Below, in pieces: positions 1-33,993 of a DNA stretch of 33,993 nt. This stretch comes from Clostridia bacterium (GTDB taxonomy: Bacteria > Bacillota > Clostridia > Oscillospirales > Acutalibacteraceae). The stretch lies in contig JAGALQ010000004.1 in NCBI GenBank assembly GCA_017625095.1, forward strand, positions 1 to 33,993, written 5' to 3'. Position 1 is the stretch's first letter; every line of letters starts with the position of its first letter. The notes beneath the pieces are model-generated. The model saw only the letters and a program-made list of their open reading frames with translations. It had not been told where the DNA came from and made no database searches. Made by a program: the position numbers and the translations under genes.

Positions 1-1062
1 AATAACAAAAATTATTCGAGCAACAGCGATGGTGTATTGTTTAACAAGGACAAAACAACGCTTATTCAGTATCCCACCGGTAAGACAAGAACAAGCTATG
101 TAATCCCCGATAGCGTAACAACCATTGGTGATTATGCGTTCTCTTATTGCTCCAGACTTACAAGCGTAACAATCCCCGACGGCGTAACAAGCATCAGTTA
201 TGGCGCTTTTGGTGTTTGTTCCGGTCTTGAAAGCGTCATAATCTCTGACAGTGTAACGAGCATTGATGAAGCTGCGTTTTATGAATGCAGCAGCCTTACA
301 GACGTATACTACGGCGGTACAAAAGAAGAATGGAACAAAATAACAGTCGGTTCAGATAACGAGTCGCTGATATCTGCTAATATTCACTACATTGATGGCA
401 AGCCATCAGTTTCTCCCGTTAACGGTGCTGTTGTTGATGATGAAAGCGGCACAATCTACGGTCTTGCTGCGGGTGTGGAGTCGCTTGACAGCTTCACAGA
501 GCTTGCTGACGGCTATGAATGGAGCTATGATGAGGGTCAGTACGGCTTCGGTACCGGCACGGTTGCAACGCTTAAAAACGGCGATGAGGTAGTTGCTGAA
601 TACACAGTTATCATCTTCGGTGATATTGACGGCGACGGTTGGTATGATGCAAACGATGCGTTTATAGTCAATATGATTGCGAGCGGTCTTATCTCTGCTG
701 ACAGACTCAGTGCCGCACAGTTCAGAGCAGCGGACTGCAACCACGACGGTGTGGTTGACAGCGCAGATTTTTATCTGCTCAATCAGGCAAGCCTTATGCT
801 TGATGATATTGATCAGTCTGCAACAAAAGAACAGCTTGCAACAAACGCAATTTATATCGGTTATTGCTCACTGATTGATCAGACAGCAGGGGAGGAGACA
901 AACCTTGTTCCTGCGCCTGACAATAATGAAGCACCATCAGACACCACAGCAGACGTAGAACCAAGCGAATCTGCTGAAGCAATCTTTATAAGGATTATTG
1001 ATTTCTTCAAAAAGATAATTGCTTTTATTTTCGGCACTGTCGGTGTGTCGGTTTCACTTTGA
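1..1062 (+). CDS. BspA-type leucine-rich-repeat surface protein with dockerin domain (5' truncated)
   Basis: The reading frame is open from base 1, so the gene begins outside the window; a TTG at 37 is internal, because the codons before it already read as repeat sequence (SSNSDGVLFNKDKTTL). About 353 residues are visible. Three LRR_5 (BspA/TpLRR) repeats with the pattern IPDSVTSIxxxAFxxCSxL cover roughly residues 30-110. A linker region follows, then a type I dockerin at about 208-270 with two calcium-loop repeats, DIDGDGWYDANDA and DCNHDGVVDSADF. An acidic, Pro/Thr-rich spacer leads to a hydrophobic tail (RIIDFFKKIIAFIFGTV) that could hold the protein at the membrane. Such proteins are exported and bind host or plant surface ligands; the dockerin could dock to a cohesin, but no cohesin is in the window. 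There is no sortase LPxTG motif. Confidence 0.85.
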   Translation, partial: NNKNYSSNSDGVLFNKDKTTLIQYPTGKTRTSYVIPDSVTTIGDYAFSYCSRLTSVTIPDGVTSISYGAFGVCSGLESVIISDSVTSIDEAAFYECSSLTDVYYGGTKEEWNKITVGSDNESLISANIHYIDGKPSVSPVNGAVVDDESGTIYGLAAGVESLDSFTELADGYEWSYDEGQYGFGTGTVATLKNGDEVVAEYTVIIFGDIDGDGWYDANDAFIVNMIASGLISADRLSAAQFRAADCNHDGVVDSADFYLLNQASLMLDDIDQSATKEQLATNAIYIGYCSLIDQTAGEETNLVPAPDNNEAPSDTTADVEPSESAEAIFIRIIDFFKKIIAFIFGTVGVSVSL

Positions 1063-1075
1063 TTGTAACGGTGAA

Positions 1076-1263
1076 GGTTTACGCTTTGTGACCGATAAGC
1101 TTGACTGCAAGAATTATTACGCCTGCAATCCCGGTTTTGACAAAAACTGCGGCTGCTGAAAAACGGTCATAAGTTGAATTTACTTGAAGGTGCAAATGAT
1201 ATTCAGTTTGAATTGCAGCACGGCGATTGGTTTCAGGCAAAATTTGAGCGATTCAGCAAGTAA
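1076..1263 (+). pseudogene. Decayed coding fragment of unknown origin
   Basis: The stretch after the LRR gene translates into two protein-like pieces in different frames. The first (about 1076-1159) reads RFVTDKLDCKNYYACNPGF and ends at TGA 1157-1159. The second (1147-1263) reads NGHKLNLLEGANDIQFELQ and ends at TAA 1261-1263. Neither has a ribosome binding site or start of its own. This looks like the 3' end of a gene broken by a frameshift and upstream deletion. I do not recognise the family. It could also be chance coding-like sequence. Confidence 0.35.
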
Positions 1264-1319
1264 ATACTGTTTACAGAATTTATCAAATTCTATTTTAAAA
1301 AGCTACCCTTAAAAGCACA

Positions 1320-1372
1320 AAACCGCTTCGTATCTCTGCCTTTATCGGCATTGATTGAAGCGGTTTGTATTT
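1320..1372. terminator. Intrinsic terminator, probably bidirectional
   Basis: A perfect 10-bp stem AAACCGCTTC (1320-1329) / GAAGCGGTTT (1357-1366) with a 27-nt loop is followed on the plus strand by GTATTTTTATG. It lies between the convergent LRR gene and the glycosidase-like gene whose stop is at 1391. Confidence 0.7.
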
Positions 1373-1390
1373 TTATGTGTTCGAATCCGT

Positions 1391-2791
1391 TTAATTAAAA
1401 AGCTTTTTAAGCTTAATTTTCAGCTTTACCAAGGTTTCGCATCCGCCATATTCAACGGACAAATCAGGTCTTTCACTCCACTTATAATCAGGACCAAGTT
1501 CGTAATTCAGCCATTCCTTAACGACCTTTACAAAGTAGAAATCCTCATTTTTCACATAGCCGTATGTTCCGGTTTCCTGGTCGTAGCCGTAAACGGTAAT
1601 CAGCTTTGCATTACCCAGCAGGCTTTCCTCAAAATAAGCGCGGCAGGTTTCGACGTTATCATAATGTGCATATCCTTCGGCGTTGGCATATTCGTTTCTG
1701 CCGTTCTGCGCCAGCTGCATATAAAGCACGTCAAGGTCATATTGACAGGTCTTTGGGCTCATTGTCCATCCGGGTGTGCAGTAATCGTTGATGCAGACCC
1801 ATGTTGGCGGACGCATAGTGCTGTATTCTTCCGTATAAGACGAAAGCGAAACAATATGAGAAATTATTTTATGCCTTTCAATCCCTGCATCATAAAAAAG
1901 CTTGCAGGTAAACTCGATATAATCGGCAAGCACGCCGTAAAGAAGCTGCTTAGTATAGTCCTCAACCGACATAAGATTTTTTAAAGCTTCATTTTTGAGC
2001 TTTTCTGCATTATAGCCCATATTGTGCAGAGCATGCATACCGTATTGTGCACGCTCAAAATCTTCCATTGAAGCGTAATCACTGCCGCTGTAATCAGGGA
2101 TCTGCGTTTCCCAGCCCGTATTTATGCCTGCAAAAAGATATGCCTTGCCCTGAGATTTGAGCCTTGTATAATTTTCGACAAGCGGCTCAACAAAGCCCTT
2201 TGTAACCTGATTTGAATACCAATTAAGATATTTTTCAGAATTGAAGCACGGGAAACCGCCTGCTGTTGCAAACGGCACTCCGCTCCAGTCACAATGCCAT
2301 CTCGGCAACATACCGTATGACTGACCGCCCCATTCTTCATCTTCTTCGGGGAATGCAATCCATTCGCACATCTCGGGATCGTTATAAAACTTACTGCCGT
2401 TCTCATCGGTTGTCGCACCGTCACCGAAATAGGTTGAATAGTTCGTGCAGTCATCCATCTGGAAATAAACAGGCACGTTGTACTTTTCGGCAAGCATAAA
2501 GACGTGGTTAACTTCTTCATTCATCTGTTCAATTGACTGAGTCAGGCACATCGGACCGACAACGCCGAACGCGTACATACGCTTTGATTCGGGGTCAATT
2601 TCACCGTGAAGTTCAACCATCTGTTTAACATAAGGTTCAAGATTCAAATAATGAACGTTTGTTACCATAAACACAACGTACTGCGGGTCATCTTCGAAGT
2701 ATTCCGGAGTTTCTGGCTTTTCACCGATTGACGGAAAAAGAGCAATTATCAAAGCTGTTAAAATACTGATTATTTTGTTTAGCAGTGACAT
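1391..2791 (-). CDS. Membrane-anchored glycosidase-like protein, family not assigned
   Basis: 466 residues from ATG 2791, which is preceded by an AAGAGGT ribosome binding site. The open frame extends 26 codons further upstream, but a good promoter at 2826-2854 would start transcription inside that extension. Residues 4-22 (LNKIISILTALIIALFPSI) form a hydrophobic anchor or uncleaved signal. The rest is globular, rich in Trp, Tyr and acidic residues, with strand-like segments such as QYVVFMVTN and KAYLFAGINTGWETQI (Glu about 228) and a later NAEGYAHYD, which resemble acidic active-site strands of clan GH-A (beta/alpha)8 glycosidases. I cannot place it in a GH family, so function is an inference from composition and motif style. 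The gene is monocistronic and ends at the terminator at 1320-1372. Confidence 0.75.
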   Translation of the reverse strand: MSLLNKIISILTALIIALFPSIGEKPETPEYFEDDPQYVVFMVTNVHYLNLEPYVKQMVELHGEIDPESKRMYAFGVVGPMCLTQSIEQMNEEVNHVFMLAEKYNVPVYFQMDDCTNYSTYFGDGATTDENGSKFYNDPEMCEWIAFPEEDEEWGGQSYGMLPRWHCDWSGVPFATAGGFPCFNSEKYLNWYSNQVTKGFVEPLVENYTRLKSQGKAYLFAGINTGWETQIPDYSGSDYASMEDFERAQYGMHALHNMGYNAEKLKNEALKNLMSVEDYTKQLLYGVLADYIEFTCKLFYDAGIERHKIISHIVSLSSYTEEYSTMRPPTWVCINDYCTPGWTMSPKTCQYDLDVLYMQLAQNGRNEYANAEGYAHYDNVETCRAYFEESLLGNAKLITVYGYDQETGTYGYVKNEDFYFVKVVKEWLNYELGPDYKWSERPDLSVEYGGCETLVKLKIKLKKLFN

Positions 2792-2825
2792 GACAAAACC
2801 TCTTTTGCATTGTAATTTCAAAATA

Positions 2826-2854
2826 AATATAACACATTTTTGTGCGCCTTTCAA
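2826..2854 (-). promoter_or_regulatory. Sigma-A promoter for the glycosidase-like gene
   Basis: On the minus strand, -35 TTGAAA (2854-2849), a 17-bp spacer and -10 TATATT (2831-2826). It lies 35 bp before ATG 2791 and supports that start. Confidence 0.6.
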
Positions 2855-2928
2855 CACAAACAGATTCACCTTACCAAATCTCTTTTCATCGATGTCATTT
2901 TATTATACTGGAATTCATTATTTCTGTG

Positions 2929-2937
2929 TGATATAAT
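2929..2937 (+). promoter_or_regulatory. Extended -10 promoter for murK-murQ
   Basis: The element TGATATAAT is an extended -10 (TGn plus consensus TATAAT), 33 bp before the kinase start. The -35 region is weak, which is usual for extended -10 promoters. The same TGATATAATC string occurs in the promoter at 12846-12855. Confidence 0.55.
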
Positions 2938-2970
2938 CGGTATTACAACTAATAGTTTTACGAGGTATGT

Positions 2971-3873
2971 ATGGAAGGCAATGTTGTATATAAATATCTG
3001 CTGGGCATTGACGGCGGCGGAACAAAAACCGAGTTTTTACTTACAGATTTAAACGGAAAAGAAATCAGAAGACTGATTCTCGGAGCATCGAATCCCGTCA
3101 GCACAGGCATTGAAAACACTTACAGCGTGCTTAATGACGGTATCAAAGAAATATGCAAAGGATTCAATTTTTCGGAAATATCCGCTTATGCAGGCATTGC
3201 AGGAGCTAAAAGCTCTGATAATAAGCATTTTATCAATACTTTTTTATCGAAGTTTGGCTTTGCCTCTTACAGCTGCTCAAGTGACGTTGACCTCGCGCTT
3301 GAGGTGGCATTGAAAGGCGAAAACGGAGTTGCCGTTATTATGGGAACGGGAATTGTTGCTTTTGCCCGTTCAGGGGAAACGCTTCACCGCACAGGCGGGC
3401 GCGGTTATATGATTGACAAGGGCGGCAGCGGTTTCCATTTCGGCTCCGATGCTTTCAACTGTGCGTTTGAATTTATCGAAGGCAGAGGCGGAAGCGAAAC
3501 GATCCTGAAGCTTGTTGAAAAAAGATTCGGCAAAAGCCTTGAATCTTCAGTTGCTGAAATATATGACGGCGGTGCATCTTTTGTTGCATCCTTTGCATCT
3601 GTTGTTTTTGAAGCCTTTATGCTTGGTGATTCGTCAGCTTGCGAAATCATTGACCGCAATGCTTATGAGGCAGCAAAAATTATCAACGGTGCACGTAAAT
3701 CCTTAGGAAATAACGAAAACAGAATTGTTATTTGCGGAGGACTTTGCAAGCAAAAAGAAATATTATATCCGTTCCTTGAGAAATATATTGATGGCGATTT
3801 TTTACTTGAATTTCTTGATGAGCCTATAGTCAACGGTGCAATTTCACTTGCAGGGAGAATAAACAAATGTTAA
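2971..3873 (+). CDS. murK: BadF/BadG-family N-acetylmuramate/N-acetylglucosamine kinase
   Basis: 300 residues, the usual length for the BadF/BadG/BcrA/BcrD ATPase-fold sugar kinases (PF01869). Visible motifs are the phosphate-1 loop GIDGGGTKTEF (about 12-22), ASNP (39-42, typical of GlcNAc kinases), the second phosphate loop MGTGIVAFARSG, the segment GRGYMIDKGGSGFHFG, and the adenosine loop VICGGL near the C-terminus. The enzyme should phosphorylate the amino sugar at C6 in the cytosol. The stop overlaps the murQ start by 7 bp, so the two are translationally coupled. This pairing is known from the Clostridium MurK/MurQ route and favours MurNAc as a substrate, with GlcNAc also likely. The start ATG follows a weak GAGG site. 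Kinase identity is firm; the exact sugar is inferred from context. Confidence 0.85.
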   Translation: MEGNVVYKYLLGIDGGGTKTEFLLTDLNGKEIRRLILGASNPVSTGIENTYSVLNDGIKEICKGFNFSEISAYAGIAGAKSSDNKHFINTFLSKFGFASYSCSSDVDLALEVALKGENGVAVIMGTGIVAFARSGETLHRTGGRGYMIDKGGSGFHFGSDAFNCAFEFIEGRGGSETILKLVEKRFGKSLESSVAEIYDGGASFVASFASVVFEAFMLGDSSACEIIDRNAYEAAKIINGARKSLGNNENRIVICGGLCKQKEILYPFLEKYIDGDFLLEFLDEPIVNGAISLAGRINKC

Positions 3874-4664
3874 AAACCGAAATGAGAAATCCGAATACAT
3901 ATGATATTGACAAAATGTCAACGTATGAAATGCTGAAAATCATTAACGATGAAAATGCAAAGGTGACTGTTGCGGTTGAAGCTGCTTTGCCGCAGATTGA
4001 AGCTGCTTGCGATGCTGTTGCAGATGCAATAAAATCGGGCGGCAGGATTTTTTATATCGGCAGCGGAACGTCGGGCAGACTTGCCGTTTGCGATGCCGCT
4101 GAATGTCCGCCCACATTCGGTGTGTCGTATGACCTTTTCAACGGAATTATTGCAGGCGGCGAAAAATGTATGTTCAAGGCTGCGGAAAACGCTGAAGATA
4201 ATCCCGAGGCAGGTATCGAAGACTTGAAAAGCCGAGACTTCTGCAACAAAGATATATTAATCGGAATTTCCGCTTCAGGGTCAGCAGCTTATGTTATATC
4301 GGCAGTAAAATTTGCCAAAAGCATCGGTGCAAAGGCTTTTTCAATCACCAATAATCCCGATACCGAACTTGGCAAGGCGGCAGATATTGATATCTGCGCT
4401 GACACAGGTGCGGAGGTTATTACAGGCTCAACCCGAATGAAGGCAGGAACGGCACAGAAAATAATCCTCAATATGATTTCGACCGCATCAATGGTCAAAT
4501 GCGGCTGTGTCTATGAAAATATGATGATAAACCTGAAACCGACGAATAAAAAACTGCGCAGAAGGATGATAGGGATCGTTACCGAAATCCTTGGTTGCAC
4601 AGACGAAAAAGCAGAAGAGCTTCTTGAAGAAAACGGCTGGAATATCCGCTCTGCAGTTGAATAA
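3867..4664 (+). CDS. murQ: N-acetylmuramic acid 6-phosphate etherase
   Basis: 265 residues of the SIS-domain MurQ family. It cleaves the lactyl ether of MurNAc-6-P to give GlcNAc-6-P and D-lactate in peptidoglycan recycling. Family landmarks are RNPNTYDIDKMSTYEML at the N-terminus, the SIS sugar-phosphate loop YIGSGTSGRLAVCDAAECPP (Glu79 matching catalytic Glu83 of E. coli MurQ), AAENAED (Glu107 matching Glu114), the second loop GISASGSA, and GSTRMKAGTAQK. The C-terminal helical region starts normally (NLKPTNKKL, then the UBA-like EELLEENGWNIRSAVE) but stops about 30 residues earlier than the usual roughly 300-residue protein. All catalytic regions are present, so activity is expected. It overlaps the kinase gene by 7 bp and ends in a terminator. 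Confidence 0.95.
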   Translation: MLKTEMRNPNTYDIDKMSTYEMLKIINDENAKVTVAVEAALPQIEAACDAVADAIKSGGRIFYIGSGTSGRLAVCDAAECPPTFGVSYDLFNGIIAGGEKCMFKAAENAEDNPEAGIEDLKSRDFCNKDILIGISASGSAAYVISAVKFAKSIGAKAFSITNNPDTELGKAADIDICADTGAEVITGSTRMKAGTAQKIILNMISTASMVKCGCVYENMMINLKPTNKKLRRRMIGIVTEILGCTDEKAEELLEENGWNIRSAVE

Positions 4665-4684
4665 GCCCTAGAAGGGCTTTTTGC
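4663..4684 (+). terminator. Intrinsic terminator after murQ
   Basis: AAGCCCT (4663-4669) pairs with AGGGCTT (4673-4679) around a 3-nt loop and is followed by TTTTTG. It overlaps the murQ stop codon. Confidence 0.7.
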
Positions 4685-4690
4685 AGACAA

Positions 4691-4763
4691 AACCCCTAAA
4701 GAGACGCTGAACAGTTTGCCGACCGCATTACTTTTTCAGCTCCACCTTAAGGGGTTCTTTTTT
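4691..4763 (+). terminator. Second, larger composite hairpin with U-tract
   Basis: An outer stem AACCCCT (4691-4697) / AGGGGTT (4750-4756) encloses an inner stem GCTGAA (4706-4711) / TTCAGC (4735-4740), and CTTTTTTAT follows. It sits just after a complete terminator, so it is either a back-up terminator or the 3' end of a small RNA. No separate promoter was seen for it. Confidence 0.45.
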
Positions 4764-4822
4764 ATGCCTTCTTGCTCTCGTTATCCTTAAACCGATTTAA
4801 AATATTTTTTGTATTCACTCGT

Positions 4823-5004
4823 GTAGGGCAGGGGCTTGCCCCTGCCGCTGTAAAAACAATATGGCAGTATAGACCAACGTCATTCTGAGCGTCAGCGAAG
4901 AATCTAAAAAACAAAGCCGCATAAGATCCTTCACTTCGTTCAGGATGACATGGTAGGGAGCGTTCAGGATGACACCTCACGGCAGAGGCAAGCCTCTGCC
5001 CTAC
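4823..5004. repeat. BIME-like element: two inverted GTAG-hairpin (REP-like) repeats
   Basis: The left unit (plus strand) is GTAG (4823-4826) followed by a perfect 9-bp stem GGCAGGGGC (4827-4835), TT, GCCCCTGCC (4838-4846). The right unit is the same structure on the minus strand: GGCAGAGGC (4981-4989), AA, GCCTCTGCC (4992-5000), then CTAC (5001-5004). GTAG beside a palindrome is the hallmark of REP elements mobilised by RAYT (Y1-HUH) transposases, and an inverted pair is a BIME. The stems differ by one compensated base pair. A 36-bp stretch of low information and a second repeat family lie between the units. No RAYT gene is in the window. Confidence 0.7.
4879..4949. repeat. Inverted repeat of the GTCATTCTGAGC.../GTTCAGGATGAC intergenic family
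   Basis: The left arm 4879-4905 (GTCATTCTGAGCG through GAAGAATCT) and the right arm 4924-4949 (AGATCCTTC through CAGGATGAC) are imperfect reverse complements, each about 26 bp. A partial third copy, GCGTTCAGGATGACA, is at 4960-4974. When translated, such repeats give the well-known artefact peptide CHPERSEGS, which is seen here on the minus strand. The unit is nested inside the BIME-like element and codes for nothing. Confidence 0.7.
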
Positions 5005-5017
5005 AGTTTGATAAACA

Positions 5018-5174
5018 AATTTGCATCAACTTCACCAACCGCCCTCATCAAAGAGATGTCAGCAAACCATTTCTAATATATCAATGAGCTTTTTTCTTGT
5101 CTACTTCTCCCCTCGCTACAGCTTTCTTTCTCCCCAGGCATAGTCAGGGGTTGCCTTTGCTGCAAACAAAACAA
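5018..5174. other. Intergenic stretch, nothing recognised
   Basis: Between the repeat cluster and the GNAT terminator I see no convincing ORF, promoter or RNA. Together with the terminators and repeats before it, this completes the 550-bp gap between murQ and the GNAT gene. The bases 5003-5017 (ACAGTTTGATAAACA, just right of the REP) recur at 17097-17111. Confidence 0.4.
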
Positions 5175-5209
5175 ATCCCCGTAAAAAACAATTCGTTCTT
5201 TACGGGGAT
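5175..5209 (-). terminator. Intrinsic terminator after the GNAT gene
   Basis: A perfect 11-bp stem ATCCCCGTAAA (5175-5185) / TTTACGGGGAT (5199-5209). On the minus strand it is followed by TTTGTTTTGTTTG and lies 5 bp beyond the stop codon. Confidence 0.75.
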
Positions 5210-5214
5210 ATAAT

Positions 5215-5769
5215 TTATAACTTTATTCCGTAAACGGCGCAGTTTTTCATTTCTGCCAGCAGGGTGAAGCCGTATTTGTCGTAAAAGCCTCTGCCCTTTT
5301 CATTTTTTATCCATGTTGTAAGCATAATACCCTTTATACCCTTTGCTTTGAGGTGAGAAAGAAGGGCATCAGTCATTTTGTGTCCCAGTCCCATTCGCTG
5401 ATACTCTGGCAGAACGTCAATGTGTAGATGTGCAGGATATTCTTCCTTATATTTTTCGTGGGGAATAACCGATCTTAACGCAGATTTTCTACGCTTGAAT
5501 TCCCACTTTTTTATTCTCATGTAATATTTGTCAAGAAACACGGGATAGAACTTGTCAAAATCCTGAGTACTGATGATATACCCGATCGCCTTATCTTTTT
5601 CATCGACTGCAACAAAGCAGTTTTCGGGTTCGTTTTCAATATAATAATCGCAGTAAACAGCGAGTGCAAAATTAATTCCTCTTTTTGAGCTTTTGCATGG
5701 CCCTTCGCTGTTCAGGCATACAAAGCGCACATTTTCTTTGTCTTTTTCTTTATACGGTCTGATAGTCAT
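5215..5769 (-). CDS. GNAT acetyltransferase resembling the C-terminal domain of animal O-GlcNAcase
   Basis: 184 residues from ATG 5769, chosen because GGAAGTG lies 6 bp upstream and MTIRPYKEKD is the usual GNAT opening; the frame extends 16 codons further, but those overlap the likely promoter. Domain order is N-terminal IRPYKEKDKENVRFVC, a strand NCFVAVDEKDKAIGYI (about 73-88), a hydrophilic insertion, then HLHIDVLPEYQRMGLGHKM with the acetyl-CoA pyrophosphate loop Q-R-M-G-L-G, and a C-terminal GRGFYDKYGFTLL. The layout and several segments (IRPY start, CF-V-DE-GY-T-D strand, final FY-K-GF) match my recollection of the acetyltransferase-like domain of animal O-GlcNAcase. Unlike that pseudo-domain it keeps a good acetyl-CoA loop. 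It is divergent from the GH84 gene, 122 bp away. Substrate unknown. Confidence 0.85.
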   Translation of the reverse strand: MTIRPYKEKDKENVRFVCLNSEGPCKSSKRGINFALAVYCDYYIENEPENCFVAVDEKDKAIGYIISTQDFDKFYPVFLDKYYMRIKKWEFKRRKSALRSVIPHEKYKEEYPAHLHIDVLPEYQRMGLGHKMTDALLSHLKAKGIKGIMLTTWIKNEKGRGFYDKYGFTLLAEMKNCAVYGIKL

Positions 5770-5788
5770 TTTTATCACTTCCGATACG

Positions 5789-5817
5789 AGTCTATCATTA
5801 AAACTCACAAAAATCAA
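5789..5817 (-). promoter_or_regulatory. Possible promoter for the GNAT gene
   Basis: On the minus strand, -35 TTGATT (5817-5812), 17 bp, -10 TAGACT (5794-5789). The -10 is only a 4/6 match, so this is tentative. Confidence 0.35.
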
Positions 5818-5842
5818 GGAAGAATATTTGATGTTTTAATAA

Positions 5843-5871
5843 TTGTAATAGCGGTAGATTTATTGTATTAT
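5843..5871 (+). promoter_or_regulatory. Sigma-A promoter for the GH84 gene
   Basis: -35 TTGTAA (5843-5848), 17-bp spacer, -10 TATTAT (5866-5871), 20 bp before the start codon. A strong ribosome binding site AAGGAGG (5878-5884) follows. Confidence 0.5.
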
Positions 5872-5891
5872 AAGCTTAAGGAGGGATTTAT

Positions 5892-7454
5892 ATGAACAGC
5901 AATTCAAATCCTAAGGCTGTTTTTGAAAAGCTTTTCGGTAACACCGACTATGATATAAAAATTGTTTACGAAAACTCAAAGCATATATGTTACTGCGAAA
6001 AAACTCACAGGGTTACCGATGAAAAATATATTCTTTCCGTTTCAGGTAAAGATGTTAAAATATGCTGTTCATCCGATAAAGGAGCGTTTTATTCACTCTG
6101 CGACCTTGCAAGACGTATTGATGAAGGCACGGTTTGCGACGGTGAATATATCTGCTCACCTTCATTTGCCGTCAGAGGTTATATCGAAGGCTTTTACGGC
6201 ACACCGTGGAGCTTTGAGCAGCGCAAATCCGTTATGCAGCTTATGGCAAAAAACAGAATGAACACGGTCTATTACGCACCGAAGGATGACCTTTATCACC
6301 GTGAAAAGTGGAGAGAGAAATATCCTGAAAATGAGCTCGCAAAGCTCAAAGAGCTTGTTGACCGGGCTGCGGAATACTATATGGATTTCTTTTGGTGTAT
6401 TGCTCCCGGACTTTCAATGAAATATTCTGATGATGCCGAGTTTGATGCTCTCATAGAAAAAACAAAGCAGCTTTATTCAATCGGAATTCGCTGTTTCGGT
6501 CTGCTTCTTGATGATATTGATGAGGAGCTTGCTTTTGATGAGGACAAATCTGTATTCGGCGAAACAGTCAATGCACACATTGATCTGATAAACAGATATT
6601 ATTCTGTTTTAAAAGAGCTGGATTCTTCAATCCGTCTTACCGTTTGTCCCACGCTTTATCACGGCAAGGGCAATGAATATTATATCTCAAAGCTCGGCAA
6701 AAATATTTCTCCGCTCGTTTCCGTTTTCTGGACGGGCAGGGATATATGCTCCCGTGAGCTGACAAGTCCCGAAGCTGTAAGATTTATTGAGAGTACATAC
6801 CACAAGCCGCTTTACTGGGATAACTATCCCGTAAACGATTGCTCGATGTTCAACGAAATGCATATTTCACCGATTATCAACCGCGACTCCGATTTGTATA
6901 AGTATTCCGAAGGCATTATTTCAAACTGTATGGAATATGCCGAATGCTCGAAAATTCCGCTGATTACCTTTGCCGATTACCTCTGGGACAGCGAGAATTA
7001 TGATTCGCAGAAATCCTGGGAGGGTGCAATAAAGCAGGTTGTCGGAAAAGAAAATGCGGATAATTTCATTGTATTTGCAGACCATCTTTATACATCTTGC
7101 CTGAAGGATGCAAATTCCAGGCGGATGTACGAGGTGTTTGATGAAATTGAAACTGCATTCAAATCAGGTAACAGGGAAAAAGCTTTTGCTCTTGCAGAGA
7201 ATTATCTCGGCAAAATGAATGCGTGCAGAGAATATCTCAAGCGGGATTTGCCGATTTGCCGTGAACTTACCAAATGGTCGGAAAAATTCTTTGTGATGTG
7301 CGATATTCTGAATAATATTTTCAGCTTTATTATGAATAAGGACGAGAGAATGCTTACAGAAATTGATGCATTAATCATTAAATACGAGGCTATGCCTGCA
7401 CGGCTTTCAAATGATATAAATATCCGTGACGAAATTAAAAACCTGAAAAAATAA
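5892..7454 (+). CDS. Cytosolic GH84 beta-N-acetylglucosaminidase (O-GlcNAcase/NagJ family)
   Basis: 520 residues. An N-terminal alpha/beta domain (about 1-90) precedes the GH84 TIM barrel. Signature sequences are RGYIEGFYGTPWSFEQR (95-111), YYAPKDDLYHREKWREKYP (127-145), and the catalytic Asp pair in LLLDDIDEE (Asp207-Asp208), which supports substrate-assisted cleavage through the GlcNAc N-acetyl group as known for this family. The later FADYLWDSENYDSQKSW matches the family's substrate-binding region. A helical segment fills the C-terminus (about 400-520). There is no signal peptide, cohesin, FIVAR or CBM module, unlike secreted clostridial NagJ, so the enzyme should act inside the cell. Neighbouring MurK/MurQ and NamZ suggest imported GlcNAc-MurNAc fragments as substrate; true O-GlcNAc glycoproteins or other beta-hexosaminides remain possible. 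The ceramidase-fold genes follow 20 bp downstream. Confidence 0.93.
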   Translation: MNSNSNPKAVFEKLFGNTDYDIKIVYENSKHICYCEKTHRVTDEKYILSVSGKDVKICCSSDKGAFYSLCDLARRIDEGTVCDGEYICSPSFAVRGYIEGFYGTPWSFEQRKSVMQLMAKNRMNTVYYAPKDDLYHREKWREKYPENELAKLKELVDRAAEYYMDFFWCIAPGLSMKYSDDAEFDALIEKTKQLYSIGIRCFGLLLDDIDEELAFDEDKSVFGETVNAHIDLINRYYSVLKELDSSIRLTVCPTLYHGKGNEYYISKLGKNISPLVSVFWTGRDICSRELTSPEAVRFIESTYHKPLYWDNYPVNDCSMFNEMHISPIINRDSDLYKYSEGIISNCMEYAECSKIPLITFADYLWDSENYDSQKSWEGAIKQVVGKENADNFIVFADHLYTSCLKDANSRRMYEVFDEIETAFKSGNREKAFALAENYLGKMNACREYLKRDLPICRELTKWSEKFFVMCDILNNIFSFIMNKDERMLTEIDALIIKYEAMPARLSNDINIRDEIKNLKK

Positions 7455-7474
7455 AACAAAAAGGAGATATTAAA

Positions 7475-8944
7475 ATGGCAGTAGTAATCAGATGGGTATC
7501 AGCAATTATGGCGGTGCTTCTCGGTCTTCCGACTCTTTTGGTTGCAGTTTTTCAGAGTGTTACCAAGATAGGCTATGATGACAGACCGGTTGCTGAAATT
7601 GCGGAAAACTTCCTTGAAGGAAGCAAAGAGTTTATTGATGAAGCCGAATCGGAATACTGGTCGGCAGGCTTTGCACGCAGAGTTCTTACTCCCGATGACG
7701 TTGACAAAACGCGTTATTTCCTTGGCGGCTTCCTCAAGTTCCCTGCACAGGAAGCAACGGGTGTTATTGACGATCTGTGCGTAAGAGCAGTTGTACTTGA
7801 CGATAATTCGGGCAGAGGCGCTGCGGCTTTTGCATGGATTGATGCTGTTGGCTTTATGAATGCCGATATCAAGGATATCCGCGAAAAGCTCAGCGATATT
7901 ACAGGTGACGGCAAGCTTATCAGCATTGACGTCGGTTCAACTCACGCGCACAGCGCAATAGACACTCAGGGTCTGTGGGGCAATATTCCCAACAGCGGCA
8001 GAAACGAAAAATATATAGAAGCCGTGGTTCAGAAAACCGCTGACGCAATCAGAGAAGCGTACAATAACCGCACAGAGGGTAATCTTTATTACGCTGCCGA
8101 GTCTTATCCCGATATGTTTTGGGATGGCAGAGCTCCCCGTGTGATCGACGATAAAATTCATCTGTTCCATTTTGTCCCCAATACAGTAGGCAAAAAAGAG
8201 ATTTACATAGCCAATTTCGGCGCTCATCCCATTCATCTTGAATGGAGCAATTCAGAGCTTTCCGCTGATTTCCCGTATTACATTGAAAAAGAAGTTACCA
8301 CTGAAAAGAATGCGGACTTCATATTCATTCAGGGCGCAATAGGCGGCGCTATTCACACTGATCTTGGTCCGCAGAACGGCATCCCCGAAAATCTTACCGC
8401 TTTTGAAAAAATGCAGGAATACAGCAATATTGTTGCAGATATTCTCTACGGTCTTGCCGAAAAAGCCGAGGTTGTTGAACCTATCCTCAATGTTAAACAC
8501 GCTCAGGTTGATTTTGAGGTTAATAACTTTATTTTCCTTCTTGTCGCAAGCAGCGATATGTGCAACGTTCATCCTTTCAAGGAGAACGGTAAGGTTTATA
8601 TGTCAAGCGAAATAGGCTATGTTGAAATAGGTAAGAATATAAAGATTGTTGAAGCACCCGGTGAGGTTATTCCCGAAATTGTTTACGGCGGATTTTTGTC
8701 TGCTGAGGATTCCTTCACAGGCACCGAATATCCCTATAAGGGCATTGCAACTCATTTCGGTGAGGAGGATGAAGTTCTTGTTTTCGGCCTTTGCAACGAT
8801 GCAGTAGGTTATATCGTACCCGATAACGATTACAGCTCATCAGGCGCTGAAGGTCACTATGAAGAAACAGTTTCAACAGGTTCAAAAAGTGCATCTGCAT
8901 ATTCAAAGGCATTCTTTGATCTATTAAATGAATGGAGTAAATAA
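7475..8944 (+). CDS. Membrane-anchored ceramidase-fold protein, copy 1
   Basis: 489 residues with an AAAGGAGA site 9 bp upstream. Residues 4-28 form a hydrophobic N-terminal anchor without a clear cleavage site. From about residue 62 the protein follows the N-terminal domain of neutral/alkaline non-lysosomal ceramidases (PF04734): FARRVLTPDD, DDLCVRAVVLDDNSGRGA, then STHAHSAIDTQGLWG with the zinc ligands His157 and His159, and NFGAHPIHLEW with His251. The segment that normally carries the catalytic serine (GDVSPN in true ceramidases) reads FIQGAIGGAIHTD here, so the nucleophile motif is missing. The C-terminal immunoglobulin-like domain of ceramidases is also not evident. A metal-dependent amidase or hydrolase acting outside the membrane is likely; the substrate is unknown. 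It probably shares a transcript with GH84 and the following paralogue. Confidence 0.82.
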   Translation: MAVVIRWVSAIMAVLLGLPTLLVAVFQSVTKIGYDDRPVAEIAENFLEGSKEFIDEAESEYWSAGFARRVLTPDDVDKTRYFLGGFLKFPAQEATGVIDDLCVRAVVLDDNSGRGAAAFAWIDAVGFMNADIKDIREKLSDITGDGKLISIDVGSTHAHSAIDTQGLWGNIPNSGRNEKYIEAVVQKTADAIREAYNNRTEGNLYYAAESYPDMFWDGRAPRVIDDKIHLFHFVPNTVGKKEIYIANFGAHPIHLEWSNSELSADFPYYIEKEVTTEKNADFIFIQGAIGGAIHTDLGPQNGIPENLTAFEKMQEYSNIVADILYGLAEKAEVVEPILNVKHAQVDFEVNNFIFLLVASSDMCNVHPFKENGKVYMSSEIGYVEIGKNIKIVEAPGEVIPEIVYGGFLSAEDSFTGTEYPYKGIATHFGEEDEVLVFGLCNDAVGYIVPDNDYSSSGAEGHYEETVSTGSKSASAYSKAFFDLLNEWSK

Positions 8945-8946
8945 AA

Positions 8947-10446
8947 ATGGAATTTCTGCGCTTTCTCAAGCTTCCCGAATTGGTAAGAGGAATAATATCA
9001 GGCTTGCTTTCTCTGGTAATTCTTTTTGTTCCCCATTCAACATACACAACCGTTGGAGAAACCTCAAAATATATGCTGACGGGTGACGAAACCTTTTCAT
9101 ATAACGGTGAAAAGTGGACCGTTGGCTTTGCAAAAGAAGTTCTCACTCCCGATGATATTACTGAAGAATCTTATTATATCGCAGGCTACAACACAAATAA
9201 TCCGGCAAAATCAGTGCTTGACGATATGTATGCCAAAGCGGTTTATCTTGATGATAACAGCGGCAGAGGCGGCGTTGTCATTTGCGCTGTTGACTGTGTC
9301 GGAATCAGCCGCAAAGATATAAACGATATCAGAAAAATCGTTATCGAAAGCGGTAAGATTCCCGATCTCAAATCAATCAATATCTGTGCAACGCACACCC
9401 ATTCTGCCATAGATACACAAGGACTTTGGGGCAAGAATTTCTTCTCGGACGGTAAAAACGAGGAGTTTATGAACCGCCTCAAAGAACTGACCGCAAAAGC
9501 AATTATTGATGCATACAGCGCAAGAAAAGACGGCAGTCTTTATTTAGGTACGGCGGAAACTGAAGGACTTCTGACCGATACAAGAACTCCGATTGACTAC
9601 GATGCAACAATAACAAGAATCCGTTTTGATCCTGCGGACGGCAGCGACGATACCTATATTGTGAATATGGCATGCCACGCCGAATGCTTGGGTGCGAGGA
9701 CAACCGTTGTAAGTGCTGATTTTCCTGCTTATATGGAAAAGGAAATGATTGATCAGACAGGCAGCGCAAACGTTGTTTTTATAAACGGAGCTATCGGAGG
9801 GCTTATCACCTGCGAAAAGCTTGATGACGTTCTGCGTAACTTTGAGCTCGGCCTTGAATACGTCAGGGAATTCGGCAAAGACGTGGGCGAAGCTGTTATG
9901 AGCATAAACAACGAAACTGCTTTGCAGCCTGCAATCAATGTCAAAACTCAAGCTTTGGAAATAAAATGCGATAATACCGCACTTTTGCTTGTGCGTTTTC
10001 TCGGCGTTCTCAATAATGACGTTGCCAAAGATAATGACGTTGCCAAAGATAATGACAATAACATCTCTATCATTACGGAAGTTTCATATATGGAGCTCGG
10101 CAACATGCAGATAGGTGTTTATATGATTCCGGGTGAGCTTTCTCCCGAGCTTGAAAGCGGCAATTTCCTTCCTGCAGAAGAAGCTGCAAACGGCACAAAA
10201 GCCGATTATAAATCTCTTTCGGAAATGTCACGATGCGAGCATAATTTTGTTATCGGTCTTTGCAACGATGAAATCGGATATATCATTCCCGAAAATGATT
10301 TCCTTCTTCACGAATGGTTGCCGTACTTCAACAATACCGATGATGAAAACGGCAGAAGGCACTACGAAGAAACAAATTCGCTCGGTCCGAATGCGGCAGG
10401 AGCAATTCTTGACGCTATGGACGAGCTGATAAAATCGGTAGAATAA
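8947..10446 (+). CDS. Membrane-anchored ceramidase-fold protein, copy 2
   Basis: 499 residues, beginning 2 bp after the stop of copy 1, with GGAG in the end of that gene as ribosome binding site. It is a diverged tandem duplicate of copy 1: hydrophobic anchor at 12-29, WTVGFAKEVLTPDD, DDMYAKAVYLDDNSGRGG, ATHTHSAIDTQGLWG (zinc ligands His150 and His152) and NMACHAECLG. The position of the ceramidase serine reads FINGAIGGLITCE, again without GDxSPN, so the loss predates the duplication or is a family trait. Residues about 357-370 contain a short duplicated NDVAKD insertion that copy 1 lacks. It is the last gene of the GH84 transcript and is followed by a terminator. Substrate unknown. Confidence 0.82.
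   Translation: MEFLRFLKLPELVRGIISGLLSLVILFVPHSTYTTVGETSKYMLTGDETFSYNGEKWTVGFAKEVLTPDDITEESYYIAGYNTNNPAKSVLDDMYAKAVYLDDNSGRGGVVICAVDCVGISRKDINDIRKIVIESGKIPDLKSINICATHTHSAIDTQGLWGKNFFSDGKNEEFMNRLKELTAKAIIDAYSARKDGSLYLGTAETEGLLTDTRTPIDYDATITRIRFDPADGSDDTYIVNMACHAECLGARTTVVSADFPAYMEKEMIDQTGSANVVFINGAIGGLITCEKLDDVLRNFELGLEYVREFGKDVGEAVMSINNETALQPAINVKTQALEIKCDNTALLLVRFLGVLNNDVAKDNDVAKDNDNNISIITEVSYMELGNMQIGVYMIPGELSPELESGNFLPAEEAANGTKADYKSLSEMSRCEHNFVIGLCNDEIGYIIPENDFLLHEWLPYFNNTDDENGRRHYEETNSLGPNAAGAILDAMDELIKSVE
10015..10056 (+). repeat. In-frame 18-bp tandem repeat inside ceramidase-fold copy 2
   Basis: The unit AATGACGTTGCCAAAGAT (10015-10032) is repeated exactly at 10033-10050 and begins a third time (AATGAC, 10051-10056). 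It encodes NDVAKD twice, then ND. Perfect identity suggests recent slippage. The insertion lies in a likely surface loop. Confidence 0.9.
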
Positions 10447-10452
10447 TAAACG

Positions 10453-10494
10453 AATCCCTTATGAATCGCAGAAAGGTTTATAAGGGATTTTTCT
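10453..10494. terminator. Intrinsic terminator between convergent genes
   Basis: A perfect 10-bp stem AATCCCTTAT (10453-10462) / ATAAGGGATT (10480-10489) is followed on the plus strand by TTTCTTTG. It ends the GH84-ceramidase transcript 4 bp before the stop codon of namZ on the other strand, and may serve both directions. Confidence 0.75.
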
Positions 10495-10497
10495 TTG

Positions 10498-11619
10498 TTA
10501 ATACAGATACCATTTTTTTGAGAACTTTTGCCATTCGTTAACTTTTCGTTGTTCCTCTGCAATAAAAATCTCGGGGTCAAAGTCGGGTTGCAGAATTCTA
10601 TCTGTTCCGAGAAGGCTTGTAATAAACGGATCGAATTCAAATTCGGAATGAGTTTTTCTGATTGCGTCAAGCAGTCTGATTCCGACGGCGAAAGGCGAAA
10701 AACTTTCTCTGTCGGTAATATGAAGCTGGATGCCGTGGCAAAAGGTGTCCTTATAGTCTGAAAACGTGGGTGTAAATGAACATTCGCGAAGAACAACTCC
10801 GTCTTGCTGACCGACTTTTTCAATAACCGCTTTACTGTTAAGCCACGGTGCACCGATCATTTCAAACGGTTTTGTTGTGCCTCTGCCTTCGGAAAGATTT
10901 GTTCCCTCAAAAATGCAGGTGCCGATATATACAAAAGCCGTATCAACGGTTGGAATATTAGGCGATGGCTGAATAAAAACAAGGTCGGTGTCATCGTAAT
11001 ACATCTCCCTTCTCCAGCCTTCCAGGGGAATGACGGTCAGGTCGCAGCCGATGTTTTCGGTTTCATTCATCATAAGGGCAAATTCGCCTATGGTAAGACC
11101 GCAACGCGTCGGAGTGGGAAATCTGCCGACAAACGATGAAAAATCTCGGTCAAGTACAGTTCCCTCCGCCTTAATTCCGCCCAAAGGATTCGGACGATCA
11201 AGAACAACAAACTTAACACCGTTTTCGGCACAAATCTTCATTGCGTCCGTCATAGTGTAGGCATAGGTGTAAAACCTTGCACCTACGTCCTGGATATCAA
11301 AAATGACGGTATCAAGAGAGGCGATTGCTTTTTCACTTTCCGATATATCATCACCGAACAGACTGTAAACGGGCAGTCCCGTCTTTTTATCGGTGTATGA
11401 AACTATGTTTTCTCCTGCCTGTATATCGCCTCTGACACCGTGTTCGGGTCCGAAAAGAGCAACAAGGTTGCACCTTTCTTTGAGTATATCAACGGTAGAA
11501 GAAAGGTTACGCAGAACACCTGTGTGGTTTGTAATAAGTCCGCATTTGCCCTGAAAATCAAATCCGTTTTTTGCGACCATATCAACGCCGCACAGAACTT
11601 TTTGTTTTGCTGTTTTCAT
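10498..11619 (-). CDS. namZ: NamZ-type exo-beta-N-acetylmuramidase (DUF1343, GH171)
   Basis: 373 residues, full family length. Family blocks are GLITNHTGV (near 28), ALFGPEHGVRGDIQAGE, FDIQDVGARFYTYAYTM, VVLDRPNPLGG, QPSPNIPT and FEGTNLSEGRGTTKPFE. Characterised NamZ of Bacillus subtilis (YbbC) splits terminal MurNAc from peptidoglycan chains. That enzyme is exported, whereas this one begins MKTAKQKVLCGVDMV with no signal peptide, so it probably acts on imported fragments. The start overlaps the stop of the upstream beta-lactamase-fold gene as ATGA (11616-11619), which implies coupled translation. The pair mirrors the ybbE-ybbC part of the Bacillus MurNAc operon, and murK-murQ lies about 6 kb away to take the released MurNAc. 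Confidence 0.92.
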   Translation of the reverse strand: MKTAKQKVLCGVDMVAKNGFDFQGKCGLITNHTGVLRNLSSTVDILKERCNLVALFGPEHGVRGDIQAGENIVSYTDKKTGLPVYSLFGDDISESEKAIASLDTVIFDIQDVGARFYTYAYTMTDAMKICAENGVKFVVLDRPNPLGGIKAEGTVLDRDFSSFVGRFPTPTRCGLTIGEFALMMNETENIGCDLTVIPLEGWRREMYYDDTDLVFIQPSPNIPTVDTAFVYIGTCIFEGTNLSEGRGTTKPFEMIGAPWLNSKAVIEKVGQQDGVVLRECSFTPTFSDYKDTFCHGIQLHITDRESFSPFAVGIRLLDAIRKTHSEFEFDPFITSLLGTDRILQPDFDPEIFIAEEQRKVNEWQKFSKKWYLY

Positions 11620-12686
11620 ATTTTATCGTCCTTATGTAAATTATTGTATTCCGTAATCATCGTATCATAAAACTTTTTACGGATCAAAAAATATTCGCTT
11701 CTGTTATCTCTTCCGTAGTGAACAGCATTTGTCAGCAGAACACCCCAGAGTCCCGTTTCATAATCAACGTAAAGACTTGTTCCGGTAAACCCTGTGTGAC
11801 CGTAGCTTCCCGATGACATCAGCCTGCCGCCCGGAAATACCTGATTTCCCTTAAGCTGAAAACCCAGCCCTCTTGACTCTGATTTATCGGAGGTGTAGTT
11901 TTTTACGGCTAAGTCAAATATTTCTTGTGAAAGAAAAATATCGCCGTTTGGCACAATACCTTTTGCGGAACACATTTTTGCAAAAGAGATCATATCATCA
12001 AGCGTTGCAAACACCCCGGCATTCCCCGAAACACCGCCGAGAAAATATGCGTTTTCATCGTGGACATGACCCGTTGCCCATTCTCCCGAATGAGAATAAA
12101 GCTCGGTTGCGGCAACAACAGCTTGTGTCAGCGGATTATAGCAGGCGGTTTTCATACCGAGAGGTTCAAAAACATATTTTTGTGCAAGCTTATCAAGAGA
12201 TTCACCGCCGACGGTTTCAAGAATACGTCCGAGCACAATATATCCCATACACGAATAGCAGACTTCTTTTCCTGTTTCATAGCATCTGTCTGAATCGAGA
12301 ACAGTGCGAATCACATCGCTGTTTTTGTGTGTCATATCGAACAATGGGATTCCCGACGGCATACCCGATGTGTGAGTCATAAGATGACGGATTTCACAAT
12401 CACCGTAATTGCCCGAATAATCAAGGAATTTGCTTATTTTGTCATTCAACGAAAGCTTACCGCTGTCAATAAACTTTAACGCAATCATAGATGTTGCAAC
12501 AAGCTTTGACAAAGATGCAATATCAAAAAGAGTTTCCTCTGTTAAATCTGATACAGTCGGCTTAATCTGACGGTGTCCGAAAAACTCACGCACAAAAACT
12601 ATATGCCCGAGACCGACGGCGACCGCGGCGCAGGGAAAAGCGTTACCGACTCCTGATTTTATAAGCTTTAGTGTTTCTGCAAACAT
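11616..12686 (-). CDS. Beta-lactamase-fold serine hydrolase (YbbE-like), putative muropeptide amidase
   Basis: 356 residues of the class C beta-lactamase/penicillin-binding family (PF00144). The catalytic SxxK is in IASLSKLVATS, the YxN motif appears as YSCMGYIVLG (Asn replaced by Cys, with the usual GYxxLG following), and the third motif is HTGFTGTSL near the C-terminus. There is no signal peptide. Its Bacillus counterpart YbbE (named AmiE) sits beside the NamZ gene in the MurNAc operon and is proposed to cut peptide from MurNAc. The ATGA overlap with namZ and the shared promoter support a joint role. An esterase or D-amino-acid peptidase activity is also possible for this family. The start follows GGAAGGAA. 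Confidence 0.88.
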   Translation of the reverse strand: MFAETLKLIKSGVGNAFPCAAVAVGLGHIVFVREFFGHRQIKPTVSDLTEETLFDIASLSKLVATSMIALKFIDSGKLSLNDKISKFLDYSGNYGDCEIRHLMTHTSGMPSGIPLFDMTHKNSDVIRTVLDSDRCYETGKEVCYSCMGYIVLGRILETVGGESLDKLAQKYVFEPLGMKTACYNPLTQAVVAATELYSHSGEWATGHVHDENAYFLGGVSGNAGVFATLDDMISFAKMCSAKGIVPNGDIFLSQEIFDLAVKNYTSDKSESRGLGFQLKGNQVFPGGRLMSSGSYGHTGFTGTSLYVDYETGLWGVLLTNAVHYGRDNRSEYFLIRKKFYDTMITEYNNLHKDDKI

Positions 12687-12713
12687 AAAAAATTCCTTCC
12701 GGCATTTTTCTAT

Positions 12714-12742
12714 ATTTTACATCAATCTCATTACATTTGCAA
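12714..12742 (-). promoter_or_regulatory. Sigma-A promoter for the hydrolase-namZ operon
   Basis: On the minus strand, -35 TTGCAA (12742-12737), 17-bp spacer, -10 TAAAAT (12719-12714), 28 bp before the start codon. Confidence 0.5.
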
Positions 12743-12826
12743 ACAGAATAATTTTATATTGATACATCAACTTTGCACAAAAGCATATACGATTATTCAG
12801 GAACATAATCAGCACAAATAAACGGG

Positions 12827-12854
12827 TTGTATTTCGCGATGCTTATGATATAAT
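12827..12854 (+). promoter_or_regulatory. Extended -10 promoter for the phosphatase-MFS-glycosidase operon
   Basis: -35 TTGTAT (12827-12832), 16-bp spacer, -10 TATAAT (12849-12854) preceded by TGa (12846-12848). It lies 69 bp before the phosphatase start and faces away from the hydrolase-namZ promoter. Confidence 0.6.
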
Positions 12855-12923
12855 CTATCTGATATCAACTAAAAACGCATCAAAGAGCAGATAAATAAAA
12901 ATTCATTATAAGAAGGTAAAGAT

Positions 12924-13538
12924 ATGGAAAAACACGATACACTGCAAATACTTTTTATAAGGCACGCCCAAACCGATTACAGCGATATAGGTGACCGTGA
13001 CAACTGTGACGGTGAGCTTACACCTGACGGTGAAAAGCAATGTGTTGATTTGGGCGAAAGGCTTAAAGACCTGCAGATTGACGCTTATATTACAAGCTCT
13101 CTGCTGCGCAGTTTTAAAACCGCTGTCGGCGTTTGCAATGCAAAAGCAGATAAACCTTTGCTTGAAATTTGTCCCGAGCTTATCGAGTGCGGCTGTACAC
13201 CCGGCTATTTCGGCTGCAGCGAAGAGTATCTTCAGAAATATTATAAAAACACAAAAATGTGTGAAAAGCTTTTCGGTACCGAAAAATATGAATTCGGCTG
13301 CGAAGCGTTTGAGGATAACGTTATACGTGCTCAAAAAGTGATTTCTTACATTAAAAACAGATTTACATACGGTGAGCGTGTTGCGGTTTTCAGCCACCAC
13401 GGGTTCCTTGAATATCTTATTCCCACTGCTTTGGGAGTTAAGCCGCATATATTCAGATTCGCTCTTGATAATGTTTCTGTTACGGTTGTTGATTTCTGCC
13501 GTGACGGTAATGCAGTGCTTCGCTGTGTCAATAAATAA
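12924..13538 (+). CDS. Histidine phosphatase family protein
   Basis: 204 residues of the phosphoglycerate-mutase-like (PF00300) superfamily. The phosphohistidine motif is LFIRHAQTDYSD (residues about 11-22, with RHA for the usual RHG), followed by LTPDGEKQCVDLGERL, the arginine-bearing TSSLLRSFKTA, and the second catalytic histidine in FSHHGFLEYL. Several Cys residues (CGCTPGYFGC) lie in the variable insertion. The enzyme should remove phosphate from a small molecule or phospho-sugar in the cytosol; the substrate cannot be read from sequence. It leads an operon with an MFS carrier and a glycosidase, so a sugar phosphate is a reasonable guess. The ribosome binding site is AGAAGGT. Confidence 0.88.
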   Translation: MEKHDTLQILFIRHAQTDYSDIGDRDNCDGELTPDGEKQCVDLGERLKDLQIDAYITSSLLRSFKTAVGVCNAKADKPLLEICPELIECGCTPGYFGCSEEYLQKYYKNTKMCEKLFGTEKYEFGCEAFEDNVIRAQKVISYIKNRFTYGERVAVFSHHGFLEYLIPTALGVKPHIFRFALDNVSVTVVDFCRDGNAVLRCVNK

Positions 13539-13571
13539 ATTAATTGGGTAATCATAAGATTCGGAGGATTT

Positions 13572-14750
13572 ATGGCTTTCTTATTGGTTGTTATATATAT
13601 TGCATTTATAGGTCTCGGTGTTCCCGATTCGCTCATCGGTTCTGCCTGGCCTGCCATTCATTCTGAAATGAGTATTCCGGTCGAGGCGGTCAGCATTCTC
13701 ACATTTATTATTTCGGGCTGTACCGTTTTATCAAGTATGTTCAGCTCAGGAATTCTCAATAAGCTCGGAACAGCAAGAGTTACTGCTTTCAGTACGGCAA
13801 TGACAGCTTTGGCGCTGCTGGGCTTCTCTTTCGCACCGTCTTTTGGGTTTATGATTCCGCTTGCCGTTATTCTCGGACTCGGTGCAGGTGCAATTGACTC
13901 GGGACTCAACAATTATGTTGCTCTGCATTTTAAAGCAAGCCATATGAATTTTCTGCACTGTTTTTACGGTGTCGGAGTTTCACTCAGTCCTTATCTTATG
14001 TCGCAGGCATTGAGCAATGCAGGCTGGCGAGGCGGTTACCGCTATGCTTTTTATGTTCAGGCGGCAATCACGCTGCTGCTTATAATATCGGTTCCTATGT
14101 GGAAGAAATCATCATCCGCTGAAGAATCGGAAGAAGAAAACAGCAAAAACCTTACTCTTTGGCAAATGGCAAAAATGCCTGAAGTCCGTCAGGTATGGGT
14201 TATTATGCTTGCAACGAACGCAATTGAATATGCCTGCGGAGTATGGGGCAGCACATATCTCGTAACAGAAAAAGGCTTTGAGGCAAAGTACGGTGCACTT
14301 GCTCTGACCGTATATTACGTAGGAATGTCAATTGGCCGTTTCGTTTCGGGCTTGCTTTCCAATAAAATCAGCACCTGGAAACGCATAAGTATCGGCACAA
14401 TAATTCTCGCCCCTGCAATCGCGGTTATGCTTCTTCCTCTGCACGGTGCGGTTACCGTTGTCGGTTTATTCCTTGTAGGTCTTGGCAACGGCTCAATCTA
14501 CCCGAATATGATTCACCTCACACCTCACAATTTCGGCAAAGAGGTTTCCCAGTCGGTTATGGGCTCGCAGATAGCGTTTGCATATATCGGTGTTATGCTT
14601 GCGCCGCCTGCAGTCAGCCTGATAAGCGGACTGTTCGGAATTAAGGTATATCCCGTTCTGCTTGCGGTGTTATACGTGATTATGGTTTTTACTATCAGGT
14701 GCTTTGTCAGCAGACTAAAAAAGCAGAATAAATACAACGCAAAAGTCTGA
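13572..14750 (+). CDS. MFS transporter
   Basis: 392 residues with about 12 hydrophobic segments in two halves separated by a charged loop (KKSSSAEESEEENSKN, about residue 176-191). The first segment carries LGVPDSLIGSAWPAI, and LGLGAGAIDSGLNNYVA plus FLHCFYGVGVSLSP resemble the FucP-type sugar:proton symporter branch of the family. The start follows CGGAGG. It lies 33 bp after the phosphatase and 19 bp before the GH106-like glycosidase, so it probably imports a sugar related to that enzyme's product. The exact substrate cannot be stated. Confidence 0.9.
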   Translation: MAFLLVVIYIAFIGLGVPDSLIGSAWPAIHSEMSIPVEAVSILTFIISGCTVLSSMFSSGILNKLGTARVTAFSTAMTALALLGFSFAPSFGFMIPLAVILGLGAGAIDSGLNNYVALHFKASHMNFLHCFYGVGVSLSPYLMSQALSNAGWRGGYRYAFYVQAAITLLLIISVPMWKKSSSAEESEEENSKNLTLWQMAKMPEVRQVWVIMLATNAIEYACGVWGSTYLVTEKGFEAKYGALALTVYYVGMSIGRFVSGLLSNKISTWKRISIGTIILAPAIAVMLLPLHGAVTVVGLFLVGLGNGSIYPNMIHLTPHNFGKEVSQSVMGSQIAFAYIGVMLAPPAVSLISGLFGIKVYPVLLAVLYVIMVFTIRCFVSRLKKQNKYNAKV

Positions 14751-14769
14751 ATTTCAAGGATGACTATTA

Positions 14770-17052
14770 ATGAAAAACAAAGATAAATTTGATATAAACA
14801 GCTTCATATCTCCCGATGTTTTCCATGCGCCTGTCTATGTCTGGGTGTGGAATGATGTTTGCACCCGTGAAATTATAGACGAACAGCTTGCCGAAATGCA
14901 GAATCTTGGCATAAGAGCGTTTTATATTCTTCCCGAGCCGAAGGATTTTCGACCCGACAGTATGCCTACCAATCTTACTCCCGATTATCTCACAGACGAT
15001 TTTTTTGAGCTTTGCAATTACGCAATAAAACGGGGCAAAGCACTCGGAATGAACTGTTGGATTTATGATGAGGGCGGCTGGCCATCAGGCAGTGCGTGCG
15101 GCAAAGTTACAGAGGATCACCCGGAATATTCATTTGAAAATTCTGCTTATCCCGATTTGCTCAACAAAAAAGCGACAGAATGTTTTATAGAAATCACTCA
15201 CGAAAAATACGCATCTGCTATAGGAGAAGATTTCAAAAAATACGTTACTGCAGTATTTACAGATGAACCGAAAGCATTTTTTCATACTTGCAACAAAGAG
15301 TTAGCAGATAAATATGAAAAGATGTACGGTGAATCTATATCGCAGTATCTTCCGCTAATCAAAGGTGAAAAAGCGCCTGCAGAAGAAAACGTTCATATAC
15401 TGCGCCGTTGGTATGATTTGTGCAGCAGAACATTCTGCGAGAATTTTCTTCTGCCGTGCAAAAAATGGGCAAATGACCACGGTGTTGCATTTACGGGTCA
15501 TATGGACAAAGATCATGATCCGCTCGGCTGTATGCAAGGCGGCGGTAATTTTAATCTTATGCGTGCTCTGCGCTGCTTTGATATTCCGGGTGTTGACGTG
15601 ATATGGCGTCAGCTTTATCCCGAAAATAAAGCAGAAAACATAAACGATATGAACGGCTACAACGGATTCTTTCCGAGATATGCTTCTTCTGCCGCAGCAC
15701 AGATCGGATCAAGGTTTGCACTGAGTGAGGTTTTTGGCGTTGGCGGTTGCGCAATGACTTATGATACAATGCGTTACACCGTCGGATATCAGACTGTTCG
15801 CGGAATCAACATGTTCAATCCGTTCAACTTCCCACTCGGACGAAAAGGTCAGCTCCTTGCGCAGGAGTTACCTGTTTTTACGGAGAATCAGCCGTATTGC
15901 CGTTTTCTCGGTCAGTTCAACAGGTATGTTGAGCGTCTTTCATATCTGTCAATGATCGGTGAGCGTGTCTGTGATACGGGACTTTACTATCCTGTTTCCG
16001 ATTTTCAGGGCGGCTTGGAAGCTGATGCCATGGCAAAAGCTTTTGATAATCTCGGCAGAGCGCTTGAAGATATGACGGTAGATTTTGATATTGTTGACGA
16101 TGATGTTATTCAGGCATCTATTGGTGCAGACGAAGGCTGTATCCGCATCGGCACTGCAATTTACAGAAATATCATCATCCCCGAAGGGACTTTCATTCCG
16201 CCTCATACTCAAACGGTTCTTGACCGCTTTGTCAAAGGCGGCGGAAAGGTTTCAAATTCTCTTGAAGATCTTAAACCCGTAACCAATGTTGAGGGCAAAG
16301 GTTTAAGAGCAATGCACAGAAAAGCTGAAAATGCAGATCTGTTCTTTCTGTTCCGTGAATGCGGCGACAACGGAGCTTACCGTGTTTACCTGCCGTCGTC
16401 AAACGGTTATCTGCTCGATTTGAGAACAGGAAAAATGCAGCGTTTCAAAGCAGAAAACGGATATCTTGACCTATCTCTTGCCATAGGTGAAACAGCTGTC
16501 ATAATGTTGACTGATGAAGCTTTTGATGCTGAAAACAAGAAAAATTTAAGCTGTAAAACCGATATTTCCATCGGATTCTTTTTCCGTAAAGAAACTGAAC
16601 TCTCATTCGGTGAAAACGGATTTGAAAATATCACACATTCCGAAAAATCTGTTCAGGTTGACCTCGGCGATTGGGCGAATATAATCGGCGAAGATTATTC
16701 GGGCAGCGGAGTTTACGAAGCTGAGTTCACACTTCCAAGCGAAAGACATGGAAAAGAAGGCGAAATTGACCTTGGCGAAGTGCGTTATGCGGCTGAGGTT
16801 TATCTTAACGGATACTATCTCGGAGCTGCTCTGACATCTCCGTACAGATTGAAAGTGCCTGCAAATGTTCTTGCCGAAAATAACAGGCTGAAAATAGTAG
16901 TAACCAACACATCGGCAAACCGTTATATTCATACAGATTACTTTGACAAGTGGAATATCAACGAACTGTCTCCGTATTTCGAGCCGGAGCTTGAGTTTGC
17001 CAAAGACCTTGTTTCGGGCGGACTGTACGGACCGGTTATACTCTATACATAA
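14770..17052 (+). CDS. GH106-like glycoside hydrolase (alpha-L-rhamnosidase-type) with C-terminal beta-sandwich
   Basis: 760 residues, no signal peptide. The N-terminal half is a (beta/alpha)8-type domain whose opening VYVWVWNDVCTREIIDEQL, then GKALGMNCWIYDEGGWPSG, matches the large bacterial GH106 and related family (PF17132-like). Acidic candidates are in VFTDEPKAFF (about 160-169) and RFALSEVFGVGG (about 318-328). A region at 480-580 resembles the accessory glutamine-amidotransferase-like or beta domain, and residues about 630-740 form a galactose-binding-like sandwich (GVYEAEFTLPSE, EVYLNGYYLGAALTSPYRL). GH106 proteins remove rhamnose from plant glycans, but related unclassified clades exist, so the sugar is uncertain. 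It is co-transcribed with the MFS carrier, which suggests hydrolysis of an imported glycoside. The start follows AAGGATG. Confidence 0.8.
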   Translation: MKNKDKFDINSFISPDVFHAPVYVWVWNDVCTREIIDEQLAEMQNLGIRAFYILPEPKDFRPDSMPTNLTPDYLTDDFFELCNYAIKRGKALGMNCWIYDEGGWPSGSACGKVTEDHPEYSFENSAYPDLLNKKATECFIEITHEKYASAIGEDFKKYVTAVFTDEPKAFFHTCNKELADKYEKMYGESISQYLPLIKGEKAPAEENVHILRRWYDLCSRTFCENFLLPCKKWANDHGVAFTGHMDKDHDPLGCMQGGGNFNLMRALRCFDIPGVDVIWRQLYPENKAENINDMNGYNGFFPRYASSAAAQIGSRFALSEVFGVGGCAMTYDTMRYTVGYQTVRGINMFNPFNFPLGRKGQLLAQELPVFTENQPYCRFLGQFNRYVERLSYLSMIGERVCDTGLYYPVSDFQGGLEADAMAKAFDNLGRALEDMTVDFDIVDDDVIQASIGADEGCIRIGTAIYRNIIIPEGTFIPPHTQTVLDRFVKGGGKVSNSLEDLKPVTNVEGKGLRAMHRKAENADLFFLFRECGDNGAYRVYLPSSNGYLLDLRTGKMQRFKAENGYLDLSLAIGETAVIMLTDEAFDAENKKNLSCKTDISIGFFFRKETELSFGENGFENITHSEKSVQVDLGDWANIIGEDYSGSGVYEAEFTLPSERHGKEGEIDLGEVRYAAEVYLNGYYLGAALTSPYRLKVPANVLAENNRLKIVVTNTSANRYIHTDYFDKWNINELSPYFEPELEFAKDLVSGGLYGPVILYT

Positions 17053-17128
17053 ATGTGACGGATTCCCTTGAAAGAGCAATAATTACAATATGTCGGACAG
17101 TTTGATAAACAAGAATTTTTTAGCTTTT

Positions 17129-17160
17129 GGGGTCGCTTCATTACCCGTGCGGCTTTTTTT
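17129..17160 (+). terminator. Probable intrinsic terminator after the GH106-like gene
   Basis: GTCGC (17132-17136) pairs with GCGGC (17149-17153) with one G-U pair, and TTTTTTT follows. The stem is short and a competing GGGT/ACCC pairing exists, so confidence is moderate. Confidence 0.45.
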
Positions 17161-17162
17161 AT

Positions 17163-17642
17163 CTACGTGTTTTCAGATTTTCGAAACAAATCTCTTAAGC
17201 TTGCCTTTTCAAGTGCAAGGTAAATCTTTTTGACAGGGGGAAGAATTGTAAACAGCGCACCCGAGAGTGTGAAGAGAAAGCTCGGATTAACGCTCTTTTT
17301 TCCTTTCTCAATTTCCTTTACCATCTTCCTGGTGACAACCTTAGGACTCTGTATGGGGAAGGGACGTTCAAACTCAACCTCGTTTGCTGCCGCAAAGAAA
17401 TTTGTGTCGGTTGCAATGGGGTATAGGCAGGTGAGTTTTATGTTTTTGGGAAGCTCAAAGCGGATGCCCTGCTGGAAGCCTTCCATTGCGAATTTTGAAG
17501 CTGAATATGTAGTAAAGCCGGGCATAGCCATTTTGCCGATTGCGGAAACCGTTATGGAATAGTGACCGTTTCTGCCGTTCAGATGCTTTACGTACTTCTG
17601 ATAAGAATAGATGGGGGAATACACGTTTGTTTCAAACAAAAA
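17163..17642 (-). pseudogene. Short-chain dehydrogenase/reductase, N-terminal third missing
   Basis: About 159 residues remain of an SDR that should be 250-270. What is left starts in the middle of the fold at FETNVYSPIYSYQKYV, keeps the catalytic serine region ITVSAIGKMAMPGF and the Tyr-Lys pair in TYSASKFAMEGF, and runs through LYPIATDTNFF to a hydrophobic C-terminus. The NAD(P)-binding GxxxGxG half is absent, the first usable codon is TTG without a ribosome binding site, and a stop (at 17658-17660) lies just upstream in frame. The gene therefore cannot make a working enzyme. Its broken end coincides with the broken end of another gene on the plus strand. Confidence 0.8.
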
Positions 17643-17754
17643 GAAAATCGAAGTGTATTACAGCCTTGGCGAAAAAAGCAAGATTGCCTCACCTCAAGGC
17701 GATTGCAAAGCCTTTGATATGTACGGCAATGAGATGAAATCGGCAGAAAAATGA
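17632..17754 (+). pseudogene. 3' end fragment of another gene, family not recognised
   Basis: Reading from 17632 to TGA 17752-17754 gives SNKKKIEVYYSLGEKSKIAS followed by PQGDCKAFDMYGNEMKSAEK, which looks like the tail of a real protein, possibly the C-terminal sandwich of a carbohydrate enzyme. An in-frame ATG at 17611 exists only because of the fused SDR sequence and has GGGGG-like sequence after it, not before it. Nothing upstream in this frame belongs to the same gene. Origin is unknown. Confidence 0.4.
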
Positions 17755-17830
17755 ATGTCAGCAGTTCACCGAAATATATCGTTTATTGATGTAATAAACT
17801 GTGATTTGTTAAAAAGTTCTTACAAAGATC

Positions 17831-17875
17831 AAACCACTTCACCGTGCGATGTGCATGGATGAAGTGGTTTTGTTT
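17831..17875. terminator. Intrinsic terminator
   Basis: A perfect 10-bp stem AAACCACTTC (17831-17840) / GAAGTGGTTT (17861-17870), followed by TGTTTAAT on the plus strand. It ends the esterase operon on the minus strand or the remnant gene on the plus strand; the layout parallels the hairpin at 1320-1366. Confidence 0.6.
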
Positions 17876-17884
17876 AATATGCTT

Positions 17885-18766
17885 TTAATATCCGAAGTAT
17901 TCCTTGCAATATGCTTCTACCGTGTTGATATACTCCATTTCGCATAACGGATCCAGACCGAGACCGTGGTTGGAGAGGGGATAGAGAATATAGCTGTGGG
18001 GTGCGCCTGCGGTTTCGAATGCTGCTTTAATTCTTTGAGCATTTCCGGCAGGTACAATCATATCCGTTCCGCCGTAGGCGAGAATTGAGGGTACGGTATC
18101 TTTTGTTACGTAAGCTGTAGGAGAAACGAGGTCGATTATCTCTTCTTTTTGCGAGTCTGTCATTTCTGCTGTGATTTCGATGCCTGAAAGCATACTTGCA
18201 AGCCCTGTGCTGCCCCATACTTCCGCATGGAAATCCGACGGACCTACCTGATTAGCGGTAAACACAAGCTCAATTGCGGAATCCTCTGCTCTTGAAAAAC
18301 CGTAGAGCATTGAAAGGTGTGCACCTGCTGAATATCCCGAAACGGCAAGTTTTGTAATGTTGAGTTGCTTTTCTTCCGAAAATTCTTTGATTTTTTCTAT
18401 CGCCTTGCCGATTTCGTCACACATTGTAAGTGCTGTTACCTTGCCGAAAAGTCCGTCAGCATAAAGGGTGTAATTCATACTTGCGGTTATATAGCCTTTT
18501 TGCGCAAAACGTCTAGCCTTTGATGCCATATCTTCCTTGTTGCCGCCTGTCCAGGATCCGCCGTGAATATAAAGTATTATGCCGTTATGATCGTTTTCAT
18601 ATGCCGAGTCAGGCACATAGATATCCATTACGTTTCTTTCTGCTTCGCCGTAGCGGATATCCTTGATAAGCTCAAAATTCTCAAACGATAATCCGCCGAT
18701 AAATGTTGAAATCACGCTGAAGGATGAGAGGATAATTGCGATAATTCTCTGAAAAAACTCTTGCAT
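17885..18766 (-). CDS. Membrane-anchored or exported alpha/beta-hydrolase esterase
   Basis: 293 residues. A hydrophobic N-terminus (QRIIAIILSSFSVISTFIGG, about 6-25) acts as anchor or signal. The catalytic domain has the oxyanion loop LYIHGGSWTGG, the nucleophile elbow GYSAGAH (G-x-S-x-G), an acid candidate in YGGTDMIVP and the histidine in SNHGLGLDP, as in the BD-FAE/carboxylesterase group that removes acyl decorations from polysaccharides or small esters. It starts 17 bp downstream of the GH3 gene on the same strand, with AAGGAGT as ribosome binding site, so both are probably made together. A role as a deacetylase that opens the glycan to the beta-glucosidase is inferred from this pairing. 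Confidence 0.88.
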   Translation of the reverse strand: MQEFFQRIIAIILSSFSVISTFIGGLSFENFELIKDIRYGEAERNVMDIYVPDSAYENDHNGIILYIHGGSWTGGNKEDMASKARRFAQKGYITASMNYTLYADGLFGKVTALTMCDEIGKAIEKIKEFSEEKQLNITKLAVSGYSAGAHLSMLYGFSRAEDSAIELVFTANQVGPSDFHAEVWGSTGLASMLSGIEITAEMTDSQKEEIIDLVSPTAYVTKDTVPSILAYGGTDMIVPAGNAQRIKAAFETAGAPHSYILYPLSNHGLGLDPLCEMEYINTVEAYCKEYFGY

Positions 18767-18783
18767 AAAATAGACTCCTTATC

Positions 18784-21387
18784 TTAAAGAATAAATCTGA
18801 ATGCGTAAATTACAATGTTGGTTATGTTGTTTAAAATGAATCTGATAAAAGTGAAAATATAGGGGAATTCAAACGTCCAGTCGTCAAGCGTATCAAACGT
18901 ACCTATAAGTGATGAATCGTACGTTATTTCAGGATGCTTGAAAGCCTTGGTTTCCATTTTCATAATGCAGAGATTCTTACAGGCTTCGCGTAAAGCGTTG
19001 CCGAATCCGATCGGATCTTTGACATAGGCAAGTTTGACAGCTGCCTTATGCTGAAGCACTTGAAGTGACCACATTCCCGTAAGGATAGTGTCGTTGCCGT
19101 TATAGACAGCAAGAACGGGACTCATATATCCGCTGCCCGTAAAGTTTGAGGAATAGTCCGAAACAACAAAGCCTTCAAATCCCCACTCTTCACGAAGCAG
19201 GCCTTTGAGAAGTGCCGAGCTTGAGCCGCACCACTTTGTACCGATTCGGTTATATGCAGACATAATACCCTTGGGCTGAGCCTCTTTAACAGGAATTTCA
19301 AATGCTTTGAGATAGATTTCGCGCATCGCCTGCTCGTCGCACCAGGTAAAAATACCGTTTCGGTGCGATTCCTGGTCGTTTAGAGCAAAGTGCTTTATTG
19401 TAGTGACAAGGCTTTCAGAGTTTGCGCCTTTTATTATTTCTGCTGCCATAATACCTGAAATTATCGGGTCTTCGGAGAAATATTCAAAGTTTCTTCCGCC
19501 TCTGGGATTGCGGTGAATATTTGCGCCGGGCGCATACCACGTGTCTGTGCCCATATCCTTTGCTTCTTTGCCTGCACCCTTACCCATTTCGTAAGCAAGG
19601 GCTGCGTTCCACGTGCAGGCTATCGCTGTAGCGCAGGGATAAGCCGTGCCGCTGGCTGTATAAACAAGTCCGTTTCTGCCCTTGACAGAAGAAGGACCGT
19701 CGTTATCCATTGTGTGAGGTATGCCGAGCCTTTCAATGCCGTGTGTTTCATAACCGCCGTTGATGACAAGCATTGTCATTTCGTCAAGGGTAAGCTGATC
19801 GAGGAAAGCATCCCAAAGGCTTTCATCCTTTGCAACATCCTGCAAAGTTATTGTCTTGTCGTGCTTAACCCCCATCTTCGGTGCTTTGCCTTCGGTTGTC
19901 GGCGCAGGGACTTTATCAACGTCAATCAGATAATCATCTTTGTTAAGTTGACGAAGCTCGGGATATGTACCCTCAACGTCTGCTCTTGACATAATTTCGT
20001 AGCCGCTGTATATGTCAGCAAACAGGTTTTCAATCGCTGTTCCGGTTACGGGATCATTTTTGATTACCTTTGTTTCTTCAACCTCGTAATCAAACGACCC
20101 GATATGATTTCTGACATCGTTGGCAACAATGATTTTATATGTGCCCTTATCAAGCACCCAGGCTTCATTAACCTTGTAATCATAGGATGCCATATCATCT
20201 GTTTTGAATGTGAGTGTGAGCGTTTCGCTTTCATTGGGGTCAAGCATTTTTGTTTTGGCAAAACCACCAAGGCAGATTGCGCTCTTTTCAATGCCGCCTT
20301 CGGTGTAAGGTGCGCTGTAATAAAGCTGAACAACCTCTTTGCCTGCCATGTCGCCTGTGTTTTTTACCTTTACTTCGACGGTTATGTTTTCACTGTCAAA
20401 ATCGGTTGAAACAATCTGTTTTTCAAAGCTTGTGTATGAAAGTCCGTAACCGAAGGGGTATTGAACTTTATCCTTTGCAAAGGTTTCAAAATAACGGTAG
20501 CCTATATAAATGCCTTCATAGTATTCGACAAAATTCTTTCCGCCGTTATATTCGTTGCTGCCGAAGCATTCGCTTGAGGGATGATCATCGATGCTGTATG
20601 CGATTGTATCTGTCAGCTTACCTGACGGATTCACCTTGCCGTCGAGCATCTGCGGCACTGCTGTCATGCCGAATTCACCCGGAATCCAGACAATGGCGGC
20701 AGCTTTAATGCTGTCGTATTCGTCAATCCAGCCCATTTCCATAACGTTGCCGATATTGAAAAGCACAACAACGTTTCTGAATGTTGATGTTACCTTTTCT
20801 ACCATAGCTTTCTCATCGTCGGAAAGACTCAGGGTTTCAACTGTGTGGTCTGTTCCTTCTGCACTTGTGCGGCTGATTACGATTACAGCAGTATCGGAAA
20901 AAGCAACTGCATTTTTAAGCAGATCATTCGTGATATATTTCGGGTCCATCTCTTCGAGTGTATTCTTTGCAAGAAGCACCTGAAGAAGATTGTTGATAAC
21001 TGTGTTATCGGTTTTGGGCAGCTCGTTTGAGAGACAGTGCTTTTCGTAAAGCGCACGAAGTTCAGAATTATACTCAATGCCTTCTGCTTCGAAAGCCTCG
21101 TATAAAGTGACAGGGTCATCGGTTGTGATAGCACCTGAGCCTGCACCGCCGAAAAACGGACAGACAGAGCCTGCACCGAAAATGTTTACCTTTTTGTTTT
21201 TAAGAGGAAGAAAGTTGTCTTCATTTTTGAGAAGGACGATGCCTTCACTTTCAATCTGTACAGCAATTTCGCGTGTTTCTGCAATGATTTCGGGGTCGAT
21301 GTCACCGCTTGTTGCAAAAGCAGTATTGCTGAATATAAGCGCAAAAACAAGTATAAGGGTCATAACTCTGAGAAATCTTTTTTTCAT
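18784..21387 (-). CDS. Exported GH3 beta-glucosidase with inverted domain order
   Basis: 867 residues with a signal peptide (MKKRFLRVMT, hydrophobic core, likely cut after AFA at 25). Domain order is inverted relative to most GH3 enzymes: the alpha/beta sandwich (PF01915-like, IVLLKNEDNFLPL, FFGGAGSGA) is first, a fibronectin III-like domain follows (about 350-430), and the TIM barrel (PF00933-like) is last with HTMDNDGPSSVKG, APGANIHRNPRGGRNFEYFSED, IKHFALNDQESHR and FEGFVVSDYSS. Asp744 in SDY is the expected nucleophile. This order is known from Ruminococcus albus and Butyrivibrio enzymes. The last 25 residues (FTFIRFILNNITNIVIYAFR) are strongly hydrophobic and may anchor the enzyme. It should trim beta-linked glucose or a related sugar outside the cell and heads an operon with the esterase. 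The start follows AGAGGTG. Confidence 0.93.
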   Translation of the reverse strand: MKKRFLRVMTLILVFALIFSNTAFATSGDIDPEIIAETREIAVQIESEGIVLLKNEDNFLPLKNKKVNIFGAGSVCPFFGGAGSGAITTDDPVTLYEAFEAEGIEYNSELRALYEKHCLSNELPKTDNTVINNLLQVLLAKNTLEEMDPKYITNDLLKNAVAFSDTAVIVISRTSAEGTDHTVETLSLSDDEKAMVEKVTSTFRNVVVLFNIGNVMEMGWIDEYDSIKAAAIVWIPGEFGMTAVPQMLDGKVNPSGKLTDTIAYSIDDHPSSECFGSNEYNGGKNFVEYYEGIYIGYRYFETFAKDKVQYPFGYGLSYTSFEKQIVSTDFDSENITVEVKVKNTGDMAGKEVVQLYYSAPYTEGGIEKSAICLGGFAKTKMLDPNESETLTLTFKTDDMASYDYKVNEAWVLDKGTYKIIVANDVRNHIGSFDYEVEETKVIKNDPVTGTAIENLFADIYSGYEIMSRADVEGTYPELRQLNKDDYLIDVDKVPAPTTEGKAPKMGVKHDKTITLQDVAKDESLWDAFLDQLTLDEMTMLVINGGYETHGIERLGIPHTMDNDGPSSVKGRNGLVYTASGTAYPCATAIACTWNAALAYEMGKGAGKEAKDMGTDTWYAPGANIHRNPRGGRNFEYFSEDPIISGIMAAEIIKGANSESLVTTIKHFALNDQESHRNGIFTWCDEQAMREIYLKAFEIPVKEAQPKGIMSAYNRIGTKWCGSSSALLKGLLREEWGFEGFVVSDYSSNFTGSGYMSPVLAVYNGNDTILTGMWSLQVLQHKAAVKLAYVKDPIGFGNALREACKNLCIMKMETKAFKHPEITYDSSLIGTFDTLDDWTFEFPYIFTFIRFILNNITNIVIYAFRFIL

Positions 21388-21418
21388 CGTAACACCTCTT
21401 ATTTAAGTTTGTAACCAG

Positions 21419-21447
21419 ATTATACAATGAATCGCTCTTTATTTCAA
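21419..21447 (-). promoter_or_regulatory. Sigma-A promoter of the GH3-esterase operon
   Basis: On the minus strand, -35 TTGAAA (21447-21442), 17-bp spacer, -10 TATAAT (21424-21419), 32 bp before the GH3 start. Near-consensus. Confidence 0.75.
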
Positions 21448-21452
21448 TAAAG
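21437..21452. promoter_or_regulatory. Palindrome over the -35 box, possible operator
   Basis: CTTTATT (21437-21443), TC, AATAAAG (21446-21452) is a perfect 7-bp inverted repeat that covers the -35 box of the GH3 promoter, where a repressor would block polymerase. It is AT-rich, so chance is possible. The remaining gap from 21453 to 21672 holds nothing I recognise. Confidence 0.35.
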
Positions 21453-21672
21453 AAATAAAAATATCTGCTTAAAATTCAGCAGTGCTGAAATTCAACTTTT
21501 ACAATAAAGCCGGATAAAGTGATTTTTTAATGTACATTTATTGCTTTGAGTGTTAAAATATACAATTTCGGCTTGCGGATTATTTGGGTGTGGAAACAGG
21601 CTGTATGGTGCGGAACAACACATATTTACAATTTTATTCTGCCTTGGCAGCTGAATTTTGGCAATCATACTA

Positions 21673-21701
21673 TTGGCATTTTGTGTTATATGGTATATAA
21701 T
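21673..21701 (+). promoter_or_regulatory. Sigma-A promoter of typA
   Basis: -35 TTGGCA (21673-21678), 17-bp spacer, consensus -10 TATAAT (21696-21701), 45 bp before the start codon. Confidence 0.75.
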
Positions 21702-21746
21702 ACTTATTTGGATTATACTAAACTTCAGATACGGAGCAATTAAAGT

Positions 21747-23558
21747 ATGGGTAGAGAAATAAGAAATATCGCAATTATCGCTCACGTTGACCACGGCAAG
21801 ACAACACTTGTTGATGAGCTGCTCAAGCAGAGCGGCACATTCCGTGAAAACGAGCAGGTTGCCGACAGAGTTATGGACTCAAACGATCTTGAGCGTGAGA
21901 GAGGTATTACAATCCTTTCCAAAAACACATCCATCCACTATAAGAATACAAAAATCAATATCGTTGACACTCCCGGTCACGCTGACTTCGGCGGCGAGGT
22001 TGAGCGAATTCTTATGATGGTCGACGGCGTGCTGTTGCTTGTCGACGCATTCGAAGGCTGTATGCCGCAGACAAGATTCGTGCTCAAAAAGGCACTTGGT
22101 CTAGGTAAGAAGGTGCTTGTTGTTGTAAACAAGATTGACCGTCCCGGCGCAAGACCAGAAGAGGTGCTCGATGAGGTGCTTGATCTGTTTATCGAGCTTG
22201 GTGCCGACGACGACCAGATTGAATTTCCCGTCGTTTATGCAAGCGGTCGTGACGGTTTCTCGTCACTTGAGCCCGATGTGCGTGAGGGTGATATGCGTCC
22301 TCTTCTCGATGCAATTCTCGAGAATATTGAGCCGCCCAAGGGTGACCCGGAAGCACCGCTTCAGATTCTTTTCTCTTCACTTGAGTATGATGACTATGTC
22401 GGCAGAATCGGTGTGGGCAGAGTTGAAAGAGGCAGCGTGAAAAAAAACCAGATGGTTACACTCTGCAAAACAGACGGCACACAGAAAAACGAGCGTGTAA
22501 CAAGGCTCTATCAGTTTGAGGGCCTCAAGCGCGTTGAGGTTGAGGATGCCGAGGCAGGCGACCTTATCTGTGTTTCCGGTATTCCCGATATCAATATCGG
22601 TGAAACAGCCTGCGCCACAGACTGTGTTGAGCCGCTTCCCTTTATTAAAATCGACGAGCCTACAATCTCGATGAACTTCATCGTCAACGACAGTCCCTTT
22701 GCAGGTCAGGACGGTAAGTTTGTCACATCCCGTAACATCCGTGACAGACTTTTCAAAGAGGTTGAAACAAACGTCAGTATGCGCGTTGAAGAAACCGAAA
22801 CAACAGACACATTCAAGGTTTCGGGCAGAGGTGAGCTTCACCTTTCAATCCTCATTGAAACAATGCGCCGTCAGGGCTACGAATTCCAGGTTTCACGTCC
22901 GAAGGTTATTCTCAAAGAAATCGACGGTGTCACATATGAGCCGGTCGAGCTTCTTATTGTCGAAGTGCCCGAGCAATACGTCGGCGCTGTTATCGAAAAA
23001 CTCGGCTCACGCAAGGCAGAGCTTGAAAATATGGGCGTGCGTGACGGCGGATCTACTCACCTTGAATTCAAAGTGCCGTCAAGAGGTCTTATCGGCTACC
23101 GTTCGGAATTCCTTACCGATACAAACGGCAACGGCATTATGAATCAGCTTTTCCACGGCTATGAGCCCTATGCAGGCGATATCCAGACACGTGAGCGCGG
23201 CTCAATTGTCGTTCACGAAACAGGAGAATCAACAGGCTACGGTCTGTTCAACACTCAGGACAGAGGCAGACTTTTCATTGGCCCAGGTGTTCCTGTTTAT
23301 GAGGGTATGATTGTCGGTGAGTGTGCAAAGAACGAAGATATTGTATGTAACGTCTGCAAGAAAAAGCAGCTTACAAACACACGTGCCGCCGGCAGTGACG
23401 ATGCGCTCCGCCTTGTGCCTCATTCGACACTCAGCCTTGAGCAGTGTATGGAGTTTATCAAGGATGATGAGCTGCTTGAGGTCACACCCAACTCACTCAG
23501 ACTCCGCAAAACAATCCTTTCAAAAGAGCTTCGCCTCAAGAAACAGTTCAAGAAATAA
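21747..23558 (+). CDS. typA: Ribosome-associated translational GTPase TypA/BipA
   Basis: 603 residues, full length. The GTPase domain shows G1 AHVDHGKTT (residues about 11-19), the switch I region RERGITI, G3 [14 protein letters not shown] and G4 [10 protein letters not shown]. Domain II (about 205-300), the EF-G-like domains III and V ([28 protein letters not shown]) and the TypA-specific C-terminal domain ([20 protein letters not shown]) follow in order. TypA binds the 70S ribosome at the EF-G site and assists large-subunit assembly and stress growth. Codon use is strongly biased to CGT, CTC and GAG, as expected for a well-expressed gene. It is monocistronic, with its own promoter and terminator. 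Confidence 0.97.
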
Positions 23559-23560
23559 CA

Positions 23561-23592
23561 AAACAGCCACGCTGATGCGTGGCTGTTTTTAT
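23561..23592. terminator. Strong bidirectional terminator between typA and glnA
   Basis: A 12-bp stem AAACAGCCACGC (23561-23572) / GCGTGGCTGTTT (23577-23588) with a 4-nt loop. T-runs follow on both strands, so it can stop both convergent genes. Confidence 0.85.
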
Positions 23593-23606
23593 ATGTGCTG
23601 TGTGTA

Positions 23607-25031
23607 TTATAAGTTGAAGTATTTGTCGAACTCTGCAGGGTGGGGGATAGCGGAAAGCTGACGGCACTCTTCACGCTTTGTTTTGATGAAGTTCTTGATA
23701 AGCTCTTCGGGGAATACGCCGCCCTCTGTAAGGTAAGCGTAGTCTGCCTCAAGTGCGTCAAGTGCCTCTTCAAGTGATACGGGAAGACTCTGAAGCTTTG
23801 CCTTTTCCTCTTCGGGAAGGTGATAGAGGTTGACATCGTAGGGACCCCAGCCGTTTGCGTGAGGATCAATCTTGTTTTTGACACCGTCAAGACCTGCCAT
23901 AAGGATAGCTGCATAGCAGAAGTAGGGGTTACAGGTTGCATCGGGGTTACGAAGCTCGAAACGGCGCTTGTCGGGAGATTTTGCATAAGCGGGGATACGG
24001 ATAACAGCGCTGCGGTTTGATGTTGCATAGCCGACAGTAACAGGAGCTTCAAATCCCGGAACAAGACGCTTGAAGGAGTTTGTGCTCGGGTTTGTGATAG
24101 CGCAGAGTGAGCCGATGTGCTTGAGCAGACCGCCCATGAAGTAGTGAGCTGTTTCGCTCAGATGTGAATAACCGTTGTCATCGGAGAATATAGGCTGACC
24201 GTCCTTGAAAAGGATCATATGAACGTGCATACCGCTGCCTGCTTCACCCCATACGGGCTTGGGCATAAATGTTGCAGCCTTGCCGTATTTGAGGGCAGTG
24301 TTGTGAATGATGTATTTGATCATCATTGTTGCGTCTGCCATATGTACAACTTCGCCGAGCTGAGGCTCGATTTCGAACTGACCGGAAGCTGCAACCTCGG
24401 GATGATGGTAATTGATTTCAATACCTGCATCCTTCATAAGCATACACATTTCGCTGCGGCACTCGTAAGAAATATCAAACGGCTTTGCGATGTGGTAGTT
24501 CTTCTGCTTGGGAACAACAACACCGAGACCTTCCACACCTGAATTCCAGTAGGACTGCTGTGCGTCAACTTCAACAGCAATCTCTCTGCCTTCAACGTTC
24601 CATGTAACGTTGTCAAACAGATAGAACTCAAACTCGGGCAGAATCTTCATTTCGTCAGCAACGCCGCTGTCTTTCATATATTCAACAGCTGCCTTGATGA
24701 TGTTACGGGGATACTGAGCGAGAGGACGGTTTTCGGGTGTGTCGATAATCATTGCGTTACCTGTCATTGACAGTGTGGGGATTGAGCAGAAGGGGTCGAT
24801 AACCGCTGTATCGGGGTCGGGGATAAAGACCATATCGCTCTTTTCGACAACTGCGTAGCCGTAGTTGGAAGCATCAAAGCCGATGCCGCTCTTCATTGTG
24901 TCTTCTGAGAAGTTCTGTGCAGGGATTGTGACGTGGCGGTACTGACCGTTGATATCAACCATCTTGAAGTCAACCATCTGAATACCGTTTTCTTCAATCA
25001 TTGCAAGAATGTCTTTAACGCTCTTACTCAT
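23607..25031 (-). CDS. glnA: Type I glutamine synthetase
   Basis: 474 residues. It makes glutamine from glutamate, ammonia and ATP. Landmarks are the N-terminal beta-grasp domain (VDFKMVDINGQYRHVTIP), the metal and ammonium site EFEFYLFD, NYHHPEVAASGQFEIEPQL, the ATP site KPVWGEAGSGMHVH, the glutamate flap NPSTNSFKRLVPGFEAPV, and the C-terminal RIPAYAKSPDKRRFELRNPD. NLYHLPEEEKAKL aligns with the region of E. coli GlnA that carries the adenylylated Tyr397 (NLYDLPPEE), and the C-terminus HPAEFDKYFNL also resembles the GSI-beta class, so regulation by adenylylation is possible but no glnE is in view. The start follows AAGAGGT. Confidence 0.97.
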   Translation of the reverse strand: MSKSVKDILAMIEENGIQMVDFKMVDINGQYRHVTIPAQNFSEDTMKSGIGFDASNYGYAVVEKSDMVFIPDPDTAVIDPFCSIPTLSMTGNAMIIDTPENRPLAQYPRNIIKAAVEYMKDSGVADEMKILPEFEFYLFDNVTWNVEGREIAVEVDAQQSYWNSGVEGLGVVVPKQKNYHIAKPFDISYECRSEMCMLMKDAGIEINYHHPEVAASGQFEIEPQLGEVVHMADATMMIKYIIHNTALKYGKAATFMPKPVWGEAGSGMHVHMILFKDGQPIFSDDNGYSHLSETAHYFMGGLLKHIGSLCAITNPSTNSFKRLVPGFEAPVTVGYATSNRSAVIRIPAYAKSPDKRRFELRNPDATCNPYFCYAAILMAGLDGVKNKIDPHANGWGPYDVNLYHLPEEEKAKLQSLPVSLEEALDALEADYAYLTEGGVFPEELIKNFIKTKREECRQLSAIPHPAEFDKYFNL

Positions 25032-25067
25032 TGACGATACCTCTTTTTAAGTTTTTTTAGTGATTAA

Positions 25068-25096
25068 ATAATACAATATCTTATCTGAAATGACAA
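25068..25096 (-). promoter_or_regulatory. Sigma-A promoter of glnA
   Basis: On the minus strand, -35 TTGTCA (25096-25091), 17-bp spacer, -10 TATTAT (25073-25068), 36 bp before the start codon. No GlnR-type palindrome was recognised. Confidence 0.6.
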
Positions 25097-25167
25097 TAAG
25101 TAAAATAAATTTTTTTGCGAAAACCAAATGAAATTTTTGTGAATTTCTCCCGCTTGTTCATCCGGTA

Positions 25168-25197
25168 TTTACAATATATAAATGATTATGATATTAT
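25168..25197 (+). promoter_or_regulatory. Possible promoter of the membrane protein gene
   Basis: -35 TTTACA (25168-25173), 18-bp spacer, -10 TATTAT (25192-25197), 37 bp before ATG 25235. The region is AT-rich, so alternatives exist. Confidence 0.4.
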
Positions 25198-25234
25198 ATT
25201 TTATCGGTAATTTAAGAAACGAGAGGTGAGGAGA

Positions 25235-25897
25235 ATGGCAGGCGAAAGGATAAACAGATTTGTGCACAGCCGCAACAGAGATAAACATATCAACACGGTT
25301 ACGTTTGTGATGTTTGTTTTTCTTGCGGTTGAAAAGCTGGCTTCGGGTGCATCCATGCGCCTTGAGAACGGAGAAACTTTTTTTGATTTCAGCTTTTCTC
25401 TTGCGGATGTGATGCAGCTGCTTATCTATATCTCTATGGCTGTGCTGATATCACGGAAAGTGAATCACAAATATCTGCTCGTTCCCGATTTTGTGCTGCT
25501 TGGCATAAAACTGTATGCAGCGGTTACCGGACTTATAACGCTTCTGGGCGTGCATTACAGCAACGTGCTGGGCGAGCTTTCCGTGCTCGAAAAAACGGTT
25601 GAAAGCATATTGTTCGCGCTGTTTCTGATTTTCCTCTTTGCAGGCAAGCTCATTCACACCGACAAGGCGGCTGCCGTGTGCCCGCTTCTGTGTCTTGGTG
25701 TGCTTTCTTTCTGTGTGCCAGTAACAGTGGCTTTTGAAATACTGAAGCTTTATGTTGAGGAGCAGATGAACTATCCTCTTCATATGGAAATTTTCATTTT
25801 CCTCAAGGGTGTGCTTAACGAAACATTCCTCGATTTGCCGTATGCAATGCTCATATTACTCGTGTTCTATTGTCATAAAGACGAAAAAACGGTGTAA
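25235..25897 (+). CDS. Multi-pass membrane protein of unknown function
   Basis: 220 residues. ATG 25235 was preferred over GTG 25226 because GAGAGGTG lies 6 bp before it, while nothing suitable precedes the GTG. A short basic N-terminus (MAGERINRFVHSRNRDKH) is followed by about five hydrophobic segments: TVTFVMFVFLAVEKL, VMQLLIYISMAVLIS, LLVPDFVLLGIKLYAAV with TGLITLL, ILFALFLIFLFAGKLI, and VCPLLCLGVLSFCVPVTV, with a last one near the C-terminus (YAMLILLVFYC). No family or active-site motif was recognised. It stands alone between glnA and the ribosomal protein operon, in its own direction. Confidence 0.75.
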   Translation: MAGERINRFVHSRNRDKHINTVTFVMFVFLAVEKLASGASMRLENGETFFDFSFSLADVMQLLIYISMAVLISRKVNHKYLLVPDFVLLGIKLYAAVTGLITLLGVHYSNVLGELSVLEKTVESILFALFLIFLFAGKLIHTDKAAAVCPLLCLGVLSFCVPVTVAFEILKLYVEEQMNYPLHMEIFIFLKGVLNETFLDLPYAMLILLVFYCHKDEKTV

Positions 25898-26018
25898 TTT
25901 TTGTAACTGTGCACAAAGTTTTTTGAAAATTAAAAGTGAGCAAATGATATGAAAACGTGAGAAAAAACGAGAAAAACGGAGCTTGAGTTTGCTAAATTAA
26001 TTTTTTTGAAAATAAGTG

Positions 26019-26050
26019 TTGACATAGATTGTTGCTTATGATAATATAAT
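26019..26050 (+). promoter_or_regulatory. Promoter of the rplM-rpsI operon
   Basis: A consensus -35 TTGACA (26019-26024) precedes TAATAT (26042-26047) at 17 bp; a perfect TATAAT (26045-26050) is at 20 bp. The rest of 25898-26018 is A-rich and contains no gene. The leader of about 40 nt before rplM was inspected for an L13 autoregulatory fold, but none could be shown by eye. Confidence 0.6.
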
Positions 26051-26092
26051 CGGGCGAATGAAATTAAAGAATCTAATTTTGGAGGTCAAGCT

Positions 26093-26521
26093 ATGTCAAC
26101 CTATATGCCCAAAGCAGGCGAAATCAAACGCAGCTGGTATGTTCTTGACGCCGCAGGCAAACCTCTGGGTAAGGTAGCTGCACAGGCTGCAGTTCTCCTT
26201 CGCGGCAAGCACAAGCCCGTGTTTGCTCCCCACGTAGATTGCGGTGATCATGTAATCATCATAAACGCTGAAAAAGCAGTTCTTACCGGCAACAAGATCA
26301 ACCAGAAGATGTACTATCATCACACAGGTTACATCGGTAACATGAAAGAGGTCAAGTACAGCACCCTTATGAAGACAAAGCCCGAGTTTGCAATGCAGCT
26401 CGCAGTTAAGGGTATGCTTCCCGATTCAACACTCGGCCGTAATGCTCTCGGTCGCCTTCGTATCTACAAGGGCGCAGAGCACAAGCACGCAGCACAGAAG
26501 CCCGAAGAGTGGGCTCTTTAA
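26093..26521 (+). CDS. rplM: 50S ribosomal protein L13
   Basis: 142 residues, full length. Family sequences are MPKAGEIKRSWYVLDAAGKP, LGKVAAQAAVLLRGKHKP, DCGDHVIIINAEKAVLTGNK, YYHHTGYIGNMK and MLPDSTLGRNALGRLRIYKG. L13 is an early assembly protein of the large subunit. GGAGGT lies upstream of the ATG, and rpsI follows 21 bp after the stop, the usual bacterial pair. Codon use shows the highly expressed bias. Confidence 0.98.
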   Translation: MSTYMPKAGEIKRSWYVLDAAGKPLGKVAAQAAVLLRGKHKPVFAPHVDCGDHVIIINAEKAVLTGNKINQKMYYHHTGYIGNMKEVKYSTLMKTKPEFAMQLAVKGMLPDSTLGRNALGRLRIYKGAEHKHAAQKPEEWAL

Positions 26522-26542
26522 TTGAAGGGAGGCAAATGAATA

Positions 26543-26941
26543 ATGTACGATACTAATCCTTATTTCTATGGCACAGGCCGCAGAAAGAAGTCTGTAGCTC
26601 GTGTCCGTGTCTATGCAGGCACAGGTAAAATCATCATCAACGACCGTTCAATCGACGATTACTTCGGTCTTGATACACTCAAGCTCATTGTTCGCCAGCC
26701 CCTCGAGCTCACCGGCACAACCGAGAAGTTCGACATCGTATGCCGTGTAAACGGTGGCGGTGTAACAGGCCAGGCAGGCGCAATCCGTCACGGTCTTTCC
26801 CGTGCTCTTCTTCAGTATGACGAGGCTGTTCGTCCCGTACTCAAGAAGGCTGGCTTCCTCACTCGTGACCCGAGAATGAAGGAAAGAAAGAAGTACGGTC
26901 TCAAAGGCGCACGTCGTGCACCCCAGTTTTCAAAGAGATAA
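26543..26941 (+). CDS. rpsI: 30S ribosomal protein S9
   Basis: 132 residues. It has [20 protein letters not shown], the central [21 protein letters not shown], and the basic C-terminal tail [14 protein letters not shown] that reaches the decoding site near tRNA. The ATG at 26543 is preferred over one at 26536, which is out of frame and stops after six codons; GGGAGG is at 26528-26533. Confidence 0.98.
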
Positions 26942-26966
26942 TTTCAGCCTATTGGCGATTATCAAA

Positions 26967-27005
26967 AACCCTTGGAATCTCAACGGTTCCAAGGGTTCTT
27001 TTCTT
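26967..27005 (+). terminator. Intrinsic terminator after rpsI
   Basis: A perfect 11-bp stem AACCCTTGGAA (26967-26977) / TTCCAAGGGTT (26987-26997) with a 9-nt loop, followed by CTTTTCTTTTT. The remaining sequence to 27150 shows nothing I recognise. Confidence 0.85.
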
Positions 27006-27168
27006 TTTGCCGTTCTTTTTCCTCTCAAAAAAAAACCAACCAAAAACCAACTCCGGACGGCTCTGCTGTTTTAATATTCTCTTTTTTACTCTGAATCGTA
27101 ACTTTATTTTGAATTTGCGCATTTTACTCTCAGCGGCTTTTGCTGTTGAATAACAGGAGGCAACTGGG

Positions 27169-27351
27169 ATGTTTAAAGAGATTTTTTATGATAATAACCA
27201 TATGTATGTAGCCGTTCTTGATAACGGCTCTTTTATTGTAGCTTATGAGGATGGCACTGCTACGGATTTGCACGGCCGCAGATACCGCCATATTACAGAG
27301 TTTGACGAAAACGAAGAGATAATATCGGATGGGTGGGAGTTGATAGAATAA
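27169..27351 (+). CDS. Small acidic protein of unknown function
   Basis: 60 residues with an AGGAGG site (27155-27160) 8 bp before the ATG, which is the main reason to accept it. The sequence starts MFKEIFYDNNHMYVAVLDNG, with strand-like hydrophobic pairs (YVAVL, SFIVAY) and a charged, acidic C-terminal half ending in DGWELIE. No signal peptide or membrane segment. I do not recognise a family. It lies alone between the ribosomal operon terminator and the sigma-factor operon. Confidence 0.6.
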   Translation: MFKEIFYDNNHMYVAVLDNGSFIVAYEDGTATDLHGRRYRHITEFDENEEIISDGWELIE

Positions 27352-27435
27352 AAATATAACAGCAAATATCTGAAATAAAATTACGTGCAGCAAAAGTCGT
27401 TTTAATTAATTATTTCCGACAAAATCAAACAATGT

Positions 27436-27465
27436 TTGCATTTTTGCATATTTTATGTTTATAAT
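27436..27465 (+). promoter_or_regulatory. Possible promoter of the ECF sigma operon
   Basis: -35 TTGCAT (27436-27441), 18-bp spacer, -10 TATAAT (27460-27465), 34 bp before the sigma factor start. The string GTCGTTTTA occurs upstream at 27396-27404 and again before the anti-sigma gene at 28048-28056, which may be a sigma-specific element. Confidence 0.45.
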
Positions 27466-27499
27466 TATTAAAAGCCGATAATATTAATTGAGGTGTTTT

Positions 27500-28036
27500 A
27501 TGAACAGTTCTATGCAGGAAATTTATACTCAGCTTTGGAATGAGCACGTGCAGAGTATAAGAAATTTTTGCTATTCAAAACTTAAAGGCAGACCTGAAGA
27601 TGCGGAAGATATGCTTCAGGATGCTTTCGGGCTATTGTGGAGAAAGATGATAAACGAAGGTTTGCCGCCAAACCCTAAAGCGTGGCTGCTGTCAACGGTA
27701 AATAATCTTGCACGAACAGAATACAGACACACCGCTAAATCAAAAGAGAAGCTGTCATCAGCACCGTTTGATGAAACGGTAGTACATACAAATTATTCAG
27801 CGGAAGACGTTGTGCAAACCCTTGAAATGGAAGAGCACAATGCAAAACTTTGGAAAGCTTTTGATGAAGGGCTGACCAAGGACGAAAAGCAGATAATTAT
27901 ATACGATACTGTTCAGGAAATTCCTCAGGCGGAAATTGCAAAAATAATAAATAAAAACCCGAACACAACAAGAGTTAATATACACAGAGCAAAACAGAAG
28001 CTGGAACACATAAAACAGAAAATTGAAAAAAGTTAA
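27500..28036 (+). CDS. ECF-type sigma-70 family RNA polymerase sigma factor
   Basis: 178 residues from ATG 27500 (GAGGTG 5 bp upstream); a TTG at 27488 would overlap that site. Region 2 is at about 8-75 (QLWNEHVQSIRNFCYSKLKG, DAEDMLQDAFGLLWRKM, AWLLSTVNNLARTEYR), and region 4 with its helix-turn-helix is near the C-terminus (LTKDEKQIIIYDTVQ, IPQAEIAKIINKNPNTTRVN, IHRAKQKLE). There is no region 3, as in ECF factors. It should direct polymerase to a small regulon and is probably held inactive by the membrane protein encoded 63 bp downstream. Confidence 0.93.
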   Translation: MNSSMQEIYTQLWNEHVQSIRNFCYSKLKGRPEDAEDMLQDAFGLLWRKMINEGLPPNPKAWLLSTVNNLARTEYRHTAKSKEKLSSAPFDETVVHTNYSAEDVVQTLEMEEHNAKLWKAFDEGLTKDEKQIIIYDTVQEIPQAEIAKIINKNPNTTRVNIHRAKQKLEHIKQKIEKS

Positions 28037-28099
28037 AAATTTTTTGTCGTTTTATGTAACATTTTTCAAATATTTGCATTATAGAGGTGTTAGGCAATT

Positions 28100-28969
28100 A
28101 TGACTGACAATGTTAAAATCACAAAAGAGAAGCTTGAAAAGTTCATATCGGATAGCAGTGTTGAGCTTGACCTTGCCGAGGTTGAGGCATTGATGGATGC
28201 CGAGGTTGAAAAGCCTGAGGCTGAAATGGATACCGAGCTTGTTGATATGTGCGCCGCAATATTGGCAAAAGCTTATAACCCCGGTTTTGAGGAAGGCAAG
28301 CCTGCTCAGATGTACCGCCCGTGGGAAGACGAAGAGGCACCAGCAACGGAAAACACAGCAAACGCGAAAAACGACAAAAAGAAACCCGTATCTTTCAGAC
28401 GTACTGTTCTTGTCGTTGCCGCGGTGCTGGTGATTCTGTTTGTTGTTGCCCTGCCCGCAGGTGCAAGGCTGTTTGTTGACGGTGCTCCCGACGGAATCGT
28501 TCAGTTCTGCTCACGCGTTTTCAAAATCAACCTGAATAAGGATGAGCCGACAACGGTGGACGAAAACGACCTGGTCAATCAGATGATTCTGGATAGCCTG
28601 GATACGTTGATGTTGCCGGAAGTTTTGTTGAGTAATGAATACGAGAAAGAAGTTTTGGTCGAACAAAAAGAATTTGTTACGATTATTAGAGTGGATGTAA
28701 ATAATGCGGAACAAGATATATCCGGATTAATAACAATTACTCAATACAAAAGTGCCGATCACAATATGACAAACGGTCAAGTTAATGTTTCGGATGAGCA
28801 TACCAATTATAAGCAGCTGACAATTGACGGCAAAGATATAATTGTTTTTGGAATGGGAGAACGATCATATATCAATTATTCCGACGGCGCTACAAATTAT
28901 GAGATAGCTTTGACTTGCGATTTTGACAAAATGGTTTCAATTGCCGAAACAATAAATGTTAAAGGATGA
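28100..28969 (+). CDS. Single-pass membrane anti-sigma factor candidate
   Basis: 289 residues. A cytoplasmic, acidic N-terminal part (1-95) rich in short helices is followed by a basic stop-transfer flank (KKKPVSFRR), one membrane helix at about 102-122 (VLVVAAVLVILFVVALPAGA), and an extracytoplasmic domain of about 165 residues with strands such as EFVTIIRVDVNNAEQD and KQLTIDGKDIIVFGMGERSY, resembling the DUF4367-like sensor domains attached to clostridial anti-sigma factors. There is no zinc-binding HxxxCxxC motif. Position directly after an ECF sigma gene is the main functional evidence. The start is set by AGAGGTG 11 bp upstream. Confidence 0.7.
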   Translation: MTDNVKITKEKLEKFISDSSVELDLAEVEALMDAEVEKPEAEMDTELVDMCAAILAKAYNPGFEEGKPAQMYRPWEDEEAPATENTANAKNDKKKPVSFRRTVLVVAAVLVILFVVALPAGARLFVDGAPDGIVQFCSRVFKINLNKDEPTTVDENDLVNQMILDSLDTLMLPEVLLSNEYEKEVLVEQKEFVTIIRVDVNNAEQDISGLITITQYKSADHNMTNGQVNVSDEHTNYKQLTIDGKDIIVFGMGERSYINYSDGATNYEIALTCDFDKMVSIAETINVKG

Positions 28970-28978
28970 TTAAAGCTT

Positions 28979-29485
28979 ATGAAAAAAGCTCTTTTCTCTA
29001 TCATTTCTCTTGTAATGGTAATTTTCACCCTTGTGCCGACAGCTTTTGCACAAACCGAAAAGATGCCCGAATGGCAGGATTTAGTACTGTCTCAGGAAGA
29101 ATTCAATGCAATTTTAGCTAACAATACAATCTACACAGTTAATGAAGACACAAGAGCTTCCAATCTTATTCATGCTTTTGCTATAGCAATTTCAAAAAGC
29201 GGAACAAATACCTTGAATATAGCAGGTAAAACAACAGGTACTGCGGATGTAGTAAAATCAGGTTTCAAAGAGGTTGTTGTTCAGCGCAGAGCAAGCAGCA
29301 GCGCATCATGGTCAGATTATGTAACATATGAAGATCTGTATATAGATACAGGCTCTTATGTCCTTGCTAAATCTCTCACTGTTCCTAACGGTTATCAGTA
29401 TCGCGTAACCTGCATCCACTATGCCAAGAAGAACATCTTCTCCGTTCAGAAGATTGATAACGAATCAAACATTATTCAGTTCTGA
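28979..29485 (+). CDS. Small secreted protein of unknown function
   Basis: 168 residues with a clear signal peptide: MKKALFSIISLVMVIFTLVP and cleavage after AFA at about residue 23. The mature part has a low-charge, beta-rich body (LIHAFAIAISKSGTNTLNIA, SGFKEVVVQRRASSSASWSD, YQYRVTCIHYAKK), similar in style to the DUF6147-type small exported proteins of clostridia, but I cannot confirm the family. It starts 9 bp after the anti-sigma gene and so belongs to the sigma operon, perhaps as a regulated product or signal. Its stop overlaps the end of the convergent SLOG gene by 14 bp. Confidence 0.75.
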   Translation: MKKALFSIISLVMVIFTLVPTAFAQTEKMPEWQDLVLSQEEFNAILANNTIYTVNEDTRASNLIHAFAIAISKSGTNTLNIAGKTTGTADVVKSGFKEVVVQRRASSSASWSDYVTYEDLYIDTGSYVLAKSLTVPNGYQYRVTCIHYAKKNIFSVQKIDNESNIIQF

Positions 29486-29903
29486 GTGATAGTTCAATAA
29501 CCGTTTTACCTTTCTCAATTGCCGTTTCCTTCATCTGGTACGCCCCTGATGATGGGTGCGTGACGTAAGTCACAACAGTGTCCGCTTGGTCGAGCATCCA
29601 CTTGTTGCGGCGGCTGATTGCGAAACGGCGGGGGACGGTTTCAAGTCCCTCAGGCAAAACCGTGTGCTCATCAGGCTCATCGTTTTTGCCCGGCATGTAG
29701 GCAAGCACAATCTTGTATGTTATGGGATAGGTTTGAGCTAAATCTTCAAGCTGACGGCGCACCATAACATCAAAATTGCCTTGATTGCCAACGTAAAATA
29801 AAATAGCGTTTTTCTTCTCTATCAAATCCACCAGAGCCAGCCGCAAGGTTGGCTCTATTCTTTTTGGCGCATCCCTGTGCCCGAAAAACGTAACAGTCGC
29901 CAT
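29472..29903 (-). CDS. SLOG-family nucleotide-binding-like protein
   Basis: 143 residues. The N-terminal TVTFFGHRDAP (3-13) and GNQGNFDVMVRRQLEDL (about 39-55) form a Rossmann-like nucleotide pocket as in SLOG proteins (YpsA/DprA-like, LOG), and the C-terminal RNKWMLDQADTVVTYV and PSSGAYQMKETAIEKGKTV match the second part of that fold. SLOG proteins bind or process nucleotides or NAD-like ligands; the ligand here is unknown. The start follows AAAGGTG. The 3' end overlaps the secreted-protein gene on the other strand by 14 bp. Two palindromes surround the promoter, so it is probably repressed under most conditions. Confidence 0.8.
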   Translation of the reverse strand: MATVTFFGHRDAPKRIEPTLRLALVDLIEKKNAILFYVGNQGNFDVMVRRQLEDLAQTYPITYKIVLAYMPGKNDEPDEHTVLPEGLETVPRRFAISRRNKWMLDQADTVVTYVTHPSSGAYQMKETAIEKGKTVIELSLRTE

Positions 29904-29919
29904 AAACTCAACACCTTTT

Positions 29920-29977
29920 ACGTGAGATGTATCTCAATTGTAGCATATAAACTGCAATTATGCGATATATCTCACGT
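29920..29977 (-). promoter_or_regulatory. SLOG gene promoter flanked by two palindromic operators
   Basis: Operator 1 is TGAGATGTATCTCA (29923-29936), a perfect 6-bp inverted repeat with 2-bp centre. Operator 2 is TGCGATATATCTCA (29961-29974), one base away from perfect symmetry; centres are 38 bp apart. The outer arms ACGTGAGAT (29920-29928) and ATCTCACGT (29969-29977) are perfect inverted copies. On the minus strand a -10 TACAAT (29942-29937) touches operator 1, and the -35 region falls in or beside operator 2. This is a standard layout for a dimeric repressor binding two sites. The repressor is not identified. Confidence 0.65.
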
Positions 29978-30010
29978 GATTTAATTTAACAGATAACTCC
30001 TACGGTTATT

Positions 30011-30057
30011 ATGTGAATATAAAACATAATGGCTCATTCTCAATGCTCTATTCACAT
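30011..30057. promoter_or_regulatory. Inverted repeat upstream of the sensor operon
   Basis: ATGTGAATA (30011-30019) and TATTCACAT (30049-30057) are perfect reverse complements 29 bp apart. They lie 49 bp before the operon's -35 box, where an activator or response regulator could bind. A chance match is possible. Confidence 0.3.
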
Positions 30058-30105
30058 TGCTCTGCCCTACTTGTTTTAGTAATCGAGCTTCTTATTATTT
30101 CAAAT

Positions 30106-30134
30106 TTGATTTTTGCTTTATTGTGTGTTATGCT
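30106..30134 (+). promoter_or_regulatory. Promoter of the sensor operon
   Basis: -35 TTGATT (30106-30111), 17-bp spacer, -10 TATGCT (30129-30134), 32 bp before the first start. It rules out the upstream in-frame start at 30113. Confidence 0.5.
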
Positions 30135-30166
30135 TTAATTTAAACAATAATGAGAGGAGGCGGAAT

Positions 30167-31828
30167 ATGATCAAAACTCAGAAAAAAACTCTGATTTATC
30201 TTGTCTGTTCTATGGTTCTTGCAATGGCAGGCATACTCTATAACGGCATAAACTTTCCGCTTACCAACTCATTTCCGGGAAATGCATTTACAATTCTGCC
30301 TCACATAATTTTTGTTGCACTGTCGTTCGGCTGGGTTATTTCCGTGCGGCGCAGAATTCTTGACAAGCGAATCCGAAGCTATCTGATTTCCGTCGGTCTG
30401 CTGATGTCATTCTGGCTTGCAGATAGAACAACGAAATGGTTTTTTGTTTCCGAATTCTCCGACCTTTGCAGATATATGTGGTATGCCTTTTATATTCCGA
30501 TGATTCTTATTCCGCTTCTCGGTGTGTTTATCACAACTTATATCGGAAAACCCGAAACATACAAAATGCCGTGGTGGCTCAATCTTCTTTATATTCCTGC
30601 ATTCGCACTCATTCTTTTGGTTTTCACAAACGATTTCCATAATCTTGTGTTTGAATTTCCGAACGGAATTTACTATTTCAATGAGCAATACGAATACGGT
30701 TTCGGTTTTTATATAGTTGCCGCATGGTTCATTATTCTCGGCTTTTATTTTGTAATTTCCCTCGTTATCAAAAGCCGTGTGCCCGGCAGTAAAACATTCC
30801 AGAAATTGCCTCTTATCATTATGGCTTGCTCGGTTGTTTTCTGGGTGCTTTATGCTCTCGGTCTTATCAATGCTGACCTTACTGCCGTTGACTGCCTTAT
30901 GATTACCCTTCTTCTTGAAAGTGCAATCGAAAGCGGTCTTATCCGCTCTAATACGGGCTATAACGAGCTTTTTGAGATTTCTACTGTCGCCGCACAGGTT
31001 GTTGACAGAAATTATCAGACCTGTTACATATCTGCCTATGCCGATGAATTGCCCGAAAATGTAATGCGAAGTGCATTGGACAAGCCTGTTGAACTTGGCA
31101 AAACAATGCTTCACGGCAAGTCTGTTTCGGGCGGATATGTATTCTGGCAGAATGATATAAAAGAAATCAAAAAACTGATGAAGAGCCTTGAAGAGACCCG
31201 CGAAAGGCTCAGTGAAAACAACTTTCTGCTGAAAGCTGAAATTGATATGAACGAGCAGAAAGCCCGTTTTGAAGAAAAGAACAGACTCTATGACCGTATT
31301 GCCCGTGACGTTTCATCACAGCTTGTAAAAGCGGAAGAATTGCTCACTCAGGCAAAGCAAAATCCCGAATCCGCACACAATGCTTTGACAAAAATCTGTG
31401 TTATAAGCGCATATATAAAACGAAGAAGCAATCTGCTTTTACTCGGCGAAGAAAACAATATTATTTCAACATCAGAGCTTGAATTCTGCCTTCGTGAATC
31501 GCTTGACAATATCCGTTTGCTCGGTGTTCATTCATCGTTAAAGAGCATATGTTCAGGCAATCTGGATGTTGAAAATGCAGTTGCCGTTTACGACTTGTTT
31601 GAAAAAACAGTAGAGTTATTCATTGATGATATCAACGCTCTCATGGTATCGCTTAAATGTGAAAACTCCGTTATTAAGCTTAATCTTCAGATAGGTCTGA
31701 ATGACGGCGGCGATATTTCTGCGCTGAATACTCTTTCACTCAATGGCGGAAGTGTTACCTGCGACGTTGATGAAAACGATGTTGCGGTTTGTATTCTCCT
31801 TTCCGAAGGAGGTGCATCGGATGATTAA
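30167..31828 (+). CDS. Seven-TM sensor protein with degenerate histidine-kinase module
   Basis: 553 residues from ATG 30167 after AGGAGG. Seven hydrophobic segments (for example LIYLVCSMVLAMAGILY, ILPHIIFVALSFGWVISV, YIPMILIPLLGVFITTYIG, LPLIIMACSVVFWVLYALG) form a HisKA_7TM-like N-terminus. A soluble region with a PAS-like feel (about 265-345) and a coiled coil (KEIKKLMKSLEETRERLSEN) follow. Where the dimerisation helix should carry His the sequence is NRLYDRIARDVSSQLVKAEE, with no histidine, and the N-box position reads FEKTVELFIDDINALMVSL without the Asn-x-x-x-His. No glycine-rich ATP lid is visible. The protein is therefore probably a sensor or partner rather than an active kinase. Its last 8 bp overlap the next gene, a complete kinase. 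Confidence 0.8.
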   Translation: MIKTQKKTLIYLVCSMVLAMAGILYNGINFPLTNSFPGNAFTILPHIIFVALSFGWVISVRRRILDKRIRSYLISVGLLMSFWLADRTTKWFFVSEFSDLCRYMWYAFYIPMILIPLLGVFITTYIGKPETYKMPWWLNLLYIPAFALILLVFTNDFHNLVFEFPNGIYYFNEQYEYGFGFYIVAAWFIILGFYFVISLVIKSRVPGSKTFQKLPLIIMACSVVFWVLYALGLINADLTAVDCLMITLLLESAIESGLIRSNTGYNELFEISTVAAQVVDRNYQTCYISAYADELPENVMRSALDKPVELGKTMLHGKSVSGGYVFWQNDIKEIKKLMKSLEETRERLSENNFLLKAEIDMNEQKARFEEKNRLYDRIARDVSSQLVKAEELLTQAKQNPESAHNALTKICVISAYIKRRSNLLLLGEENNIISTSELEFCLRESLDNIRLLGVHSSLKSICSGNLDVENAVAVYDLFEKTVELFIDDINALMVSLKCENSVIKLNLQIGLNDGGDISALNTLSLNGGSVTCDVDENDVAVCILLSEGGASDD

Positions 31829-33101
31829 CCTTCTTGAAACAGGAACATATTTACAGGCGTTTTTTATGTCGGTTTTATTTCTTGAAGCTGTAATAAATTT
31901 CTGCTGTGTTCCGAATCTTTTTCTCCGAGATTATAAGCCTCTGACAAAGGTGTTTACCGTTCTTTTCAATCTTTTGGGTTTTGCCCTGCTTGTTGTTCTC
32001 ACAACAGGAATAAACGCACAGCTGTGCCACAAAGATATTCCGTATCCGAGCATATTGCTTCTTGAAAATGCGGAATATTCTCTGATGTATATTCTGGCAA
32101 ATCTTGCTTTTCTTGTTTTTCTTGGTATCGGAGAAATCCGTTACCGCAAAAACAGCGTTTCGTCGCTTTCCATAAAAGAAAGCTTCGACCATCTTCCGAC
32201 AGGTCTTTGTTTTTCAAAGGCAAACGGCACAGTTCAGCTTGTAAACCACAAAATGAACGAACTCGGATATGTGCTGACGGGCGAAGAAATTCAGAATGCC
32301 AACAGATTCTGGAAGGCGCTTGTAAACGGTGGCGTTCTTCCCGACGTTCACCGTATTACTGACAGCAAACAACCCGAATACCGTCTGTCTGACGGAACGG
32401 TCTATACTTTCAAGCGCGAAAAGGTTGAAAATGTTTTTCAGATTACCGCAACCGATACAACAAGCCTTCACAAGCTCACAAACAGACTTCGTATGAACAA
32501 CGAAGAGCTTGAAGAGATGAACGCAAGACTCAGGCATTACGGCGAAACCGTTGACGAAACAACAAGGGAAAGAGAGAGGCTTGAAACAAAAATCCGTATT
32601 CACAGCGAACTCGGTCAGGCACTTCTCGCAACCCGTCATACGTTGAGTTTGTCCAATGCCGATTTTCAGCCGATTATCAGCACGTGGAACAGAAATATAG
32701 CTGTACTGCGTACGGAAGCTGAACCTGCACAGAACAGCGGTCTGCTTAACACGCTTATCGATATTGCAAAATCAGCGGGTGTTACCGTTGAAATCAGCGG
32801 TGAATTTCCGATGGACGATATGATAGGAAGTATACTGACTTCTGCGGCAACGGAGGCGCTGACAAACGCCGTTATTCACGCAGATGCAAAAACTCTGTTT
32901 GTTGAGTTTTATGAAACAGATGACGGTTACTGTGCCCGATACACTAATAACGGAACTCAGCCGACACAAGAAATACGTGAGGGCGGCGGTCTCGGTTCGC
33001 TGCGCAATAAAATAGAACGCTTGGGCGGAAATATGGAAATTCAATCTGTGCCGCAGTTTGTTATGACTGTTCAGATGCCGAAAGAGGTGAAACTGTTTTG
33101 A
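31821..33101 (+). CDS. Sensor histidine kinase (NarX/LytS-like, HisKA_3-type)
   Basis: 426 residues from ATG 31821, preceded by GGAGGTG; the frame is open further upstream only because it overlaps the previous gene. Three membrane segments (about 11-30, 41-63, 87-104) are followed by a PAS-like domain (SFDHLPTGLCFSKANGTVQL to about 215), a coiled coil (MNNEELEEMNARLRHY), the phosphoacceptor helix RIHSELGQALLATRHTL with His261, and a GHKL ATPase domain with N-box ATEALTNAVIHA (Asn349, His353) and G-box GGGLGSLRNKIERLGG. This is the catalytic member of the three-gene system. The start of the regulator overlaps its stop by 4 bp (TTGA). Confidence 0.9.
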   Translation: MINLLETGTYLQAFFMSVLFLEAVINFCCVPNLFLRDYKPLTKVFTVLFNLLGFALLVVLTTGINAQLCHKDIPYPSILLLENAEYSLMYILANLAFLVFLGIGEIRYRKNSVSSLSIKESFDHLPTGLCFSKANGTVQLVNHKMNELGYVLTGEEIQNANRFWKALVNGGVLPDVHRITDSKQPEYRLSDGTVYTFKREKVENVFQITATDTTSLHKLTNRLRMNNEELEEMNARLRHYGETVDETTRERERLETKIRIHSELGQALLATRHTLSLSNADFQPIISTWNRNIAVLRTEAEPAQNSGLLNTLIDIAKSAGVTVEISGEFPMDDMIGSILTSAATEALTNAVIHADAKTLFVEFYETDDGYCARYTNNGTQPTQEIREGGGLGSLRNKIERLGGNMEIQSVPQFVMTVQMPKEVKLF

Positions 33102-33730
33102 TTAACGTTCTTATTGTTGAAGATGACCCCATGGCTCGCAAGCTGCTTGAAATATACATAAACGACAGCGAAAAATATAAGCTTTCGCAATCGATTGAAA
33201 GTGCGGCAATGGCAGAGCTTTATTTCCGAAGAAACCCCATTGACCTTATTCTTATGGATGTATGCACGGCAATGGATGCAAACGGACTTGAGGCGGCGGC
33301 AAAAATCAAAAAGAGCTGTCCTCATATCAAAATAATCATTGTTACAAGTCAGCCTGAATTCAGCTTTATTGAAAGGGCAAGGAAAGCGGGAGTCGAAAGC
33401 TTCTGGTACAAAAGCGCATCGGCAGAGGAAATCATTGAGGTTATGAACAGAACAATGGCGGGCGATTCCGTTTATCCAGACACAACGCCGTCACTCCGAC
33501 TTGGCGAAGCGCTCAACGTTGATTTCACGGAAAAAGAGTTTCTTGTTCTTCGTGAGGTTGTTGACGGCGAAGCTGATGCGGATATAGCCGAAAAACTCGG
33601 TATGTCCGTGCGTACCGTGAAGGCACACATTCAGAATATGCGTGATAAAACAGGCTTCCGTAACCGCACCGAACTTGCGGTAAGAGTGCGTGAAAGCGGT
33701 CTTGTCATCAATGATCATAAAACGGAATAA
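33098..33730 (+). CDS. NarL/LuxR-family response regulator
   Basis: 210 residues. The start is TTG 33098, which overlaps the kinase stop as TTGA and has AAAGAGGTG 6-14 bp upstream; no ATG is available in a sensible place. The receiver domain has the acidic pair Asp9-Asp10 (LIVEDDP), phosphoacceptor Asp54 (LILMDVCT), Thr83-Ser84 and Lys105 (FWYKSAS). The C-terminal LuxR-type helix-turn-helix reads FTEKEFLVLREVVDGE, ADIAEKLGMSVRTVKAHIQN and MRDKTGFRNRTELAV. It should bind DNA when phosphorylated by the upstream kinase. Its targets are unknown; the inverted repeat at 30011-30057 is a candidate for self-control. Confidence 0.93.
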   Translation: MINVLIVEDDPMARKLLEIYINDSEKYKLSQSIESAAMAELYFRRNPIDLILMDVCTAMDANGLEAAAKIKKSCPHIKIIIVTSQPEFSFIERARKAGVESFWYKSASAEEIIEVMNRTMAGDSVYPDTTPSLRLGEALNVDFTEKEFLVLREVVDGEADADIAEKLGMSVRTVKAHIQNMRDKTGFRNRTELAVRVRESGLVINDHKTE

Positions 33731-33744
33731 AAATGTTCAGATAT

Positions 33745-33819
33745 GTAGGGCGGCTTGCCCACAAGCCGCCGCAAACATCAGCATTCATTCAACGGCGGGA
33801 TGAAGGCATCCCGCCCTAC
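33745..33819. repeat. Second inverted pair of GTAG-hairpin (REP-like) repeats
   Basis: Left unit: GTAG (33745-33748), stem GGCGGCTTG (33749-33757), loop CCCA, CAAGCCGCC (33762-33770). Right unit on the minus strand: GGCGGGATG (33794-33802), AAGG, CATCCCGCC (33807-33815), CTAC (33816-33819). Both stems pair perfectly over 9 bp though their sequences differ from each other and from those at 4827-5000. The structure matches the BIME-like element near 4.8 kb. A 60-codon frame across it is an artefact of the repeat. Confidence 0.7.
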
Positions 33820-33825
33820 AAAAAA

Positions 33826-33857
33826 AGGCGGCAGAGCAATCTGCCGTCTTTTTTTGT
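33826..33857. terminator. Bidirectional terminator after the response regulator
   Basis: A 10-bp stem 33826-33835 / 33840-33849 (AGGCGGCAGA with TCTGCCGTCT, one G-U pair) closed by a GCAA tetraloop, with TTTTTTTG after it and a run of A before it, so it can work in both directions. Confidence 0.8.
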
Positions 33858-33876
33858 CTCTTTAGCAAAGACAAAA

Positions 33877-33895
33877 CCCCCGGTTCTGCCGGGGG
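33877..33895 (-). terminator. Hairpin, probable terminator for a gene beyond the right edge
   Basis: CCCCCGG (33877-33883), 5-nt loop, CCGGGGG (33889-33895). On the minus strand TTTTGTC follows, so it could end a leftward transcript that starts outside the window. In 33896-33993 a 24-codon frame from ATG 33922 is open to the edge, but it has no ribosome binding site and cannot be judged. Confidence 0.45.
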
Positions 33896-33993
33896 AGAAA
33901 AAAGTGCGAAGCTAAAACAAAATGCGCGAGCTCGAAGCCAGCGAAAAAGGAAGCGGTGAATTGTCAAGTAAGTGCAACACCATATCCGAAGAA

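Follow-up and report, generated by a model that had tools for sequence, protein, structure and literature searches.

Is the GNAT gene beside a GH84 gene at this clostridial locus related to the acetyltransferase part of animal O-GlcNAcase (OGA), and what would its product do next to a hexosaminidase? The window, by which we mean the whole stretch of 33,993 nucleotides analyzed, contains the two genes head to head and 122 bp apart, at the coordinates that the earlier note had claimed (Table 1), and the strings IRPY, NCFVAVDEKDKAIGY, FYDKYGF and QRMGLG to which that note had pointed are each found in the GNAT. A longer GNAT reading frame, starting from a TTG at 5817, is also possible.

Table 1. 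Features in and around the GH84-GNAT pair (window coordinates) and the evidence for each.
Feature	Position	Strand	Evidence
BadF-type sugar kinase (NagK/MurK-like)	2971..3873	+	PF01869 E 1e-22; NF046058 NagK E 4.2e-23, below cut-off
MurQ	3867..4664	+	NF003915 E 2.2e-108 and TIGR00274 E 5.2e-99, both above cut-offs
Terminator-like hairpin	5175..5209	-	directly 3' of GNAT; 16 pairs, T-rich tail; consensus match only
OGA-AT-like GNAT acetyltransferase	5215..5769	-	184 aa, ATG 5769; PF00583; full-length profile matches to SsAT, OgpAT and OGA in PDB
Acetyl-CoA P-loop QRMGLG, residues 124-129	5383..5400	-	fits Q/R-x-x-G-x-G/A
PAHLHID signature, residues 112-118	5416..5436	-	H116 aligns with OgpAT His135, D118 with Asp137
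Divergent promoter region, predicted	5770..5891	.	+ strand TTGTAA-17-TATTAT (5843-5871) facing GH84
GH84 beta-N-acetylglucosaminidase	5892..7454	+	520 aa; PF07555 E 4.6e-101; best PDB match TtOGA 5diy
Ceramidase-fold protein 1	7475..8944	+	PF04734 E 5.3e-7, below cut-off; N-terminal hydrophobic stretch
Ceramidase-fold protein 2	8947..10446	+	PF04734 E 0.0049, below cut-off; alignment A3
NamZ exo-beta-N-acetylmuramidase (GH171)	10498..11619	-	PF07075 E 1.9e-82; orthologue has NamZ_N + NamZ_C
PF00144 serine hydrolase	11616..12686	-	PF00144 E 8e-47; nearest NCBIfam model PBP4B, below cut-off

Family and key residues of the acetyltransferase

The GNAT matches PF00583 in Pfam (E 1.4e-12), and in phmmer searches the single sequence found SsAT (4bmh, E 9.4e-18) and OgpAT (3zj0, E 1.9e-9). 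A profile of 30 of its relatives (A1), searched against the PDB, matched SsAT with E 1.2e-32 over residues 2-173 of 184, OgpAT with E 2.5e-24 over 2-184, and over 2-175 the C-terminal OGA domains of Trichoplax (6r45, E 1.8e-12) and of 5m7r, which we take to be human OGA (E 7.2e-12). A second profile (A2), which includes one stray GNAT (L237), matched 5m7r with E 3.5e-20 over 2-193 of 196. Among the best 60 of 216 A1 matches, most other GNATs align only from about 104-121 to 168-183, around the acetyl-CoA motif; the exceptions among these 60 are 9fpz (39-68) and glucosamine-phosphate acetyltransferases, whose matches begin at 80 or 81. The alignment with the OGA domains spans a family-specific insertion, which as counted on the alignment would comprise about 45 residues between GYIIST and HLHID in the window protein (P0001). 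We reject the reading as a generic GNAT because in the profile searches the OGA domains come next after SsAT and OgpAT and the alignment with them is full-length; the exception is 7l1k, a generic GNAT with a partial match that ranks above all OGA rows with A1 and above the two Trichoplax rows with A2. The near full-length matches to the OGA C-terminal domain, a comparison of the kind that the earlier note had proposed as a check, thus indicate that the GNAT is, by profile similarity, a member of the OGA-AT/SsAT/OgpAT family.

The presumed base of OgpAT is His135, and the P-loop pattern and residue roles used here follow the available part of PMC3814719. P112, A113, H114 and H116 of the signature are present in 30/30 sequences of A1 and D118 in 28/30; in the P-loop, G127 and G129 are each found in 29/30, position 124 is Q or R in 24/30, and N156 corresponds to the CoA-contacting Asn of OgpAT. 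The acetyl-CoA loop, which the earlier note had described as retained, is thus intact together with the presumed catalytic His; this sets the window GNAT apart from the animal domain, and the loop of human OGA is degenerate.

OGA was once proposed to be a histone acetyltransferase, and many of the PDB matches confined to the motif region (best 60 of 216) are protein N-terminal acetyltransferases. The GNAT might therefore acetylate proteins and so control GH84, the kinase or proteins of the cell wall, a reading with which the putative peptide-binding cleft retained by eukaryotic pHAT domains is compatible (PMC12494797, in the part available). However, sugar genes recur as neighbors in distant branches of the family, and a narrow tunnel is described over the presumed active site of OgpAT (accessible text of PMC3814719); we consider this explanation quite improbable.

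Between the two genes, a minus-strand promoter-like element (TTGATTTTTGTG...GATAGACT) lies ahead of the GNAT. Promoter-like sites number 6 between 4600 and 6000, with 3.1 expected; judged by eye on the alignment, the elements are kept in several orthologues and are weaker in L091, L095, L096 and L112. Terminator-like hairpins number 2, compared with 1.4 expected from shuffles, and Rfam had no match within the window at gathering thresholds.

An amino-sugar cluster around the pair

The NAGidase domain of the GH84 enzyme covers residues 95-396, its catalytic Asp pair reads as D207-D208 in alignments, and its closest solved structure, TtOGA, matches with E 1.9e-76; inspection by eye revealed no evident signal peptide. 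Enzymes of this family use the substrate's own 2-acetamido group in neighboring-group participation, and for this reason a de-N-acetylated glucosaminide should resist GH84.

MurQ, a kinase, NamZ and a beta-N-acetylglucosaminidase (here GH84), the genes by which we recognize peptidoglycan amino-sugar salvage, occur together in the window, and by its gene content the cluster looks like one for cell-wall-sugar recycling. The PF00144 hydrolase is possibly an amidase of the salvage set, which is a guess by analogy. An importer dedicated to the cluster was not identified there. None of the 8 GH3s in the window genome (87% complete) carries the motif that we used in screening and take to mark NagZ. 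The gene company suggests that in gut Clostridia the NagZ step of cell-wall sugar salvage can be taken over by a GH84 enzyme that has no signal peptide.

We favor, with a probability of about 0.48, the reading that the GNAT is an active N-acetyltransferase of amino sugars and restores the 2-acetamido group for GH84 in peptidoglycan/GlcNAc salvage. The family, the intact cofactor and base residues and the conserved gene company are observed, and from them we infer a putative substrate, order of steps and cytosolic place; it is solely the gene company that points to GlcN or terminal GlcN as the group acetylated. The GNAT would act in the cytosol beside GH84 and put the acetyl group back on imported fragments that contain GlcN, or on free GlcN. 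Release of GlcNAc by GH84 would follow; phosphorylation of GlcNAc or MurNAc would be the task of the BadF-type kinase, and further conversion of the phosphate ester that of MurQ or, in sister loci, of an SIS protein. Equating this SIS protein with Streptomyces NagS is unsupported, since SIS proteins of low homology, one of them clostridial, lacked NagS activity according to the available portion of PMC12680351.

The similarity of GH84 to TtOGA would also fit a protein O-GlcNAc system, as proposed for Thermobaculum. However, the neighbors are MurQ, the kinase and NamZ, and the OGT model PF13844 had no match in the window genome, whose 87% completeness keeps this absence from being proof (the control search matched 2/14 genomes). 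We set this disfavored reading aside as extremely improbable.

Linkage within the genus, the clade and the phylum

The earlier note had asked whether GH84 and the GNAT are co-located across Clostridia; the co-location is conserved in one clade and, in the genomes sampled, does not extend through the phylum. In the window's genus (11 genomes including its own), all 13 GH84 genes, distributed over 7 genomes, have a family GNAT no more than 6 kb away on their contig, and the pairing is therefore not attributed to chance; across all 59 genomes the count is 13 of 18. An in-frame stop occurs in one of the 13 genus GNATs. Our 79 related loci were drawn from 576 confirmed matches, of which the best 80 were kept, are near relatives that in some cases share one genome, and have flanks of 7 kb on both sides in only 50 cases. 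They contain GH84 in 26, the kinase in 29, MurQ in 16, the SIS protein in 11 and NamZ in 9 loci, with at least one of these in 32; for GH84 about 1.3% would be expected by chance (2 genes x 16.5 kb / 2.5 Mb). In 19 loci no more than 250 bp separate GH84 from the GNAT. A weak match to the GH84 model in L153, one of the loci outside the clade described below, is in fact a GH20 hexosaminidase, about 4.6 kb from the GNAT.

Gene order varies. Whereas the window pair is divergent, L103 has GNAT and GH84 in tandem with a gap of 10 bp; L104 reads GNAT-kinase-SIS-GH84, all co-directional, L111 has the order GNAT-kinase-GH84, and in L106, L109 and L112 the kinase and SIS genes stand with the GNAT, and GH84 diverges from them. 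Every locus with GH84, kinase or MurQ (>60 bits) falls into a single clade of 51 rows (SH-aLRT 99) in a tree made by a quick method, with long branches flagged among the outgroups and a few clostridial rows.

The phylum sample of 398 genomes has GH84 in 42 and a GNAT profile match in 5, both together in the window's own genome only. This search was limited to 8 scored candidates in each genome and may miss family GNATs; two of the five matches resemble other GNATs, the one in G409 is partial with stops, and the one in G136 (L237) is without the PAHLHID signature. No family GNAT was found in the 37 GH84 neighborhoods outside the genus. Their 132 neighbors (leaving out proteins >700 aa and ORFs cut by the end of the stretch, with the L228 kinase ORF substituted by hand) include no Pfam family more than six times, and four are generic GNATs. 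A role of GH84 as phylum-wide salvage enzyme is not supported: kinase, GH3-model match and NamZ occur together only in L228 among these 37 loci, and weaker kinase matches lie near GH84 in L217 and L222. In the sampled genomes the link is thus absent outside the clade and Oceanicola. One could take the sampled Bacillota GH84s outside the clade, which are without a co-located family GNAT, to mean that the two genes are neighbors by chance and have no functional tie; however, the linkage outlasts several rearrangements within the supported clade and recurs in Oceanicola (PMC3814719, as far as its accessible text goes), and we disfavor this explanation as very improbable. The earlier note had held that a generic GNAT family as best profile match and a lack of conserved co-location with GH84 would speak against its proposal; neither was found outright.

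Several observations count against the salvage reading, among them the phylum sample with both genes in a single genome, the failure to identify a dedicated importer in the cluster, and the ceramidase-fold genes, which in the 79 loci are commoner than GH84. L105, L107, L108 and L110 lie inside the clade and have none of the GH84, kinase, MurQ, SIS, NamZ or ceramidase-fold genes. In a subclade of 13 a KdsB-like/BNR cluster accompanies the GNAT, in most cases together with ceramidase-fold genes, and GH84 is absent. At >60 bits, none of these six kinds of gene is found in the 31 of 79 loci outside the linked clade, whose 114 scanned neighbors (leaving out proteins >900 aa and cut ORFs) include 14 Gfo/Idh/MocA oxidoreductases, 6 DHDPS-family proteins and 4 inositol monophosphatases. 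This company is sugar-like, not amino-sugar, and we therefore rate slightly lower both the salvage reading and the view of the animal domain as a priming relic discussed below. Among more distant relatives, a clear amino-sugar link is missing in the neighborhoods of 3 Streptomyces, 3 of 6 Deinococcus and 1 Mesorhizobium GNATs, which likewise counts against salvage. Other distant relatives speak for it: two Agrobacterium GNATs adjoin a ROK regulator, sugar ABC genes and ROK accompany the GNAT of Rhizobium tropici and, joined by a kinase, that of Duffyella, and the Falsirhodobacter locus reads kinase-ROK-transporter-GNAT-nagB-amidohydrolase.

An alternative explanation is that the GNAT acetylates a free or phosphorylated amino sugar (GlcN or another hexosamine, giving GlcNAc for the kinase), with GH84 in the same regulon and no priming. 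The gaps of only 1-29 bp between GNAT and kinase in L104, L106, L109, L111 and L112 argue for it, as do the Falsirhodobacter and Duffyella loci, where kinase, ROK or nagB occur and GH84 is not listed in the stretch, the Gfo/Idh/MocA and DHDPS neighbors, which suggest monosaccharide-type substrates, and the weak profile similarity (A1) to the glucosamine-phosphate N-acetyltransferase 1i12 (E 3.7e-5). Taken alone, however, it leaves unexplained the GH84 genes within 250 bp in 19/79 loci and the adjoining one in Oceanicola (available part of PMC3814719). We think it unlikely, if well worth weighing.

Ceramidase-fold genes are commoner than GH84 (38 of the 79 loci, in 22 within 250 bp), also in some loci without GH84, and their family profile matches the neutral ceramidase 4wgk (E 3.1e-10) with THTHS and a second His aligned. 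The GNAT could thus serve these proteins: an exported amidase-like enzyme would strip an N-acyl group outside and the GNAT would replace it inside, on an amino sugar or a lipid. Yet PF04734 stays below its cut-off in both window proteins, the residue aligned with the ceramidase serine, S274 in the Pseudomonas enzyme, is not a serine, and in L104, L106, L109 and L111 no ceramidase-fold gene accompanies GNAT, kinase and GH84 within the stretch analyzed, a short one for L104 and L111. On these alignments it is doubtful that the two proteins are active ceramidases, a literature search on bacterial ceramidase homologues found nothing useful, and we regard their service by the GNAT as improbable.

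Comparison with known systems

The salvage cluster of Bacillus subtilis, whose order we take to be murQ-murR-murP-amiE-nagZ-namZ, has MurQ, NamZ, a PF00144-type hydrolase and a beta-N-acetylglucosaminidase in common with the window, which differs in having GH84 for NagZ, a kinase for the PTS, and in addition the GNAT and two ceramidase-fold proteins. In Clostridium acetobutylicum the gene for a glucosaminide N-acetyltransferase stands beside murK and nagZ, and the hexosaminidase is NagZ and not GH84. This acetyltransferase, also cited in PMC12680351 and PMC4974736, is said to recover peptidoglycan sugars that have no N-acetyl group, ahead of their cleavage by a beta-N-acetylglucosaminidase (PMC4680927). 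RmNag of Rhizomucor (4zm6) shares the proposed principle of a GNAT that primes GlcN substrates for a hexosaminidase, and cuts (GlcN)2 only with acetyl-CoA (PMC4680927, in the part available). However, its hexosaminidase is a GH3 with the GNAT fused to it, whereas the window has GH84 and separate genes, and 4zm6 is absent from the best 60 of 216 (A1) and the best 60 of 144 (A2) PDB rows.

An unfused, adjacent pair of GH84 and OGA-AT-like GNAT, as pointed out in the earlier note, is not new and has a precedent in Oceanicola granulosus (Rao et al. 2013, PMC3814719, available in part). OgOGA and OgpAT are likewise unfused neighbors with intact P-loop and His base, and OgpAT is only distantly similar to the window GNAT; OgpAT lies immediately downstream of OgOGA, whereas the window pair is divergent, clostridial and part of a MurQ/NamZ/kinase cluster. 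New is that the pair is linked through several gene orders in one clostridial clade, mostly with amino-sugar genes. SsAT of Streptomyces sviceus (He et al., accessible text of PMC3919268), the best solved relative, has the P-loop in common and a reported insertion of 55 residues, longer than that of the window GNAT.

The pseudo-HAT of metazoan OGA belongs, judged by the full-length profile match, to the same GNAT subfamily as the window GNAT, but is part of one fused chain, whereas the window has two genes on opposite strands. The human and other animal OGA domains tested bind no acetyl-CoA, according to the available parts of PMC3814719 and PMC12494797. To call the window pair a relative of the ancestral unfused state, as the earlier note did, goes too far: a Streptomyces homologue matches human OGA with E 5.7e-13 (window GNAT 0.24) and a Falsirhodobacter homologue matches Trichoplax OGA with E 5.5e-11 (window GNAT 0.0029), so that in these comparisons the bacterial protein nearest animal OGA is not the window GNAT. 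The gene company makes an amino-sugar activity of the intact bacterial homologues, with or without a GH84 partner, concretely and cheaply testable, and hints that the acetyltransferase part of animal OGA, now dead, may originally have acetylated sugars. It is possible, although we lean against it, that the OGA-AT family consists at its root of amino-sugar N-acetyltransferases that in some lineages restore the 2-acetamido group for GH84, that the animal pHAT is the relic of such a substrate-priming partner, and that GNAT-hexosaminidase coupling arose more than once, with GH84 at this locus, in OGA and in Oceanicola, and with GH3 in the fungal RmNag and Ngs1, the latter reportedly not a hydrolase.

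Gene pair and family of the acetyltransferase

The GNAT and GH84 genes lie head to head, 122 bp apart, as the earlier note had described, and both open reading frames and the motif strings it quoted from the GNAT protein were recovered. The spacer carries promoter-like elements pointing both ways (pattern matches only), and these elements appear, by eye in the alignment, to be kept in many orthologues; a terminator-like hairpin lies behind the GNAT gene. The hairpin and the opposed promoter-like elements suggest that the GNAT is probably transcribed alone, and GH84 together with two downstream genes.

Features of the window discussed in the text
Feature	Position	Strand	Remark
BspA-type leucine-rich-repeat protein with dockerin type I domain	1-1062
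Terminator-like hairpin, 3' of GNAT	5175-5209		pattern match only
GNAT	5215-5769	-	PF00583, 1.4e-12 (Pfam)
GH84	5892-7454	+	PF07555, 4.6e-101 (Pfam)
Ceramidase-fold proteins	7475-10446
Protein with jelly-roll domain	14770-17052		weakly similar to alpha-L-rhamnosidases

Searched as a single sequence, the window GNAT has 4bmh (9.4e-18) and 3zj0 (1.9e-9) as its best solved relatives, and matches the O-GlcNAcase (OGA) domains 6r45 (0.0029) and 5m7r, presumably human (0.24). The papers tie 4bmh to SsAT, 3zj0 to OgpAT, 6r45 to the Trichoplax OGA domain, 9qep to Trichoplax OGA, 9qen to human OGA and 5diy to the GH84 relative TtOGA. Profile A1, made from 30 relatives in Clostridia, matched 4bmh at 1.2e-32, 3zj0 at 2.5e-24, 6r45 at 1.8e-12 and 5m7r at 7.2e-12, with alignments spanning residue 2 to at least 173 of 184; among the best 60 of 216 rows, the others mostly cover only about 104-121 to 168-183, and one partial match, 7l1k (2.9e-14), outranks the OGA rows. 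With a broader profile of 20 sequences (A2), which contains one stray GNAT (L237), human OGA rows stand right behind SsAT and OgpAT (9qen 2.8e-20; 5m7r 3.5e-20, covering 2-193 of 196), and 7l1k is ahead of the Trichoplax OGA rows. These full-length matches bear out the kinship with the OGA-AT family on which the earlier note built its ancestry reading; on these scores, however, the window GNAT is not the nearest bacterial relative of animal OGA, since homologues from Streptomyces (5.7e-13 against human OGA) and Falsirhodobacter (5.5e-11 against Trichoplax OGA) score more strongly. Unlike the animal domain, the window GNAT looks catalytically intact in the alignment: the P-loop QRMGLG, H116 (equivalent to OgpAT His135), D118 and N156 are present, and P112, A113, H114 and H116 are invariant in all 30 A1 sequences.

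Linkage to GH84 in the genus and across the phylum

Ten of 59 relatives, the window genome included, carry 18 GH84 genes, and a family GNAT lies within 6 kb of 13, which are all those of the window's genus. None lies that near the other five (in G018, G023 and, three times, G048); in G018 and G023 the GNAT sits on a contig other than that of GH84, and the G018 GH84 adjoins a kinase gene. The co-location in Clostridia that the earlier note wished surveyed thus holds for all 13 GH84 genes of the genus but not for these five.

Two paralogous loci contain the pair. The window type (six genomes) has the GNAT next to GH84 and two ceramidase-fold genes, with kinase and MurQ alongside; the second (seven genomes) has it next to one or two ceramidase-fold genes, kinase, a SIS protein and GH84. 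One GNAT of the second type (L010, G010:C4:72132-72662) has an in-frame TAG, reflecting decay or assembly error. A third type, without GH84, looks like an uncharacterised acidic-sugar cluster, in which the GNAT is accompanied by a KdsB-like/BNR cluster and by ceramidase-fold genes. Here (L053, L054, L057, L059, L063, L074 and orthologues) the GNAT is grouped with a protein of about 400 aa without a Pfam match, a BNR-repeat protein, a KdsB-like cytidylyltransferase, a large product resembling a membrane protein and, at some loci, an ECF-type S component, and this group runs divergent from a ceramidase-fold pair. Ceramidase-fold proteins, mostly in tandem (also L049 7389-10657 and L053 1931-5177), match PF04734 near the cut-off; their His positions align with those of neutral ceramidases, and what we take to be the ceramidase nucleophile position aligns to a non-serine.

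In a phylum sample of 398 genomes, with at most eight GNAT candidates scored in each, GH84 occurs in 42, an A1 match in five (two of which, G409, partial with stops, and G136, without the signature, resemble other GNATs), and both in the window genome only; on the same scoring G433, which shares the taxonomic family of the window genome, carries GH84 twice without an A1 match. The family GNAT is absent from the stretches fetched around 37 further GH84 genes, and 4 of 132 scanned GH84 neighbours match generic GNAT models. A general co-location is therefore not upheld. In a distant genome (G366), GH84 has NamZ, a GH3-model match and a kinase of BadF type as neighbours in one stretch (L228), which contains no OGA-AT GNAT.

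Company of the wider GNAT family

We compared 79 loci from named genomes (the best 80 of 576 confirmed matches; partly overlapping the 59 relatives, some contigs giving two), 50 of which have 7 kb available on both sides. GH84 occurs in 26 of them and kinase in 29; 16 have MurQ, 11 SIS and 9 NamZ. At least one of these five is found in 32, and ceramidase-fold genes in 38. Gene order varies: divergent, tandem (L103), co-directional GNAT-kinase-SIS-GH84 (L104), GNAT-kinase-GH84 (L111) and convergent (L124). In an 89-row tree built by a quick method, every locus with GH84, kinase or MurQ falls inside one 51-row clade (SH-aLRT 99) that includes 48 of the 79 loci; four loci in it (L105, L107, L108, L110) have none of GH84, kinase, MurQ, SIS, NamZ or ceramidase-fold genes.

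The remaining 31 loci have no GH84, kinase, MurQ, SIS, NamZ or ceramidase-fold gene above 60 bits. A set of 114 near neighbours of these loci includes 14 Gfo/Idh/MocA oxidoreductases, 6 DHDPS-family proteins, 4 inositol monophosphatases and 4 GH43 proteins, so that the company of these branches is sugar-like, not amino-sugar; its recurrence hints at a different sugar or cyclitol substrate. Among L138-L165, examples with Gfo/Idh/MocA, inositol monophosphatase and DHDPS neighbours are L141, L143, L146, L149, L160 and L161. In L153 a GH20 hexosaminidase (13119-14702), of a family that likewise employs the 2-acetamido group, lies about 4.6 kb from the GNAT.

A tblastn search of plasmids with the window GNAT matched 42 records, 24 covering at least 80% of the query, and 18 stretches were fetched (17 for GNAT, one for GH84). 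Amino-sugar or sugar-import company is clear in Falsirhodobacter (kinase, ROK, nagB, amidohydrolase), Duffyella (sugar ABC, ROK, kinase) and R. tropici (sugar ABC, ROK). It is partial in two Agrobacterium (ROK, Gfo/Idh) and in three Deinococcus stretches: in D. radiodurans the GNAT adjoins a PIG-L deacetylase, with nagA about 3 kb further along, in D. gobiensis a ManNAc-6P epimerase and a kinase lie within 4 kb, and in Deinococcus AJ005 sugar ABC genes and a LacI regulator start 0.8 kb away; three Streptomyces, one Mesorhizobium and three other Deinococcus stretches show no clear company of either kind. The unannotated Microvirga and Nonomuraea stretches, with ORFs listed only, were left outside these classes. 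Plasmid GH84 matches are from Enterococcus in 67 of 88 records; among the matches listed, most are annotated as protein O-GlcNAcase and some as hyaluronate lyase.

A possible role and known systems

A BadF-type kinase and MurQ lie left of the pair, and two ceramidase-fold proteins, then NamZ (-) and a PF00144 serine hydrolase (-), to its right. The salvage cluster of Bacillus is murQ-amiE-nagZ-namZ; the window cluster resembles it, with GH84 occupying the place of NagZ. The window genome (87% complete) has one NamZ and no OGT, and none of its eight GH3s has the NagZ motif tested.

The GH84 nucleophile is the 2-acetamido group of the substrate, so a GlcN residue should block GH84; the window GNAT would prime the substrate by restoring this group on GlcN. 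Three polysaccharide-deacetylase-type genes in the genome are a possible source of GlcN. A precedent is fungal RmNag, which cleaves (GlcN)2 only with acetyl-CoA, the authors concluding that transferase activity is required (PMC4680927). On the GH84 dependence, this precedent and the possible GlcN source, we propose substrate priming, at slightly under even odds (about 0.48); the main rival is that the GNAT acetylates a free or phosphorylated amino sugar. In the open-licence literature on O-GlcNAcase and GH84, none of the papers listed gives the OGA-AT family a role in amino-sugar salvage, and only PMC4680927 names both O-GlcNAcase and glucosamine N-acetyltransferase.

The arrangement seen by the earlier note is confirmed and its interpretation partly supported. 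An unfused bacterial pair is already published: Rao et al. 2013 place OgpAT directly downstream of OgOGA in Oceanicola granulosus and report that OgpAT binds acetyl-CoA, whereas the human domain does not (PMC3814719); He et al. describe the solved SsAT structure with a 55-residue insertion (PMC3919268). The window arrangement is a new variant of this known pair, with a testable functional hypothesis.
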